Part shown: in pieces, positions 1 to 64,000 of the stretch
Numbering within the stretch: the stretch's first letter is position 1
How the letters are laid out: each line of letters begins with the position of its first letter
NCBI GenBank assembly: GCA_002456995.1
Contig: NTKC01000006.1
Coordinates: 1-64,000, forward strand
DNA length: 64,000 bases
Source of the DNA: Candidatus Thioglobus sp. MED-G25
Lineage (GTDB): Bacteria > Pseudomonadota > Gammaproteobacteria > Arenicellales > UBA868
Direction of reading: 5' to 3'
Position numbers and translations under genes: made by a program
Notes under the pieces: model-generated
Database searches by the model: none
What the model saw: the letters and a program-made list of their open reading frames with translations, nothing else
What the model was told of the DNA's origin: nothing

Positions 1-954
1 ATGGAATGTCTGAAATGCCGCTTCCAGACGCACGACCTCCGCACCCGATGCATCGAATAACACCACAGTCGGGGCAAAACCCACGTCCAATTCCCTAGCC
101 CATTCCCGTGCCGTAGTGGATCGACCATCTGGAGTCACGATTGGAATATCTGACCATAAATCCAGCTGTACCACCTTCAGCTTCTCGACCTGGCTACGAA
201 CTATAGGCTGTGACAATACCTTCTGATGAAAAGTATCGCACTCAAGGCAGTGGGATTGCTCAAAGAACACCGCCAGAGGTCGTCCATCTCTTGCACTCAA
301 ATTAAAAGGTGGCGAGGCAAAAAACACCTCATTGTGAAGCGACCCGCTCTCACGATTAATACCCGGTAGGGTGGACATAAATTCGTTGAAGCTACCGGAC
401 TGATTGGTGTGGGTACGCGCGTAGTCCAGAGCAGCACGAAACGCATCGGGCGGATAGTAGCCGTTCACCCTCAATATAACCTTGCCGGCCTCGTTAAAGA
501 AAAGCAGTGTAGGCGTGAACTGCACGTTCAGGGCCTCAGCCAAGGTTTTCTCAGTAAAGGACTGGCCGCCTACCTGTATGACTTCCCGGTCACCCCACAT
601 GTTGATTGTGACAAGGTCAAAATAATCCTGTGTAGTCTGAGCAATGTCCCGTTGGGTGAAATTATGTTGCACTAAAGCGTTGCAATAAGGACAGCCGCTC
701 TGGTAGACATAAAGCACAAGTCGCTTGCCTTGTACCGCGGCTTCCGCAATATCCTCCTCAAAGTCGAGAAAGCTCTCTTTGAACCATGTTGGGTGGGTAG
801 TGAACTTGGCTCCCCCAAAACTTCCGGTCTTGTGTTCGTCAGCAACCAGAATCTGGTTTGCTGCCAGCAGCAGGCTCGCCAGCATGATCCGACCGCCCAA
901 GGACAGAGCGATCCGGCACCGTAGCAACATATCTACTAATTTTGGATCGCTCAT
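1..954 (-). CDS. Tandem thioredoxin-fold protein (C-terminus cut by window edge)
   Basis: Reading the minus strand from an ATG at 954 gives 318 codons open to the window start, so the C-terminus is missing. Residues 24-38 are hydrophobic and look like an export signal, possibly from an internal Met at residue 24. Two thioredoxin-like domains follow: the first has CPYC (Cys88, Cys91) with a cis-proline motif FTP near 147-149, and the second has CLEC (Cys236, Cys239) with FAP further on. This suggests an exported thiol-disulfide reductase or a SoxW-like protein that keeps periplasmic thiols reduced. Family knowledge supports the fold; the substrate is unknown. It is transcribed divergently from the TPR gene at 1103. 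Confidence 0.8.
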   Translation of the reverse strand, partial: MSDPKLVDMLLRCRIALSLGGRIMLASLLLAANQILVADEHKTGSFGGAKFTTHPTWFKESFLDFEEDIAEAAVQGKRLVLYVYQSGCPYCNALVQHNFTQRDIAQTTQDYFDLVTINMWGDREVIQVGGQSFTEKTLAEALNVQFTPTLLFFNEAGKVILRVNGYYPPDAFRAALDYARTHTNQSGSFNEFMSTLPGINRESGSLHNEVFFASPPFNLSARDGRPLAVFFEQSHCLECDTFHQKVLSQPIVRSQVEKLKVVQLDLWSDIPIVTPDGRSTTAREWARELDVGFAPTVVLFDASGAEVVRLEAAFQTFH

Positions 955-1102
955 TTTTCAATCCCCATCTTTCGGTTGCCGAATCGATAACATAAGTGAA
1001 ACAAGCATAGTCTTGGCCGCTCTGTAACTAAGTATTCGACACATCGTTGCCTATAGATCCAAACTTGTCTACAAAATACCTTCGTCGAAAGACTCTGTTG
1101 AT

Positions 1103-2830
1103 TTGGCGAAGAGTATACTCAACTCGCCATTTTTTAAATTACCCCAATCGTCTCATCGAGAAAACCGAGTGCCCTATCCGTTCAACTTGGGAGAATATTC
1201 CCGCCCAATCTCTGTGGCGACACCAAAAGCACAATCCTGGTTCGATCGAGGACTTGCTTGGGTCTATGGGTTTAATCATGAAGAGGCCGCAATCTGTTTC
1301 GGCAGGGCTGTTGAGCTGGACCCCACTTGCGCAATGGCTCACTGGGGGATCGCCCTTGCAAACGGTCCGTTTTACAACCTGCCATGGTCTTTTCTGAGCC
1401 AGACCGAAGCCGAAACAATGGTTCTGAATTGTTATTCCTCTGTACAACAAGCTCTTAAATTGTTAGATAACGCAACACCGGTCGAAAAAGCACTCATCCA
1501 GGCACTTTCTCAACGTTACCCATCAAGCCAAGTAGTCAATACGGAAGAATGTAGTAAATGGGATGACGCCTACGCGGACGCGATGCGGGCCGTCCATGCA
1601 GATTTTCCAGAAGACCTTGACGTCATCGCCCTATTTGCCGAGGCAATGATGACACGCACACCTTGGAAATTATGGGACATTGACCGGGGTGAACCAGTCA
1701 CCGGTGCCGACACCATAGAAACACTGACTGTACTTGATTGTGGGCTTGACCTGGTTCTGAAACGTGGTTGCGCACCCCATCCAGGCCTGGTGCATATGTA
1801 TATCCATGCGCAGGAAATGTCGCCGACACCGGAGCGTGCACTCAAAGCAGCGGATCAACTGTTCGACCTGTGTCCCGATGTCGGCCACCTGCAACACATG
1901 CCGGCACATATTTACGTGATCTGCGGCCAGTATGAAGACGCCATCAGAGTCAGTAGAAAAGCCATCAGGGTAGACGAACAATATGTCGAGTATGCAGGGC
2001 CTTACAACTTTTATACGACAAACGTTTGTCACGATTTACATATGATGATGTACGCCAGTATGCTTGCTGGGCAGTTTGAGCCGGCCATGCAGGCGGCACA
2101 TGCTTTGCGTAAAACCCTGTCAAGCGACCTGCTTTCAGTAGAACGGCCCCACATGGCTGCAACGCTGGAAGGCTACCACTCCACCATCATGCATGTCCTG
2201 GTGCGATTCGGTAGGTGGCAGCAAATTGTTGAAACCCCTCTTCCCGATGATCCCGCGCTATACTGCGTATCCACTGCAATGTGTCATTACGCACGCAGTG
2301 TCGCCCACTCTGCGCTTGGTCAAATCGAAGCAGCTGCCCAGGAACGAGACCTCTTTAAAACAGCCCGGGACAAAGTCCCAGAATCTCGATTTTTCTTCAA
2401 CAACTCTGCAACCGATATTCTTGCTATCGCAGATGCAATGATGATGGGTGAGCTTGAATATAGAAAAAACAATTACAACGCCGCCTTCATCCATCTGGAA
2501 ACCGCTGTTCAGCTCAATGACAACCTTTACTACACGGAACCATGGGCGTGGATGCATCCGCCGCGTCACGCGCTCGGGGCACTGCTACTGGAACAGGGGC
2601 ACGTGAAAAAAGCCGAGCAAGCCTACCGCGTTGATCTAGGAATCGATAAAATTCTAGCCCGGCCACTACAACATCCAAACAATGTCTGGAGCCTGCACGG
2701 TTACTTGGAATGTCTACAACGAACAAATCAACTTGGTGAAGCCAAGAAAATTAAAGAGAGTCTGAAGCACGCACTAGCTCTATCGGGAGAAACCATCACC
2801 TCTTCTTGTTATTGTCGACGCGACCATTGA
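1103..2830 (+). CDS. Tetratricopeptide-repeat protein of unknown function
   Basis: This is a 575-residue open frame from a TTG. A GTG at 1169 would also give a sensible N-terminus, so the start is uncertain. Helical repeats are visible, for example near residues 50-85 (GLAWVYGFNHEEA..CFGRAVELDP) and around HMPAHIY..GQYEDAI, typical of TPR scaffolds that bind other proteins. No signal peptide, membrane segment or catalytic domain is evident. Similar TPR-only proteins occur in many marine proteobacteria without assigned function. It stands alone between a divergent thioredoxin-like gene and a convergent SDR gene, so its neighbours give no clear role. Confidence 0.75.
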   Translation: MAKSILNSPFFKLPQSSHRENRVPYPFNLGEYSRPISVATPKAQSWFDRGLAWVYGFNHEEAAICFGRAVELDPTCAMAHWGIALANGPFYNLPWSFLSQTEAETMVLNCYSSVQQALKLLDNATPVEKALIQALSQRYPSSQVVNTEECSKWDDAYADAMRAVHADFPEDLDVIALFAEAMMTRTPWKLWDIDRGEPVTGADTIETLTVLDCGLDLVLKRGCAPHPGLVHMYIHAQEMSPTPERALKAADQLFDLCPDVGHLQHMPAHIYVICGQYEDAIRVSRKAIRVDEQYVEYAGPYNFYTTNVCHDLHMMMYASMLAGQFEPAMQAAHALRKTLSSDLLSVERPHMAATLEGYHSTIMHVLVRFGRWQQIVETPLPDDPALYCVSTAMCHYARSVAHSALGQIEAAAQERDLFKTARDKVPESRFFFNNSATDILAIADAMMMGELEYRKNNYNAAFIHLETAVQLNDNLYYTEPWAWMHPPRHALGALLLEQGHVKKAEQAYRVDLGIDKILARPLQHPNNVWSLHGYLECLQRTNQLGEAKKIKESLKHALALSGETITSSCYCRRDH

Positions 2831-3055
2831 GTTTCCTCACTTACAAGAATTAGGTAAACGTATAAGATTTCAATCCCTTTCTAACCTCTTCAGTACATCC
2901 CTAACGCGCCCAGGTCACTAATAAATTCAGGATTGAGACAATAGTTGATAGATCAAGGTCCTAGTTGAATTACTCTAGGGAACTTCAAAGAAGCATAACA
3001 TGGGCACATGTTAGTCTGGTGATCGATCCATGGCATTACCTATCCAAATACACAC

Positions 3056-3826
3056 CTACCAGGGAATTCTCGAGCCGTCGTACGCATAGAAACCGCCTGA
3101 TTCCTCAGGCGATAGACTATCAATGACGTCAAGAAGACGTTTTGCAGAGGTATCGGCTGACAGTAACGACTGCGCGGGAACACTTCTTTGGAACGGACGA
3201 GACAAATCCGTATCCACGGTGCCAGGATGCAAACCAACACACACCAATTTCTTGTTCCGCCTCCCAAGCTCGATCGCAATATTTCGGGTAAACATATTCT
3301 GAGCAGCCTTACTGGCTCGATAACCGTACCACCCCCCTAATTTATTATCACTCAAACTTCCAACTCTGGCAGAAAGATTTGCTATAACCACACGCTGTTG
3401 ATTTGGAATCAGCTGCTTCAAGGCTTTCATCAGCACTACAGGCCCGATCGAATTAACGTCAAAAGACCTGCGCAAGCCGTCGAGAGTAACATCTTCAAGC
3501 CTTTTCTCCGGTTGAAGCTCACGGTCGTGAAGCAACCCAGCACAGTTGACAACAAGGTTTGGCTGAGCGCCATCAAATTCAAGCCTGTTCGCTAAGTCTT
3601 CGATGGACTCGCTGCTAGTTACATCAACCGCTATCGGTACAACCCGGGCTCCATAGGTTTTCACTGCATCGTCAAGATCGCGAGCGGATCCAAGATTTCG
3701 ACATCCTGCATAAACCGTATCAACCATCGGGCTCATGAGCAGTTGTTGCACAAAAGCCAGTCCAATCCCGCGATTTGATCCGATTACGACAGCAACAATC
3801 GGATCTTCGAAACTTTTCATAGCCAA
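3056..3826 (-). CDS. Short-chain dehydrogenase/reductase, C-factor (CsgA)-like
   Basis: A 256-residue SDR with the NAD(P)-binding glycine motif near the N-terminus (VIGSNRGIGLA), an NCAG motif in the middle and the catalytic YxxxK as YGYRASKAA. Classical SDR length. It is a cytosolic NAD(P)H oxidoreductase of unknown substrate. It is transcribed divergently from the DUF1295 gene at 4051 across 224 bases that probably hold both promoters. SDRs of this type accompany the COG2907/DUF1365/Cfa genes in RpoE-ChrR type photo-oxidative stress gene sets, which fits the genes 3 kb downstream. The role in that set is inference. Confidence 0.85.
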   Translation of the reverse strand: MAMKSFEDPIVAVVIGSNRGIGLAFVQQLLMSPMVDTVYAGCRNLGSARDLDDAVKTYGARVVPIAVDVTSSESIEDLANRLEFDGAQPNLVVNCAGLLHDRELQPEKRLEDVTLDGLRRSFDVNSIGPVVLMKALKQLIPNQQRVVIANLSARVGSLSDNKLGGWYGYRASKAAQNMFTRNIAIELGRRNKKLVCVGLHPGTVDTDLSRPFQRSVPAQSLLSADTSAKRLLDVIDSLSPEESGGFYAYDGSRIPW

Positions 3827-4050
3827 CTCTCACGAAAATTATTTCGATCGAGTCTAGCTACCCTATGTGAAGGGCCCGTCTACAGGTTCGCTTCGATTCT
3901 CGAATCTAAAAGTCAAACCCAACCGTCAGCAAGGTCATAAAAACGTATTCATCACTTTTTGTTCACATGACTGCATATAGTGCAATTTAGATTACTTAAT
4001 TAACGAATTGATCTGTATACGACCTATCTTGGTGACCAAACTATCCGACT

Positions 4051-4821
4051 ATGCCCGATGTTTTTCCAATGCTCACTGCCATTCCATACCTGGTCGGCCT
4101 CGCACTGATAGCGTGGTTCATTAGCCTAAAAACCATGAACGCTGCTGTCGTAGACGCGTTTTGGCCACTGTTTCTTTCCACTGCGACACTGATTTACGTG
4201 CTTGAGGCACCCCAAATAACGCCCGCAGCCTGGCTTGTCCTAGCGCTCGTAGGTCTATGGGCTACCCGGCTATTCGTACACGTCACTACCCGATCATGGG
4301 GCGAAACGGAAGACCAACGGTATGCCGAAATTAGGGCCAGATGGGGGAGCAAATTTGCCCTCAAAAGCTTGCTTGGCATATTCGGCTTGCAGGCAGCCCT
4401 CGCATGGTTGATTTCCTCCAGTTTATTTGTAGCCATAAGCCCCACTCCAAATTTAACCCCGGCACATCTCGCCGCAGCTAGCATTTGGCTGTTCGGATTG
4501 ATATTTGAAACCGTTGCGGACATTCAGTTGCGAAAATTTAAAACTTCAAATACCCCCGATGCTGTTCTGGATACTGGCCTTTGGAGATATTGCCGACACC
4601 CCAACTATTTTGGAGAATGCTGCGTTTGGTGGAGCGCCTACCTTCTAGCACTACCGTCTGGGGGATGGTGGACGTTGCTATCCCCTCTACTCATGACTTA
4701 TTGCCTTCTTCACTTCAGCGGTATCCGGCGTATGGAATCAGGTATAACGCAGCGTAGGCCAGACTATGCACGATACATCAGACGGACCAGCGCATTTTTA
4801 CCGCTCCCGCCGCGTGCCTGA
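4051..4821 (+). CDS. DUF1295 family membrane protein (steroid 5-alpha-reductase-like fold)
   Basis: A 256-residue integral membrane protein with about six hydrophobic segments. The C-terminal half carries the signature RYCRHPNYFGE and a closing RRxSxFxPLPP, as in DUF1295 and isoprenylcysteine methyltransferase-like proteins. Members are thought to reduce or methylate hydrophobic substrates in the membrane; the reaction here is unknown. The ATG at 4051 leaves 72 bases between its stop and the response-regulator start. DUF1295 genes recur in photo-oxidative stress gene sets, consistent with the surrounding cluster. Confidence 0.85.
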   Translation: MPDVFPMLTAIPYLVGLALIAWFISLKTMNAAVVDAFWPLFLSTATLIYVLEAPQITPAAWLVLALVGLWATRLFVHVTTRSWGETEDQRYAEIRARWGSKFALKSLLGIFGLQAALAWLISSSLFVAISPTPNLTPAHLAAASIWLFGLIFETVADIQLRKFKTSNTPDAVLDTGLWRYCRHPNYFGECCVWWSAYLLALPSGGWWTLLSPLLMTYCLLHFSGIRRMESGITQRRPDYARYIRRTSAFLPLPPRA

Positions 4822-4862
4822 TTTCCTCTTCACAAAAAAGTCACGCAGCAATCACATAATCG

Positions 4863-4880
4863 CGTCTCCAAATAGAGACG
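4863..4880. promoter_or_regulatory. Inverted repeat upstream of the response regulator
   Basis: CGTCTC, six spacer bases, GAGACG: a perfect 6-base inverted repeat ending 13 bases before the response-regulator ATG at 4894. It could be an operator for autoregulation or a small 5' leader hairpin. A shorter related pattern, GTCTC-N5-GAGAC, lies at 9926-9940 just ahead of the first Cfa-like gene. Sequence only; the function is a guess. Confidence 0.3.
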
Positions 4881-4893
4881 GCAAAGACCTGTA

Positions 4894-5604
4894 ATGATCA
4901 CTGATAACCCAGCTAAACGCACAATACTTTTAGTGGAAGACCACCAAGATATAGCAGAGATGATTTTTGCCTATCTGGAAAAGCGTGGATTCGAACTAGA
5001 TTACGCTCCCGATGGTGAAGTAGGGCTAAACCTTGCTCGAGAAAACGAATACGACGCGATCATTCTCGATCTCATGTTGCCACGCCGTGACGGGCTAAGC
5101 GTATGCAAGTCCCTTCGTGAAGAAGGTCACAGTGACACGCCGGTTCTAATGCTTACAGCACGAGACACCCTGGAAGACAAAATATCTGGGTTTAATAGCG
5201 GTGCCGACGACTATCTTGTCAAACCTTTCGAGATTGAAGAACTGGAAGCGAGAATTAGAGCGCTAGTAAGGCGTCAATTTAGCAAACAACCCAGCGAAGT
5301 TCTCACGGTAGGTGACCTTACCTACGATCTAAATAAGCTTATGGTGGTTCGCAATGGTCAGCAACTCCAGCTCTCCCCAATCAGTCTTAAGTTATTGAAG
5401 ATCCTTATGGAAGCATCCCCTAACGTTGTTACTCGACGCGAAATCGAACAATTTATCTGGGGCGATGTATTGCCTGATAGCGATACATTGCGCAGCCATA
5501 TGTACAACCTGAGAAAATCTATAGATCGACCATTTTCTGAATCCCTGCTTCATACATTGCCAAGCAACGGGTATCGCCTCCACGCCAAGGATGAAAACAC
5601 TTAA
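4894..5604 (+). CDS. OmpR/PhoB-family DNA-binding response regulator
   Basis: A 236-residue protein with an N-terminal receiver domain (about 9-122): acidic pair Glu15-Asp16, phospho-acceptor Asp59 in the ILDLMLP stretch, and Lys110 in YLVKPF. A C-terminal winged-helix domain (about 135-232) ends in the usual LRSHMYNLRK...NGYRL pattern. It is a transcription factor phosphorylated by the kinase encoded next; the two frames overlap by 14 bases, implying translational coupling. It sits immediately upstream of the desaturase/Cfa run and is the only regulator visible in this cluster, so control of those lipid genes is a reasonable but unproven inference. Confidence 0.95.
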   Translation: MITDNPAKRTILLVEDHQDIAEMIFAYLEKRGFELDYAPDGEVGLNLARENEYDAIILDLMLPRRDGLSVCKSLREEGHSDTPVLMLTARDTLEDKISGFNSGADDYLVKPFEIEELEARIRALVRRQFSKQPSEVLTVGDLTYDLNKLMVVRNGQQLQLSPISLKLLKILMEASPNVVTRREIEQFIWGDVLPDSDTLRSHMYNLRKSIDRPFSESLLHTLPSNGYRLHAKDENT

Positions 5605-6928
5605 ACCTGGCATAGCGCACCGGTTTGGGCGAGCAGTCGCCCTCCAACTAGCCCTTGTAGCTGTTGCTGCTGTTTTAGGCACCTGGGGTGCTGGTTGGGT
5701 AATGAAAGAAATACTCGTCAAACAGGCATTGGAAACGGAAGCCGATTATTACTGGATGAGCAGAATTCAAAACCCCGACTTCGACCTCCCCGATACACGA
5801 AACTTAACCGGCTTTTTGTCCACAGAGAGCAACTCATTATCACTACCTGCTGGTCTACAGAATTTAGATCAGGGATTTCACGAACTACCTTCGCAATCAG
5901 ACTACTCCATAGCTTTCGTTTCGCAGAAGGACAATGAAAAATTGGTATTGCTTTTTGACGGGGAGCAGGTACACGAGCTCACACTGTACTTTGGGCTACT
6001 GCCACTTGGGGTAGTACTTGTTCTCGTCTACTGCTCGATTTATTTAGGATATCGATTTTACCGATCCGCAGTGTCTCCCGTTATTAGCTTGGCAAGGAAA
6101 GTCGAGTCGCTAGATCTTGAGAGTGTTGGCAACAATGAATTTCGACCCGAATCCCTCGACTTGAGTACAGACCGAGAGATCATCACTCTGGCTAAAGCAC
6201 TGGATAGGTTGACAAAGCGTGTTCGAGAATTCATCGCCAGAGAGAGAGACTTTACACGCGATGTCAGTCATGAATTACGCAGTCCATTGACGGTAATCAG
6301 TATCGCCTGCGATATGCTTTTGACAGAACAAGAACTCGCTCGGCCGGCAAAAAATTCTGTTCATCGTATTAAACGTGCCGCGGATGACATGAAGTCACTG
6401 GTCGAAGCTTTTCTGTTGCTGGCGCGAGAATCTGACGGCAGTTTGACAACGGAGCCAGTGAACGTGAACGATCTTCTGGCCGAAGAGGCTGAACGCTTTC
6501 GGCCACTGTTGGCGGGAAAGCCTGTTGAACTAAATATAAAAACCAACTGCCAGCTCGAAGTTAACGCGCCGTCAAAAGTTTTGTCGGTAATTATTTCAAA
6601 TTTTCTGGGCAATGCCGTGATGTATACCGATCAAGGAGCCATCGACCTCATTATCGACACCGATAGATTAGTTGTGCAAGACAGTGGAATTGGGATGGAG
6701 ATAGATGATAAAGGGCAAGCTTTCAAGCCTTACTTTCGGGGAAGCAATAGCCGCCGGGGTGGGCATGGTGTTGGACTTTCTATTGTCAAGAAACTCTCCA
6801 ACCGTTTCAGCTGGCAAGTTGATCTGACCAGCGAACCAGGAGTTGGTACGACCGCGACACTTCATATGCCACAGGCAAAATGCTTTCCATTAGAAACCCA
6901 GCTCACGTCTGCTTCCCTTAGCAGCTAA
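5591..6928 (+). CDS. Membrane sensor histidine kinase
   Basis: A 445-residue partner of the preceding regulator. TM1 is at about 17-38, a periplasmic sensor segment at about 40-128, TM2 at about 131-153, and a HAMP-like linker to about 215. The HisKA motif has His227 in DVSHELRSPL, the N box Asn337/Asn341, the G1 box DSGIGM (364-369) and the G2 box GHGVGLSIV (391-399); all catalytic elements are intact. The sensor segment, rich in acidic and aromatic residues, matches no sensor domain I recognise. The stop is only 15 bases from the desaturase start, so the two-component genes and the lipid genes may be one transcript. Confidence 0.95.
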   Translation: MKTLKPGIAHRFGRAVALQLALVAVAAVLGTWGAGWVMKEILVKQALETEADYYWMSRIQNPDFDLPDTRNLTGFLSTESNSLSLPAGLQNLDQGFHELPSQSDYSIAFVSQKDNEKLVLLFDGEQVHELTLYFGLLPLGVVLVLVYCSIYLGYRFYRSAVSPVISLARKVESLDLESVGNNEFRPESLDLSTDREIITLAKALDRLTKRVREFIARERDFTRDVSHELRSPLTVISIACDMLLTEQELARPAKNSVHRIKRAADDMKSLVEAFLLLARESDGSLTTEPVNVNDLLAEEAERFRPLLAGKPVELNIKTNCQLEVNAPSKVLSVIISNFLGNAVMYTDQGAIDLIIDTDRLVVQDSGIGMEIDDKGQAFKPYFRGSNSRRGGHGVGLSIVKKLSNRFSWQVDLTSEPGVGTTATLHMPQAKCFPLETQLTSASLSS

Positions 6929-6943
6929 CGAATACCATTCCAT

Positions 6944-7924
6944 TTGTTCGAGAGAGCTTTACCTGTGTTAGGCATTCTGACCAACAACTCGAAACTAGTC
7001 GCTCGGTTTAAGCGACCTCTATTTTGGTTGACTAATGACGACCGCCTCTATAATGCCAATAAGATTCAAAATAACAACGTCGATCCTCTTCGACTTATAC
7101 CTTTTCTCCTTATGCATGTGGGCTGTATTGGCATCCTATTTGTGGGTACGTCCACTACCGCTTTAATTCTCGCCGGTATTCTCTATGTGTTCCGAATGTT
7201 CTTTATCACTGCGTTTTATCATCGGTATTTTTCGCATCGTGCCTTTGAATGCTCGAGAAAATTTCAGGCTGTAATGGCTATTGTGGGCTGCACGGCTGGC
7301 CAGCGTGGTCCGCTTTGGTGGGCCAGCCACCACCGCTCGCATCACGTACATTCGGATACAAACAAAGATCCCCATTCTCCAAGCCAAACCGGATTTTTGT
7401 TCAGTCACTCGCTATGGTTTCTGACCCCTAAGGCGTATTTAACACCTGAGAATCACATAAAAGACTGGCTTGTTTTCCCAGAACTAAAATGGATTGATAA
7501 GACTGACTGGTTACCGTTCGTCGGTCTTGCAGGTATTTGCTATGGATTGGGCTCGCTACTGGATAAATTTGTTCCTGGGCTTGAGACCAGCGGTGCACAG
7601 TGCCTTGTCTGGGGATTCTTTGTTTCCACCACATGCTTGTATCACGCGACCTATGCGATCAATTCCTTAGGACACCTGTGGGGCACACGTCGCTTCGGAA
7701 CACGAGATAACAGTCGAAATAATTCAATACTTGCACTGATCACCCTCGGTGAGGGCTGGCATAACAACCATCACCGGTACCCGCGGTCTGCTAGACAGGG
7801 GTTTTACTGGTGGGAATTTGACATTACCTACCTTGGAATAATGCTGATGTCTGCGGTTGGGCTAATTTGGAACGTACAACAAGCCCCATTATCCTTGACC
7901 GCGAAAAAACAGGATTCAACTTGA
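6944..7924 (+). CDS. Membrane acyl-CoA / acyl-lipid fatty-acid desaturase
   Basis: A 326-residue di-iron desaturase of the delta-9 (stearoyl-CoA desaturase-like) class. The three histidine boxes are present: HRYFSH, HRSHH and HNNHH. Hydrophobic membrane helices lie before the first box and between the second and third. It inserts a double bond into saturated acyl chains using O2 and an electron donor. The start is a TTG at 6944; an internal start is possible, but the N-terminal residues look like those of family members. It is the first gene of a packed lipid-modification run, with 4-base TTGA overlaps to the next two genes. Confidence 0.92.
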   Translation: MFERALPVLGILTNNSKLVARFKRPLFWLTNDDRLYNANKIQNNNVDPLRLIPFLLMHVGCIGILFVGTSTTALILAGILYVFRMFFITAFYHRYFSHRAFECSRKFQAVMAIVGCTAGQRGPLWWASHHRSHHVHSDTNKDPHSPSQTGFLFSHSLWFLTPKAYLTPENHIKDWLVFPELKWIDKTDWLPFVGLAGICYGLGSLLDKFVPGLETSGAQCLVWGFFVSTTCLYHATYAINSLGHLWGTRRFGTRDNSRNNSILALITLGEGWHNNHHRYPRSARQGFYWWEFDITYLGIMLMSAVGLIWNVQQAPLSLTAKKQDST

Positions 7925-9174
7925 ACCTTGCCGTTGTTGGAGCAGGCATCTCGGGCCTGGTTACGGCTTACGTACTGGGCCAGCGTCACAATGTAACCGT
8001 GTTCGAATCAGCAGACTATGCCGGCGGCCATGCGAACACCGTCTCAGTGAGAGATCAAACCCGTCAACTGAATATCGACACAGGATTTATTGTATTTAAT
8101 GAAAGCAACTATCCGCTGCTGTGTCGTCTTTTTAGCGCCCTTAACGTTCAATCAACAAAGTCTGATATGAGCTTTAGTGTGGTGTGTGAAAAAAGTAAAC
8201 GGGAATATAACGGAGAAAATCTGAACTCGCTGTTCGCCCAACGCTCAAACATTTTTCGACCTGATTTCTGGCACATGTTGACCGACATACTCCGGTTCAA
8301 TCGTTCTGCTTCGCGATTCGGCACAAAGACATTGGCAGGGGATTTGACCGTTGCTCAGTATGTTTCACAACAAGGATACGGCTCTAGCTTTATAGACCAA
8401 TATCTCGTGCCTCTGGGATCTTCTCTTTGGTCATGCAGTTCCCAGCAATTTAGGTCATTCCCTATCCGCTTCGTGATCGAATTTTTAGAAAATCATGGCA
8501 TGCTGAAATTGGCCAACCGACCTACCTGGCTAACGGTGACCGGGGGTTCTCAACAATACGTGAAAAAGATTACTAACCTCCTTGGCAAAAACCTCTTCAC
8601 TACGACTGCAGCAAGGAAAATATATCGAAAACCGCGTAGCGTAGAGGTGGAACTTACGAATGGACACAGACAAACTTTTGATGAAGTCATTCTGGCCACT
8701 CATGCAGATACCAGCTTACAGCTCCTCGCAGGTCCCGATGATATAGAGCGGGAAACTCTTGAGTCTTTTCCGTATCAAGATAACCATGTCTGTCTCCATA
8801 CTGATACTAGAGTCCTTCCTAACCGTAAACCTGCCTGGGCCAGTTGGAACTATCGAATTCCTGCAAATGATTTAGACCCGGTCTCAGTAAGTTACAACAT
8901 GAACCGACTGCAGGCGCTCGACGTGACAACTACCTACTGTGTATCGCTTAATCAGATCAGAAACATAGCACCGGAAAAGATAATTCAGCGAATGACTTAC
9001 CGGCACCCTGTGTTTGGAGGATGTCGTGATGCAGCCCAAAGCAATCACCAACATCTGATAAGAAAAAATAGAATTTCGTATTGCGGTGCCTATTGGGGAC
9101 ATGGGTTTCATGAAGATGGCATCCGAAGCGGCCTCACCGTAGCCAAAGCATTTGATACGGAGCCACCATTTTGA
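7921..9174 (+). CDS. COG2907 FAD/NAD(P)-binding oxidoreductase (flavin amine-oxidase fold)
   Basis: I place the start at TTG 7921, overlapping the desaturase stop as TTGA and directly preceding the Rossmann motif VVGAGISGLVTAY; the frame is open further upstream, but inside the desaturase gene. Length 417 residues. Proteins of this group sit beside DUF1365 and Cfa-like genes in many proteobacteria and belong to the singlet-oxygen RpoE-ChrR gene set of Rhodobacter sphaeroides, where methylated and furan fatty acids are made on phospholipid chains. Here it probably oxidises or isomerises an acyl chain. The exact reaction is not known to me, so I give no gene symbol. Confidence 0.85.
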   Translation: MNLAVVGAGISGLVTAYVLGQRHNVTVFESADYAGGHANTVSVRDQTRQLNIDTGFIVFNESNYPLLCRLFSALNVQSTKSDMSFSVVCEKSKREYNGENLNSLFAQRSNIFRPDFWHMLTDILRFNRSASRFGTKTLAGDLTVAQYVSQQGYGSSFIDQYLVPLGSSLWSCSSQQFRSFPIRFVIEFLENHGMLKLANRPTWLTVTGGSQQYVKKITNLLGKNLFTTTAARKIYRKPRSVEVELTNGHRQTFDEVILATHADTSLQLLAGPDDIERETLESFPYQDNHVCLHTDTRVLPNRKPAWASWNYRIPANDLDPVSVSYNMNRLQALDVTTTYCVSLNQIRNIAPEKIIQRMTYRHPVFGGCRDAAQSNHQHLIRKNRISYCGAYWGHGFHEDGIRSGLTVAKAFDTEPPF

Positions 9175-9947
9175 ATAGCTACATTTACACCGGCACCCTC
9201 AAGCATAAACGGCTCGAACCGAAGGTTCATTCCTTCTTTTATAAGGTATTCATGGTGTATATCGTTCTGGAAGAGCTCCCAGACCTATTTGACAAGATTT
9301 GGTTTTGTTCAGCGCGACGTCCTGCAATCGCAAGGTTTCGTCGTGATGACCACTATAGAAGTGCGGCAGGAACACTGGATGAGGATATCCGTCAATTAGT
9401 CCATGATCGAGTCGGACTTTTCCCTCAAGGCCCGATCACCCTACTAACTCATCTGCGCTATTTCGGATTCGTCATGAACCCCGTTAGCTTTTACTACTGC
9501 TGGGACAAGTCTGTCAGCCGAATCGAACATATCGTTGCTGAGGTACATAACACCCCGTGGGGTGAACAACACTGCTATGTTCTGGAATGCCCACGTGATT
9601 GGAAGCTTGGTCGTGCCCAATTTTTTTTAGATAAAGAATTTCACGTGTCTCCATTTATGCCGATGGACCAAAAGTACGCATGGGAGTTCGGCTATCCAGG
9701 TGACTCTCTAAATGTCGAGATGAAGTCTTGGACCGACAACCAGCAGGTATTCCAGGCTTCTTTAGAGCTAGAAGCGATTGCATTAAATAGCTCAAACCTC
9801 GCAAGTTGCTTACTTTCCTATCCATTAATGACAACAAAGGTAGCCGCTGCTATTTACATGCAAGCTGCATGTCTATGGCTAAAAAAGGTGCCGTTTTATC
9901 CATATCCGATTCATAACAAGAAACAGTCTCATCTAGAGACAGAGTAA
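9171..9947 (+). CDS. DUF1365 family protein
   Basis: A 258-residue protein with a TTG start overlapping the upstream stop (TTGA). It opens with IYTGTLKHKRL.P..HSFFYKVFM and contains HLRYFGFVMNPVSFYYC and VHNTPWGE, the hallmark conserved blocks of DUF1365. The family has no established biochemical activity but almost always neighbours a COG2907 oxidoreductase and a Cfa-like methyltransferase, as here, implying a common step in acyl-chain modification. Five bases separate its stop from the next ATG. Confidence 0.9.
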   Translation: MNSYIYTGTLKHKRLEPKVHSFFYKVFMVYIVLEELPDLFDKIWFCSARRPAIARFRRDDHYRSAAGTLDEDIRQLVHDRVGLFPQGPITLLTHLRYFGFVMNPVSFYYCWDKSVSRIEHIVAEVHNTPWGEQHCYVLECPRDWKLGRAQFFLDKEFHVSPFMPMDQKYAWEFGYPGDSLNVEMKSWTDNQQVFQASLELEAIALNSSNLASCLLSYPLMTTKVAAAIYMQAACLWLKKVPFYPYPIHNKKQSHLETE

Positions 9948-9952
9948 AACTG

Positions 9953-11239
9953 ATGAACACCAGTATCCCGGAGCTACATAACTTTCATAAGCACGATATG
10001 TCTAGGCCCAACCCAATAGATACTGTCTGCAGAACACTAGTCCACCGTAAGCTTAAACATCTAAACGGTGCACTGCGCATCATGGACAGTTGGGGCGACG
10101 AAATCGTTGGAGATAGGAATGGTCTATATGGGGCAATCAGAATCAGCGATCCAACGCTTTACAGACGATTAGTCACATCCGGTAGTCTTGGTGCTGCCGA
10201 GGGCTGGATGGATCAGCAATGGGAAACAGATAACCTAACTGATCTGGTTCGACTATTCGTCCACAATATCGCGCTTTCCGACACGCTCGACAACGGGTTA
10301 TCGGGCATTGCTGCATTCATTGCAACCCTGAGACATCGTAAAAAAGCCAATAACCGGGTAGGGAGTCGAAACAATATCAGAGCGCACTACGATCTTGGGA
10401 ACGATCTATTTTCGTTGTTTTTAGATTCTACGATGACCTATTCATCAGCAATATTTGACTCAGATCATAACTCTTTAGAAAGCGCTAGTATCAATAAGTT
10501 AGATAGAATTTGCCGAAAGCTCAACCTAGAAAAAGATGACCATTTGCTCGAGATCGGATGTGGCTGGGGCAGCTTGGCTATTCATGCCGCTGAACACTAC
10601 GACGCCCGCGTAACTGCCGTCACGATTTCTCAATCCCAACTCGATTTCGCTAAGTCAAGGGCCGAACGCCAAGGCATCGGCAATCGAATTGATTTTCAAT
10701 TACGGGACTACCGAGACATTAAAGGGCAATTCAAAAAAATAGCTTCGATTGAAATGATCGAAGCTGTTGGACACCAATACCTACCCGAATTCTTTGAGCG
10801 CTGTGGGCAATTGCTCGATGACGACGGATGCATGGTGATCCAAGCCATCACAATGCCCGACCAGAGATATGAGAAGTATCGGAAAAACTGCGATTTCATT
10901 CAGAAATATATTTTCCCCGGGAGTTGTGTACCGTCTCTCGACGCAATGCTTTCCCAGGTAAAAGTCAGATCGAAGATGAAACTTATTCATCTGGAAGACA
11001 TAGGCGCTCAATACGCTGAAACACTTCATCATTGGCACGCTAGATTTTCTAAATCTGAGAAAGAGGCAAAAACGCTGGGCTACTCGGACAGATTCATTCG
11101 CCTTTGGCATTACTACCTTAGTTATTGCGAAGCCGGATTCCGGGAGCACTACCTTTCGGATCTGCAAATGGTATTTGCTAACCCTGGCTGGCACAACGAC
11201 TTTACTGTCGAGTACCCGTCAGTACCGTGCAAGCGATGA
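9953..11239 (+). CDS. Cyclopropane-fatty-acyl-phospholipid synthase-like SAM methyltransferase 1
   Basis: A 428-residue member of the Cfa/COG2230 family. It has the HYDLGNDLF block (145-153), the SAM-binding LLEIGCGWGSLAI (198-210) and the downstream SIEMIEAVG. At the position of E. coli Cfa Cys139 (YSC motif) it has Ser165 (YSSAIF). The family transfers the SAM methyl group to cis double bonds of phospholipid acyl chains. Relatives act as methylases in furan-fatty-acid synthesis (UfaM) rather than as cyclopropane synthases. Which product is made here is inference. Its stop overlaps the next ATG as ATGA. Confidence 0.9.
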   Translation: MNTSIPELHNFHKHDMSRPNPIDTVCRTLVHRKLKHLNGALRIMDSWGDEIVGDRNGLYGAIRISDPTLYRRLVTSGSLGAAEGWMDQQWETDNLTDLVRLFVHNIALSDTLDNGLSGIAAFIATLRHRKKANNRVGSRNNIRAHYDLGNDLFSLFLDSTMTYSSAIFDSDHNSLESASINKLDRICRKLNLEKDDHLLEIGCGWGSLAIHAAEHYDARVTAVTISQSQLDFAKSRAERQGIGNRIDFQLRDYRDIKGQFKKIASIEMIEAVGHQYLPEFFERCGQLLDDDGCMVIQAITMPDQRYEKYRKNCDFIQKYIFPGSCVPSLDAMLSQVKVRSKMKLIHLEDIGAQYAETLHHWHARFSKSEKEAKTLGYSDRFIRLWHYYLSYCEAGFREHYLSDLQMVFANPGWHNDFTVEYPSVPCKR

Positions 11240-11778
11240 GAAGCAAATTCGTAAATTTTGTTTTTTTCAATCTAGCCTGGCTCGGTGTCGTTGCCAGCGC
11301 AGCCCATGGCTGGAGTTTTGTCGCGCCGTTCATCGTTCTCGGTTGGATCATCCCTTTTCTAATCTGGCAAGGAAACCTTAAGTCAGAAATAGGGCTACTA
11401 ACTGCAGCGGCAGCTTTAGGGTTTTTTTGTGACTCAATTCTCTTCTGGACCGGAGCTATCGAATTGCGTGGAAGCACCCAGGTCCCTTCTCTCTCGCCTG
11501 TTTGGATGATAGCCCTTTGGGTTAATTTAGCTGCAAGCCTGCGCTACTGCCTACATTGGCTGCTAGGGCGATACTGGCTAGCTGCAGTCTTTGGGGGCAT
11601 CGCAGGTCCGTTAGCCTACACGGCTGGACAAGGACTTGATGCTTTGCAGCTACCAATAGGGCCAGCACCTGTCGCGATCGAATGGGTACTGGCCATGCCT
11701 TTGCTACTACAAATCGAAAGATGGACTCGAAAGCGTGTGGCGAAGAATCATTCACACACTGTTGACGTTGCGTCTTGA
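11236..11778 (+). CDS. DUF2878 family small membrane protein
   Basis: About 180 residues from ATG 11236, which overlaps the upstream stop (ATGA); a GTG nine bases earlier is possible. It is almost entirely hydrophobic, with five or six membrane segments, including a Trp-rich first helix and a GPLAYTAGQ loop. It matches the DUF2878 pattern of inner-membrane proteins found beside Cfa/COG2907 genes. The function is unknown; it could anchor or assist enzymes acting on membrane lipids. Confidence 0.8.
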   Translation: MRSKFVNFVFFNLAWLGVVASAAHGWSFVAPFIVLGWIIPFLIWQGNLKSEIGLLTAAAALGFFCDSILFWTGAIELRGSTQVPSLSPVWMIALWVNLAASLRYCLHWLLGRYWLAAVFGGIAGPLAYTAGQGLDALQLPIGPAPVAIEWVLAMPLLLQIERWTRKRVAKNHSHTVDVAS

Positions 11779-11788
11779 AAATATAGCC

Positions 11789-12844
11789 ATGAGCTCAGTT
11801 TTAAGCACTTGCCTTGCTGCGGCCGATAGAGGGTGGTTACCCGACACCATTATACGTTCGGGTATCCGACATCTCTGCGAAGAACGCCTCAAAACGTTAA
11901 ATCCTCTCCAATCATTATCAAACCAACACTATTTAAAAGAATTCATAACAGCAATGGATGGTGCGGAAATCGCACCATTACCAGATAAAGCCAACAGTCA
12001 GCACTATGAACTGCCACCCGAGTTTTTTGAGCTGGTTCTAGGAGACTATAAAAAATACAGCTGTTGTTACTGGAATCCAGGTGACAAATCCCTAGTTGAT
12101 GCGGAACGTAGTGCGCTTCAGATCACTTGCGACCGCGCACAGATTGAGGACGGCCAGCACATCCTTGAGCTCGGTTGCGGCTGGGGCGCGCTGAGCCTGT
12201 GGATGGCAACCAATTTTCCTAATACTCGAATTACTGCGTTGTCAAACTCTGCTGCTCAGCGTCACTACATCGAATCTCAAGCACGCTCAGCTGGATTAAA
12301 TAACCTAGAAGTTAAAACATGCGACATAAATAATTATACCTCCGTGTGCAAATATGATCGGATCGTGTCCATTGAGATGTTCGAGCATCTTAGAAACTAC
12401 CGAATGATGTTTGATCGTATAGCAAGCTGGCTAACCCCTGGTGGCAAATTATTTATCCACATCTTTGCTCACGCTGAGACGCCCTACACATTTTGTGACG
12501 AAGGGCCCTCCGATTGGATGAGTAGACACTTCTTCACCGGTGGCATGATGCCGAGTCACGCTCTCCCATTATCCTTCGAGAAAGATCTAGTTGCTGAAAA
12601 ACACTGGCGCTGGAATGGCCACCACTACCACCGGACTGCAGAATCATGGTTAGTCAACCTGGATCACAATCGTTCCAACGCTTTAACAATCCTGAAGCGT
12701 GTTTACGGCAAACAACACTCAACAGTGTGGTTTCAACGTTGGCGCATATTTTTCATGGCGTGTGCAGAACTTTTCGCGATGAAGGATGGTGAGGCCTGGG
12801 GTGTCAGCCACTATCGATTTATCAGAAACGACAATGCAAATTGA
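11789..12844 (+). CDS. Cfa-like SAM-dependent methyltransferase 2
   Basis: A 351-residue protein from ATG 11789. An earlier GTG at 11735 would place 18 residues inside the previous gene and is less likely. SAM motif ILELGCGWGALSL lies at 125-137. The YSCCYW block keeps the Cys (Cys92) that aligns with the E. coli Cfa active-site Cys, unlike the first paralogue. It also has SIEMFEHLRNY and HIFAH segments typical of the COG2230 subgroup that includes phospholipid and small-amine methylases. It lacks most of the N-terminal Cfa domain. Two Cfa-like enzymes in one run suggest successive methylations or different substrates. Confidence 0.87.
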   Translation: MSSVLSTCLAAADRGWLPDTIIRSGIRHLCEERLKTLNPLQSLSNQHYLKEFITAMDGAEIAPLPDKANSQHYELPPEFFELVLGDYKKYSCCYWNPGDKSLVDAERSALQITCDRAQIEDGQHILELGCGWGALSLWMATNFPNTRITALSNSAAQRHYIESQARSAGLNNLEVKTCDINNYTSVCKYDRIVSIEMFEHLRNYRMMFDRIASWLTPGGKLFIHIFAHAETPYTFCDEGPSDWMSRHFFTGGMMPSHALPLSFEKDLVAEKHWRWNGHHYHRTAESWLVNLDHNRSNALTILKRVYGKQHSTVWFQRWRIFFMACAELFAMKDGEAWGVSHYRFIRNDNAN

Positions 12845-12853
12845 CTTCTCTTG

Positions 12854-13420
12854 ATGACTTCAGTCCATATATTTCGTTCCCGTAAATGGTTAATTGCCTT
12901 TGCTCTGGCCCTACCCCTCTATCTGCTAATGACCCACTCAGCCTTATCAAACAAACCTATGCCGACCGTCAATTTTGTTGATCTCAACAAATTCATGGGG
13001 ACATGGTACGTGATTGCCTGCATTCCAACATTGATCGAGCGTGACAGTTACAACGCAGTAGAACACTATCAGCTCAAAGATGACGGCACTATTTCGACTA
13101 CCTTTACCTATTTGAAAGGGGGATTCAACGGACCACTTAAATCTTATAAACCTCGTGGATTTATCTTGGATAACGAAACAAACGCCAGATGGGGCATGCA
13201 ATTTATCTGGCCGATCAAGGCCGACTACAGAATCGTATCTCTAGACGAGCAATATACCCAAACAATTGTGGCGAGACAAAAACGTGACTACGTCTGGTTG
13301 ATGGCGCGAACCCCGAATATCTCTGATCAGGACTACCGACAACACATCCATACAATCAAGTCGCTGGGCTATGACATAACCAAACTTAGAAAAGTGCCAC
13401 AACAATGGCTCTCCAATTAA
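12854..13420 (+). CDS. Lipocalin (Blc-like), exported
   Basis: About 188 residues from ATG 12854 (a TTG three bases earlier is possible). Residues about 12-32 form a signal peptide ending near ALSNKP; there is no lipobox cysteine, so it is probably soluble in the periplasm rather than a lipoprotein. The lipocalin signature GTWYVIA and a late VWLMARTP strand are present, with the usual beta-barrel length. Bacterial lipocalins bind fatty acids or lysophospholipids. As the last gene of the lipid run it may carry damaged or modified acyl chains. About 100 bases follow before folE2. Confidence 0.9.
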   Translation: MTSVHIFRSRKWLIAFALALPLYLLMTHSALSNKPMPTVNFVDLNKFMGTWYVIACIPTLIERDSYNAVEHYQLKDDGTISTTFTYLKGGFNGPLKSYKPRGFILDNETNARWGMQFIWPIKADYRIVSLDEQYTQTIVARQKRDYVWLMARTPNISDQDYRQHIHTIKSLGYDITKLRKVPQQWLSN

Positions 13421-13521
13421 TAGAGACTTAAATGTTTTAGCCAAGTGACATCTTCACTTAACACTCACGCCATGATTTCTATAGTGTCGTTCTAACTACA
13501 ACCAAAATACTTAAATACTCA

Positions 13522-14328
13522 ATGGCTAGTCTTGAAAACACAGCTGCAGCAGTAGCATCCATCTCCGACGTACAATCTTCTAGAGACATTCGAAATCTGG
13601 CTATAGATATGGTGGGTATTAAAGGTGCCCGACATCCGATTGTAGTCGCCGACGAAGACATCAAGGAACAATCAACAATTGCCGAGTTCGATATGTATGT
13701 TGATTTACCACCGGATGTCAAAGGCACACACATGTCACGATTTATTGAAATTCTAAACAGCCAGGACAGTGCTCTTTCTCTCAATTCCTTTAAATCTCTC
13801 TTGGAACAAATGACCGCAAAGTTAGGCGCAACCACTGGTGTGATACGAGTAAGTTTTCCGTTTTTCGCCCGTAAAAACGCTCCAGTATCAGGAGCTCAAA
13901 GCTTGATGGACTACCAGGTGACGTTTAACGGTCGCCTTGCTCCAGCCTCGACATCGGTAGAACTTGAAATTGTAATACCGGTAACAAGTTTATGTCCGTG
14001 CTCAAAAGAAATATCTGACTACGGTGCTCACAATCAACGCTCGCATGTCACTCTCAAGGTTGAGGCTACGAACTCAGTTACTATCACACAAATGATTCAG
14101 GTGGTTGAGCAGGAGGCGAGTTGCGAATTATTTGGCACACTAAAAAGGCCCGATGAAAAATATGTGACTGAAAGGGCCTATGAGAACCCAAAATTTGTTG
14201 AAGACCTTGTTCGCGACATTGCCGTCAGGCTTAATGATGATCATGGTATTCGTAGATTTAGCGTGGCTGCTGAGAATTTTGAATCCATTCACAATCATTC
14301 TGCGTATGCAGTAATAACCAAAAATTAA
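13522..14328 (+). CDS. folE2: GTP cyclohydrolase FolE2 (GCYH-IB)
   Basis: A 268-residue enzyme converting GTP to 7,8-dihydroneopterin triphosphate, the first step of folate synthesis. It has the FolE2 signature TSLCPCSKEIS with the catalytic Cys, GAHNQRSHV, and the conserved Glu region QVVEQEASCELFG. FolE2 is the alternative, metal-flexible form, often induced under metal limitation or stress. In this setting it may supply tetrahydrofolate for the photolyase antenna (methenyl-THF), an inference from proximity. An 842-base stretch without a recognised gene follows. Confidence 0.93.
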   Translation: MASLENTAAAVASISDVQSSRDIRNLAIDMVGIKGARHPIVVADEDIKEQSTIAEFDMYVDLPPDVKGTHMSRFIEILNSQDSALSLNSFKSLLEQMTAKLGATTGVIRVSFPFFARKNAPVSGAQSLMDYQVTFNGRLAPASTSVELEIVIPVTSLCPCSKEISDYGAHNQRSHVTLKVEATNSVTITQMIQVVEQEASCELFGTLKRPDEKYVTERAYENPKFVEDLVRDIAVRLNDDHGIRRFSVAAENFESIHNHSAYAVITKN

Positions 14329-14659
14329 TCGGTTCAACTATAAAGCCAGCTGAACTCCCAACCAACCTTCATACATGGTCAGTTTTAAAAAAAACCGAAA
14401 CTGGACCGTGCCGAACTTTACATTCGCATTAACGATGACTAAATAGTAGCAACCACACTCGAACACAAACCTCTCTCGTGATTTACATACGGCATTTGCC
14501 GACCTCAGTGGTCGACGCTATATCTTCCCCATTAAAAAGTATTTCTAGTAAGTCGATCAAAACTATTCTGTCGTATCTTAACTAGGATACAGGCGAATTT
14601 GTTTACTTTACGAGCGCTCTTACCAATAGTTATCTAGAAAAGCATTGACAACTTATTCA

Positions 14660-14732
14660 CACGAACCTCTTTAAGCTTGTCTTTCCTCCTTAGTGGTCAT
14701 TTGGCCCCACTCTAGGAGTGGGGCAACTTTTT
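14660..14732 (+). ncRNA. Candidate small RNA ending at the intrinsic terminator
   Basis: A TTGACA hexamer at 14645-14650 is followed, 40-60 bases downstream, by CTTTCCTCCTT (about 14682-14692), an anti-Shine-Dalgarno-like tract, and then the terminator. A transcript of roughly 60 bases would be CCUCC plus hairpin, a plan seen in stress-induced alphaproteobacterial CcsR-type RNAs. The -10 element is weak, so the 5' end is a guess and the whole entry is low confidence. Confidence 0.25.
14704..14732 (+). terminator. Strong Rho-independent terminator
   Basis: GCCCCACTC, loop TAG, GAGTGGGGC: a perfect 9-base-pair stem at 14704-14724, followed by AACTTTTTATTT. It lies 376 bases beyond the folE2 stop, rather far to be only the folE2 terminator, so it may end an independent short transcript. 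The T run is on the plus strand, which sets the direction. Confidence 0.85.
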
Positions 14733-14861
14733 ATTTAAGTCACATTGTGATCAATTAATTATCCATCCACTTAATTTTGTTGGCATAACTTTCATCCTCC
14801 ACCGAGGTTTAGCTCACATCTGATTGTTCATAATCAAGCTCACTTACTAATCAACAAGCCA

Positions 14862-14981
14862 ATGGGATCACTCACGGAACTATTTATAATTAGCCTTACC
14901 GCAATCAGCGCAACTTCATTCTTGTTAACAACAATGACCGCACTACACACAAACCTAACAAAGATTAAAATCAACTTGTGA
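14862..14981 (+). CDS. Possible 39-residue hydrophobic peptide
   Basis: An ATG-to-TGA frame of 39 codons with a central hydrophobic, Thr/Ser-rich helix (about residues 7-26) and a basic tail, as in small single-pass membrane peptides. It ends 13 bases before the hairpin at 14995. There is no clear ribosome-binding site (AACAAGCCA upstream), so it may be chance. Confidence 0.22.
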   Translation: MGSLTELFIISLTAISATSFLLTTMTALHTNLTKIKINL

Positions 14982-14994
14982 GCACCTAGCACCC

Positions 14995-15027
14995 ATGAAT
15001 GCCGACCATTGTTGGATCGGCATTCAT
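14995..15027 (+). terminator. Long hairpin, possible terminator or RNA element
   Basis: ATGAATGCCGA pairs perfectly with TCGGCATTCAT (11 base pairs), and the interior CCA-TTGT-TGG extends the stem with one bulged A. It is followed by TTGCAGTATTTGG, a poor T run, so termination would be inefficient. It could equally be a stable end of a small RNA. It lies about 145 bases ahead of the photolyase start. Confidence 0.5.
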
Positions 15028-15170
15028 TTGCAGTATTTGGCTCACTCACCAAAATCCGACAAAGATCATTTTGTTAAAGTCTATTTATTCTCTACTTCGA
15101 TACGTCAAATCATAGAAGACGTCTTTATGTTTAATATTGAAATCTGGATAGCTTCGCCGATAGTGACTAA

Positions 15171-16595
15171 ATGAGAGGACTACACTGGTTCAGAAACGAC
15201 CTACGGCTGGAAGACAATCGGGCGCTAGCTGATTTATTTCGAGTTGTGGATGAATGGTGTGGGCTTTTCGTCCTGGAACCTAGGCTGGTAGACATACCAT
15301 CAGTTTCGTTGAAACGACTTAGCTTCCTGTTCGAGTGCCTGGACGATCTGTCTAATAATTTGGACCAAGTTGGAAACAGGCTGGTAGTCGTTGACGGCCC
15401 TGCCGAGACACAGATACCCCAACTTATGCATAAACTGTCCATATCCGTACTTTCTTTTAATGAAGGCACAACACCGTTTGCAAAGTCCAGGGATCAATCA
15501 GTGATCGCTTCCGTGGAAAAAGCAGGGCATAGAGTGCTCAAACGGCGAGATCATGTCATCTTTTCCGCTGCCGACATTCGATCTTCAAAAGGGTCGGCCT
15601 ATTCTGTGTATACGCCTTATCGGAACGCCTGGTGGAAAAAGTACTCCCTGAGCGATCATAGTGATACCACGCCATCGAAACGGCCGGGCCCAATAACAAG
15701 TCTTGGACCCGTTGACACCCCAAAAATATTGATTCACCTAAAAAATAATTTGGAGAGACCTGCCTTTAAGGGCGGACACCAGGCTGCACAAGATCGTCTC
15801 AATCAATTCCTTAACAAGCCTGTCTCGCTCTATCATCAGAATCGAGATCGACCAGACCTTGACGGTACATCACGCTTATCAATGCACCTGCGGTTTGGAA
15901 CAATCTCGATACGTGAATGTTTTAAACAAGCTATGGAAGCGGCCCATACAGATCCGTGTTATAAATCCGGCGTACAGCAATGGCTAGACGAGCTCATCTG
16001 GCGCGAGTTCTATAACGCTATTCTTGAAGAAAATCCTAGAGTACTTCAGGGTAATTATCGTCAGGAATATAATTATCTTAACTGGCAGAACAATCCGGAC
16101 CATTTTTCCGCATGGTGTGAGGGGCGCACAGGGTTTCCAATTGTTGATGCAGGAATTCGACAACTTCTTAGCACCGGCTGGATGCACAACCGGATCAGAA
16201 TGATCGTCGCGAGCTTCCTCACAAAAGATTTGCTAACTGACTGGAAACTCGGTGAACGTTTCTTCTTCGAGCATCTTGTCGATGGCGACCCGGCCAGCAA
16301 CAACGGAGGCTGGCAATGGGCTGCCTCGACTGGAACGGATGCTCAGCCCTATTTCCGAATCTTTAATCCCTGGAAACAGTCTGAACGTTGGGATCCAAAA
16401 GGTGACTATATTCGCCGCTGGGTTGCTGAACTTAGAGATGCTCCTGTTTCGCACCTGCATTCTCCTACATCTGCAGCACAACTGGCGTCAGACTATCCGA
16501 CGCCTATTGTTGATCACGCGAACCGGCGTACCGCAGCACTTATGGAGTATCGTAGAGCTAGAGAACAAAACTCGGAGGCACAACAAGGTGTCTGA
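15171..16595 (+). CDS. phr: Deoxyribodipyrimidine photolyase (class I, FAD/antenna type)
   Basis: A 474-residue photolyase that repairs cyclobutane pyrimidine dimers using light. The N-terminal alpha/beta antenna domain starts LHWFRNDLRLEDN. The C-terminal FAD domain contains MHLRFG, LIWREFYNAI, TGWMHNRIRM, NNGGWQWAASTGTD and FNPWKQSERWDP, all in family order, with the DNA/FAD-contacting Trp and Asn residues intact. The length is typical. The ATG at 15171 lacks a strong Shine-Dalgarno sequence. It overlaps the next gene by 8 bases and lies downstream of folE2, fitting a photodamage-response set. Confidence 0.95.
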   Translation: MRGLHWFRNDLRLEDNRALADLFRVVDEWCGLFVLEPRLVDIPSVSLKRLSFLFECLDDLSNNLDQVGNRLVVVDGPAETQIPQLMHKLSISVLSFNEGTTPFAKSRDQSVIASVEKAGHRVLKRRDHVIFSAADIRSSKGSAYSVYTPYRNAWWKKYSLSDHSDTTPSKRPGPITSLGPVDTPKILIHLKNNLERPAFKGGHQAAQDRLNQFLNKPVSLYHQNRDRPDLDGTSRLSMHLRFGTISIRECFKQAMEAAHTDPCYKSGVQQWLDELIWREFYNAILEENPRVLQGNYRQEYNYLNWQNNPDHFSAWCEGRTGFPIVDAGIRQLLSTGWMHNRIRMIVASFLTKDLLTDWKLGERFFFEHLVDGDPASNNGGWQWAASTGTDAQPYFRIFNPWKQSERWDPKGDYIRRWVAELRDAPVSHLHSPTSAAQLASDYPTPIVDHANRRTAALMEYRRAREQNSEAQQGV

Positions 16596-17553
16596 ATCAT
16601 CACCGACAGTTACGCTCCGGGTCGGAGTGTCATCATGTCTGCTGGGACAGAAAGTTCGATATGACCGCGGTCATAAGCGAGATCGGTTTCTGAGTGATGA
16701 GCTCGGCCCATTTGTGGACTGGGTTCCGGTTTGTCCTGAAGTCGAGTCCGGACTTGGCCTACCACGACCTACCATGCACCTTGCCAAAAATGGTGATTCT
16801 GTAGTACTGATCGAAACAAAATCAGGACTGGACCATACCCGGACAATGAAAGCATTTGCCCGTCGACGCGTGCGTGAACTCCGTGAACTTAATTTATCCG
16901 GCTATGTGCTGAAGAAAGATTCTCCCAGTTGCGGGATGACGCGTGTCAAGGTGCGTAATGAGAAAGGAATGCCCGATCGCAATGGGGTCGGGGTTTTTGC
17001 AGCAATCCTCCTGCAGGCTCTGCCGAATCTACCTATCGAAGAAGAGGGTAGGCTTCACGATGCCCGTCTACGGGAAAATTTTATAGAACGTATTTTTGCT
17101 TTCCAGCGCCTAAATATGCTCTTTACCGGGCACTGGACACGCCAGCAGGTTGTGGCGTTTCATACCGCGCATAAGCTGCAGCTAATGGCACACTCGACAA
17201 AAATTTACCGTGACCTCGGACAACGAGTGGCTGCAGTAAAAGATCTGCCACGAACTGAGTTTCGTGATGGCTACATCGGGGATTTTATGACCGCACTGTC
17301 AAAGGTCGTGTCACCCGGACGTAATACTAATGTGTTGCAGCATTGCGCCGGCTATTTCAAAAAACAACTCACATTCGGGGAGCGAGCCGAACTCACAGAT
17401 CTGATCCATGACTATCGTAAGGGCCTGGTCCCGCTGGTTGTACCCTTAACGCTGATACGGCACTTCGCGCGACTTTATGACATTGATTACCTAAAAGGAC
17501 AGTACTTCCTGGACCCTCACCCGCGAGAACTGATGCTGCGTAACCACGTCTAA
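16588..17553 (+). CDS. DUF523-DUF1722 fusion protein (YbgA-like)
   Basis: A 321-residue protein from GTG 16588 with GGAGGC 9-14 bases upstream; the frame is open earlier, but only inside the photolyase. The N-terminal DUF523 (about 1-150) has VSSCLLGQKVRYDRGHKRD and KDSPSCGMTRV, conserved cysteines suggestive of metal or cluster binding. The C-terminal DUF1722 (about 170-320) has LNMLFTGHW and AHKLQLMAHS. E. coli ybgA, adjacent to phrB, encodes a DUF1722 protein, and such fusions often sit next to photolyases, so a role in DNA repair or photolyase function is inferred. The biochemical activity is unknown to me. Confidence 0.9.
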   Translation: MSESSPTVTLRVGVSSCLLGQKVRYDRGHKRDRFLSDELGPFVDWVPVCPEVESGLGLPRPTMHLAKNGDSVVLIETKSGLDHTRTMKAFARRRVRELRELNLSGYVLKKDSPSCGMTRVKVRNEKGMPDRNGVGVFAAILLQALPNLPIEEEGRLHDARLRENFIERIFAFQRLNMLFTGHWTRQQVVAFHTAHKLQLMAHSTKIYRDLGQRVAAVKDLPRTEFRDGYIGDFMTALSKVVSPGRNTNVLQHCAGYFKKQLTFGERAELTDLIHDYRKGLVPLVVPLTLIRHFARLYDIDYLKGQYFLDPHPRELMLRNHV

Positions 17554-17581
17554 ATCAGTCGCACTAGAAATACGGCGGTGG

Positions 17582-19285
17582 CTACCGTGAGAGTTTGATA
17601 CCCGCCGCCACGCGATCCCAGGTATTACTTGAAATTCCTACCGTACGTAACTTGTACTTCTCCATTTTCCCAGTCGGTGTTTTCGGGATCGCATCAGCAA
17701 ACTCGATGTACCGAGGAATCATAAAGTAGGCCATCCTCTGATCCAGAAACTGGATCAGCTCCTCAGGTTCTAGAGTGACACCCGGTTGCGGTGTAATCAC
17801 CACCATTACTTCCTGCTCGGAGTTCTCAGCCCAAACGGGGAAAACCGCGCATTCAAGAACATCGGGATGCTGATTAATCTCATCTTCCACCTCCATTGAC
17901 GAGATGTTTTCACCCCGGCGCCGCATGGAATCAGTCAATCTGTCCACAAAATACAATCGTCCCTGGTCATCCTGATACCCTGCGTCCCCAGTGTGGTACC
18001 ACAAATTGCGGAACACCTGGGCCGTATACTCCGGCTGACGCCAGTAGTTCAGCATAATTTCCCACGGGGCCCGCGGTCGTGTACAGATCTCGCCGACCAT
18101 ACCTGTCGCACACGCCTGATCGTTTTCATCCAGGATCTTGACGTCGTAGCGCCCGGTCGGGAAACCGACACACTGATTGTTGGGCAATGGTTCATCGAAG
18201 TGATGAATAACCGGACAAGGACTTTCAGTCGAGCCGTATCCGGTCGATATCTCGACACCAAATCGATTACAAAATTCTTCGTGCTCCTTCATTACAGGAA
18301 ACATCCCGACTTTCTTCAGGGGTGTCTTGCTGTCTTCAGGTAATCGCGGCTGTTGCCATAAGAAGTTTGCAATCGCGCCGAGCAGAAAAACCACCGTACA
18401 ATTGTGTTCCGCTACATCAGACCAGAAATAGTCGTTGCGATAGCCTTTACGAAGGACAACTGTTGCGCCGTATATCATCGATGCATAACACACAGCCCAC
18501 TGGCCAGCGAGATGAAACAGAGGCAAACCGGCCGTATAGAACCGGTCTTCTTCAGACAGATCAAAAATCTCAGCTGCGCCATCGGCGTAGCAGAATGAAT
18601 GGGAGTGTGTGGTCGATACTCCTTTAGACGCTCCAGTCGTTCCTGAGGTGTACATGATGCCGACAAGATCGCTGTATTGAGGCGCAGGCTCAAAATTAGT
18701 CTTTGTGTCACTGAACAGATCATTAAATCGTGCCACCCGGCAGGTTTGCGTAAGCCTGGGAGGAAGTGTGCAGGGTGGATCAAGATTCCGATCTTCAGCG
18801 TAGAGGATCACACAGTCCAGGTGCTCGAGGTCATCCGCGATTTCCTCCAGTCTGTCCACATATTGGTGGTCGATAATGATCTTTTTTGCAGTCGAATCAT
18901 TACAAAGCCGTTCCAAGATACTCTTGCGATAGGCGAGGTTGATCGGCACTTCGATGGCACCGCGCTTAGCCAAACCGCACCACACAGTCACATAGTCGAT
19001 GGTGTCCGGCAACATCACCAGAACCGGCTCCTGGTATTCAATGCCGAACGCTGCCGTACCCTGCGCAAACTGATTCGAACGCATATGCATATCACGGTAA
19101 CTAATACAGTCTCCAGAAGTCGTCTCAATGAAATTCTTGTCGGCGAACCGATCTGCCTGCCTGGCCAGAATCTGTCCGACCGTACGCTCTTCTAATGGCA
19201 AATTCGACGGGATAAATGCTTTGATCATTGGCTTGCTTTGTAGACCTTCGATACTCAACACATTACGGCGAGTGGGGTCAGGCAT
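17582..19285 (-). CDS. AMP-dependent acyl-CoA ligase, CaiC-like
   Basis: A 567-residue ANL-superfamily enzyme. The P-loop MYTSGTTGASKGVSTTHS, the YGSTES motif, WYHTGDAGYQDDQG and the hinge RLTDSMRRRGENIS are present, as is the C-terminal lysine motif KTPTGKMEKYKL. These show a complete two-step CoA ligase. The GENIS hinge and overall pattern resemble crotonobetaine/carnitine-CoA ligases; the true substrate is not decidable here. Start ATG 19285; an alternative Met lies 19 codons in. It faces the DUF523-DUF1722 gene and is followed on the same strand by no further gene. The upstream SDR on the same strand may be co-transcribed. Confidence 0.88.
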   Translation of the reverse strand: MPDPTRRNVLSIEGLQSKPMIKAFIPSNLPLEERTVGQILARQADRFADKNFIETTSGDCISYRDMHMRSNQFAQGTAAFGIEYQEPVLVMLPDTIDYVTVWCGLAKRGAIEVPINLAYRKSILERLCNDSTAKKIIIDHQYVDRLEEIADDLEHLDCVILYAEDRNLDPPCTLPPRLTQTCRVARFNDLFSDTKTNFEPAPQYSDLVGIMYTSGTTGASKGVSTTHSHSFCYADGAAEIFDLSEEDRFYTAGLPLFHLAGQWAVCYASMIYGATVVLRKGYRNDYFWSDVAEHNCTVVFLLGAIANFLWQQPRLPEDSKTPLKKVGMFPVMKEHEEFCNRFGVEISTGYGSTESPCPVIHHFDEPLPNNQCVGFPTGRYDVKILDENDQACATGMVGEICTRPRAPWEIMLNYWRQPEYTAQVFRNLWYHTGDAGYQDDQGRLYFVDRLTDSMRRRGENISSMEVEDEINQHPDVLECAVFPVWAENSEQEVMVVITPQPGVTLEPEELIQFLDQRMAYFMIPRYIEFADAIPKTPTGKMEKYKLRTVGISSNTWDRVAAGIKLSR

Positions 19286-19369
19286 TGTTATGAGACGACG
19301 CGACCGAATGAGCTTGTTCTGTCAGCGATACTGATGATCTCGCCAAAGTACAACACCACGGCTCTAGCG

Positions 19370-20119
19370 TCACATGGCCAGGAATCCGCCGTCTACCGGC
19401 AGTTCGATACCAGTAATATAAGAAGATTCATCACTGGCCAGAAACAGATTCGCATAGGCCACTTCTTCTACCCGACCTACGCGCCCAAACGGTACAGCCG
19501 AGAGCATTTTCTCACGTACCTTTGGGTCCGCGGTCATCTTCGAGGTCCTCATTGCCGGCATGAGACCTGGATGCACAGAGTTAACACGAATCCCATCTGG
19601 TGCAAACTGGACCGCTGCTGCTTTGGACGCCATTCGTACAGCGCCTTTAGCCGCGTTATAGCCCATATGCACAAAACTCTGGCCCACAATTCCGGAAATA
19701 GAAGAAATATTCACGATGGAGCCTGCGCCGGCCTTTTGCATCTGCGGGATGACCGCCTGCATCCCCAGAAAAACACCTCGGGCATTCACATCCATCTGTT
19801 CGTCCCAGGTTTGGGTATTGAGTAGGTCAGGATGGCTGCCGCTTACACCCGCGTTGTTAACCAGGATATCGATCTGGCCGAATGTCGAGATTGTTTCGCC
19901 AACTACACTGGCCCAGCCAGTATCATTTGTGACATCGAGCGTTAGAAACCGTGCCTGGCCTCCCGAGTCGTTGATCCTGGCCACGACGTCAGTCCCCTCA
20001 GCATCGAGGATATCCGTCACCATGACACAAGCGCCTTCGGCCGCAAACAGTTCTGCCGTTGATGCACCCATTCCCCATCCCGCACCCGTCACGATCGCGA
20101 CTTTATCTTTAAGACGCAT
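19370..20119 (-). CDS. Short-chain dehydrogenase/reductase (FabG-like classical SDR)
   Basis: A 249-residue classical SDR: an imperfect GxxxGxG motif VTGAGWGMGAS, NNAGVSG, catalytic Tyr/Lys in MGYNAAKGA, and a terminal GIELPVDGGF typical of the 3-oxoacyl-ACP reductase/glucose dehydrogenase group. It oxidises or reduces an unknown alcohol/ketone. An 84-base gap separates it from the CoA ligase downstream on the same strand, and it is divergent from the class III aminotransferase, suggesting a shared catabolic theme. Confidence 0.9.
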   Translation of the reverse strand: MRLKDKVAIVTGAGWGMGASTAELFAAEGACVMVTDILDAEGTDVVARINDSGGQARFLTLDVTNDTGWASVVGETISTFGQIDILVNNAGVSGSHPDLLNTQTWDEQMDVNARGVFLGMQAVIPQMQKAGAGSIVNISSISGIVGQSFVHMGYNAAKGAVRMASKAAAVQFAPDGIRVNSVHPGLMPAMRTSKMTADPKVREKMLSAVPFGRVGRVEEVAYANLFLASDESSYITGIELPVDGGFLAM

Positions 20120-20341
20120 TCTTCACCTCCAATGAATTGAACTCAGACTCATGAACAGCAAGAATAAACATCCGTGGCATGTGCTGCAATCCCGTCACCA
20201 GGCCTGTGACCATCCGCATCAGCACCACGCTATAGCCTTAATTGATAAACTCGTGTGGTACGCGGTCAGGACACTGGCTCATTTAACAGATCGAACTTCC
20301 TGGCGAAGCACAGACTAAATCAACATTTTGGAGATCAGTTA

Positions 20342-21718
20342 ATGTCACGTACCCCACTTGAGAGTTCCCCCATCGTTGAGGCCTATCGGGCCCGAACCCG
20401 TGAGTCAGCTGCACTCGCCAGCAATGCGGCTGCACAGTTTCCAAGTGGCATTACTCACGATTCAAGACATCTTCGCCCCTATGGGGTGTTTGTCGATCAT
20501 GCCCAAGGTGCTCGAAAATGGGATGTGGATGGTCACGAGTATGTTGATTACTTCGGTGGCCACGGTGCATTGTTGCTCGGCCACGGAAACCCTGAAGTAC
20601 TGGCAGCGGTTCATAAAGCGCTCGACCTGGGCACTCATTTTGGCTCCAATCACCGACACGAACTGGCGTGGGCCAGTGTTGTTCAACGCCTCATCCCAAG
20701 CGCCGACCGTATACGGTTCACAGCGTCGGGTACTGAAGCTACCCATCTGGCGCTGCGCCTTGCAAGAGGATTTACCGGTCGGAACAAAGTGATCCGATTC
20801 CTCTCTAATTTTCACGGCTGGCACGATCACATGACCTCGGGCTACAGCTCACACTACGACGGCTCGCCCACATCAGGTGTTCTGGCCAGTGTCGCCGAGA
20901 GTATTGTGCTGCTACCGCCCGGCGATATTGAAACCGTGCGCCATGTGCTGTCTGAAGACAGTGATATCGCGGCAATCATCCTCGAACCAACCGGCGCTGG
21001 TTTTGGTATGGTCCCCGTAGACGGCACATTTCTGAGTGCGTTGCGTGAAACCACAGAGCAGCACAACGTGGTGCTTATTTTTGATGAGGTCGTTACCGGA
21101 TTTCGAGTTTCCCCGGGTGGTGCGCAGGCACACTTCGATGTTCAGCCAGACCTGACAACATTGGCGAAAATCTTGGCAGGCGGCCTGCCTGGTGCAGCGG
21201 TCGTTGGCAGTCGCGAGATTCTGGATGCACTTGATTTTGATGCAGCACCAGCCAATGGTCGCGAGAAAATTCAACACCAGGGTACGTACAACGCTAATCC
21301 AGTTTCAGCCGCTGCTGGTACTGCCGCTCTGTCGATCATAGAAACGACCGATGCCTGCCAACAGGCGAACGCATACGGTGAGCGATTACGCGGCCGCCTC
21401 AACCAATTGTTTACCGAAAAAGATGTTCCGTGGGCCGCGTACGGCACCTTCTCAGGCTTTCATATCTTTACCAATGCGAACAATCGAAAAGTCGATCCTG
21501 ATACATTCGATCCAACTGTTATCGATTGGCAGGAACTCAAAAAAAACCCGGCCGGCCTGACACACAAGCTGCGTCTGGCGATGCTGATCAACGGCGTTGA
21601 TATCACCAACTGGCCGGGTGGGACGATCTCTGCGGTCCATACCGATGCAGAACTTGAACAAACCGTAGATGCGTTTCGTGAATCGATCAGGATGTTACGC
21701 GCGGAAGACGCGATCTGA
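20342..21718 (+). CDS. Class III PLP aminotransferase, glutamate-1-semialdehyde aminomutase-like
   Basis: The start is set at ATG 20342, preceded by GGAGAT about nine bases upstream; the longer open frame to 20255 lacks such a site. Length 458 residues. Visible motifs: GTEATHLALRLAR, the NFHGWHDH loop, LIFDEVVTGFRV and the PLP lysine in TLAKILAGGLPG, followed by GTYNANPVSAAAGTA. All catalytic parts are intact. It resembles the GSA-aminomutase branch, but genes with neighbours such as CoA ligases and SDRs usually act on other amino substrates. Substrate unknown. Confidence 0.9.
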   Translation: MSRTPLESSPIVEAYRARTRESAALASNAAAQFPSGITHDSRHLRPYGVFVDHAQGARKWDVDGHEYVDYFGGHGALLLGHGNPEVLAAVHKALDLGTHFGSNHRHELAWASVVQRLIPSADRIRFTASGTEATHLALRLARGFTGRNKVIRFLSNFHGWHDHMTSGYSSHYDGSPTSGVLASVAESIVLLPPGDIETVRHVLSEDSDIAAIILEPTGAGFGMVPVDGTFLSALRETTEQHNVVLIFDEVVTGFRVSPGGAQAHFDVQPDLTTLAKILAGGLPGAAVVGSREILDALDFDAAPANGREKIQHQGTYNANPVSAAAGTAALSIIETTDACQQANAYGERLRGRLNQLFTEKDVPWAAYGTFSGFHIFTNANNRKVDPDTFDPTVIDWQELKKNPAGLTHKLRLAMLINGVDITNWPGGTISAVHTDAELEQTVDAFRESIRMLRAEDAI

Positions 21719-21773
21719 GTTTGAGTACGCCATTCGTAAAAGCTTTAATTCGGTACTTCTTTTATCGATATCT

Positions 21774-22128
21774 GTGATAGCCCTCACCATAAACGGGCAG
21801 GTCCACGCTCTGGAAGTCGCACCGGATACACCGCTGGTTTTTGTGCTGCGAAATGAGCTGGGTTTAACGGGCACAAAAATCGGATGCGCAAATGAGCAGT
21901 GCGGCGCCTGTGCCGTGCTCGTCAACGGCGAATCTACCCTGAGTTGTGTACGGCCTGTGGCTGATTTCGTAGACCGGAAGGTTGACCATAAAGCGATTGG
22001 CCGAAGATGCAGTGGGCGGGCCTATCGGTGGCGCCATTGCTAACGCAATTCGACGAGCAACCGGGCTTTGTGTGTCCACAATGCCGTTTAATCAAAACAA
22101 CATTCGCGCTGCGGCGCTCAAGCAGTAG
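21774..22128 (+). pseudogene. Relic of a xanthine-dehydrogenase-family (CoxS/CoxL) operon
   Basis: From 21774 the plus strand encodes the start of a 2Fe-2S small subunit: LTINGQ, then the cluster motif GCANEQCGACAVLVNG and LSC, typical of CoxS/XdhC-type proteins. Around 21994 the reading frame changes and continues as AVGGPIGGAIANAIRRATG up to a TAG at 22126-22128, which is the normal C-terminal end of the molybdopterin large subunit. The middle of both genes, normally about 3 kb, is gone. An internal deletion therefore fused the two ends; this is a decayed molybdenum hydroxylase locus, not a functional gene. Confidence 0.75.
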
Positions 22129-22171
22129 TCCATCTCGACCTGGGTTCAGTCAAGAACTCCAGTTTGCGTGT

Positions 22172-23311
22172 TCAAGGGTCGTGATTCGCTAAGACTGCAA
22201 TGTCTTCAAGAGCCCTTCGCTTAGCTGCTGCCACATCCGGAATCTCGCCACTGTTGACATACTGTTGCCAGCGGTAACCGAACAGAATGTGGGGTCCCGA
22301 CTGCACAGAGCGTACCTGACCGACACCAGGCGCCCGCAGCGCACTGGGGGGTACTACAGTGACGTCCCAGTCCGGAGCGAAGAACAAAGCCAGGGAGATC
22401 CTTGGCTGTGACGTTTCGGGTTTAGCAGTCTTGTCGGGTGTATATCGAACTCTGTGGATAGTGGCCGGAAAGGCCTCCCGACAGAAAATCTCAAACAGCC
22501 TCCCAACATTAATAACAAACGCATGCGGTATTACCGGAACATCCAGCCATATGGATTCTGATTGGTTTTGGCTCAGGGTGCTGGCAAGCGCAATTTCTTC
22601 CGCAATTTCCCGCGACTCCAGATCGCCGTTGAGAGCTGATCTATCTTCTACAACTGACTGTTTCTGAACCGGTACTGCTTTGGGCTGTACACGACGCAAA
22701 ACCTGCAGGCCGCCGTAACACTCATCTTGCAGTAAGACAGTTAAAAACCCATGATCTTTGTGCGGTGCAAGCCCAGTGTGGGGGGGATATTTCCACAGTC
22801 GCAGATGAGCGAGTGGTTCAATGACTTTCGCCTCGAAATACCGTGCATCTAGTCCCAGTGCCCAAGCCATTGCCCCGAGTAACTGGCGGGCGAAGTTTGT
22901 AGTCGCGGTATGATATCCGGTGACGGTGTGCTGGAAATCCGGATCTCCTGGCGGCCACAAATTGTCACCATGAAGCGGCAGCGGTCGACCTGCAGCATCG
23001 ACTCGACCTTGCGTTTTCAGCCCGATTTCAAACGCTTCCTTGTTGTCTGAGGCGAAATGTTCATATCCACGCCAGTTCGAAGCTTCCCCTAATGACAAAC
23101 ATCCCGACACCGATTTTTGGTCCTGCGGTCGCGCAAAAAAGCGCCGAGCAGCCTGCCGAGTGCTGTCAATTAGTTCATGTGGCACACCATGCCCAACGAC
23201 CTGAAAAAAGCCCACGCGTGTCGCGGCATGTTGGAGTTCAAGGACAACGCCCATGGGATCGCTACCATCGAGGTAACGGGATATATCTACGATCGGTACT
23301 GTCTTGTGCAC
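22172..23311 (-). CDS. 2-oxoglutarate/Fe(II)-dependent oxygenase (isopenicillin-N-synthase-like)
   Basis: A 379-residue non-haem iron oxygenase from GTG 23311. The N-terminal DIOX_N-type part reads PIVDISRY and GFFQVVGHGV; the catalytic core has the iron ligands His184, Asp186 (HKDHG) and His286 (ATIHRV), with Arg304-x-Ser306 for 2-oxoglutarate. Residues about 207-253 are a polar insertion between two core strands that makes the protein longer than the usual 310-350 residues. It hydroxylates or otherwise oxidises a small molecule; the substrate is unknown. It flanks the xanthine-dehydrogenase relic. Confidence 0.88.
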   Translation of the reverse strand: MHKTVPIVDISRYLDGSDPMGVVLELQHAATRVGFFQVVGHGVPHELIDSTRQAARRFFARPQDQKSVSGCLSLGEASNWRGYEHFASDNKEAFEIGLKTQGRVDAAGRPLPLHGDNLWPPGDPDFQHTVTGYHTATTNFARQLLGAMAWALGLDARYFEAKVIEPLAHLRLWKYPPHTGLAPHKDHGFLTVLLQDECYGGLQVLRRVQPKAVPVQKQSVVEDRSALNGDLESREIAEEIALASTLSQNQSESIWLDVPVIPHAFVINVGRLFEIFCREAFPATIHRVRYTPDKTAKPETSQPRISLALFFAPDWDVTVVPPSALRAPGVGQVRSVQSGPHILFGYRWQQYVNSGEIPDVAAAKRRALEDIAVLANHDP

Positions 23312-23712
23312 AAGTGTTACCCGTCTATAACGTCCAAGTTAGTCCTTCACCCAGACCTGGAAGCCGCTTCGATTGAGTGGCTCTGGAAATACCTTCAATA
23401 CCTCGATAATACTGTCTCCATCGGCCGCACGTGGTTACCGACAACCCAGGCAGAGAACCACTGCAATTCAAGCACGTCAAGATCATGGTTAAACAACTGC
23501 AATAGCCTTAATACTCCGGCAGCATGACTCTGGCCGCTTGGCAGACTCATACAGTCCTCAGTATAGTCACCAAACATGAAATTTAACCAAACCCGGGGAT
23601 AACCGCATTGTCTGAGTAAACCTGTGCGCGCCTTCAGACCCGCCGTTATCGGTTCCTCAACTCTTGTTTCTGGTCTACCTTGGACAACTAAAAACTGCTA
23701 CCAGCTTAAGTC
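23312..23712. other. 401-base gap with an unassigned coding-like stretch on the minus strand
   Basis: No intact gene is recognised. On the minus strand the frame from 23697 to a TGA at 23395 is open for about 100 codons, without a start codon at its upstream end (the first ATG is at 23577). Its translation, containing RVEEPITAGLKAR, LLRQCGYPRVWLNF and LQWFSAWVVGNHVRP, reads like real protein in composition. It may be the remnant of a gene. I cannot name the family. Confidence 0.4.
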
Positions 23713-25203
23713 ATGAACCCTTTCCTTCTACCTAAAGAAATCCAGGATCGCCCGACCTATGACCGCGCGGTGGCTCACCTGCGGGAGGCTGGGGTGCGAC
23801 TCCCACTCTTCTCAGAACTCGCCAATGCGCCGCAAGCGCTCAACGATGTCTACACAAAGTTGAACCAGGTGCACGCCGATGCCCCTGATTCTAGAAACCT
23901 CTTTCGAGTTCATTGGTTTAACGATCGCGCTCGCACAGGACTCACCGATACGCCCGAGTACGTGCGTCTACCCAAAGCATTGACCGGTGTCGATGCACAA
24001 ATCATCGTCGCTCTGGGCGACCGATTTCCGATGATTGGTGCACACAAAGTTCTGGCTGCATACGGCTGTCTGGTTCCACGACTGGTCAGCGGTGCATTCG
24101 ACCCCGGCCATCATCGTGCAGTCTGGCCATCGACTGGCAACTACTGCCGGGGCGGAATCGCGATTTCCCGCATTCTCGGCTGTCATGGTGTTGCTGTACT
24201 GCCAGAAGGCATGAGTAGGGAAAGATTCAGCTGGCTGGAAAAATGGGTCAACGATCCCGAAGACATTGTGCGCACACCCGGCACAGAGAGCAACGTTAAA
24301 GAGATCTACGATAAATGTGAGGAACTCTCTCGTGATCCACAGAACATCATCGTTAACCAGTTTTCGGAATTTTCCAACTACCTGGTACATCGTTTTGTCA
24401 CGGGTAACGCTCTCGACAGAGTCTTTCAGTCCGTAAGTGCCTCCCTGCCCAACGCACGGCTGGCCGGTTTTATTGCTGCGACCGGTTCTGCGGGTACCCT
24501 TGGCGCCGGTGACCACCTCAAGAACCGATACGGCACCCGAATCGTGGCGGTGGAACCGGTGGAATGTCCAACTCTGCTTTACAACGGATTTGGTGAACAC
24601 AACATCCAGGGCGTAGGTGACAAGCACGTGCCACTCATTCATAACGTGATGAATACCGACTTCGTGGTCGGAGTGTCCGACTACGATTCAGACGGTATCA
24701 ATGCACTGTTCAATACACCAGCGGGTCAAAACTACCTGCACCAGCGAAAGGGTATTTCCGCTGAGATCCTCGACACGCTGACATCAATGGGGTTTTCCGG
24801 GATCGCCAATGTGTTGGCAGCCATCAAGCTGGCAAAATATTTGTCGCTCGGCCCCGAAGACGTACTGATCACTGTTGCAACAGATGGATCGGCACTTTAT
24901 CAAACCGAACTACAGAAGTGGTTGTCCCTCGAAGGGCCAGAGAATGTAGATGAAATATTAGCAGCCGAACTCTATGGCACACACCTGAAAAATGTGCGGG
25001 TCGACCATCTGCTGGAACTCACCGAAATCGATCGAAATCGGATATTCAACCTCGGGTACTACACCTGGGTCGAACAACAAGGCATCAACATACAAGATTT
25101 TGAGCGTAGACGGGACCAGACATTCTGGAATCAACTCGAGAGGCTGATTCCTACGTGGGACGCAATGATAGAGGCATTCAATCAGGAAACAGCGCAGTCC
25201 TGA
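23713..25203 (+). CDS. Fold-type II PLP-dependent enzyme (cysteine-synthase/threonine-synthase superfamily)
   Basis: A 496-residue protein from ATG 23713 with no obvious Shine-Dalgarno sequence. The likely PLP lysine is Lys112 (GAHKVLAAYG), followed by STGNYCRGG, a substrate/phosphate loop region, and IAATGSAGTLGAGDHLK, the glycine-rich loop that holds the PLP phosphate. It is longer than CysK (about 320), with an extra C-terminal part (about 400-496) of unknown role. It catalyses beta-replacement or elimination on an amino acid, substrate unknown. The rhodanese and DAHP synthase genes lie 170 bases downstream on the same strand. Confidence 0.8.
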   Translation: MNPFLLPKEIQDRPTYDRAVAHLREAGVRLPLFSELANAPQALNDVYTKLNQVHADAPDSRNLFRVHWFNDRARTGLTDTPEYVRLPKALTGVDAQIIVALGDRFPMIGAHKVLAAYGCLVPRLVSGAFDPGHHRAVWPSTGNYCRGGIAISRILGCHGVAVLPEGMSRERFSWLEKWVNDPEDIVRTPGTESNVKEIYDKCEELSRDPQNIIVNQFSEFSNYLVHRFVTGNALDRVFQSVSASLPNARLAGFIAATGSAGTLGAGDHLKNRYGTRIVAVEPVECPTLLYNGFGEHNIQGVGDKHVPLIHNVMNTDFVVGVSDYDSDGINALFNTPAGQNYLHQRKGISAEILDTLTSMGFSGIANVLAAIKLAKYLSLGPEDVLITVATDGSALYQTELQKWLSLEGPENVDEILAAELYGTHLKNVRVDHLLELTEIDRNRIFNLGYYTWVEQQGINIQDFERRRDQTFWNQLERLIPTWDAMIEAFNQETAQS

Positions 25204-25320
25204 AACTCCTAATGTACTGGTTTGTAGTCCAGGACTTGTGAGTGCGCAGCCAATTTTATCTATCGTCAATTTCTCGCGTAATTGTAGTCTGTCGTCATCA
25301 GGCTAGCTTCGTTAAAATAG

Positions 25321-25339
25321 CACAGGCTATGTACCTGTG
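25321..25339. promoter_or_regulatory. Short inverted repeat before the rhodanese gene
   Basis: CACAGG, seven spacer bases, CCTGTG, 34 bases ahead of the ATG at 25374. It could be a regulator site or a weak leader hairpin. No regulator family is suggested by the sequence alone. Confidence 0.2.
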
Positions 25340-25373
25340 TGTTGTCTGAAATTATCTCTGATCTAAATCAACT

Positions 25374-26204
25374 ATGACTGAAACGCCAATACTGGTCACA
25401 ACAGAAGAGCTGGACGACCATCTCGATAGCGGAGAGGTGCGTGTGGTTGATCTCAGTAAATTAGAACATTACGTTTCCAGCCATATCCCAGGCGCCACTC
25501 ACCTGGACTATGTGACGCTGTTAGATGGCAACAAACCAGCCCCGGGCCGACTTCCGCCTGGCAAACAGCTGGAACAGCTCAGTTCAGTACTGGGATTAAG
25601 CAACGGCGGCCGGATTATTGCCTGTGATGATGAAGGCAGTGGCCGTGCCGCCCGCCTCGTATGGACATTACACGTCATGGGCTATCCCAGCTGTTCAGTA
25701 CTCGATGGTGGAATGACCGCCTGGAGAAACGAGCAACGTCGATTAAGCGTGGAACAACCGGTGCGGAAAAATACTGCACCCACAGTAACCATGGATACTT
25801 CTGTCATCGCGACTCGGGAATACATTCTGTCCCAGTTGAATGATGACCACGTTATCTTAGTCGATGCCCGATCTCCGGAAGAGTACATTGGAACGAAGCA
25901 GCTCAGCACGCGGTCTGGTCACATTCCAGGTGCGGTTAATCTGAACTGGTTGGATACGATTGATGCTAACAATCACTTGAGACTAAAACCAAGAAGCATT
26001 CTAAAGGATATGCTGGAAGCTCGACAGATTCTACCAACGCGTGAAATTATTACCTACTGCCAGACACACCATCGGTCCGCTCATACCTGGATGCTGCTTA
26101 AATCCCTGGGCTACCCGGCCGTGCGTGGCTATCCCGGCTCGTGGTCAGAGTGGGGGAATCACCCTGAAACGCCGATCCAGACCTTATCTGAGGCAAATCC
26201 ATGA
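25374..26204 (+). CDS. Two-domain rhodanese-type sulfurtransferase
   Basis: A 276-residue tandem rhodanese. The N-terminal domain (about 8-125) has ACDDEG in place of the catalytic loop and is inactive; the C-terminal domain (about 145-270) has the persulfide Cys229 in YCQTHHRSAHTW. The loop CQTHHR differs from the CRxGx[TR] loop of thiosulfate and mercaptopyruvate sulfurtransferases, so the donor is uncertain. It moves sulfane sulfur between thiols in the cytosol. It overlaps the DAHP synthase start by 4 bases (ATGA), indicating a coupled transcript. Confidence 0.9.
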   Translation: MTETPILVTTEELDDHLDSGEVRVVDLSKLEHYVSSHIPGATHLDYVTLLDGNKPAPGRLPPGKQLEQLSSVLGLSNGGRIIACDDEGSGRAARLVWTLHVMGYPSCSVLDGGMTAWRNEQRRLSVEQPVRKNTAPTVTMDTSVIATREYILSQLNDDHVILVDARSPEEYIGTKQLSTRSGHIPGAVNLNWLDTIDANNHLRLKPRSILKDMLEARQILPTREIITYCQTHHRSAHTWMLLKSLGYPAVRGYPGSWSEWGNHPETPIQTLSEANP

Positions 26205-27316
26205 TCATAATTCTGCGTCCCGATACTGATATTGATTCTGCGGAGGCGAAGGCTGTGCTTGATTTCCTGGCCGCCCGCCCAGGGGTAGTACCACAGGTGC
26301 ACAGTGTGACCGGAACGGGTCGAATCCTGACGGAAATTTACGCCATCGGTGATACCGACTTACTCGATACGCAGGAAGTAGCGAGCCTGCCGTCGGTCGA
26401 GCGTGTTGTCAGAATTTCTCGAGAATATCGGATAATTGGCCGCCACGCCGGCGATGAGCGGGCTCGGGGTTTTGACTACAACGGCATTCGTTTTGACCAG
26501 CAGTCGCTACACCTCTTTGCCGGATTGTGTGCCGTCGACAGTCGGGACAATGTAGAAACCATGATGCGGGCTCTGAACGAACACCAATTACCTTGCACAC
26601 GTATGGGAGCCTTTAAGCCGCGGACCAACCCCTACTCATTCCAAGGGCACGGGGCCGAATGCTTGCCCTGGGTTTTCGAACTGGCTGGCAAGTATGACAT
26701 CAAGGTCATTGCGATGGAGGTCACCCATGACAGCCAGGTGAATGACATTTTGACCGCACTGGATGATGCCGGACACCCTACCGGCGTCATGCTGCAGATC
26801 GGTACTCGTAACACACAGAACTTCGAACTTCTCAAAGCGGTCGGCCGACAAACCGAGCTGCCGGTGTTGATCAAGCGGGGATTTGGGATCACTTTGGAAG
26901 AATCGTTGAATGCAACCGAATACCTGGCACGGGAAGGTAACGGTAATATAATTTTCTGTCTGCGTGGCATGAAAACTAATCTTGGTGACCCACACCGAAA
27001 TTTTGTCGACTTTTCTCATGTTCCGGCAGTTAAGCATCTGACCCATCTACCAGTTTGTATTGATCCGTCACATTCCGTGGGTAGCCGCAATCGTGGCCCT
27101 GACGGGATCCTGGACGTCATGCACGTAACCGCACAGGGCATCATCGCCGGTGCCAACATGGTACTTGTCGATTTTCATCCCAGGCCTGAACAGGCACTTG
27201 TCGACGGCCCCCAAGCACTGCATCTGGACGAGCTGTCCTGGTTTTTGGACGATATGAGCATCGCTCGTGAAGCCCATGACAAACGAATCCAGCTAGCAAG
27301 ACAAAATAACGGGTAA
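26201..27316 (+). CDS. aroF: 3-deoxy-7-phosphoheptulonate (DAHP) synthase, AroF/KdsA-type with N-terminal ferredoxin-like domain
   Basis: A 371-residue protein. Residues about 1-75 form a small alpha/beta regulatory domain as in type I-beta DAHP synthases; the catalytic barrel follows ([46 protein letters not shown]). It condenses phosphoenolpyruvate with erythrose 4-phosphate at the entry to the shikimate pathway. The Arg/Lys motifs are intact. The unusual feature is its tight pairing with a sulfurtransferase gene. Other aro genes are not nearby. Confidence 0.9.
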
Positions 27317-27354
27317 ACTTTGTATTCACTACCCATCTACTTTTGGACAGCACT

Positions 27355-27738
27355 GTGAACAAATCGAACAACGACTGGGAAAATACACTGACGCCCGAGC
27401 AGTACAGGATCTGTCGACTTAAGGGAACCGAGCCACCTTTCAGTGGAAAATACAACAACAGCAAATTAGCTGGCACCTATAGCTGCACCTGCTGTGGCAG
27501 TAAACTCTTTAGTTCACACGAAAAATTTGATTCCGGCTCAGGCTGGCCCAGTTTCTGGCAGCCCATTTCAGATAACGCTGTTATTACAGAAACTGACCAC
27601 AGCCATGGCATGGTCCGGACCGAGGTGACGTGCAGAAATTGTGATGCCCATCTGGGTCACGTATTTAAGGATGGACCTGAACCGACAGGTCAACGCTATT
27701 GCATCAACTCAATATCGCTGCAGTTAATGCCTGACTGA
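27355..27738 (+). CDS. msrB: Peptide-methionine (R)-S-oxide reductase MsrB
   Basis: About 127 residues from GTG 27355; a TTG 12 bases earlier is the alternative. Contains the zinc CxxC pairs (SCTCCGS and CRNCDAH), the substrate motif GSGWPSF and the catalytic cysteine in RYCINS. It reduces methionine-R-sulfoxide residues using thioredoxin. It follows the DAHP synthase by 38 bases and converges with the transglycosylase gene 13 bases away. MsrB repairs oxidised protein. Confidence 0.95.
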
Positions 27739-27751
27739 ATACAACAGCACG

Positions 27752-30535
27752 TTAAGTTCTGCGCTTTCTGATTAAGGGAATACGCAAGATGTTGCCGGTA
27801 GTTGGCAAGGTAGTTCGCAGTTCCGGGTTGTACCGCATAATCAGCCAAACCGGCAATTCAAATGAACTGGCAACTCGCCACACGCTGTCTCCCGATTGAA
27901 TAGTGTATTGCTGAACGTTTAATACTTCGAAGTTTTCCTTGAATTCTTCCACCAGTACGCGGTGGTATTCCAGCCGTCTCTGGTCGAATCCGGAAGCCTG
28001 AGTCTGCTCTGAAACGGGCAGTAACAGTACATCGCCCACTTGAAGATTCTGCGTCTTCTGAATACCGTTGAGTTTCCGAATCGCGGCGATACCACCCAAA
28101 CGCAGCCAATCTGAATAGTGACCCAGTGTTTCACCTGGTTCAATATTGATTCGATATACCCGTTTCCCGGCCTGTTCTGTAGCTTGTATGCGAAATTCAA
28201 TATCCTGATCTAAAGGTTCGATCACACGTGAGGCTGGCTGACCCTGCTTGCTACTGACCTCTGTGCTGCCGCTGTCATCAGCGCCCGAATCTGTTGACGA
28301 AGATCTGCGATTTTGGGCGTTCCCTGGCAGTCGCAACGCCTGACCCGGCACGATAATTGAGGCCGTCTGCAGTCCGTTGAAAGCCAATAACTCATCACAT
28401 GACACACCCCTGTTGTGCGCGATCTCACACACCGAATCACCCGCTGTTACCGTGTAAGTGGATCCTGAACTCGCTGGACCTCTTCTGTTCTGCCCTAAGG
28501 CCTTGGCAACATCCTCAGATACGCCCGAAACCAGCAGCTTCTGCCCTGGATGAATAACACTGCGTCTACCCAGTCTATTTTCTGTCAGTAGAGCCTTGCA
28601 GCTCACACCCAGGCGGGTAGCAATCTGGCACGCGTTGTCTCCTTTTTTCACACGGTACTCGACCACAGTTGTTTTGAGTGTTTTCCTGGTCGACGACTGT
28701 CTACCAGTACCGGTGGCTGTGTTCAGCTGTCGGGGAATCCGAAGCGCCTGGCCGGGGTAAATCAGGTCCTGCTGGCTGAGTTCATTCGCCGCGAGTAAGG
28801 TGTCGCATGACACCCCGTATCGCGATGCTACTCCACAGGCACTGTCACCTTTCCTGACTGTATAGGTGCCTCCACCTCTTGTCTCAGCCAACGCGCCAGG
28901 GATCACCAATTTCCGGCCGACAGAGAGGACAGAACCCGATGTAAGTTCATTCGTAGCCAGCAATGCACTGCACTTAACGCCATAGCGCTTCGCGATACCA
29001 CAAACGGTATCGCCCGGTGCAACAGTGTATACACCCGGGTCAGCACGACTGAGCAGTCGACGTTTTCCGGAAGTACGCATCGGAATCTGCACCGACTGGC
29101 CAACGCGAATGACGGCCTGCCTTCCCAGCCTGTTCATATCGATCAGATCGCGACACTTCACCCGAAACGCACTGGCGATCGCACAGGCCGTATCACCGGA
29201 TCTGACCGTATAACGCTTTGGCGTGCCACGATCTGCTTCTGGTGGCAGTGAATGCAGGTAAGCAATTTTATCTGCCCAACCGCCCTGACGCAGAGGTAGG
29301 CGCAGCGGGTAACCACCAGGAATTTCCCGCCAACCGTGCCAAACAAACCGTGTCAACGCTGGATTTAACGATTTCAGCCTGGATAGGCTAATTCCGAAAA
29401 CCGCTCTTATCCTGTCGATTGACACGCTGCTGCGCAGCATGATCGTATCGTAGCGTAACGGTCTTCCCTTTGAATATGATCCAAAAAACCGTTTGGAGTT
29501 TTGTGCAACATGTCGTGCCGCTAGAAAACCTGCGTAGAAATTCTTGACCGCAACCCGGAATTTTTTGGTTCGATAACGGTTTAGAACTGTAAGAAAATCT
29601 GGACCGAGTTTCTTTATGGCTCTTCGCATACCGTTAACACCATAGTTGTACGAGGTAATTACAAAGGGGGTCAGTTCGCTGTCGGACACATTGGCTTTCT
29701 TCGACCGGGCCGCAACAGTCAGATTTTTTTTGCTACCTTTGAGATAGCGCGCCGCTGCCCAGCTGGCCGCTTCCGGATCCAGCCTCTCGTCCATAGTGGC
29801 ATTTAACTCAAGTCCCAATTCACGTCCAGTCCGTGGCATGATCTGCCACATACCTGCAGCCCCCACTCTGGAATACGCTTCCGGGTTATAAGAAGACTCT
29901 ACAAATGGCAGGTATTGAATATCCTGATGCAACCCCGCGTCTTTGAGTACCCGTCTGACAATCGGTCCATAGGTCCCAAATCGGCGCAACGCATTCCGAA
30001 AACCATCTTTGTTTCCACTCTGACATCGAAGGTTCCTGGTCGCACGACGAAGTACAGCTGGCGACCGATCAGGAAACATATTGAGGTAGTGCTTATCTTT
30101 TGCCTGAGTGATTGTTTTGTTTCGCTCAATCAGAATCGCAATGCGTTCTAACCGTAGGCGTATCTGGCGCTTCTGTTCTTTAATGAACTGTGTGTTGCCC
30201 TTTGTCCCACACGCTTTGCCCTTGATGATCTTGTAAACCCGATGGGGCCTCTGCGCATCATGGAGAATCGCATCGTTGGTCCTCCATCGACCATATACAT
30301 CGATCCAAAAATCGACCCTCCGTCGAAGCGCGTCGGGACAGGGAAAATACTGACCACACTTGAGTTTGTGATGTTGGACCAGGTGGTCAGCGGCCGATTG
30401 ATCTGCTGGATACATCCAAGTCAGAAACCCAGCCACGACCATCCATACAAGTGGCAGAGGCCACCTGCGGAGACAGAATTGCTCAGGTCTGGTTACAAGC
30501 AATATTGATCGTCCGTGCCGACGAATAGGAGACAC
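27752..30535 (-). CDS. MltD-type lytic transglycosylase with seven LysM repeats
   Basis: A 927-residue envelope enzyme. An N-terminal hydrophobic segment (about 25-41) exports it; the SLT lysozyme-like domain (about 190-345) has catalytic Glu213 in FVESSYNPEAYS, then GMWQIMP and TSYNYGVNGM. Seven LysM modules follow at about 441-485, 503-546, 557-601, 626-670, 693-737, 792-840 and 876-920. The first five each have a Cys pair nine residues apart (451/461, 512/522, 567/577, 636/646, 703/713), probably disulfides. It cleaves peptidoglycan while binding GlcNAc. E. coli MltD is about 450 residues with two LysM, so this one is double the size. Divergent from fumarase. Confidence 0.9.
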   Translation of the reverse strand: MSPIRRHGRSILLVTRPEQFCLRRWPLPLVWMVVAGFLTWMYPADQSAADHLVQHHKLKCGQYFPCPDALRRRVDFWIDVYGRWRTNDAILHDAQRPHRVYKIIKGKACGTKGNTQFIKEQKRQIRLRLERIAILIERNKTITQAKDKHYLNMFPDRSPAVLRRATRNLRCQSGNKDGFRNALRRFGTYGPIVRRVLKDAGLHQDIQYLPFVESSYNPEAYSRVGAAGMWQIMPRTGRELGLELNATMDERLDPEAASWAAARYLKGSKKNLTVAARSKKANVSDSELTPFVITSYNYGVNGMRRAIKKLGPDFLTVLNRYRTKKFRVAVKNFYAGFLAARHVAQNSKRFFGSYSKGRPLRYDTIMLRSSVSIDRIRAVFGISLSRLKSLNPALTRFVWHGWREIPGGYPLRLPLRQGGWADKIAYLHSLPPEADRGTPKRYTVRSGDTACAIASAFRVKCRDLIDMNRLGRQAVIRVGQSVQIPMRTSGKRRLLSRADPGVYTVAPGDTVCGIAKRYGVKCSALLATNELTSGSVLSVGRKLVIPGALAETRGGGTYTVRKGDSACGVASRYGVSCDTLLAANELSQQDLIYPGQALRIPRQLNTATGTGRQSSTRKTLKTTVVEYRVKKGDNACQIATRLGVSCKALLTENRLGRRSVIHPGQKLLVSGVSEDVAKALGQNRRGPASSGSTYTVTAGDSVCEIAHNRGVSCDELLAFNGLQTASIIVPGQALRLPGNAQNRRSSSTDSGADDSGSTEVSSKQGQPASRVIEPLDQDIEFRIQATEQAGKRVYRINIEPGETLGHYSDWLRLGGIAAIRKLNGIQKTQNLQVGDVLLLPVSEQTQASGFDQRRLEYHRVLVEEFKENFEVLNVQQYTIQSGDSVWRVASSFELPVWLIMRYNPELRTTLPTTGNILRIPLIRKRRT

Positions 30536-30716
30536 TGCATAAGATCTAGATTTAACGCCACACCCAGCCTTGATCCTAACAACTTACACACGGGGTGAAA
30601 AGCACCTGTCCATGAAAGAGGTGGCGAAGCTGCATGGTTTGATACACTCCAACTATGATTCAAGCCTGGATCGATCAATACACCACTTTACCCGAACTGA
30701 ATCTGCCGGAGAATCC

Positions 30717-32240
30717 ATGAGCGTTATTTCGAGAGAAGATTTTGTCGGGAGCATCGCCGACGGTCTGCAGTACATCTCTTTCTACCATCCACCCGACTTT
30801 ATTCGAGCAATGACTCGAGCCTTCGAACGGGAAGAATCTCCAGCAGCTAAAAATGCGATCGGCCAGATACTACTCAATTCGAAGATGGCAGCCATGGGGC
30901 AACGGCCAGTTTGTCAGGATACAGGCATCGTTGTCGTGTTTCTTAAGTTTGGACTGAATGTCGATTTCGATACCAACGATTCGGTTCAGGAAATGGTCGA
31001 TGAGGGTGTCCGTCGAGCCTACACCAACCCGGATAATCCTCTTCGAGCCTCAGTGGTATCGCCCCCAATCGGTAAAAGACACAACACGGGGGACAACACA
31101 CCGGCTGTTGTACACACCGAACTCGTAGCCGGTGATACGATAGAAATCACACTCGCCGCCAAGGGTGGCGGATCGGAAAACAAAGCCCGATTTAGCACCT
31201 TGAACCCCAGTGACAGCCTGTCAGACTGGGTGGTGGAGACGATACCGGGCATGGGGGCCGGTTGGTGCCCGCCAGGTATTCTTGGGATAGGCCTTGGGGG
31301 AACTCCGGAAAAAGCGATGGTGCTGGCCAAGGAATCCCTGATGTCACCAATTGATATAGATGAGTTGATCTCGAAGGGGCCGGACAACGATATCGATGCG
31401 CTGCGCCTTGAGATCTATCAACGAGTTAACCAGACGGGTATCGGTGCTCAGGGCCTTGGTGGCCTCACGACCGTGCTGGATGTCAAGATCCTGTCGTACC
31501 CCACCCATGCTGCCTCCCTCCCTGTCGCGATGATTCCCAACTGTGCTGCCACGCGGCACATACACTTTTCTCTGGATGGCACTGGACCTGCCAAGCTGAC
31601 ACCACCAGACCTTGGCAACTGGCCAGAGATAGGGTCCGACGTCGCAAGTCAGGGTCGACAGATCAATGTGGACGTACTCACTCGTAATGACATTGCAAAC
31701 TGGCAACCAGGAGAAAATCTACTGCTGTCCGGCAAAATTCTCACCGGAAGAGATGCAGCGCACAAACGGATTGCCGACCTGGTCACCCGTGGCGAACCAT
31801 TGCCTGAAGGAGTAGATTTTAGCAATCGGCTGATCTACTACGTGGGCCCTGTTGACCCGGTCGGTGATGAAGTGGTCGGACCTGCCGGACCGACCACTGC
31901 GACACGTATGGACAAATTCACAGAAATGATGCTCGCAGAAACAGGGCTGATCGGCATGATTGGAAAAGCAGAGCGTGGGCCCAGCGCGATCGAATCAATT
32001 CGAAAGCACCGCTCGGTGTATCTGATTGCCATTGGTGGTGCTGCCTATCTAGTATCCAAGGCCATTCGCTCGGCACGTGTCGTTGCTTTTGAAGACCTCG
32101 GTATGGAAGCAATCTATGAATTCGAGGTCAAGGACATGCCGGTTACGGTCGCCGTAGACAGTAATGGAACTTCTGTACACCGTACAGGGCCTGAGTTATG
32201 GCGTCAGCGCATTTCAGAAATTCCGGTAAGGGTCAACTGA
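30717..32240 (+). CDS. fumA: Class I fumarate hydratase, [4Fe-4S]
   Basis: Start chosen at ATG 30717, with a GGAG about 8 bases upstream; the frame is open to 30570, but that extension looks unlike the family. Length 507. It has PVCQDTG (a cluster cysteine), the N-terminal and C-terminal fumarase domains, GIGAQGLGGLTTVLD, PVAMIPNCAATRH and a final KDMPVTVAVDSNG. It converts fumarate to malate in the TCA cycle and is oxygen-sensitive through its cluster. Genuine fumarase rather than L-tartrate dehydratase because alpha and beta parts are fused, though substrate specificity cannot be proved. Confidence 0.9.
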   Translation: MSVISREDFVGSIADGLQYISFYHPPDFIRAMTRAFEREESPAAKNAIGQILLNSKMAAMGQRPVCQDTGIVVVFLKFGLNVDFDTNDSVQEMVDEGVRRAYTNPDNPLRASVVSPPIGKRHNTGDNTPAVVHTELVAGDTIEITLAAKGGGSENKARFSTLNPSDSLSDWVVETIPGMGAGWCPPGILGIGLGGTPEKAMVLAKESLMSPIDIDELISKGPDNDIDALRLEIYQRVNQTGIGAQGLGGLTTVLDVKILSYPTHAASLPVAMIPNCAATRHIHFSLDGTGPAKLTPPDLGNWPEIGSDVASQGRQINVDVLTRNDIANWQPGENLLLSGKILTGRDAAHKRIADLVTRGEPLPEGVDFSNRLIYYVGPVDPVGDEVVGPAGPTTATRMDKFTEMMLAETGLIGMIGKAERGPSAIESIRKHRSVYLIAIGGAAYLVSKAIRSARVVAFEDLGMEAIYEFEVKDMPVTVAVDSNGTSVHRTGPELWRQRISEIPVRVN

Positions 32241-32370
32241 TACGCGTAAACTGCTTTGCAAAACCTTCCTCTGCATTATCCACAGACGAATTATCGCTCT
32301 TCAGTTACGGACTGCGCCTGACCTTCACAATTGAGTCAATAACGACCTGATCCGACTAAAGTTCCCCAGA

Positions 32371-33018
32371 ATGTCCATGAAAATACCTGAAGAGATCAAG
32401 CAGGATTTTTCTCGCGAACCGCTGGATCCCAAGAGCCTACTGCCTGACCCTTTTGATCAGTTTGAAGCTTGGTTTGGCCAGGCCTGTGCGAAAAATATGC
32501 CCGCTCCTAATGCCATGTCCCTGGCCACAGCGTCAGCAGACGGATCGCCCACAGTTAGAACGGTGCTGCTTAAAGTTTACGACCGTGATGGGTTTGTTTT
32601 CTTTACCAACTACGGCAGCCGTAAAGCACAGCAGATCGCAGAGAACCCGCGTGTTTCTCTGCTGTTTCCCTGGTTCAGTATGGGACGACAGGTCACAATA
32701 ACCGGCGTCGCCCAGCGAATTCCAACCGCAGCGTCACTGCGCTACTTTCTATCGAGAAGCCGGGGAAGTCAGCTCGGAGCTTGGACATCCGACCAGAGCA
32801 GTGTGATCTCTTCCCGGACTGTGCTGGAAACTACCCTGGCCAGAATGAAACAGAAGTTCAGTGCCGGAGACGTCCCGCTGCCTGATTTTTGGGGAGGGTT
32901 CCGCGTCACCCCAGAAACCATTGAATTCTGGCAGAGCCAGCCAGATCGTCTGCATGACCGATTTGTCTACGTGCTTGACGACGCTGACAACTGGTCGATC
33001 GAACGGCTGGCACCTTGA
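32371..33018 (+). CDS. pdxH: Pyridoxamine 5'-phosphate oxidase
   Basis: A 215-residue FMN enzyme that makes pyridoxal phosphate. It has the conserved PNAMSLATASADGSP, FMN-binding VLLKVYDRDGFVFFTNY and SRKAQQIAENP, and the C-terminal GFRVTPETIEFWQ...RLHDRF with the PLP-contacting Arg. Length and order match E. coli PdxH (218). The ATG at 32371 has no neighbour in an obvious operon; it converges with the MttB-family gene 22 bases beyond its stop. Confidence 0.95.
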   Translation: MSMKIPEEIKQDFSREPLDPKSLLPDPFDQFEAWFGQACAKNMPAPNAMSLATASADGSPTVRTVLLKVYDRDGFVFFTNYGSRKAQQIAENPRVSLLFPWFSMGRQVTITGVAQRIPTAASLRYFLSRSRGSQLGAWTSDQSSVISSRTVLETTLARMKQKFSAGDVPLPDFWGGFRVTPETIEFWQSQPDRLHDRFVYVLDDADNWSIERLAP

Positions 33019-33040
33019 AAAACAACCAGTCGTCGCCAGA

Positions 33041-34609
33041 TTAGCCGCTCATAGATTCAAGCGGCAGCTTGACGGGAAATCGCTCACGAATCTGACTGTC
33101 TATATCATCAGGTATATGTTGGGGTTTGGGTGCGGACAGAAGTTGCTTTACCCGGCACCTGGCCTGCTCGAGGAGATCTGGTCGACCGGCCTCGTTCCAG
33201 TCTTTAGGACTATTTCGATCACCTAAGTCCGGGTACACATAATCCCGCTGCATCAGCGCCCTAGTCTGCTCGTGCCCCAGAAAATGACTGGGCCCATCCA
33301 GACACACATCACGCATTGCCTCTAGAGATAAGGTGTCTTCGTTGACCTCGATACCTCGTATCGTTCTGTTGATTGCACCCAGCATATCGTTATCGATGAC
33401 ATAGCTTTCCAGACAGCAACCCAGAAGACTGGCGTGCATACCAGCTGATTCGTAGATCAGATTCGCGCCACTGTGTCCGGCTAGGACATTTGTGTAAGCC
33501 TTCTCATAGCCTGACTGTGCATCCGGCAGCTTGGAGTCGGCCATACCGGCGGCAATACCGGTTGGTAAGTCGTAGTACCGTCCCATCTGGCCACAGGCCG
33601 CCATGAGAACCGCTTGTTCGCCACTGCCACCGCTCATAGCCCCGGTTCTAAGATCAGAAACAAATGGCCAGGTACCGAAGATCGCCGGGTGACCAGGAGA
33701 TAATAAATTTACGTAGACCAGACCGGCCAGCACCTCAGCCGTCTCCTGAACCACAGAACCGGCAAGCGCCGCCGGACTGGTCGCACCAGCCTGACCCGCG
33801 GCCAACAACAAAATAGGCATCCCGCGGCTGACACAGACCTCCAATACCCGACAGGCGTCTTCGGCAAATCGAAGTGGCGGTACAACATGACAGCACGAGC
33901 AGCTTACAAACGGCCTTTCCCGCCACTTTTTCTCACCACCGGCCACTATCTCCAGCATATCGATGGCCTCGTGCGCATGGTCAGGGGCCACAAAACTGGT
34001 GCCCACATGCTTTGTGGTTCCAGCAATCGACGCGTAGCAGGTATTGAAATCCATTTCCCGTGGATCTTCAATATCTCGTGGCACCATCGAGCGCTGAAAA
34101 AAATGAATATGCTCCATGGCGTCCACGATGCGTGCGGCATCATAAAGATCCTGCAGCATCGATTCTCGATATTCGCGTTTTTTAGTATCCACAATATGGA
34201 CAGCCGCACCCGCAGTACCGAAATATGTCCTGTTGCCGGTGAGGTGCATATCGTAACGAGGGTCTTGGCCAGGAAGGACGATATCCCGTGCTGCCGAGGC
34301 GACGATATCCTCAACCAGTGATCGAGGAAACAGAAGACGGCCCTCTTCGGTCATCGAGCCGCCTGCTCCGGTCACCAGTGCCTGACAGGATGGTATGGCG
34401 TTTGCAATACCGATCTGCTCCAACGCTTCCAATGCTGCCTGGTGAATACGCAACACTTCAGATTCTGTGAGCGGCTGATATCGTCCTGATGTCTGACCAG
34501 GCTGAACGGCGCGTTCATCCTCAGGTATCGGCGCAGCGCGTAGCGCTTGCCTTGCGACCCGCCCCCCCATTCGCCCGGATGTAGCGGAGCGCTGCCTATT
34601 GTCCGTCAT
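33041..34609 (-). CDS. MttB-family (trimethylamine methyltransferase-like) protein, non-pyrrolysine
   Basis: A 522-residue TIM-barrel methyltransferase of the COG5598/MttB superfamily, recognised from PLTESEVLRIHQAALEALE.IG, TSFVAPDHAHEAIDM and the C-terminal NEDTLSLEAM. There is no in-frame TAG, so the protein is not a pyrrolysine TMA methyltransferase. Non-Pyl members demethylate quaternary amines such as glycine betaine or carnitine onto a corrinoid protein. No corrinoid partner or reductive activase is in the window, so substrate and methyl acceptor are unknown. It lies downstream of the AsmA gene, 176 bases away, on the same strand. Confidence 0.9.
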   Translation of the reverse strand: MTDNRQRSATSGRMGGRVARQALRAAPIPEDERAVQPGQTSGRYQPLTESEVLRIHQAALEALEQIGIANAIPSCQALVTGAGGSMTEEGRLLFPRSLVEDIVASAARDIVLPGQDPRYDMHLTGNRTYFGTAGAAVHIVDTKKREYRESMLQDLYDAARIVDAMEHIHFFQRSMVPRDIEDPREMDFNTCYASIAGTTKHVGTSFVAPDHAHEAIDMLEIVAGGEKKWRERPFVSCSCCHVVPPLRFAEDACRVLEVCVSRGMPILLLAAGQAGATSPAALAGSVVQETAEVLAGLVYVNLLSPGHPAIFGTWPFVSDLRTGAMSGGSGEQAVLMAACGQMGRYYDLPTGIAAGMADSKLPDAQSGYEKAYTNVLAGHSGANLIYESAGMHASLLGCCLESYVIDNDMLGAINRTIRGIEVNEDTLSLEAMRDVCLDGPSHFLGHEQTRALMQRDYVYPDLGDRNSPKDWNEAGRPDLLEQARCRVKQLLSAPKPQHIPDDIDSQIRERFPVKLPLESMSG

Positions 34610-34682
34610 CGCGATTACCTTTAAGCATTAGTAATTCCCGATCAGTTGGTATCAAACACTGGAACGTGTTACAGGATTGTAG

Positions 34683-34699
34683 CCCGCTCCATAAGCGGG
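34683..34699 (-). terminator. Weak hairpin between asmA and the MttB gene
   Basis: CCCGCT, five bases, AGCGGG forms a small stem in the 176-base gap downstream of asmA. There is no T run on the minus strand, so it would terminate poorly; it may be an attenuator or chance. Confidence 0.2.
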
Positions 34700-34785
34700 G
34701 GGAACCCACATGCTTGTGCCATTCAGTTCGGGCTCTCATCCGCACAACCTTGCACGTTACCGCCTGAATTTGCTCATTGATACTG

Positions 34786-37700
34786 TTATTGTTTCCACAA
34801 TTTCTCCGAACGTTGCCGGGCTCCTTGGCATCCGCCATCCTCATCACCCAACTTATTCAACAAGCTAAGAACCACAGCCGACGTACCACCGGTGGCCCAG
34901 GCCGCACCCATCTTTAAACTTTTCAGAATATCATTGTCTTCAAGCTTTAATAGTTCCATGAGATTTTTTCCGCCAGGATCGGGCACTACAACAGGTCTCC
35001 GTAGTGAGCCTTCGATTACAAAATAGGGCGGATACAACAGGGATAAACCAGACTCTTCTAAAAGACTGGCGGGCGATATGCCTTCCCGGCGTGGCTTGGA
35101 GTGAACGTGTAGCCTCGGACTCTCCGTGGAAAGCTCGAGTTTACCAAAGGCCAATAATTCAAACTCCTCAGCTTTCAAGGCGATGGTGTGATTGGGTGGT
35201 GCTGGACTATGCCCCACGCCATCTGTGATTAGCATACCGATAACACCACACTTGATATCATAATATTTTTTTCGCTCTGCCCATGGGCTAACACCACGCA
35301 GAATCTGTTCTGTGATACTGAACGGTGTCGTTGTCAACAATTCTTCGCGACCTCGGGGATACTTTATACCTTCAAGCTCGGTAAATAGATAACCATTGCC
35401 ACTTTGTGCAATCTTGTGAAGGGATATCCCCGATCCTGATATATAGCCGCGCGTACTTAAAGATCCTGATATGTCCCATTTACCCTTCAGTGCAACAGGC
35501 AACAGGTCAAGATCCAGGTGTTTCCAGTCATAGGCGTAATTCGCTGGATGTGGGTCCACCTGGGTATCCAGGTCGAGTCGCACTTCCAGGTCACCGCCGG
35601 CTGAAATTCCCCGCAGTCGGATGTTGACCAGGCCGTCGAGCGAGGTCAGCAGTGCTGTAGCATCCGTAATTTCGTAGTTACGACGTATCAGGTGTCCTAC
35701 AGAATATTCCAGATCAACGTCATAGCTATCCGCCCATGCTAACGGCATGTCTTCATTTCCAAACAGATACTTCTTTTCTTTCTTCGGGAAAAGATCGTTT
35801 AAATTGAAATATTCCGATGCCAGTCTCCCGTCAATTTTCTGTCGATGATTATCAGTCCCATTCAACGGATAGGATATTTCTCCACTGATGTCGTTGCGGC
35901 CCGCCGTCACCCTAAGTTCTGTCACCTGTAGCGTCTCACCATCCGTACTGACAATCGCCTGCGCCTGTAAAGGCAGGTCTCCCTGTAATGGAATTGCAAG
36001 CACAGCTGCCACCCTGGACAGACGATCCACCTGGTGCTTCAACTCTAGCTTCGTGCCTATCTTCCACTGTTCCCCCAAAACCCCCTTTGCCGAAAACTGA
36101 CCGAGTTTCTCCGACTCGAGGTTAACCGATCCTGTAATTGATTCGTGTGTATCCGTTGTACGACTGACCTCGCCTGTCACCTGCAACCGGCCCATAGGCG
36201 GTAAGTCAACACCCGTGATCAGACGCAATTCGTGAGAATCTTCCGCAGTCAGCACAAAACTGGCACTGAATCCGGACTTGTTATCAAATGCTTCAAACTC
36301 ACCAGCGAACTCAGTAGCCAGAGAATTAGTCAGCAACTCGCCGTGTACCATCAGCGGTACCGCTTGCTTATCGGACGGGCGTACCTGTAACTGAATCTGG
36401 GCGGATTCGTGATAATCCCCTGGCCCGCCATAGTATTCAATCAGCTGGCCCAGTTCAGCTACATCGAGATTGAGATCCCACGTCGGGCGTGGAACATGCA
36501 TTAAATCGATCAAGCTACCCGTAAACCGGCCACTAAGCCCAGCACCGGAAATCTGACCCACCAGCCCGGACAGTCGAGCCTCATTGCCGTGTAAATCAAG
36601 CCAGCCTGTGACGCTGGCCTCCAGATGGGGGGGTATCAGCCATTGTCTGCCCCAGGCTTGGGCAAGCACAGCAATATCTTCAGTGTGGCCTTCGAAATTC
36701 AGTGCCAACTGCGGCTGCTCGTCCAGCCTGTCAATCTGCCCACGGCCACTGACTTCCAGTTGAGGGGAGCTGATCCTGACATTCACGAGCTCTATGCCAC
36801 AGCTGCTATTGGTGCAGGTGAGAACGCCATTTGTGCTGGCGGTAGCATCGACGGGGAGCTGTGTACCCAAACTGCCGGCAAGGCTCTGGATACTCTCAGT
36901 TCTTGCGGTGAACTCGAATTGCCCTTCCAAACTATTTTGCAACAGATCGAACTGACCTGTGCCGTCGAGCATCAGATCTGTAGATTCAAAAGAAGCAGAA
37001 AGATCACTCAACCGGTAACCTTTGTCGCTGCCTCGTAAAGCGCCCGTCACCTGAGCGCTACCGTTTAAGTGCATCTCAAGTTTGAATTGCCTCAACAGTT
37101 CTGTCAGCTTGTCCGAGGTTGCGTCAATATTGAGCGCAAGATCCGGGCCGTCGGCTGAGCCCAATTGACTCACATTGCCTGTTAATTGGATACCCAGATG
37201 TGGGCTCTCTCCGATCAACATAATCTGGTCCAAACGGAAATTGCCCGGCTGCCCAGACAATATACCCTGGCCCGAGACACGGACATCTGTCGGTACATCA
37301 AGGCTCATGAGCGCCGTGAAATTCTGAAGCCTCTGATGCTTCACCTGTAGACGCAGCTCGCCCATTGAACGGTTTAGTCTGACGCTGGCTGGCACCAGAT
37401 CGAGATCACCCTGCACTGTAAAATTAAACGGCTGTGCTGTTGTGGACAACCGGACTGATTCCAGTCGAAGGTCGCTTCCTGGGTTTCCGACGAGGTGACC
37501 GGCTGCACTGACCGTACCACTGAAAATCGCATCGTGCCGCCATGGCAAGCCGGGCAATAGATCAGTCAGATTTCTTTCCAGGCGTCCTGTCGTGACCTCC
37601 AGATGCAAATCAGCGTTAGGCGCTTTTCGCAGATTACTGACCACGCCAGAGACGATGCCACTAACAACGTTACCCTTGAACGCCAGATTGACTGGTGCCA

Positions 37701-38337
37701 GTTGATCCGAATCCAGACCGTTAAGAGACCCCAGTGCGCCACTCACTTCAATAGCGTCTCCGGCATAGCTCAGTTGCCCGTTGATCTGACCTTGTTGATT
37801 TTGACCCTCACGTGGCAAAACATAGACCAGCGTATCGGCCCGGATTTCCCACCGATCTGACTTAACGCCAGATCCAAAAGTGAGGGTGCCGTCTACCACC
37901 GAAACTCGACTGACGGGAAGCGGTAGAACCGGCACTGTCAGTCCCCGATCAGACTCCCAATTAGGACGACCGTTGGGGCCGACTTCCAACAGCAGGGTCG
38001 GCCGCTCCAGAGAAATCTCGCGAATAAGCAATTTCCCTTCTGCAAGAGCCCCCATATCCAGTTCAAATTGAACGTTCTCTACTGTCAGGAAATGCCCCTC
38101 ATAATTGCCAGCCGGATTACCCACAGCCAGTCCCCTGACCTCTAGCCGAACTGAGGGGAAAAGACGGACTGACAAGCCCTGGTCAATCGACACTGGTCGA
38201 TCGATTGCTTTGCTTATCTGCTGTGCCGCAGCATCGCGATAGCGACTCCAGTCAACCCACTGAATAATGGACACCAGAAACAGAATGAGGCCACAGAAAC
38301 AGACGACCACCCAGCCGATTACTTTAGCGAGCCGCAA
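34786..38337 (-). CDS. Large AsmA-family envelope protein
   Basis: A 1183-residue protein with one N-terminal membrane helix (about 7-27) and the AsmA opening WSRYRDAAAQQISKAIDRPVSI, followed by long repeated beta-strand segments, as in AsmA/TamB/YhdP-type proteins. These are inner-membrane anchored, span the periplasm and are implicated in moving phospholipids to the outer membrane. E. coli AsmA is about 617 residues, so this is nearly twice that. The C-terminal about 120 residues carry the family's KLE/GKLELS-like end. Divergent from ttcA. Confidence 0.85.
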   Translation of the reverse strand: MRLAKVIGWVVVCFCGLILFLVSIIQWVDWSRYRDAAAQQISKAIDRPVSIDQGLSVRLFPSVRLEVRGLAVGNPAGNYEGHFLTVENVQFELDMGALAEGKLLIREISLERPTLLLEVGPNGRPNWESDRGLTVPVLPLPVSRVSVVDGTLTFGSGVKSDRWEIRADTLVYVLPREGQNQQGQINGQLSYAGDAIEVSGALGSLNGLDSDQLAPVNLAFKGNVVSGIVSGVVSNLRKAPNADLHLEVTTGRLERNLTDLLPGLPWRHDAIFSGTVSAAGHLVGNPGSDLRLESVRLSTTAQPFNFTVQGDLDLVPASVRLNRSMGELRLQVKHQRLQNFTALMSLDVPTDVRVSGQGILSGQPGNFRLDQIMLIGESPHLGIQLTGNVSQLGSADGPDLALNIDATSDKLTELLRQFKLEMHLNGSAQVTGALRGSDKGYRLSDLSASFESTDLMLDGTGQFDLLQNSLEGQFEFTARTESIQSLAGSLGTQLPVDATASTNGVLTCTNSSCGIELVNVRISSPQLEVSGRGQIDRLDEQPQLALNFEGHTEDIAVLAQAWGRQWLIPPHLEASVTGWLDLHGNEARLSGLVGQISGAGLSGRFTGSLIDLMHVPRPTWDLNLDVAELGQLIEYYGGPGDYHESAQIQLQVRPSDKQAVPLMVHGELLTNSLATEFAGEFEAFDNKSGFSASFVLTAEDSHELRLITGVDLPPMGRLQVTGEVSRTTDTHESITGSVNLESEKLGQFSAKGVLGEQWKIGTKLELKHQVDRLSRVAAVLAIPLQGDLPLQAQAIVSTDGETLQVTELRVTAGRNDISGEISYPLNGTDNHRQKIDGRLASEYFNLNDLFPKKEKKYLFGNEDMPLAWADSYDVDLEYSVGHLIRRNYEITDATALLTSLDGLVNIRLRGISAGGDLEVRLDLDTQVDPHPANYAYDWKHLDLDLLPVALKGKWDISGSLSTRGYISGSGISLHKIAQSGNGYLFTELEGIKYPRGREELLTTTPFSITEQILRGVSPWAERKKYYDIKCGVIGMLITDGVGHSPAPPNHTIALKAEEFELLAFGKLELSTESPRLHVHSKPRREGISPASLLEESGLSLLYPPYFVIEGSLRRPVVVPDPGGKNLMELLKLEDNDILKSLKMGAAWATGGTSAVVLSLLNKLGDEDGGCQGARQRSEKLWKQ

Positions 38338-38452
38338 GAATTCTGTTCCCTGTGTATGATTCGCCTTTCGGAGAACGCATTGCGCGACCCTAACACAAAG
38401 CGCACTATTGTGGGTTCGGAAAGAACATCTGACAGATATATCCGGTTACAAC

Positions 38453-39310
38453 ATGACAATGACAACTTTACACCCCAGCCACACATCACGGAAACTTGAA
38501 AAACGACTTCGTCGCGAAGTCGGACGAGCCATACAGGACTACAACATGATCGAAGAAGGCGATCGCGTTATGGTCTGTATTTCCGGTGGTAAGGATTCTT
38601 TCTCACTGCTGGATATTCTGTGTCGATTGAAAATCAGAGCCCCGATCGACTTCCAGTTAACCGCCGTCAATGTTGACCAGAACCAGCCTGGATTTCCAAC
38701 CGAACGACTTGAAGCTTACCTGCAGGGGCTCGGGGTCGATTACCGAATTATCGATCAGGATACCTATAGTGTCGTCAAGAATATCATCCCCGAGGGCAAA
38801 ACAATGTGTGGCCTTTGTTCACGACTTCGTCGGGGAATACTGTACAGCTTTGCAAAAAGAGAGAAGATGACAAAAATCGCTTTAGGCCATCATCGAGACG
38901 ATATTGTTGAAACACTTTTCCTCAACATGTTTTTTGGTGGTCGACTCAAAGCAATGCCACCCAAACTGTTGAGCGATGACGGAAACAATGTAGTCATACG
39001 CCCACTATCCTATTGCATTGAAAAAGATATCGCGCAATACGCCCAGCTGAAAAAGTTTCCGATTATTCCGTGCAATCTTTGTGGCTCACAGCCGAACCTC
39101 CAGCGCCAAACTGTCAAACGAATGCTCGCTGACTGGGAACAGCAGTACCCTGGTCGGTCAGCGACCATATTCCGAAGCGTCACGAGCATCTCACCCAGCC
39201 AACTCGCCGACACAAGTCTTTTCGACTTTGCCAGTCTCGGGGCTCGTCACGAGCCCGCAACATGGCTACCCGAAGGGAACACCATTGACACAGAGAATAC
39301 CAGGCTATGA
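38453..39310 (+). CDS. ttcA: tRNA 2-thiocytidine biosynthesis protein TtcA
   Basis: A 285-residue protein from ATG 38453 (the frame is open to 38408). The ATP-pyrophosphatase loop SGGKDS is at 44-49, the first CxxC at 119-122 (CGLC) and a second as CNLC about 100 residues later, the set that binds the Fe-S cluster for s2C32 formation in tRNA. Length agrees with E. coli TtcA (311). It overlaps the aminopeptidase start by 4 bases (ATGA), so both are likely co-translated. Confidence 0.95.
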
Positions 39311-40605
39311 ATGAATCAGATTTCAATAACGGGCTACTAGAGTTTCTAGCTAACTCACCGACTCCTTTTCATGCAGTGAAACAACTAAAGCAGCTGTTGA
39401 CAGCGGAAGGGTTTGAACAACTTGCAGAACACAACAGCTGGTCGCTTAAACCTGGAGGACGTTACTTTGTCGTTCGCAATGGCTCGTCAATCGCAGCAAT
39501 CAGAACAGGCTCTGTTCATCCAACTGATGGGGGGCTGAGGCTGATCGGCACCCACACCGACAGCCCTTGTCTCAAGATCAAACCCGCACCCGAGATCAGG
39601 CGTCAGGGCTTTTTGCAGCTGGGTGTAGAAATTTACGGTGGAGTTTTGCTCTCACCCTGGTTTGACCGAGACCTTTCTCTGGCCGGCAAAGTCACTTGCC
39701 GTATGGAAAACGGAGAGATAAACAGTGTGCTCATCGACTTTCGACGCCCTGTGGCGACAGTGCCCAGTCTCGCAATTCATTTAAATCGAGATGTGCATAA
39801 AAACAGGACCATCAATCCACAAAAAGAAGTGGTTTTACTAGTGAGTTCAGGTGATGGCGACCGCAAAAGTTTCCGACAACTGCTTCTTGGCCAAATCCAG
39901 CATGAGCACGCCAACCTACCTGTTGCCGAGGTCCTGGACTACGAAATCAGCTGTTACGACGTGCAACCACCTGCAGTTATCGGGCTAAATGATGACTTCA
40001 TCGCTGCCTCAAGGCTGGACAACCTTTTGAGTTGTTATACCGCTTGTCGAAGCATAATCGACACCTCTGGAGATACCTCTGCTGTGATGGTCTGTAATGA
40101 TCACGAGGAGGTTGGCAGCCTGTCGGCCAGCGGTGCCCAAGGACCATTTCTACGTTCTACACTCGAACGTCTATGTGGGACTGGAGAAACGATGGACAGG
40201 GCCATGGACTCGTCCGTGTTGCTTTCCGTTGATAATGCGCATGCGCTGCATCCTAATTACGAAGACAAGCATGACCCACAGCACCGGCCTTGCCTCAACG
40301 GTGGTCCGGTCATCAAATACAACGCTAACCAGAGATACGCAACAAACAGTGAAACTGCGGCGCTGTTTCGCAATTTATGCCAATCCCTTGATATACCCGT
40401 TCAACAGATTGCCATGCGAAATGATATGGCGTGTGGCAGCACCATCGGACCAATAACAGCGGCCGAACTGGGCGTCGCAACAGTAGATATTGGATCCCCG
40501 CAGCTGGCCATGCACTCCGTGCGCGAGCTCACCGGGCGCAACGATCCAACACTACTCTACCGCGCGCTCAAGGGCTTCCTTGATCAAACGTCTCTGTGGC
40601 GCTGA
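39307..40605 (+). CDS. M18-family aspartyl/metallo-aminopeptidase (ApeB-like)
   Basis: A 432-residue M18 peptidase with [13 protein letters not shown] (first zinc ligand His), [13 protein letters not shown], the catalytic DHEEVGS and a C-terminal [11 protein letters not shown] with the last His. It releases N-terminal acidic or neutral residues from peptides in the cytosol. Length and domain order match the bacterial ApeB group. The start overlaps ttcA. It converges with the cytochrome c5 gene 19 bases beyond its stop. Confidence 0.92.
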
Positions 40606-40624
40606 TGTAGATCAGCTCAACAAT

Positions 40625-40945
40625 TTACTGGGACTGACTCACCATGTAGTCGATCGCCGCTTTGACGTCATCGTCACTCAGATGAACGAAACCGCCCTTG
40701 GCAGGCATCATGCCGGTCTGGCCTTGAAATCCCTGAATTGCATTCTCATACATCACCTCTATACCCTGTGCGATACGGGCGGCCCAAGCTTCTTTGTCGC
40801 CCAGTTTAGGCGCGCCGGCTACACCGGGCATATGACAAGCCATACAGCCACTGTTGTAGACAGCCTCTCCATCGGCGCTAACACTTGTCCATACAACTGA
40901 GCCCATCATCACTGAGGCCAGCACCAGTACTTTGGTAAATCTCAT
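40625..40945 (-). CDS. Cytochrome c5-family monohaem protein
   Basis: A 106-residue periplasmic cytochrome. Signal peptide about 1-24 (VLVLASVMMGSV...SADG), haem motif CMACH (Cys34, Cys37, His38), axial Met in the GMMPAKGGF region, and a helical DDDVKAAIDYMVSQ end. It carries electrons between periplasmic donors and a terminal oxidase. It lies alone between convergent aminopeptidase and the upstream prfC on the same strand (293 bases apart); the A+T-rich gap between may hold its promoter. Confidence 0.92.
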   Translation of the reverse strand: MRFTKVLVLASVMMGSVVWTSVSADGEAVYNSGCMACHMPGVAGAPKLGDKEAWAARIAQGIEVMYENAIQGFQGQTGMMPAKGGFVHLSDDDVKAAIDYMVSQSQ

Positions 40946-41238
40946 CTAAACTCTCCAGGGGTTTATCTCTTACAGGGAAGTGTATCGCGAATGCTGCAAG
41001 GGTCGTAACCCAAGATAGCGTCGGCACTTTGATTTCGATCAGGTTTCTCTGATCCGAAACCGTCAGATTCTGGCCACGACACTGACATCCGGTTGCCCTG
41101 ATGCCCGGCATCAGCGGTATTAATCAACGGTACAGTGACTAAGGCGGACAGATATTCAACCGTCGCGACCATTTCATTGGAATGATTGAACAAAATTTAA
41201 ACTTTAATTAGTTATTAGTTTATTAAATAATTATATTA

Positions 41239-42819
41239 TTATAATTCTTTGGTATTCTTGAACTGAACATCCGGCCAGCGCTCCATGGCCAAACTTAAAT
41301 TAGCCAGATTCGGCGCGATATAGGTTAGATCTCCGCCCGCATCAAGTGCCAGATTCTGTCTAGCTTTTCTCTGAAATGCTTCAAAATCAGACTTTTTATC
41401 GCAGACAACCCAGCGAGCAGTCGCTACCTGCACCGATTCAAAGCTGCAGTCCACACCATATTCATGCTGCAGGCGGTGTACGACCACGTCAAACTGCAGT
41501 ATTCCGATCGCACCCAGGATTACATCATTCGACATCAGTGGCCTGAACACCTGGGTCGCACCTTCTTCGCTCAACTGATCTAGCCCTTTGTGCAGCGCCT
41601 TTGCCCGCAACGGGTCATCGAGGCGTACCCGTCGAAAAAGCTCCGGGGCAAAATTGGGCACACCTGCAAACTTTAGATTCTCGCCCTCGGTAAATGTATC
41701 TCCAATCTGGATAGTACCGTGATTGTGCAAACCGATGATGTCACCCGCGTAGGCAGACTCCACCGACTCGCGTTTTGAGGCCAGAAAGGTGATGGCCCTG
41801 TGAATCGGCGTGGTCCGATCTGCTCGGACTTGATGAAGCTTGATACCCGGCCGATAAACACCGGAATTAATGCGTAGAAATGCCACCCGATCATGATGTG
41901 AGGGGTCCATGTTGGCTTGAATCTTGAAGACAAACCCCGTAAATTTTTTCTCACCGCTATCGACTTTCCTGGAGCCGGCATCCCGAGGCCCCGGACAGGG
42001 CGCGTAGTCTACAAAACAGTCAATCAACTCGTCAGTACCTTCACTGGCAAGTGCTGAACCGAAAAAAACAGGCGTTAACTGCGCCTGCAGATAGGCCTGC
42101 AAATCAAAAGTGTAACTGGCTCCAGTCAGCAGCTCGATCTCCTCCCGCAGCCGATCAGCATCCGCACCAATCGCGTCGTCCAGATCATGATTTGAAAGAC
42201 CGCAGATTGTCCTTTCACCCGACACCGAATTTCCTGATTTTCTTTCAAACAGGTGAATGCTGTCATCGTAAAGTCGGTAGACCCCACAAAAATGGCGCCC
42301 AGTCCCCACAGGCCATGTCATGGGTGCGCACCGAATTCCCAACACCGACTCCACCTCGTCCAGCAGTTCTACCGGATCGCGGCCTTCCCGATCAAGCTTA
42401 TTGATGAACGTCATAATCGGTGTATCGCGCAGCCTGCACACCTCCATCAGCTTAATGGTTCTGTCTTCTACGCCCTTTGCTGCATCGATTACCATCAGTG
42501 CGGAATCTACCGCTGTCAAAGTACGATAGGTATCCTCCGAGAAATCGGCATGCCCCGGCGTATCTAACAGATTGATAACATGTTCACGATATTCAAACTG
42601 CATGACTGAAGACGTTACGGATATCCCCCTTTCCTTCTCCATCTTCATCCAATCTGAAGTCGCATAACGTCCTGTCTTACGGGCTCGCACCGTGCCCGCC
42701 GCCTGGATCGCGCCACCATAGTGAAGAAATTTCTCCGTCAGGGTCGTCTTCCCCGCATCGGGATGCGAGATGATGGCGAAAGTCCGCCGACGATTAACTT
42801 GGTTCACGTGTTCATCCAT
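41239..42819 (-). CDS. prfC: Peptide chain release factor 3
   Basis: A 526-residue translational GTPase. The G1 loop is in [15 protein letters not shown]2/switch [13 protein letters not shown]3 [13 protein letters not shown], and G4 [12 protein letters not shown], followed by the RF3-specific C-terminal domains. It recycles RF1 and RF2 after termination. Length equals E. coli PrfC (529). It is transcribed in the same direction as rimO, 133 bases downstream of it. Confidence 0.96.
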
Positions 42820-42952
42820 AACTCAAGCCAGCTAGCGTGTGAAAAAAGCGCGAATTATAGCGAACAACGAGCCATCGGAGTCCCCCATGGTGATTCTAGC
42901 CAGCGCTTTAATGCGAGTCCTTCAGGAACTTACGGCGGTCCATTAGCTACTA

Positions 42953-44263
42953 TCAGACTTTTTGGGCATACAGATCATGGTTGTCGCTTCCGGTAATACG
43001 GACATCAACAAACTGCCCCGGTTCAATATCAACACCATCGTGAACGATGACAACACCGTCGATCTCGGGTGATTCTCCAGTGCTGCGGGCGAGCACACCT
43101 GACTCGGTGTGAGCATCGACTAGAACCGCACATGTTTGGCCAATTCTACGCCGCAATCTTTGAGCAGAGACTTCTTCCTGTACAGCCATGAAACGGGCCA
43201 AGCGTTCTTCCCTGACTTCCTCAGGAACCGGATTATCCAACTCATTAGCAGCAGCTCCCTGTATCGGTGAATAGGCAAAACAGCCCACTCTGTCGAGTTG
43301 TGCCTCGGTCAAAAAATCAAGCAACAATTTAAATTCATCCTCCGTCTCGCCAGGAAACCCAACTATGAAAGTACTGCGGATAGTGAGTTCTGGACAAATA
43401 CTTCGCCACATACGAATACGCGCCAGATTATTTTCAGCATTGGCTGGACGTTTCATACGCTTGAGAACACGCGGTACACAGTGTTGGAACGGCACATCCA
43501 GATATGGCACGACAAACCCTTCACTCATAAGCGGTATCAATTCGTCGATGTGGGGATAAGGATACACATAGTGAAGTCGCACCCAGATGCCCAGTTCACC
43601 GAGCACCCGGGTCAGGTCATTGATATGCGAACGCATCGGACGCCCACGGGTCAGTTCCGTACGGTACTTCACGTCCGCACCATACGCAGCAGTGTCTTGA
43701 GAGACCACCAACAACTCCTTGACACCTGCATCGACCAATGCGCTGGCTTCATCAATAATGTCGTGGATAGATCGACTGACCAGACGGCCACGCATTCCTG
43801 GAATCACGCAGAATGTACAGGAGTTATTACACCCTTCAGCGATCTTAAGATACGCGTAATGGCGCGGCGTTAGTTTTATTCCCCCGGGTGGCAACAAATC
43901 ATGAAATGGGGCATGACCAGGGGGCAACTCCGCTCGAACTGCCTCCATAACGGACTCTGCAGAATCGGGTCCAGTTACAGCAACCAGTTCAGGGAAGCGT
44001 CTCAGCATCTCCTGATTTCGAGTCCCCAAACATCCAGTAACAATGACTCTCCCGTTCTCATCGAGTGCTTCGGTTATTGCCTCCAGGGATTCTTCAACGG
44101 CAGCCTGGATAAAGCCACACGTATTAACCACCACTATGCTCGCATCGGAATAGTTGTCCGAAATTACATAGCCTTCAGCACGCAGCTGGGTCAGTATCCG
44201 CTCAGAATCAACCAGGGCCTTGGGGCAACCAAGACTGACAAATCCGACTCGGGGGCTCTTCAT
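42953..44263 (-). CDS. rimO: Ribosomal protein S12 methylthiotransferase RimO
   Basis: A 436-residue radical-SAM enzyme that beta-methylthiolates Asp89 of ribosomal protein S12. The N-terminal UPF0004 domain has Cys13, Cys49 and Cys78 for one cluster, and the radical-SAM cluster cysteines are Cys145, Cys149 and Cys152 (CNNSCTFC), followed by [13 protein letters not shown]-like domain closes the protein. E. coli RimO has 441 residues. It follows ppsR by 27 bases. Confidence 0.95.
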
Positions 44264-44290
44264 TTATTTAACACTCGTTTGAGGAGAGGC

Positions 44291-45115
44291 TTAGCCGAGC
44301 AGTTCGCGTCGAATCTTCATCTTCTGAAGAATAGTCGTGCCTATTTCTTCTATCGACATTTGAGTCGTATCCGCAAACGAAATCGAGTGGCGCCGAAAAG
44401 TAGCCTGGCCTTGGGCCAACTCATATTCGCACTGTTGTCGGGATGAATATCGGCTGTCTGGTCTGCGCTCCGTACGAATTTGGCAGAGTCGCTCAGACTC
44501 TATGGTCAGGCCAAACAGGCGAGCGCGAAACGGCTGCAAAATCGCTGGCAGTGCACCGTCATTAAAATCTTCTTCCGTCAGTGGATAATTCGCGCAAAAC
44601 AGGCCGAAATGAATGGCCAGATACAAACAGACCGGGGTTTTACCAGTCCTCGACACGCCCAAGATGATGAGATCTGCCTTATTATAGTCATCGATACTGA
44701 CACCATCGTCACAGTCCATCGCATAGTGGACTGCACTGATACGTGAAGTGTAGCGATCTCGGTCGACCACACCATGACTATGGCCGATTTGGTGGCTCGA
44801 CGCCGACTGTAGTTCCGTCTCTAACGGCTTCAGAAACGTTCCGAATAAATCGACGAAAAAACCGCGGGCTTGCCGAATACCTTCAAAAAGCTGTGGACTG
44901 ACGAAAGTGGCGAAGATCAAGGGCCTTGCGTTGTCATTATCAGCCGCTTCGTTGATCTCGCGAACAACGTGTACCATCTTTTCAGGGGTGTCGATAAATG
45001 GCAGGGCTCTTGTGTGAAATTTTACGTCCGGGAACTGAGTCAACAGGCTGTGACTGAGGACCTCTGCAGTGATCCCGGTTCGATCGGACACAACAAATAC
45101 GGTTCTTTTTGACAA
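44291..45115 (-). CDS. ppsR: Phosphoenolpyruvate synthase regulatory protein (bifunctional kinase/pyrophosphorylase)
   Basis: A 274-residue DUF299 protein with FVVSDRTGITAEVLS at the N-terminus and the P-loop GVSRTGKTPVCLYLA in the middle. It inactivates PEP synthase by ADP-dependent phosphorylation and reactivates it by Pi-dependent dephosphorylation. It is divergent from ppsA at 45251, across 135 bases, the classical pairing. Confidence 0.95.
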   Translation of the reverse strand: MSKRTVFVVSDRTGITAEVLSHSLLTQFPDVKFHTRALPFIDTPEKMVHVVREINEAADNDNARPLIFATFVSPQLFEGIRQARGFFVDLFGTFLKPLETELQSASSHQIGHSHGVVDRDRYTSRISAVHYAMDCDDGVSIDDYNKADLIILGVSRTGKTPVCLYLAIHFGLFCANYPLTEEDFNDGALPAILQPFRARLFGLTIESERLCQIRTERRPDSRYSSRQQCEYELAQGQATFRRHSISFADTTQMSIEEIGTTILQKMKIRRELLG

Positions 45116-45250
45116 TTTGGTCTAGCCTCGCAATGGGTCTGTCGAGCAAAATAGGCCCTGGCCGTCAAGTTATCGGTTCTGTTCCAGACAACCGGAGCAT
45201 AAGATGGCAACGGTCCGGCCACATAATATTGTCTAACAAATGGTGGGTAA

Positions 45251-47614
45251 GTGAAAGAATATATTGCCTGGTTTGATCAGATAAGCTTGGATGATGTAAG
45301 CCGCGTTGGCGGCAAAAACGCATCATTGGGCGAGATGATTTCGAGCTTTTCCTCTGCTGGAATTCAAGTTCCCGGAGGATTTGCGACCACTGTCCATGCC
45401 TACCGGGATCATCTGGTGGCCTCCGGATTGAAGGATCAGATTGAAGCTGTCCTGGCTCAACTGGACGTCAGCGATGTGAAACAGCTGGCCGAGGTGGGAG
45501 CTACAATCAGAGAGTGGCTTGTCAACGCGCCACTGACCAGCAATCTGGAAGATGCGATTGAAGCTGCGTACCTGAAACTAGGGAATTCAGCTGACACACC
45601 TGTCGCAGTGCGGTCATCTGCCACCGCCGAGGATCTCCCCGATGCATCTTTTGCTGGCCAGCAGGAAACTTTTCTCAATGTGCGAGGCATAGCCCCCGTA
45701 CTGATAGCCGTCCGCGAAGTATTTGCATCGCTTTTTAATGACCGGGCAATTTCTTATCGAGCCCACCAGGGCTACGATCATAGTGAAGTGGCTTTATCAG
45801 TTGGTATACAGCAAATGGTTCGCAGTGATCTTGGATCAAGTGGTGTGATGTTTACACTTGATACTGAATCTGGTTACGACGATGTCGTGTTTATCACAGC
45901 TTCGTGGGGGCTTGGCGAAACCATCGTGCAAGGCGCTGTGAACCCGGATGAGTTCTATGTGCACAAACCCACACTGCGTGCCCAGAGACCAGCTATCCTT
46001 CGCCGCAAAATTGGCAGCAAAGCCAGCAAGATGATCTATGCGGACGATTCCGCAACCGAAACCACACGGGTCATCGAAACAACCGCAGCCGAACGACAGC
46101 ACTTTTCGCTGTCTGATGCGCAGATCGAAGAACTGGCACAGCAGGCGATCCGAATAGAACAGCACTATGGCCGCCCGATGGACATTGAGTGGGGCCTCGA
46201 TGGCGAAACGCAAGAACTGTGGATCCTCCAAGCACGACCGGAAACGGTAAAGAGCCGTGTCACACAACAGTCGCTTGAGCGATATCATCTTCAAGAAACT
46301 GCGATAGTGCTGACAGAAGGTCGCAGCGTTGGTCAGAAAATCGGCAGCGGTACGGTCCGCGTAGTGAACTCCATCACCGAACTAGATTTAGTTAAAACGG
46401 GTGATATTCTGGTAACTGATATGACCGACCCAGACTGGGAACCGATCATGAAACGGGCAGCAGCAATTGTCACCAATCGGGGAGGTCGCACCTGCCACGC
46501 TGCTATCATTGCCCGGGAACTCGGCATTCCGGCCGTTGTTGGTTGTGGAGATGCCACACGGCAACTGTCTAAAATTAGCACCGCCACTGTCAGTTGTGCT
46601 CAAGGCGACACTGGCTATGTTTATCAAGGAGAACTGGATTTCGAGATCGAAACTGTCCCGCTCGGTGATATGCCGAATCTCCCCTTCAAAATTACCATGA
46701 ATGTCGGCAACCCCGACCGAGCTTTTGATTTTCAGAAACTACCACATGCAGGTGTGGGCTTGGCGCGTTTAGAGTTTATTATCAATAACACTATTGGTAT
46801 TCATCCCAAGGCCCTGCTCCACAGTAACCAGATCCCTCAGAACGTCAGGGATCAAATCAATACCGCGTCGGCTGGTTATGCCGACCCCATAGACTTTTTT
46901 GTACGCAAGCTTGCCGAGGGAATCTCTACGATTACAGCCGCCTTTTCTCCACATCCCGTGATTGTTCGGTTGTCCGACTTCAAATCCAATGAATACGCAA
47001 ATCTCATCGGCGGTAGTGCCTTTGAACCTCATGAGGAGAACCCAATGCTCGGGCTGAGAGGCGCATCTCGATACCTAGACGCAGGGTTTCGTGAATGCTT
47101 TGAACTAGAATGCCGTGCTCTCAAATATGTTCGTGAGAAAATGGGGCTAACAAACCTCTGGATCATGGTGCCATTCGTACGCACGGTGGTAGAGGCAGAA
47201 CAAGTGATCGCCTTGCTAGCAGAAAATGGTCTTAACCGAGGTCAGAACGATCTTAAGATCATCATGATGTGCGAGCTCCCATCAAATGCACTCCTCGCAG
47301 AATCGTTTCTACAGCATTTTGACGGTTTTTCGATCGGATCGAATGACATGACCCAACTCACTTTGGGTCTGGACCGCGACTCGGCTGACATTGCTCATCT
47401 GTTCGATGAACGCGATGCAGCTGTCAAAATGCTACTGCAACTAGCAATTTCAGCCTGTCAAAAACAGGGTAAGTATGTTGGGATCTGTGGCCAAGGCCCC
47501 TCTGACCATCCTGATCTGGCGCGCTGGCTGATGGAACAAGGCATCGACACCGTGTCTTTAAATCCTGACAGCGTCATTGAAACCTGGTTATTTCTCAGCG
47601 GTGAACAATCCTGA
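45251..47614 (+). CDS. ppsA: Phosphoenolpyruvate synthase
   Basis: A 787-residue enzyme from GTG 45251 converting pyruvate, ATP and water to PEP, AMP and phosphate, for gluconeogenesis. The N-terminal ATP-grasp part has [10 protein letters not shown] and [19 protein letters not shown]; catalytic His416 is in [15 protein letters not shown]; the C-terminal PEP-binding barrel has [15 protein letters not shown] and [12 protein letters not shown]. coli PpsA has 792 residues. The regulator gene ppsR is divergent. Confidence 0.96.
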
Positions 47615-47624
47615 CTCAGTTTTG

Positions 47625-48533
47625 TTAGCTACAGCCAGCATCGATCCAGCCCTCACTGACCATCACACAAGTACCGCCAACCCAACTGGCAACAACACAA
47701 CCGTTTTCTTTCCTCGCACGAATCCGCAGAACACTTCTCCGGCCCAGTTCTATTCCTTGAAATACGCACCAGCTGAATTCACCGTCACCCTCTGATCGAT
47801 GATGTGACAAAAGAGCTGCCAGTGCACAGTTGGCACTGCCAGTTGCCGGATCCTCGGCAACACCGTCAAGAGGAGCAAATACGCGGGCCTGAATGTCCGC
47901 ACCACCAGTCTTGGATGTATAAACATGTACATAAGGCACTGCGCCCTCAACAAGAAGACGTTCGAATCCAGCCATATCTATTCGTACCTGGGCTAGAACG
48001 GCCGAGTCTACGACTTCCACAAAAAGAAAAGGAAGCCCCACCGATGCGACCGTTGGAGCATGTGTGGTCACAACGATTTCGTTTTCACGCAACGACAAAG
48101 CTTTAGCCACCGACCCAATCGCTGGGAATTCTTGCAGTGTCAGGACCTGTGGTGCCTTGAGCTCAAACGAGGTTGGAGCGCCTGGATCGACCTGAATCTC
48201 GATTGATACGAGGCCTGCCTTCTCTTCAAACAAGACGGTACCTGGAATCTCTTTACCCAGCGCTCCGGTTTCGGCCAGAACAAATGCAGTTCCAATATTT
48301 GGGTGGCCGGCGAAAGGAATTTCTGTTGTGGGGGTAAAAATTCGTACCTTCCGTGTGTGGCCTGCTTCAGCAGGTAACACAAATGCTGTCTCTGAGAAAT
48401 TGAACTCCCGCGCAATCTGCTGCATCTGCCAATCTGATAATTTCTGAGCGTCTGGTAACACAGCCAGCTGGTTACCACCGAACCGCTGTTCAGTAAACAC
48501 GTCACAAATAAAGTAGTGATACTTCACAGGCAA
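47625..48533 (-). CDS. PhzF-family isomerase/epimerase-like protein
   Basis: A 302-residue protein of the DapF/PhzF superfamily: FGGNQLAVLPDA at the N-terminus with the usual loop, FAGHPNIGTAFVLA (the GHP glycine loop) and DPATGSANCALAALL near the C-terminus. Two symmetrical halves are visible. Family members isomerise small carboxylic acids; most bacterial ones have unknown substrates and are unrelated to phenazine biosynthesis. No phenazine genes are near. Convergent with ppsA, 10 bases apart. Confidence 0.88.
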   Translation of the reverse strand: MPVKYHYFICDVFTEQRFGGNQLAVLPDAQKLSDWQMQQIAREFNFSETAFVLPAEAGHTRKVRIFTPTTEIPFAGHPNIGTAFVLAETGALGKEIPGTVLFEEKAGLVSIEIQVDPGAPTSFELKAPQVLTLQEFPAIGSVAKALSLRENEIVVTTHAPTVASVGLPFLFVEVVDSAVLAQVRIDMAGFERLLVEGAVPYVHVYTSKTGGADIQARVFAPLDGVAEDPATGSANCALAALLSHHRSEGDGEFSWCVFQGIELGRRSVLRIRARKENGCVVASWVGGTCVMVSEGWIDAGCS

Positions 48534-48566
48534 TTTACAGAACTGTCTCGGTCAATTCGATTGCAT

Positions 48567-49070
48567 TTACGCCACGACGAATTCCCGGACGCTCCATCGA
48601 GTAGGTTTTGCAGTCAGTACAAGACATGATGCGCCTCCTTTAGTTCTGACCCGTCCTGCGGCACCAGGGTTAACAACCCACGGATGAATTGTTGTATCTA
48701 TTCGCCGGATGTGAGTATGACCGTAAGCGATCGCTTGGGTGTCAGGATACTTGTGCCGCAGTCGGCTATGGTAATTGGCGGTGTCCCAGATCTGGTGGCC
48801 GTGTTCGATGGCAAGAACACCACCTGGTAGATCAATCTGCAGGCTTTTCGGCAGTTTGGATAAGACAAGATGTTCATCTTCAGGCCACTTCTTAGGGACA
48901 TCGTTATTGCCTGCCACCGCCAGCACATTTCCACACCTGGATTTGAGCACTGCCAGCACCGAGGCACTGCCGATGTCACCCGTGTGAACTACCAATTCCA
49001 TACCGGCTGCCAGTTCCACGATTGAGTCATCGACCCAGCCATGGGTATCACCGAGCAGCAAAACCTTCAT
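48567..49070 (-). CDS. Metallophosphoesterase of the YfcE type
   Basis: A 167-residue protein with all calcineurin-like motifs: LGDTHG, HTGDIG, GNNDVP, EHGHQI and the final YGHTHIRR. It binds two divalent metals and hydrolyses phosphodiesters. Length matches YfcE/MJ0936-type enzymes. Substrate unknown. It precedes PhzF on the same strand by 33 bases, so these two may form a small operon. Confidence 0.92.
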   Translation of the reverse strand: MKVLLLGDTHGWVDDSIVELAAGMELVVHTGDIGSASVLAVLKSRCGNVLAVAGNNDVPKKWPEDEHLVLSKLPKSLQIDLPGGVLAIEHGHQIWDTANYHSRLRHKYPDTQAIAYGHTHIRRIDTTIHPWVVNPGAAGRVRTKGGASCLVLTAKPTRWSVREFVVA

Positions 49071-49212
49071 TTCACCACTACGACATCAGGATCATCTGTA
49101 TCGGTGTGTTGTCTGACGTCGTCCCTGGGCGAAAGACTCATTATTCGTACACCCGGTTGGGCTACAACCGTCACGTCATCGCAGAAAAATATTTTGAAAG
49201 ATGGGCCCCCAT

Positions 49213-51057
49213 TCAATCAACAATGTGATACACGGGGGCTTTCTCCATTGTCCACTCGCCGGACTCTTGGTCGTATTGGGATAAGGTAAAGCAGTGCCAA
49301 TCAGTATCATCCAGTTTTGGATGATCGGCCCGATAGTAATACCCAGGCCAACGGGTCTCAGTGCGGAACATTGTGTGGTGAGTCACTGATTCAGATGCCA
49401 GAACCCGGTGCTGTAGCTCCCAGGCCCGTTGTAGTTGGTGAAGATCTTCAGCCCCGAGATGGTCGAGGTCTTCTTTCAGCATATCCAGCAACTCTAATCC
49501 ACGGGTCAGCATTGGCTCGTTGGTTATATAGTTAGCACTGATACCGCCGCAATACTCATCCATGATCTTTTCGAGTCGCTGTAACCCATGCAGCGGCAGG
49601 AGATAACTCGGCGACACGGTTCCTGCGACAATCTCATTTCGACCAACCTGGTAATTCTCTAGAGGCTGGAAGATCGTTTCCTTTAGGTCTTGATACTGTT
49701 TTTCACTGACCTGAAACTTGTCGTTCTTCATGTCATTCACATAGTTTACCGCCGCCTTTGCAGCAATTCGTCCTTCCGTATACGATCCCGATGAGAATTT
49801 GTGAGCGGTACCACCGATCGTATCGCCGGCGCCGAATAGCCCGTCGACGGTCATCATTCGGTTATACCCCCACTGGTAATCTGACGGTGCATAATCTGAA
49901 GGTCCACTCGCCCAGGCACCCGAACAGGTCGCGTGAGATCCCATAACATAAGGCTCCGAGGTGGTCAGTTCGGGATTAACATGCTTAGGATCAATATTCT
50001 GCGACGCCCAGACGACTGCCTGTCCGATCGTCATTCCCAAGAAGTTCTCCCAACCAACCTGCTCCTTGTGTGGATCCTGGAAAGCTTCTTTGGTCACCAT
50101 GCGAATAGGACCCCTGCCAGCTTTCGTTTCTTCTAGGAAAGCGTGGTTGCGAAGGCAGGTAGGTACAGGGTGCCGATCGATATAATCTCCGACCAGTTCC
50201 TTCGTATGGTCATACCACTTAGATTCGTATTCTTCTCCGTAGGCATTCTCGGTGTACGTCTTGAGGTGAAGAAAATAGGCACCAACCGGTCCGTAACCAT
50301 CCTTAAATCGGGTCAGCGTTATCCGATTCTCCATCTGCGTCATTTTTGCACCGACAAGTATCGGCAATGCATAAGCCGATGCACTGCTCCAAGGGGCGTA
50401 CCACGTGCGACCCATGCCCTCACCGACTGCCCGCGGCTTAAAGATGTGTGAAGCACCGCCAGCGCAAACGATGACAGCTTTGGCACGGAAAACATAGAAA
50501 TCTCCCGTTCGAACATTGAAACCGACCGCACCCGCAACTCGGTTAGGCTTTGCCTCATCCATCAGCAGGTGGGTCACCATAATGCGGTTGTATACTTCGG
50601 TAGCAGCTTTCCTGGCCGCCTCGGCCACGATCGGCTTGTAACTTTCGCCGTGTATCATGATCTGCCATTTCCCTTCACGCAGATATCGCCCGGTTTCCGG
50701 GTCTTTCATGATCGGCAGGCCCCACTCCTCAAACTTGTGCACACTAGAGTCAACGTGGCGAGCGATGTCATAACCCAGATCTTCACGAACAAGACCCATA
50801 AGGTCGTTGCGGGCGTAGCGGACATGGTCCTCAGGTTGGTTCTCGTCCCATTGCATACCCATGTAACAGTTGATTGCATATAGGCCCTGTGCAACAGCAC
50901 CGCTGCGCTCAATATTTGCTTTTTCGACGCAAACGATCTTTAGATCCCGACCCCAATGCCTGGATTCGTAGGTAGCACCGCAACCGGCCATACCACCCCC
51001 GATCACAAGAATATCGGAATCGACGAATATAGTTTTTCTATTCGAAAACAGGCCCAC
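49213..51057 (-). CDS. aprA: Adenylylsulfate (APS) reductase, alpha subunit
   Basis: A 614-residue flavoprotein from GTG 51057, overlapping the aprB stop by one base. The FAD-binding VIGGGMAGCG at about 18-27, NIERSGAVAQGLYAINCY and the later GSHATCSGAWASGPSD and GLFGAGDTIGGTAHKFSSGSYTEGR identify AprA rather than a fumarate reductase/aspartate oxidase. In sulfur oxidisers AprAB turns sulfite and AMP into APS. The length agrees with family members (about 620). It forms an aprM-aprB-aprA transcript. Confidence 0.95.
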   Translation of the reverse strand: MGLFSNRKTIFVDSDILVIGGGMAGCGATYESRHWGRDLKIVCVEKANIERSGAVAQGLYAINCYMGMQWDENQPEDHVRYARNDLMGLVREDLGYDIARHVDSSVHKFEEWGLPIMKDPETGRYLREGKWQIMIHGESYKPIVAEAARKAATEVYNRIMVTHLLMDEAKPNRVAGAVGFNVRTGDFYVFRAKAVIVCAGGASHIFKPRAVGEGMGRTWYAPWSSASAYALPILVGAKMTQMENRITLTRFKDGYGPVGAYFLHLKTYTENAYGEEYESKWYDHTKELVGDYIDRHPVPTCLRNHAFLEETKAGRGPIRMVTKEAFQDPHKEQVGWENFLGMTIGQAVVWASQNIDPKHVNPELTTSEPYVMGSHATCSGAWASGPSDYAPSDYQWGYNRMMTVDGLFGAGDTIGGTAHKFSSGSYTEGRIAAKAAVNYVNDMKNDKFQVSEKQYQDLKETIFQPLENYQVGRNEIVAGTVSPSYLLPLHGLQRLEKIMDEYCGGISANYITNEPMLTRGLELLDMLKEDLDHLGAEDLHQLQRAWELQHRVLASESVTHHTMFRTETRWPGYYYRADHPKLDDTDWHCFTLSQYDQESGEWTMEKAPVYHIVD

Positions 51058-51521
51058 TAGACCACCCCCTGTTTGAGTTGATCAGGTCTAAGAGCTGGTA
51101 ATCCACCCGAAACATTCAGCACCTCCGGTTCGTGGGCCAGTTCTTGTGAATGAATGTCTTCAGCATTAGGTACTGGAAATTCAGCCGGTGACTGTATAGA
51201 TCCCCATTTAGTGGTCCGGATCGGCGAGACGAAATTCTTTTCGCGGCCGTCACGGAACTTAATTTTCCAAGAAATCGTGCCCTTTTCTTCTTCCCGGAGT
51301 ACTCGCACACTGTGTCCGAGTGGTGCGAAATCTGCATAACCGCGGGCATCTATCGCATTTTGTGGACAGGCCTTTACGCAGGAATAACACTCCCAGCACA
51401 TATTGGGCTCGATGTTATAGGCACGACGCGTCGTTTTATCGATATGCATAATGTCGGAAGGACATATGTCGACACAATGTCCACAACCATCGCAACGAGT
51501 CATATAAACAAAAGTTGGCAT
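51057..51521 (-). CDS. aprB: APS reductase, beta (ferredoxin-like) subunit
   Basis: A 154-residue iron-sulfur protein. Two cluster motifs lie at Cys10, 13, 16, 20 and Cys42, 45, 48, 52 (CDGCGHC..C and CWECYSC..C), binding two [4Fe-4S] clusters that pass electrons from the AprA flavin. The C-terminal tail wraps the alpha subunit in known structures. It lies 25 bases after aprM and abuts aprA. Confidence 0.95.
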   Translation of the reverse strand: MPTFVYMTRCDGCGHCVDICPSDIMHIDKTTRRAYNIEPNMCWECYSCVKACPQNAIDARGYADFAPLGHSVRVLREEEKGTISWKIKFRDGREKNFVSPIRTTKWGSIQSPAEFPVPNAEDIHSQELAHEPEVLNVSGGLPALRPDQLKQGVV

Positions 51522-51546
51522 GATGTTCCGTTATCTCCTGTATCGA

Positions 51547-52332
51547 TCAATACTGCCGAGGCAGTCTGTTGTTGCTTCCAAAAATTTCAGGTTTATCTGC
51601 GGGGGCTGGTAAATTGCTCCGTGAACCATCTGCCTCTGCGATACGTTTCTGCAGAGCAGCCGCTGGCTTGAAAAACATGTGCGAGAACTTTGACCACGGA
51701 ACAGATCCAAAAAGTACTGCGGTCGCGATTAGGTATAACGCAAACATAAGATTTGCCCCTGATACATCTGTTGCCTGCATCCACCCCCAAACCAGACCCA
51801 ACGTCACGCTGATGAGTAGCGAAAGGATGAACAAGTCGGCACGCACAATACGAAATGGCGAGTGACCTTCTGCGACAACATCCACTCGAATGAAGAACCA
51901 AAACCAGTAGCCACCAACACAAACCAGTAGACCTCCGATATACCAGATTAAGGGCCAAATGGCGGGCGCAGGTGTGACAGACGTTGGATAGCAGAACACC
52001 AGAATGGCTGTGGCAATGACATGGGCGAGGAACCCGTACATAGTCAAAAGATGGGCAATTCTCCGCCGGGCATTACAGAATTCACCAGACATTAGGCCGT
52101 CGACCACGGCTGATCGTACCGCCAGGGCCACAACTTCCCCACCACCGACCTGTCGCGCCCCACTGTTTTTTTGTTGTTGCCAGTTTTTAAAGAAGTACTT
52201 GGCGCTTTTTTTATGAATGACGTCATAGAGCGTGCCACCCACGACCAGTACTACCATGATAATGACATACGCCTGCATGAAGGCCGGTGACAGAAAGCCC
52301 GAAATTTCGACGAAGGGATTGCTGGTGAACAT
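51547..52332 (-). CDS. aprM: APS reductase membrane anchor AprM
   Basis: A 261-residue membrane protein from ATG 52332 (a GTG three bases earlier is equally possible). About five or six transmembrane helices are visible, including the N-terminal one after PFVEISGFLSPA and several between about 85 and 220. AprM is the putative quinone-side anchor that replaces QmoABC in one lineage of sulfur-oxidising bacteria, as known from aprMBA operons. Placement directly upstream of aprB supports the call. The C-terminal about 35 residues are soluble. Confidence 0.9.
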   Translation of the reverse strand: MFTSNPFVEISGFLSPAFMQAYVIIMVVLVVGGTLYDVIHKKSAKYFFKNWQQQKNSGARQVGGGEVVALAVRSAVVDGLMSGEFCNARRRIAHLLTMYGFLAHVIATAILVFCYPTSVTPAPAIWPLIWYIGGLLVCVGGYWFWFFIRVDVVAEGHSPFRIVRADLFILSLLISVTLGLVWGWMQATDVSGANLMFALYLIATAVLFGSVPWSKFSHMFFKPAAALQKRIAEADGSRSNLPAPADKPEIFGSNNRLPRQY

Positions 52333-52465
52333 CACATCACTCCATGATTTCCTGGTATAGCGCCCGTATTAGATTAGGCAGTGGCCCAAGGGGTCCGTGT
52401 GATCTGCTTAAACCCTGTGGGAAGACCGAACTCTACGCCTTTGTTTGTGCCTAGACTAATCAGAA

Positions 52466-52487
52466 TTTATCGCGACCGGGATAAATA
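52466..52487. promoter_or_regulatory. Inverted repeat upstream of aprMBA
   Basis: ATTTATC, eight bases, GATAAAT: a perfect 7-base inverted repeat about 135 bases before the aprM start, in the 248-base gap after lgt. An adjoining AAATAACGTTTATTT partly overlaps it. It could be an operator for the apr transcript; the regulator is unknown. Confidence 0.3.
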
Positions 52488-52580
52488 ACGTTTATTTCTA
52501 CTGAGCACTCCGGCGTGTTATACCTCATAACTAACCAGCCCCAGCAGCAATCGACCAGTTCCCCACGAATCCAACATGTG

Positions 52581-53363
52581 TCAAGTCTGACGGGACCGAC
52601 TGGCCAACAAGAGCCAAAGTCCTGCGATCAGCATTGGCAAACACAACAATTGTCCCATCGACAGTCCATCGAGAATGACCAGTCCGAGGTGGGCATCGGG
52701 CTCTCTGAAAAATTCAACCGTGAACCGAAATACCGCGTAACAGATAAGGAAAAGTCCCGACACACTCCCAGCAACCCTTGGCTTCGATGAATAAGTCCAG
52801 ATGATCAAAAATAGCAACAGCCCTTCAAGTCCCGCTTCATAAATCTGTGACGGGTGTCTTGCTAAAGGACCTGCAGATGGAAAAATCATCGCCCAGGGCA
52901 CATCCGACACCCGCCCCCAAAGCTCCTCGTTAATAAAGTTCCCCAGCCGTCCCGCACCCAGACCCAGGGGACACAATGGTGCCAGGAAGTCTGAAACGGA
53001 CAGGAAACTACGGCCGGAACGCCTGGCGTACAGAGCAAGCGCAACACAGGCCCCGATCAACCCACCGTGAAACGACATACCGCCCGACCAGATATACATC
53101 AAGGCAACCGGATGCTCCAAATAATAACCAACGTTATAGAAAAGAACGTAACCGAGGCGTCCACCAACAATCACCCCCACTGCCACATAAAACAGGAGAT
53201 CCCAGACCTGCTGTGACGACCAAGTAGAGCCAGGTGCTCGGGCACGCAGTACACCCAATGCGCCACCGCCAAGGAATCCGATCAAATACATGACGCCGTA
53301 CCAGTGGACCGTTAGCGGTCCAACAGCAAATACGACGGGATCAATTGAGGGGTAGGTCAACAT
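52581..53363 (-). CDS. lgt: Prolipoprotein diacylglyceryl transferase
   Basis: A 260-residue inner-membrane enzyme that transfers diacylglyceryl from phosphatidylglycerol to lipobox cysteines, the first step in lipoprotein maturation. Membrane helices throughout; signature GRLGNFINEELWGR at about 137-150 and the essential HPSQIYEAGLEG. Length and order match bacterial Lgt. It serves lipoproteins such as the LysM protein at 57382. Confidence 0.96.
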   Translation of the reverse strand: MLTYPSIDPVVFAVGPLTVHWYGVMYLIGFLGGGALGVLRARAPGSTWSSQQVWDLLFYVAVGVIVGGRLGYVLFYNVGYYLEHPVALMYIWSGGMSFHGGLIGACVALALYARRSGRSFLSVSDFLAPLCPLGLGAGRLGNFINEELWGRVSDVPWAMIFPSAGPLARHPSQIYEAGLEGLLLFLIIWTYSSKPRVAGSVSGLFLICYAVFRFTVEFFREPDAHLGLVILDGLSMGQLLCLPMLIAGLWLLLASRSRQT

Positions 53364-53470
53364 CTATAAGAATCAGGTGGTTTCAATTCAGTGTTATGAG
53401 TCCACATCAACTGACTTTAAGTGGCACAATTGAACATCATCATCCGGCCTCTGCGGGAAATCGCTCAGGA

Positions 53471-55438
53471 TCAATGTTTTAGCTCCGGCAAATCTATAAA
53501 AAGGTCGAGCGCCTCTGGGTTTGCGAGTGCCTCTCGGTTTTTCACTAGTTCGCCATGAATGACTTTGCGAACCGCTAGTTCAACAATCTTGCCACTCTTG
53601 GTGCGTGGGATGTCAGATACCTGTACGATTCGCGCCGGCACATGACGAGGTGTTGTGTTTTGTCGAATCTTGGCACGAATGACATCCGCAAGATCACTAT
53701 CCAGGACAATCCCCTCTCTTAAACGCACAAATAGTACAACTCGGACATCGCCGTCAAATTGCTGGCCGACCACCAGGCTTTCAATGACTTGGTCAATCTG
53801 TTCGGCCTGCCGATAAATCTCGGCTGTACCGATCCGCACTCCCCCGGGATTAAGGACTGCATCAGAACGTCCATAGATAATCATCCCCCCGTGCTCGGTT
53901 TCAGCGACATAATCGCCATGACACCAGATGTTCGAAAATTTATCGAAGTAGGCTGCATGATACTTCTGATCTTTCGGGTCACCCCAGAAACCAATAGGCA
54001 TACAGGGAAACGAATTTCTACAGGTCAATTCACCTTTCTGACCCGGCTCCAGAATGTCGCCTGAGTCGTCCCGGACCTCCACCTGCATCCCCAACCCCTT
54101 ACACTGGATTTCGCCACGCCGCACGGGCAATGTCGGATTTCCAAGAACAAAGCAGGACACGATATCGGTACCCCCTGAAATCGATGACAGACATACATCT
54201 TGTTTGATCGACTGGTAAACATAATCGAAACTTTCCGGCATCAGTGGTGACCCTGTGGAAAGCACACTACGCAAGTCAGTCAGATCGTGTGTTTCTTTCG
54301 GATGAATACCAGCTTTGTTTGCCGCGTCAATAAACTTAGCCGAAGTGCCGAAGATATTCATTTTTTCCTCGGATACGAAATCGAAAAGGACGTTTCCGTC
54401 AGGGTAGAACGGTGATCCATCATACAGTCCGAGAATCGCGTCACTGGCAAGACCCGACACGAGCCAATTCCACATCATCCAGCCACAGGTCGTAAAGTAA
54501 AACAGTCGATCGCCTGGGTGGACATCAGCATGCAACCTGTGTTCCTTGAGATGCTGGAGCAGCGTACCACCAGCACCATGGATGATCGCTTTCGGAACCC
54601 CCGTCGTACCCGAGGAATACATGATGTAAAGGGGATGGTTAAATGGCAGTTTTTTGAATTCGATAGAATCAGTTGGAACCAGAAACTCCTCCAGTAATAC
54701 ACCGTCCGTGATCCGCCTGACGTCGGGTTGATCGGTCACCAGGGGAACGACTACAACCTTTTCCAGCGATGGTAACCCTGCCCGGATAGCGTTCAGTTTT
54801 TCGAGCGAGTGATGTGAATTGCCGTTGTAGAAATAGCCATCCGCACTGAACAATACTTTTGGTTTAATTTGACCAAACCGGTCGAGCACACCCTGGACAC
54901 CAAAATCTGGGGAACAAGATGACCAGATAGCACCCAGCGATGCAGATGCCAGCATGGCGGAGATGGTTTCAGGCATGTTCGGCATGAACGCACAGACTCG
55001 ATCCCCCGCCTCAACGCCTATTGACCGTAGCGCGGCGGCAATATCAGCCACCTGCCGATAGAGTTCCGCGTGGCTGACCACCCGTCTGACTAAGTTCTCG
55101 GAACGAAACACCATCGCTGGTGAATCGTCCCGCCTGGTCAACAGGTGGCTGGCAAAATTTATCCGGCTATCCGGAAACCACCTGGCACCAGGCATGTGAT
55201 CACGATTTTCTACCGTGCGTTCATCAGGTGATCTAGGAGGCAGACCACAGAAATCCCACAGGCACTCCCAGAATACATTCGGCTGCGCCACTGACCAAGC
55301 GTGTACTGCATTGAAATCTAGCAACGACTGGCCAGTTTTTGACTCAACTTGACGGACAAATTTCGTGATGTTCGCGTTGGCAATTCTAGAAGAAGAAGGC
55401 TGCCACAGAATTTCTGATACCGTGTTCATGTCTTCCAA
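53471..55438 (-). CDS. Acetoacetate-CoA ligase
   Basis: A 655-residue acyl-CoA synthetase. The ATP P-loop MYSSGTTGVPKAIIHGAGG, SGGTDIVSCF, GRSDAVLNPGGVRIGTAEIYRQ and the KTKSGKIVEL-type lysine (PRTKSGKIVE) mark the ANL fold. The long N-terminal part with the GLPPRSPDERTVENRDHMPGARWFPD-like region marks the acetoacetyl-CoA synthetase subgroup. It activates acetoacetate for lipid or PHB metabolism. It stands alone, 107 bases upstream of lgt on the same strand. Confidence 0.88.
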   Translation of the reverse strand: MEDMNTVSEILWQPSSSRIANANITKFVRQVESKTGQSLLDFNAVHAWSVAQPNVFWECLWDFCGLPPRSPDERTVENRDHMPGARWFPDSRINFASHLLTRRDDSPAMVFRSENLVRRVVSHAELYRQVADIAAALRSIGVEAGDRVCAFMPNMPETISAMLASASLGAIWSSCSPDFGVQGVLDRFGQIKPKVLFSADGYFYNGNSHHSLEKLNAIRAGLPSLEKVVVVPLVTDQPDVRRITDGVLLEEFLVPTDSIEFKKLPFNHPLYIMYSSGTTGVPKAIIHGAGGTLLQHLKEHRLHADVHPGDRLFYFTTCGWMMWNWLVSGLASDAILGLYDGSPFYPDGNVLFDFVSEEKMNIFGTSAKFIDAANKAGIHPKETHDLTDLRSVLSTGSPLMPESFDYVYQSIKQDVCLSSISGGTDIVSCFVLGNPTLPVRRGEIQCKGLGMQVEVRDDSGDILEPGQKGELTCRNSFPCMPIGFWGDPKDQKYHAAYFDKFSNIWCHGDYVAETEHGGMIIYGRSDAVLNPGGVRIGTAEIYRQAEQIDQVIESLVVGQQFDGDVRVVLFVRLREGIVLDSDLADVIRAKIRQNTTPRHVPARIVQVSDIPRTKSGKIVELAVRKVIHGELVKNREALANPEALDLFIDLPELKH

Positions 55439-55619
55439 GACTAATTGTTAACTGACCCATTAAGGTCAGCGCGTTAAGATAAAACCAGTAGAACCTGGCG
55501 ACCCCCAAACTGGATATTCTAACAATCTTAATTGGCAAGACTTCAGCCAACCATCCTAGAGGGAACGGCGCAAACCGCTTACACTAACGATTCTCGCCAA
55601 CCCAGGTAAAGCAGCAACC

Positions 55620-57332
55620 ATGCGAACTTCCCAGTTTCTTCTCGCGACCCTTAGAGAAACCCCAGCCGATGCGGAGATTATTAGTCACCAACTGATGCTC
55701 CGAGCCGGACTGATCAGACAGGTCGCAGCCGGTGTCTACAACTGGCTACCACTAGGTCACCGCGTGCTTCGCAAAGTCGAAACTGTAGTGCGTGAAGAAA
55801 TGAATACAAGTGGTGCCCAGGAGGTCCTGCTACCTGCCATCCAACCCGCTGAACTATGGCGTGCATCGGGGCGTTGGGAGGACTATGGACCGGAATTACT
55901 GAGACTGACTGATCGGCATCAACGCGATTTCTGTTTTGGCCCCACCCATGAGGAAGTGATCACCACCCTAGCCAAGTCCGAAATACGCAGCTATCGCCAG
56001 CTGCCTCTCAACCTGTACCAGATTCAGACCAAGTTTCGAGATGAGATTCGGCCGCGATTCGGTGTCATGCGTGCACGCGAATTCATTATGAAAGATGCCT
56101 ATTCCTTTGATGCCGATACAAAGGGTATGGCCAATAGTTACCAAACCATGTACGACACTTATCAGCGAATTTTTGATCGCCTGGGATTGGAAGCCCGTGC
56201 TGTCGAGGCAGATAGTGGCAGCATTGGCGGAAGCTTTTCGCATGAATTCCATGTATTGGCTGATTCAGGTGAAGACGCGATTGCCCTTTGTCCCGAAGCC
56301 GGCTATTCAGCAAATATTGAAAAAGTAACCCTGGAACCGCTACTGGCTGAAAGACCCTCTCCGGGTACAGCGATGGGCGAGATTGACACCCCTGGCCAGC
56401 ACACTATTGCCAATCTATGCCAATTCCTCGCGATCCAGCCCCAACAAACGATTAAGACGCTGATTGTCGCAGGTGCTGACGGTGGTGTTGTTGCACTCAT
56501 TCTCCGCGGCGATCATGAGCTCAATAGCGTAAAAGCAGAGACACTGAACGAGATTGCCAAACCACTGCGGATGGCCAGTGCAGATGAAATCCGCAAGGCA
56601 ACCGGTTCGGAAACCGGTTCGGTCGGTCCGGTAGGACTTTCGTTTCCTGTTGTTGCTGACCACAGTGCTGCTGTACTCGCAGACTTTGTTTGCGGCGCAA
56701 ACCAGAACGATAAACACCTAAAAAACGTCAACTGGGTGCGCGACCTTCCAGAACCCGCAGTAGCGGATATCCGACAGGCTATAGACGGAGATCCCTGCCC
56801 CACCGACCTGTCAAAGACAATCCAAATCCGGCGAGGAATTGAAGTAGGGCATGTTTTTCAGTTGGGCACCAAGTACAGCAAAGCACTGGGAGCCACCTAT
56901 CTCGATAAAGAGGGTAAAGCGCAACCGATGTATATGGGCTGTTATGGGATTGGCATCACTCGGATCGTGGCAGCGGCGATCGAACAGAACCACGATGAAC
57001 ACGGCATCATATGGCCTGACCCCATCACGCCGTTCGACGTGGGCATCGTGCCCATTGGCCTGCACAAGTCAGCCACCGTCAAGTCTGCAGTGGAACGGCT
57101 TCATACCGAACTGACAAGCTGCGGATTTGAAGTTCTGATCGACGATCGGAATGAGCGTCCCGGCGTCATGTTTTCAGAGATGGACCTGATGGGTTTTCCG
57201 CATCGGCTGGTAATTGGTGAGCGTGGCCTCAAATCCGGGACAATTGAGTACCGTAACCGCCGCTCCGGTGTGACCAATGATTATCCACTCGACGAGGTCG
57301 TACAAGCGCTCGAGGCTTTGCGCGAACTATAG
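55620..57332 (+). CDS. proS: Prolyl-tRNA synthetase (bacterial type)
   Basis: A 570-residue class II aminoacyl-tRNA synthetase. Motif 2 region FRDEIRPRFGVMRAREFIMKDAYSFD, an INS-type editing insertion (about 225-400) and a motif 3 region GCYGIGITRIVAA, then the anticodon-binding C-terminal domain ending VQALEAL. The bacterial ProS is about 570 residues, as here. Its single ATG at 55620 is the natural start. Confidence 0.96.
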   Translation: MRTSQFLLATLRETPADAEIISHQLMLRAGLIRQVAAGVYNWLPLGHRVLRKVETVVREEMNTSGAQEVLLPAIQPAELWRASGRWEDYGPELLRLTDRHQRDFCFGPTHEEVITTLAKSEIRSYRQLPLNLYQIQTKFRDEIRPRFGVMRAREFIMKDAYSFDADTKGMANSYQTMYDTYQRIFDRLGLEARAVEADSGSIGGSFSHEFHVLADSGEDAIALCPEAGYSANIEKVTLEPLLAERPSPGTAMGEIDTPGQHTIANLCQFLAIQPQQTIKTLIVAGADGGVVALILRGDHELNSVKAETLNEIAKPLRMASADEIRKATGSETGSVGPVGLSFPVVADHSAAVLADFVCGANQNDKHLKNVNWVRDLPEPAVADIRQAIDGDPCPTDLSKTIQIRRGIEVGHVFQLGTKYSKALGATYLDKEGKAQPMYMGCYGIGITRIVAAAIEQNHDEHGIIWPDPITPFDVGIVPIGLHKSATVKSAVERLHTELTSCGFEVLIDDRNERPGVMFSEMDLMGFPHRLVIGERGLKSGTIEYRNRRSGVTNDYPLDEVVQALEALREL

Positions 57333-57381
57333 CCGTCAGTCCACGTCTAATAGGCGCACAAGATCCAGCGTTTAAAATATC

Positions 57382-57918
57382 TTAGTCGAGCGCTTTGTTC
57401 AGGTACTCAATATCTGATTTCTCGATCACGCCTAGAGCCCATGCTCCGCGGGTTTTTGCATGATCTATCGCCAGCTGAATCTGCTGCTCGCTGGCCTCTC
57501 GGTCGATATGCAACGCCTGGCCCGGATAGATCAGGTCGGGATCGTAGATGTTGTCGCGATTTCGTTTGTACAGCAGAGGCCACTGGTAGGAATCACCATA
57601 AACCTGTGCCTGTCCAGAGATTCCCCACAGATGATCGCCCGACTGAACAATGTAACGACTGATCAGTGCTGGTCCCGTACTGCCTGAAGAGGCAGTGGTG
57701 TCGGAATCAGACGCAGAGGACATAGACGCCAGGAGTTCATCGATCTCCGCCAGGAGACCCGAATTGTCGGTAGACGGTGCTGGTGCTGGTGCTGGTGCTG
57801 CAGCCGTAGCAGTTCCTGCCTCGGCTTCTGTCGGCTTTGCGGTGGTACAGCCACTCACTACAAAAACGATAGCGAACACCCCCAGGAGGATTCGAACTGC
57901 ACTGAAGTGATGGTTCAT
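57382..57918 (-). CDS. LysM-domain lipoprotein
   Basis: A 178-residue envelope lipoprotein. Signal peptide 1-23 with lipobox VSGC and acylated Cys24, a low-complexity Ala/Pro linker (about 25-55), and a LysM domain (about 88-145: YIVQSGDHLWGISG...LIYPGQALHI). It anchors to peptidoglycan. The Ala-Pro repeat (GCTGGTGCTGGTGCT in DNA) is a slippage-prone tract. Convergent with proS; 49 bases separate them. Confidence 0.88.
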   Translation of the reverse strand: MNHHFSAVRILLGVFAIVFVVSGCTTAKPTEAEAGTATAAAPAPAPAPSTDNSGLLAEIDELLASMSSASDSDTTASSGSTGPALISRYIVQSGDHLWGISGQAQVYGDSYQWPLLYKRNRDNIYDPDLIYPGQALHIDREASEQQIQLAIDHAKTRGAWALGVIEKSDIEYLNKALD

Positions 57919-58045
57919 GAGGTCTCTCGCGGGTTCAGTTTTCTTGTAAAATCAGGGTTCTGTGTGCAACTATGAATACAGCACCTGCACAAATTGCAAA
58001 CTAACACTCGCGTTTACCGGTGTCAAGAAATTTGGAGTATTCAGC

Positions 58046-58387
58046 ATGCCAATCACCATCTTTCACAACCCGCGCTGCTCAAAGTCCAGGGCAACCCTGG
58101 CACTCCTGCATGAACATGGCCATTCTCCTGAAATCATAGAGTATTTGAAAGCACCCCCTGACAGCTCAACGCTACGCATGCTCGCGAACAAGCTGGGCCT
58201 ACCTCTATCTGCCATGGTCCGCACGGGAGAACAGGAATTCACAGACTACAACCTGACCAATGCGAATGATGACGCATTGGCAACCGCAATCAGCGAACAC
58301 CCAATCCTGCTGCAACGACCGATTGTTGTCTCCGGCGACCGGGCAGCCATAGGTCGCCCGCCTGAATCCGTACTCGACATTCTCTGA
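58046..58387 (+). CDS. arsC: ArsC/Spx-family reductase (arsenate reductase-like)
   Basis: A 113-residue thioredoxin-fold protein from ATG 58046; an upstream extension to 57962 is not family-like. Conserved HNPRCSKSRATL with Cys11, QEF region and RPIVVSGDRAAIGRPPE. E. coli ArsC-like enzymes reduce arsenate with glutaredoxin; Spx-like relatives sense disulfide stress. The conserved Cys and the RP motif favour ArsC. No ars operon neighbours. Confidence 0.85.
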   Translation: MPITIFHNPRCSKSRATLALLHEHGHSPEIIEYLKAPPDSSTLRMLANKLGLPLSAMVRTGEQEFTDYNLTNANDDALATAISEHPILLQRPIVVSGDRAAIGRPPESVLDIL

Positions 58388-58492
58388 CTGAGTGCGCAGC
58401 CCACGGGGCCCGACTAAACCGCTGGGCCGGCAGCTCCCCCTAGACGCCAATGTTCTGGGTTGAACTGTGAATATCTGGTTGAAACTTCCAAG

Positions 58493-59200
58493 TCAGTACT
58501 CAGAAAACAATTCTTTTTCAAGTTCCTTGACGAAAGGTACCGTGATTCGCCGCTGACGGGAAAAAGCAGCTTTGTCGATTCGATCGAGCAGACTGAACAG
58601 TACAGAGCTGTTTCTAGGTAGCCGCCGAATGAGGTACTGGATAACACTATCGGGCAGATCCAGACCACGCATTCCGGCCCTGAAACGCATCGCCTGCGGC
58701 AGATCCAGTTCCGCCAATGGTTTTAAACTGTAGACGCCGCCGGCAGCAAACCGCGTTGCGAGATCGGCAAGATCAAGTCCGACCAGTGACGGGGGTTGCT
58801 TGGCACTAACGATCAGCACACCATCCCCACCATTGAGTCGTTCATACAGTTCCAGGATACCCTCTTCCCATTCCCTGTCCCCAACAATCAGCTCTAAGTC
58901 ATCCAGGCAGACCACTGTATCGGCATTAAGCTGGGAAACGAGATCCGGGCTAACACCGCTTGCACCGGCGGGTACATACACATTTAGCCCATGCGCCTCA
59001 ATCGTCAGGCGGCTCAACGCCTGCAGCAAGTGTGACTTTCCGCTGCCTGGCGGACCATGGATAAAAAGAGACGGCTTATCAGTAGTGCGTTTCGTCACCG
59101 ATCGAACAACCTCGACCACCTCTTCATTTCCGATCGGGTAAAAGTTGTCGAACGAAGCTGAATCACTCAATCGCAAGGGCAGGTTAAGCTGTCCTGTCAT
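58493..59200 (-). CDS. hda: DnaA regulatory inactivator Hda
   Basis: A 235-residue AAA+ protein: Walker A in HGPPGSGKSHLLQA, Walker B VVCLDDLELI, sensor/Arg-finger region RFRAGMRG. The N-terminus MTGQLNLPLRL carries the clamp-binding QLNLPL motif, specific for Hda. It stimulates ATP hydrolysis by DnaA when bound to the DNA polymerase clamp, preventing over-initiation. It lies 11 bases downstream of the CDP-alcohol gene on the same strand. Confidence 0.95.
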   Translation of the reverse strand: MTGQLNLPLRLSDSASFDNFYPIGNEEVVEVVRSVTKRTTDKPSLFIHGPPGSGKSHLLQALSRLTIEAHGLNVYVPAGASGVSPDLVSQLNADTVVCLDDLELIVGDREWEEGILELYERLNGGDGVLIVSAKQPPSLVGLDLADLATRFAAGGVYSLKPLAELDLPQAMRFRAGMRGLDLPDSVIQYLIRRLPRNSSVLFSLLDRIDKAAFSRQRRITVPFVKELEKELFSEY

Positions 59201-59211
59201 GGCTATAGCCC

Positions 59212-59769
59212 TTAGCTGCCTACAGTATCGTCGTATTCAGCACCCCGGATAAACCATAAATAAACGTAATGGATGCCGCTGATCAACGTCGTCAATCCCA
59301 CCAGCCCAATCAGTAATTCATTTAGCCAAGGCAGATGGACCCAACCCGCACGGTCTATCAGGACAACAGACACGAGAATGATCTGTAAAACCGTATTGAC
59401 CTTGCTCAACAAGCTGGGGCGTAGGGGTACGGAACCATGCAGCGTATCGAGAATCAGGTAACCGCCAATAATGCCCACGTCGCGGAACACGATCAGCAGC
59501 AAAAGCCAAAACGGGAGATCGCCAAGCAGAACCAGCATCACGTAGGTGCTCACAATTAAAACCTTGTCTGCTATGGGATCCAGTATCGATCCCAGCCGCG
59601 TTACACAGTTGAATTTCTTGGCAATCCAGCCATCGAGCCCATCGGTAATGCCTGCACCCACAAAGATAGCGACAGCAATTGCATACTCCCGTTCCCGCAG
59701 AAACAGAATCAGTACTGGAACAGCACCAATTCTAAGCAGGGTCAAGAGATTAGGTAATTTGGTGATCAA
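59212..59769 (-). CDS. pgsA: CDP-alcohol phosphatidyltransferase
   Basis: A 185-residue membrane enzyme with the CDP-alcohol signature DGLDGWIAKKF...LGSILDPIADK (Asp residues in the DxxDG..AK.....G...D...D pattern). Length and about five membrane helices match phosphatidylglycerophosphate synthase and cardiolipin synthase-like proteins. It makes phosphatidylglycerol phosphate from CDP-diacylglycerol, though a related CDP-alcohol product cannot be excluded. It lies just upstream of hda on the same strand. Confidence 0.88.
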   Translation of the reverse strand: MITKLPNLLTLLRIGAVPVLILFLREREYAIAVAIFVGAGITDGLDGWIAKKFNCVTRLGSILDPIADKVLIVSTYVMLVLLGDLPFWLLLLIVFRDVGIIGGYLILDTLHGSVPLRPSLLSKVNTVLQIILVSVVLIDRAGWVHLPWLNELLIGLVGLTTLISGIHYVYLWFIRGAEYDDTVGS

Positions 59770-59938
59770 AAACAGCTACCATGGGAGGAAGTAGGAAAGA
59801 TTCTAACAGCAGCGCATTGCCACGCTTATCATAGAAGGCATCAAAAACCTGTCTAATTTGGAAATCGCCGGTCCACGCCTCAGATACGATACCATAAACA
59901 CCTCTTTCATCAGTTCAGTGCCTCCCGATAAACACCAG

Positions 59939-60976
59939 ATGTCGAGCGAAGAAAAAAGTCGTCTAAGCTACCGAAGCGCAGGGGTCAACATTGATGCTGG
60001 GGACAACCTGGTCAAACGGCTCAAACCGCACGTGTCACGCACCCAGCGCGAAGGCTGGATAACAGGTATCGGAGGATTTGGCGGGCTTTTCGAACTTCCT
60101 GTTGAACGATACCAAGCACCCGTTCTGGTATCGGGAACCGACGGAGTGGGTACAAAACTCAAACTCGCGATCGAAATGGATCGGCACGACACCATTGGTA
60201 TCGATCTGGTTGCTATGTGTGTCAATGACGTCATCGTCTGTGGTGCTGAACCACTTTATTTTCTCGACTATTTCGCAACTTCAGTTCTTTCAGAAGATCT
60301 GGCGGAATCAGTCATCTCTGGAATCGCCCGGGGCTGCGAAATAGCGGGTGCCGCACTGATTGGCGGTGAAACCGCAGAAATGCCGGGTATGTACCACGAA
60401 GGACACTATGATCTGGCTGGTTTCTGTGTGGGTGTTGTCGAAAAATCGAAGATTATCGACGGCAGCAAAGTCCATGCGGGTGACCACGTCCTGGGACTCG
60501 CAAGCTCTGGTGTTCATTCAAACGGTTATTCTCTGGTCCATGCCGTACGAGAACGATCCCAGGCGACTCTCGCTGATGCGTTTGGCCAGCAGACACTCGG
60601 GGAATCACTGCTGGCGCCAACCCGAATCTACGCCAGTTCAATCAATCGTCTGCTGAAGAATATTCCAGTTAAAGGAATGGCTCACATTACCGGCGGTGGA
60701 TTGGGTGGGAACGTGAGCCGAATCATGCCTCAAGGTCTTGAAGCTCAGATAGATTCAACAGCCTGGCAACGTCCTGCAATTTTTGACTGGATCCAGACCC
60801 ACGGCGACATCGAAGAATCTGAAATGCTGCGAACCTTTAATTGTGGTATCGGTATGGTGGTAATCGTCGCCCGGGACGAGGTTGCCAACACCCAAAATCT
60901 ACTGGAGGAGACGGGAGAGAATGTCACGGTCATCGGTGAGGTGAGACATGGCCCGCATGGTGCAATCGTTGAGTAA
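59939..60976 (+). CDS. purM: Phosphoribosylformylglycinamidine cyclo-ligase
   Basis: A 345-residue enzyme from ATG 59939; the frame is open 27 codons earlier but the family begins with SLSYRSAGVDI-like residues, as here. It has LVSGTDGVGTKLKLA, GIDLVAMCVNDV, GGETAEMPGMY and ITGGGLGGNVSR. It forms aminoimidazole ribonucleotide in purine synthesis. It overlaps purN by 29 bases. Confidence 0.95.
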   Translation: MSSEEKSRLSYRSAGVNIDAGDNLVKRLKPHVSRTQREGWITGIGGFGGLFELPVERYQAPVLVSGTDGVGTKLKLAIEMDRHDTIGIDLVAMCVNDVIVCGAEPLYFLDYFATSVLSEDLAESVISGIARGCEIAGAALIGGETAEMPGMYHEGHYDLAGFCVGVVEKSKIIDGSKVHAGDHVLGLASSGVHSNGYSLVHAVRERSQATLADAFGQQTLGESLLAPTRIYASSINRLLKNIPVKGMAHITGGGLGGNVSRIMPQGLEAQIDSTAWQRPAIFDWIQTHGDIEESEMLRTFNCGIGMVVIVARDEVANTQNLLEETGENVTVIGEVRHGPHGAIVE

Positions 60977-61616
60977 ACCGCAGACCAACCACTGTCATCT
61001 GGTGGTCCTGATCAGCGGCAGTGGTACAAACCTGCAGGTCATTCTCGACCAGTGTGAAAACAGCATGATACCGGCACAGGTGTGTGGTGTAATCAGCGAT
61101 GAGCCTCAGGCCAAAGGTCTACAGCGCGCCAAGAACGCCAGAATCCAGACTACCGTAGTTGATCACCGCTGTTTTGATGACCGCCAGGCTTTCGACCATA
61201 GACTTGGAGAGGCGATCGATTGCTACCGACCGGACCTGGTGGTGCTGGCCGGCTTTATGCGAATTCTCGACGCCAAGCTTGTGGAGCGATACTACGGTCG
61301 CATACTGAACATACATCCGTCCTTGCTACCCAATTACCCAGGCCTGAATACCCACGCGCGGGCTATCGCAAGTCTCGCGACTGAACACGGTGCCAGTGTC
61401 CACTTTGTCACTCCTGAGCTCGATGCTGGGCCTATCGTAATACAAGGACGGGTACCCGTGTTGCCGTCAGATACACCGGAATCGCTGGCACAACGAGTTC
61501 ATCAAGAAGAATACCGAATCTACCCCAAGGCTATTACTTGGTTTGCGCAGGGCCGGTTATCGATAGAAACTGATCGTGTACTTCTGGACAAGCGTCCTGT
61601 CGATCTCTGCGCGTGA
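60948..61616 (+). CDS. purN: Phosphoribosylglycinamide formyltransferase
   Basis: A 222-residue enzyme transferring formyl from 10-formyl-THF to GAR. VVLISGSGTNLQVILD, LAGFMRILDAKLV, NIHPSLLPNYPGLNTH and HFVTPELDAGPIVIQ, including the catalytic Asn, His and Asp, are present. The start may be 60948 or the Met at 60957; either overlaps purM, giving translational coupling in the same purine operon. Confidence 0.95.
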   Translation: MARMVQSLSKPQTNHCHLVVLISGSGTNLQVILDQCENSMIPAQVCGVISDEPQAKGLQRAKNARIQTTVVDHRCFDDRQAFDHRLGEAIDCYRPDLVVLAGFMRILDAKLVERYYGRILNIHPSLLPNYPGLNTHARAIASLATEHGASVHFVTPELDAGPIVIQGRVPVLPSDTPESLAQRVHQEEYRIYPKAITWFAQGRLSIETDRVLLDKRPVDLCA

Positions 61617-61639
61617 CGGTCGCAACGTACCTTATTCAA

Positions 61640-61657
61640 TCAGTCTGCGTAGACTGA
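61640..61657. terminator. Short hairpin between convergent purN and clpA
   Basis: TCAGTCT, loop GCGT, AGACTGA: a 7-base-pair stem in the 70-base gap where purN and clpA meet. It lacks a clean T run on either side, so it is a weak candidate for a bidirectional terminator. Confidence 0.35.
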
Positions 61658-61686
61658 CTAGAGCCCAGAAGATTCTGAACCTTTTA

Positions 61687-63948
61687 TTAGTGCTTTACAG
61701 ACGACTCAAGATCGAACTTAAGTGTATCGTCCTCACAATAAATCCGAACTTGACCACCGCCAGACAACTTTCCAAACAACAGTTCCTCAGCCAAAGCCTG
61801 GTTGATACGCTCTCTGATCAATCGGTTCATTGGTCTGGCACCCATTGCCGGATCATGACCGTGAACAGCTAGCCACTGCCGGGCTGACGGGTCAAGCTCA
61901 AGCGTAACGTGCTTGTCCGCGAGTTGGTCTTCTAGTTGAAGAATAAATTTATCTACAACATGCAAAATCGTGTCCGCATCAAGGGCGCTGAATCGAATCA
62001 CGGAATCAAGCCGGTTTCGAAATTCTGGGGTGAACATCCGCTTGATGACCTCCATATCGTCAGTGCTGTGATCTTGCTCCATGAAACCAACTGAATTCCT
62101 CGCCACGTTTTCAGCACCGGCGTTGGTAGTCATCACAATTATCACGTTTCGAAAATCAGCCTTTCGGCCATTATTGTCGGTCAGAGTCCCATAATCCATC
62201 ACCTGCAACAACAGGTTGAAAACATCCGGATGTGCCTTTTCTATCTCATCCAGAAGCAGTACTGCATGCGGGGTTTTTGTAATGGCCTCTGTCATCAGGC
62301 CTCCTTGATCAAATCCCACGTAGCCCGGTGGTGCTCCTATAAGGCGTGACACGGTGTGCCGCTCCATATATTCAGACATATCAAATCGAACCAGTTCGAT
62401 GCCCAATGTCATTGCCAGCTGACGCGTTACCTCCGTTTTACCAACACCTGTTGGTCCACAAAACAGGAAAGATGAAATCGGCCGGTCGGGGTTGCCGAGT
62501 CCAGATCTTGAAAGCTTTATTGCACTGACCAGAGCCGAAATAGCGACATCCTGGCCGAAGACAACGCGTTTCAGGTCAACGTCAAGATTCCGCAGTACAT
62601 CTTTATCGGACGCACTCACCGTCCGGGGAGGGATTCGGGCCATTTTGGCAACAACCCGCTCTACGTCATTCACGCCTATCGTCTTCCGTCGTTTAGCTGC
62701 TGGAACCAGTCGGGTTTGAGCGCCTGCTTCATCTATGACATCGATTGCTTTATCTGGTAACTGCCGGTCTGTGATGTACCGTGACGCTAGTTCAGCGGCG
62801 GTGCGTAACGATGGCACTGTATACCTGACCTCATGATGTTCTTCGAACTGCTTCTTTAAACCACGCAGAATTTCCACGGTCTCGTCCACGCTGGGTTCCA
62901 CGATTTCTACTCTTTGGAATCGACGCGATAGTGCTCGATCTTTTTCAAAAATTCCGCGGTACTCCTGATGGGTAGTCGAACCGATACATTTCATTCGGCC
63001 CGACGCCAACACCGGCTTGAGCAGGTTCGATGCGTCCATTGCGCCACCCGAAGCCGCGCCGGCACCGATGACCGTGTGAATCTCGTCAATAAACAAAATA
63101 GCGCCTGGAGTGTCCTCTAACTCAGCCAACACAGCTTTAAAGCGCTGTTCAAAATCTCCTCGGTATTTAGTGCCGGCGAGTAGAGCCCCCAGGTCAAGTG
63201 CAAAAATGGTGCTGTCAATCAAGACTTCGGGCACTTCACCTTCAACAATCTTTCTGGCCAAGCCCTCAGCAATAGCGGTCTTTCCAACGCCAGCTTCGCC
63301 AGTGAACAGTGGGTTATTCTTGCGCCGGCGACATAAAATCTGGATTGTGCGTTCTATCTCTGTATGACGCCCAATTAGAGGATCTATACGCCCCGCCATG
63401 GCTTGCTCATTGAGGTTGATGGCAAACGCGGCAAGTGGGGTCTGTGCTTCATCTTCCTCAAACCCTTCGTCCTGATCAACACCAGCGGGCGGGGGCAAAC
63501 TCGTGCTTTCCCCGCCGACTCGGGAAATACCATGGGATGTATAGTTGACCAGGTCGAACCGAGTGACCTCCTCGCGAGACAAAAAGTAGACTGCGTGAGA
63601 CTCCTTTTCTGCAAACATCGCGATAAGCACATTGGTGCCGGTCACCTCTTTCCTGCCCGTTCCTTGAACATGCAGGATCGCCCGCTGGATCACGCGCTGG
63701 AATCCTAACCCCGGCTGAGAATCTTCATCACTATCGTCCGGCAGTCGTGGGATATATTGTTCAAAGAAATTGTCAAGCTCATTACGCAGCCCCTCAATAC
63801 TGCCACCGCAAGCCTGAATGGCCTGTATGGCTGGAGGGTTATCCAGCAAAGCATAAAGCAGATGTTCCACCGTGATGTATTCATGCTGGTTTTCACGGGC
63901 TTTCTGAATGGCAAGGTTTAGAGATTGCTCGAGTTCGCGGGACAACAT
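61687..63948 (-). CDS. clpA: ATP-dependent Clp protease ATP-binding subunit ClpA
   Basis: A 753-residue Hsp100 ATPase. Start set at ATG 63948, with GGAG about nine bases upstream; a GTG at 63969 is less likely. The N-terminal Clp repeats begin MLSRELEQSLN. AAA1 has Walker A GEAGVGKTAIA and AAA2 Walker A GPTGVGKTEVT; the IGL-like ClpP-contacting loop region is between. Length and two AAA domains match E. coli ClpA (758). clpS, its usual upstream partner, would lie just outside the window. Confidence 0.96.
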   Translation of the reverse strand: MLSRELEQSLNLAIQKARENQHEYITVEHLLYALLDNPPAIQAIQACGGSIEGLRNELDNFFEQYIPRLPDDSDEDSQPGLGFQRVIQRAILHVQGTGRKEVTGTNVLIAMFAEKESHAVYFLSREEVTRFDLVNYTSHGISRVGGESTSLPPPAGVDQDEGFEEDEAQTPLAAFAINLNEQAMAGRIDPLIGRHTEIERTIQILCRRRKNNPLFTGEAGVGKTAIAEGLARKIVEGEVPEVLIDSTIFALDLGALLAGTKYRGDFEQRFKAVLAELEDTPGAILFIDEIHTVIGAGAASGGAMDASNLLKPVLASGRMKCIGSTTHQEYRGIFEKDRALSRRFQRVEIVEPSVDETVEILRGLKKQFEEHHEVRYTVPSLRTAAELASRYITDRQLPDKAIDVIDEAGAQTRLVPAAKRRKTIGVNDVERVVAKMARIPPRTVSASDKDVLRNLDVDLKRVVFGQDVAISALVSAIKLSRSGLGNPDRPISSFLFCGPTGVGKTEVTRQLAMTLGIELVRFDMSEYMERHTVSRLIGAPPGYVGFDQGGLMTEAITKTPHAVLLLDEIEKAHPDVFNLLLQVMDYGTLTDNNGRKADFRNVIIVMTTNAGAENVARNSVGFMEQDHSTDDMEVIKRMFTPEFRNRLDSVIRFSALDADTILHVVDKFILQLEDQLADKHVTLELDPSARQWLAVHGHDPAMGARPMNRLIRERINQALAEELLFGKLSGGGQVRIYCEDDTLKFDLESSVKH

Positions 63949-64000
63949 TATTCTGGCTCCATCGTACACTGCAGTGGGTGCTCATTCTCCTTAGCGAAAT

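Follow-up and report, generated by a model that had tools for sequence, protein, structure and literature searches.

The gene cluster and its boundaries

The window analysed here, a stretch of 64,000 nucleotides from a contig of Candidatus Thioglobus sp. MED-G25, carries nine adjacent genes on the forward strand, all of which belong to the Pfam families assigned to them in a first-pass annotation. The first two encode an OmpR-type response regulator (RR; 4894..5604, PF00072 and PF00486), ColR-like by its operator, and a membrane sensor histidine kinase (HK; 5591..6928, PF00512 and PF02518). They are followed by a di-iron, SCD1-like acyl desaturase (6944..7924, PF00487), a UfaD-like flavin oxidoreductase of the COG2907 type (7921..9174, PF01593), a UfaO-like DUF1365 protein predicted to be a furan-forming oxygenase (9171..9947, PF07103, E 4.9e-76), a UfaM-like SAM fatty-acyl methylase of the CFA-synthase family (9953..11239, PF02353 (CMAS), E 9.1e-84), a DUF2878 membrane protein (11227..11778, PF11086), a second, Cfa-like SAM methylase (11789..12844, PF02353) with its start corrected to ATG 11789, and a Blc-type lipocalin (12851..13420, PF08212) that scored 78.7 bits against PRK10477, under the cut-off of 267.

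The 14-base overlap of RR and HK and the 15-base gap between HK and desaturase were as annotated. The junctions had been described as mostly 4-base overlaps or short gaps; the gaps are indeed short, but a 4-base overlap is found at only two of the eight junctions. One of the two is at the oxidoreductase, which probably starts at TTG 7921 and so overlaps the desaturase stop by 4 bases. The remaining junctions measure -14, +15, +5, -13, +10 and +6. As the gaps are at most 15 bases, we infer that RR to lipocalin are co-transcribed. A search for a sigma-70-like promoter ahead of RR and of DUF1295 was negative, and the operon contains more terminator-like hairpins than shuffled sequence does (21 found versus 11.6 expected over 3800-17700).

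The cluster extends beyond the earlier description on both sides. Upstream, 72 bases before the RR gene, lies a gene for a steroid-reductase-like DUF1295 membrane protein (4051..4821, forward strand, PF06966, E 2e-61), which is kept 5' of RR in the loci of the window's own family. Divergent from the operon is a short-chain dehydrogenase (SDR; 3056..3826, reverse strand, PF00106), with homologues (45-46%) occupying the corresponding position, flanked by DUF1295 and photolyase, in loci L037 and L038. Downstream, on the forward strand, follow the GTP cyclohydrolase FolE2 (13522..14328, PF02649, E 8.6e-93), a DNA photolyase (15171..16595, PF03441 and PF00875) and the TudS-DUF1722 tRNA s4U desulfidase RudS (16603..17553, start uncertain; PF04463 and PF08349 on ORF 16252-17553). 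The first-pass annotation had overlooked DUF1295 and the folE2, photolyase and rudS neighbours, as well as LitR control and the ColR-like repeat described below.

Regulators beside the lipid genes across genomes

Across genomes, the pairing of kinase and lipid genes proved to be conserved. Within the window's own family HK was present in 16 of 33 genomes and UfaD in 15, and in all 15 genomes with both, UfaD lay within 1.7 kb of HK. Genus g5 had both in 11 of 20 genomes, neither in 8, and HK only in one, where the contig ends inside the HK gene. In the order, HK was found in 54/109 genomes, UfaD in 55/109 and both in 45/109 (Fisher 4e-12, not corrected for kinship), the two being within 10 kb in 30 of the 45; UfaD was absent from 9 of the 54 HK genomes, and HK from 10 of the 55 UfaD genomes. 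For five of these ten, all of one genus, no regulator was recognised in the fetched stretch. The class sample had HK in 27/369, UfaD in 114/369 and both in 23 genomes (1.9e-9); in 15 of these, counted by eye, the two lay no more than 10 kb apart. The other cluster genes were seen as far as contigs reach, several own-family contigs ending within the cluster; one own-family locus (L051) had no match for desaturase or DUF2878. A scan of named genomes with the kinase profile was swamped by generic kinases: by gene map only 11 of 80 loci (L089-L099) resembled close orthologues, and six of these 11 have Ufa genes in the stretch.

Such linkage could also arise if the cassette moved as a unit while the pair controlled something else, the neighbourhood reflecting co-transfer only. 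The cassette is absent from 3/3 same-genus genomes and its GC content is 46.7%, against 51.7% downstream. However, the linkage of HK to the lipid genes persists in many families despite different gene order, and together with the distribution of the repeat given below this makes co-transfer as the whole explanation quite improbable. The pair does have Dyella-type relatives in the class sample without lipid genes, so other targets are possible.

The first-pass annotation had placed the operon in the context of the RpoE-ChrR regulon, and rightly so: two papers describe UfaD, UfaO and UfaM as ChrR-regulon genes (PMC7380195, PMC5507510), UfaD (RSP1091) as a flavin enzyme of the amine-oxidase type (PMC5507510), UfaO as bearing DUF1365 and furan fatty acids as scavengers of singlet oxygen (PMC7380195). 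In other bacteria these membrane lipids protect against reactive oxygen generated by light. The Rhodobacter sphaeroides regulon (ufaM, ufaD, ufaO, phrB) shares with the present cluster the furan enzyme families and the photolyase partner. In contrast, the operon here is headed by HK and an OmpR-type regulator, with no ECF sigma/ChrR pair found, and it has an extra desaturase, a second methylase, DUF1295, DUF2878 and a lipocalin.

The proposal that a kinase stands in place of ECF sigma and anti-sigma factor also held, in that the pair sits where RpoE-ChrR was not found. No full ChrR was detected in the own genome, which is 86% complete, so that a missed chrR is possible; the TIGR02451 match reached 33.9 bits against a cut-off of 124.5. 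This match was rejected as ChrR, being a cupin-only protein of 142 aa next to amidohydrolase-like and transporter-like frames, where no sigma-factor frame was recognised. A search of the own genome for an RpoE of the ChrR-linked type, run without a positive control, found none. The RpoE promoter (TGATC-N18-CGTAT) was not found before the operon, and TGATC-N16-20-CGTA had a single match in the window, far off at 54583 (2.36 expected).

Elsewhere, other switches occupy this position. Full ChrR occurred in 2/109 order genomes, both without HK. RpoE-ChrR adjoins the lipid cluster in five loci (L169, L253, L254, L255 and L260), ChrR being over the cut-off in 5/5, and a LitR-type regulator does so in six (L170, L174, L182, L262, L265 and L269); for L253-L255 and L182, an HK match is present elsewhere in the genome too. 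Class II LitR (MerR plus B12-binding) was not found in the own genome at E 1e-20. It was present in 7/109 order genomes, five of which also have HK, and LitR and the HK/RR pair stand together at the cluster in two loci (L091 and L244), so replacement is not the sole arrangement. A 27% match in L268 was a MerR protein with no B12-domain match and was left out of the LitR count. Class II LitR regulons of Pseudomonas contain photolyase (phrB), an SDR, an FAD oxidoreductase, ufaM and the GTP cyclohydrolase gene folE (PMC9758184), and RudS has been found in light-responsive operons, including a PhrB-LitR-RudS operon (PMC11417400). The present cluster thus shares much gene content with them (photolyase, SDR, FAD oxidoreductase, ufaM and GTP cyclohydrolase); it differs in having a membrane kinase, no LitR homologue found, and FolE2 instead of FolE.

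A ColR-like direct repeat

Before the RR gene we found a direct repeat, TTCAC-N6-(A/T)TCAC, with an 11-bp period. The putative RR operator at 4829..4855 (forward strand, in silico) has half-sites TTCAC, GTCAC and ATCAC at 11-bp steps and lies 39-65 bases 5' of the RR start codon. A second putative operator, ATCACTTTTTGTTCAC, precedes DUF1295 (3951..3966, forward strand) as a direct repeat of the same period; it was missed by the matrix built on RR sites (p 0.43), and the exact repeat was not seen before DUF1295 in other own-family loci. A third, TTCACTTAACACTCAC, precedes folE2 (13453..13468, forward strand, matrix p 0.015) and overlaps a sigma-70-like -35 element (TTAACA at 13458).

TCAC-N7-TCAC occurred upstream of RR in 12 of 14 own-family regions, with 0.07 expected from shuffles that, like those behind the matrix statistics, preserve base content only, and in 22 of 38 regions outside the own family; any other spacing from 1 to 20 gave 0-2. 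For unlinked RR-HK homologues of the class sample it was found in one of six RR upstream regions. Within the window the repeat is mildly enriched (six found versus 2.33 expected), and since this enrichment is only mild the case for an operator rests on conserved position and spacing. In other families that have the pair, 13/37 lipid-operon promoters carried the repeat (other spacings 0-3) and 24/37 lacked it; among promoters without the pair nearby the count was 1/29. Where lipid operon and pair lie on different contigs the repeat was kept in 3/6, and it is also found in rearranged gene orders, both of which argue against co-transfer. The matrix, trained on own-family RR sites so that their own scores are not independent, gave matches at p 0.01 at 5/70 lipid-cluster gene starts in other families with the pair versus 0/24 without it, and at 0/36 in the own family.

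The same matrix recognised six of seven published ColR sites at p at most 0.02, although for 4/7 the best match was one repeat step (11 bp) off the aligned consensus core. The repeat, known here in silico, resembles sites footprinted for ColR in Pseudomonas putida: both are TTCAC direct repeats with an 11-bp period, located about 60 bases before the start codon in the case of PP0903. The T-tract of the ColR core, in contrast, is not conserved in own-family sites. Judged from these sequence patterns, the ColR-like repeat ties the regulator to the lipid operon.

Sensor, product and proposed control

In the kinase, two TM helices go with an approximately 90-residue periplasmic loop that is predicted by modelling to form a small Cache-like domain. 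The sensor part of the window's own protein had no Pfam match; other members gave weak matches, the best common one in 8/42. Pfam recognised no chromophore domain in HK. A fold search with the whole kinase returned kinase cores or kinase models throughout the best 50 matches listed and nothing on the sensor, and in the sensor fold comparison a missing fold family was not counted as evidence. The RR was below the cut-off in each of the 25 NCBIfam matches listed out of 95.

ColRS and RaxRH likewise combine an OmpR-type regulator with a kinase of two TM helices, and the periplasmic loop of ColS is of similar length (96 residues). This opens the possibility that the pair, in the manner of Pseudomonas ColRS, is a sensor of metals or of general stress on the envelope, furan lipids being one of several membrane adjustments and light having no special role. 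A response to zinc and iron and a role in membrane functions are described for ColRS (PMC4074579); the resemblance of the operator to the ColR box, the kinase without a chromophore domain and its sensor part without a Pfam match would all fit. However, the TM2-proximal ExxE metal motif, needed by ColS for metals, was found in 0/42 sequences, and the neighbours are furan-lipid and photolyase genes, with FolE2 and RudS, not lipid A genes. In addition, all five rhodopsin genomes among the 33 of the family carry the pair (p 0.018). We consider metal or envelope-stress sensing a substantial but minority possibility.

Genes of the UfaD, UfaO and UfaM families are adjacent in that order, which is also the order in RPA2571-2569, and from family and gene order the operon is predicted to make furan fatty acids. 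The UfaM-like methylase matched PDB 6bqc (E 4.6e-53). By sequence the second methylase is closer to coclaurine N-methyltransferase (6gkv, E 2.2e-64) than to CFA synthase (6bqc, E 1.9e-28); it is a possible analogue of FufM (RPA0924), the second furan methylase. CMAS-family enzymes yield many products, and the operon could instead make an N-methylated headgroup, or chains of the 10-methyl or cyclopropane type, to which the N-methyltransferase likeness and the DUF1295 and DUF2878 proteins without assigned function would be open. We regard such non-furan products as unlikely, as a DUF1365 protein and a flavin enzyme adjoin UfaM in the order of the characterised furan pathway. The desaturase aligned with PDB 4ymk (E 2.4e-30) including three His boxes. 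It was rejected as the sole supplier of unsaturated chains, because FabA is present in 31/33 family genomes, the own genome included. The earlier suggestion of lipid remodelling with a novel sensor input is partly supported, by the context and the conserved kinase pairing but not by the desaturase as a speciality of the kinase version: homologues are also present in the RpoE-ChrR-linked loci L253 and L254 and in the LitR-linked cluster L174.

Taken together, the linkage, the regulator swap and the ColR-like repeat indicate that a ColR-type system likely replaces RpoE-ChrR or LitR as the switch. That the predicted furan-lipid operon is activated by the ColR-type two-component system encoded at its head, where others have RpoE-ChrR or LitR, we hold with a probability of roughly 0.7. 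In this scheme HK would sense an envelope signal through its predicted Cache-like periplasmic domain, and phosphorylated RR would bind the TTCAC-N6-TTCAC repeats at the putative sites before its own gene, DUF1295 and folE2, raising RR and the entire downstream operon. Phospholipid acyl chains would then be modified in the order shown for Rhodobacter: UfaM would methylate the monoene, UfaD introduce a double bond and UfaO close the furan ring using O2. The desaturase may supply more monoene substrate, the second methylase may attach one more methyl or act on a different lipid, and the lipocalin may handle oxidised lipid. The resulting furan lipid would act as a quencher of singlet oxygen, with FolE2, photolyase and RudS serving DNA and tRNA after light.

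In the literature surveyed, furan-fatty-acid genes have so far been tied to RpoE-ChrR or to light switches of the LitR type, and among the open-licence papers listed we found no report of their control by a two-component system; the one listed study that brings together furan fatty acids and a two-component system deleted ntrYX along with chrR, with lipid secretion as its aim, and the part available describes no control of ufa genes by a kinase (PMC5442454). A more far-reaching reading, which we put forward tentatively and at somewhat less than even odds, is that there is a third, undescribed class of photo-oxidative control across Gammaproteobacteria, in which the Cache-like domain of the ColR-type system senses photo-oxidised lipid products and drives a furan-fatty-acid armour, folE2 and the repair genes, interchangeably with RpoE-ChrR and LitR. 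If a periplasm-facing kinase does control these genes in many Gammaproteobacteria, some with rhodopsins, such cells could judge photo-damage from outside the cytoplasm, and the ligand of the sensor would become open to direct testing. The 11-bp operator offers a way to read the regulon in uncultured genomes and helps to place ColR-like systems that lack an assigned job.

Gene content of the lipid cluster

The sequence places an OmpR-type response regulator (RR, 4894-5604) and a histidine kinase (HK, 5591-6928) at the head of a forward-strand series encoding a membrane di-iron desaturase (6944-7924), a flavin oxidoreductase of the UfaD family (7921-9174), a DUF1365 protein of the UfaO family (9171-9947), a CFA-synthase-like methylase of the UfaM family (9953-11239), a DUF2878 protein (11227-11778), a second CMAS-family methylase (Cfa2, 11789-12844) and a Blc-type lipocalin (12851-13420). 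A DUF1295 protein gene (4051-4821) precedes the series, and FolE2 (13522-14328), a photolyase (15171-16595) and RudS (about 16603-17553) follow it, all on the same strand.

Three enzymes of the furan fatty acid pathway act in turn on phospholipid chains (Lemke et al. 2020, PMC7380195): cis-vaccenate is methylated by UfaM, the methylated chain is desaturated by UfaD, and the furan ring is formed with O2 by the DUF1365 protein UfaO. Rhodopseudomonas palustris carries them as RPA2569 (ufaM), RPA2570 (ufaO) and RPA2571 (ufaD) (PMC7380195). Compared at the level of family and gene order, the window is alike in both, and furan fatty acids are its predicted product. The desaturase resembles SCD1 and has the three His boxes; as FabA is present in the same genome, it is not the sole source of double bonds. 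Cfa2 resembles coclaurine N-methyltransferase more closely than CFA synthase, and a FufM-like role, adding a second methyl to the furan, is only a guess.

Gaps from RR to the lipocalin gene are all at most 15 bases, and these genes are probably co-transcribed. The top-scoring forward terminator-like hairpin of the region lies at 14704-14724, 3' of FolE2. Weaker forward matches fall within genes (5657, 5997, 6998, 9216 and 11300), and because the total of 21 hairpins also exceeds the 11.6 expected from shuffles, an internal terminator is possible by sequence. The top forward promoter-like match is at 13458, 5' of FolE2, and the scan of the region (10 found, 20 expected overall) gave none upstream of RR or DUF1295. 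The 840-base stretch between folE2 and the photolyase gene (14330-15170, 39% GC), which holds the 14704-14724 hairpin, has an apparent second hairpin near 15000 and no Rfam match at gathering scores. Elsewhere, a reverse-strand MttB-family methyltransferase ORF without internal stop (33041-34609) matches Rfam PYLIS_3 at 33445-33544 (66.9 bits) and is likely a non-pyrrolysine homologue.

GC content is 43-48% across 2000-16000 (2-kb steps) against about 50-54% beyond 16 kb, and the cassette is missing from three of three same-genus genomes; from this shift and absence we regard it as accessory or acquired.

Linkage of the regulator pair to the lipid genes

Linkage was counted at three levels, ignoring kinship throughout. 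In its own family HK was found in 16 of 33 genomes and UfaD in 15, all 15 carrying both within 1.7 kb; in the one HK genome without UfaD (G102) the HK gene is cut by a contig end. One genus of this family (g5) has both genes in 11/20 genomes and neither in 8/20, which argues that they are gained and lost together. Across the order (E ≤1e-60 for HK, ≤1e-40 for UfaD), HK occurred in 54/109 genomes, UfaD in 55 and both in 45, the two lying within 10 kb in 30 of the 45. Sampling the class evenly gave HK in at least 27/369 genomes, UfaD in at least 114 and both in at least 23 (Fisher 1.9e-9), at least 15 of the 23 within 10 kb as counted by eye; at most four candidates were scored per genome, making the counts lower bounds.

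The RR-HK pair stands ahead of the desaturase in its own family, but the arrangement varies among other relatives: the kinase lies behind Cfa2 in L056, L237 and L240, the pair is divergent beside a short-chain dehydrogenase and UfaD in L233, L234 and L238, and it adjoins the photolyase, with the lipid cluster on a separate contig, in L041, L049 and L050. In a tree of 73 pairs, one group (without a support value) holds 25 lipid-linked, three photolyase-linked and one unlinked pair; 11 of a group of 12 are linked (support 1.0), and a further 16 pairs, all unlinked, fall together in a clade of their own (support 1.0). The remaining deep supports are 0.6-0.9.

Microbial rhodopsin was found in five of the 33 family genomes, all five carrying the lipid-cassette kinase, and not in the genome of the window. 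Dyella/Luteibacter-type loci (L100-L112 in part) have an RR mostly 61-64% identical, a kinase with a diverged sensor part, no lipid cluster, and TCAC-N7-TCAC upstream of RR in 10 of 14 examined.

A putative operator repeat

A direct repeat, TTCAC-N6-(A/T)TCAC, was found upstream of RR in own-family loci. Putative operators in the window lie upstream of RR (4829-4855, three half-sites), DUF1295 (3951-3966) and folE2 (13453-13468, overlapping a -35-like TTAACA); these hold four of six repeat matches, against 2.33 expected in total. The core TCAC-N7-TCAC occurs in 12/14 own-family and 22/38 other RR upstream regions, whereas no other spacing between 1 and 20 was seen in more than two, so the spacing is specific. 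In other families, a matrix built from 12 own-family sites recognised 17 of 26 regions upstream of RR (p ≤0.01).

Among lipid-operon promoters in other families, the core also occurs in 13/37 where the pair is present (0-3 for other spacings, 0 for the reversed word), in three of six where pair and operon are on separate contigs, and in 1/29 with no pair near. The genome of this last one, L253, also has an RR-HK homologue that is unlinked. The regulator would bind the repeat.

Seven footprinted sites of the Pseudomonas putida regulator ColR are described as a pair of direct repeats, of which one is less conserved (PMC2689224). Four of the seven contain TCAC-N7-TCAC and six are recognised by our matrix (p ≤0.02). 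The ColR core T-tract is not a feature of own-family sites.

Further matches were seen elsewhere. In L067 the TTCAC repeat (at 6207) lies 66 bases ahead of a Crp/FNR-type regulator gene adjoining RR-HK, with similar matches in L099 (7292) and L181 (18080). Strong matrix matches also lie about 1.6 kb beyond the lipocalin gene (L043:2772, L044:770, L045:1014 and L054:11102), the last 284 bases ahead of a DsbC-like gene.

Regulators of such clusters

Such genes are under RpoE and its anti-sigma partner ChrR in Rhodobacter sphaeroides, where RSP1091 (UfaD), RSP1090 and RSP2144 (UfaM), listed against flavin-containing amine oxidase, hypothetical protein and CFA synthase, share a core regulon with phrB, and a promoter motif of the RpoE homologue precedes the phrB-cfa locus of Pseudomonas syringae (PMC5507510). 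In P. putida and P. mendocina the B12-dependent MerR-type regulator LitR acts, with phrB, ufaM and folE light-induced (PMC9758184); ChrR/sigma-E and MerR are reported for Vibrio cholerae under blue light (PMC5241685), and light operons often contain RudS genes (PMC11417400). The usual company in these cases is photolyase, RudS and GTP cyclohydrolase, but not a kinase.

Full ChrR (score above the curated cut-off) was found in two of the 109 order genomes, both with UfaD and without this HK: in G021 (L169) it adjoins the cluster and is accompanied by a sigma-factor gene, and in G026 it is on a different contig. LitR was found in seven, all with UfaD and five with HK. In the class sample RpoE-ChrR adjoins the cluster in L253, L254, L255 and L260 (ChrR above cut-off in all four), the genomes of the first three also containing an unlinked HK match, and a LitR-type protein (MerR and B12 domains) adjoins it in L262, L265 and L269. 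L268, whose MerR protein lacks a B12 match, is not counted as LitR. Among the 13 HK-less clusters examined in fetched stretches (L259-L271), eight had none of the three regulators. Neither LitR nor full ChrR was found in the genome of the window (86% complete). In L244, also of the class sample, and in L091 the lipid cluster is flanked by a LitR-type gene as well as by the kinase pair, and double control is possible.

The cluster itself belongs to a known type of photoprotective lipid operon. The pair, which would pass an envelope signal to these genes, is of a regulator class not described for such operons in the literature searched.
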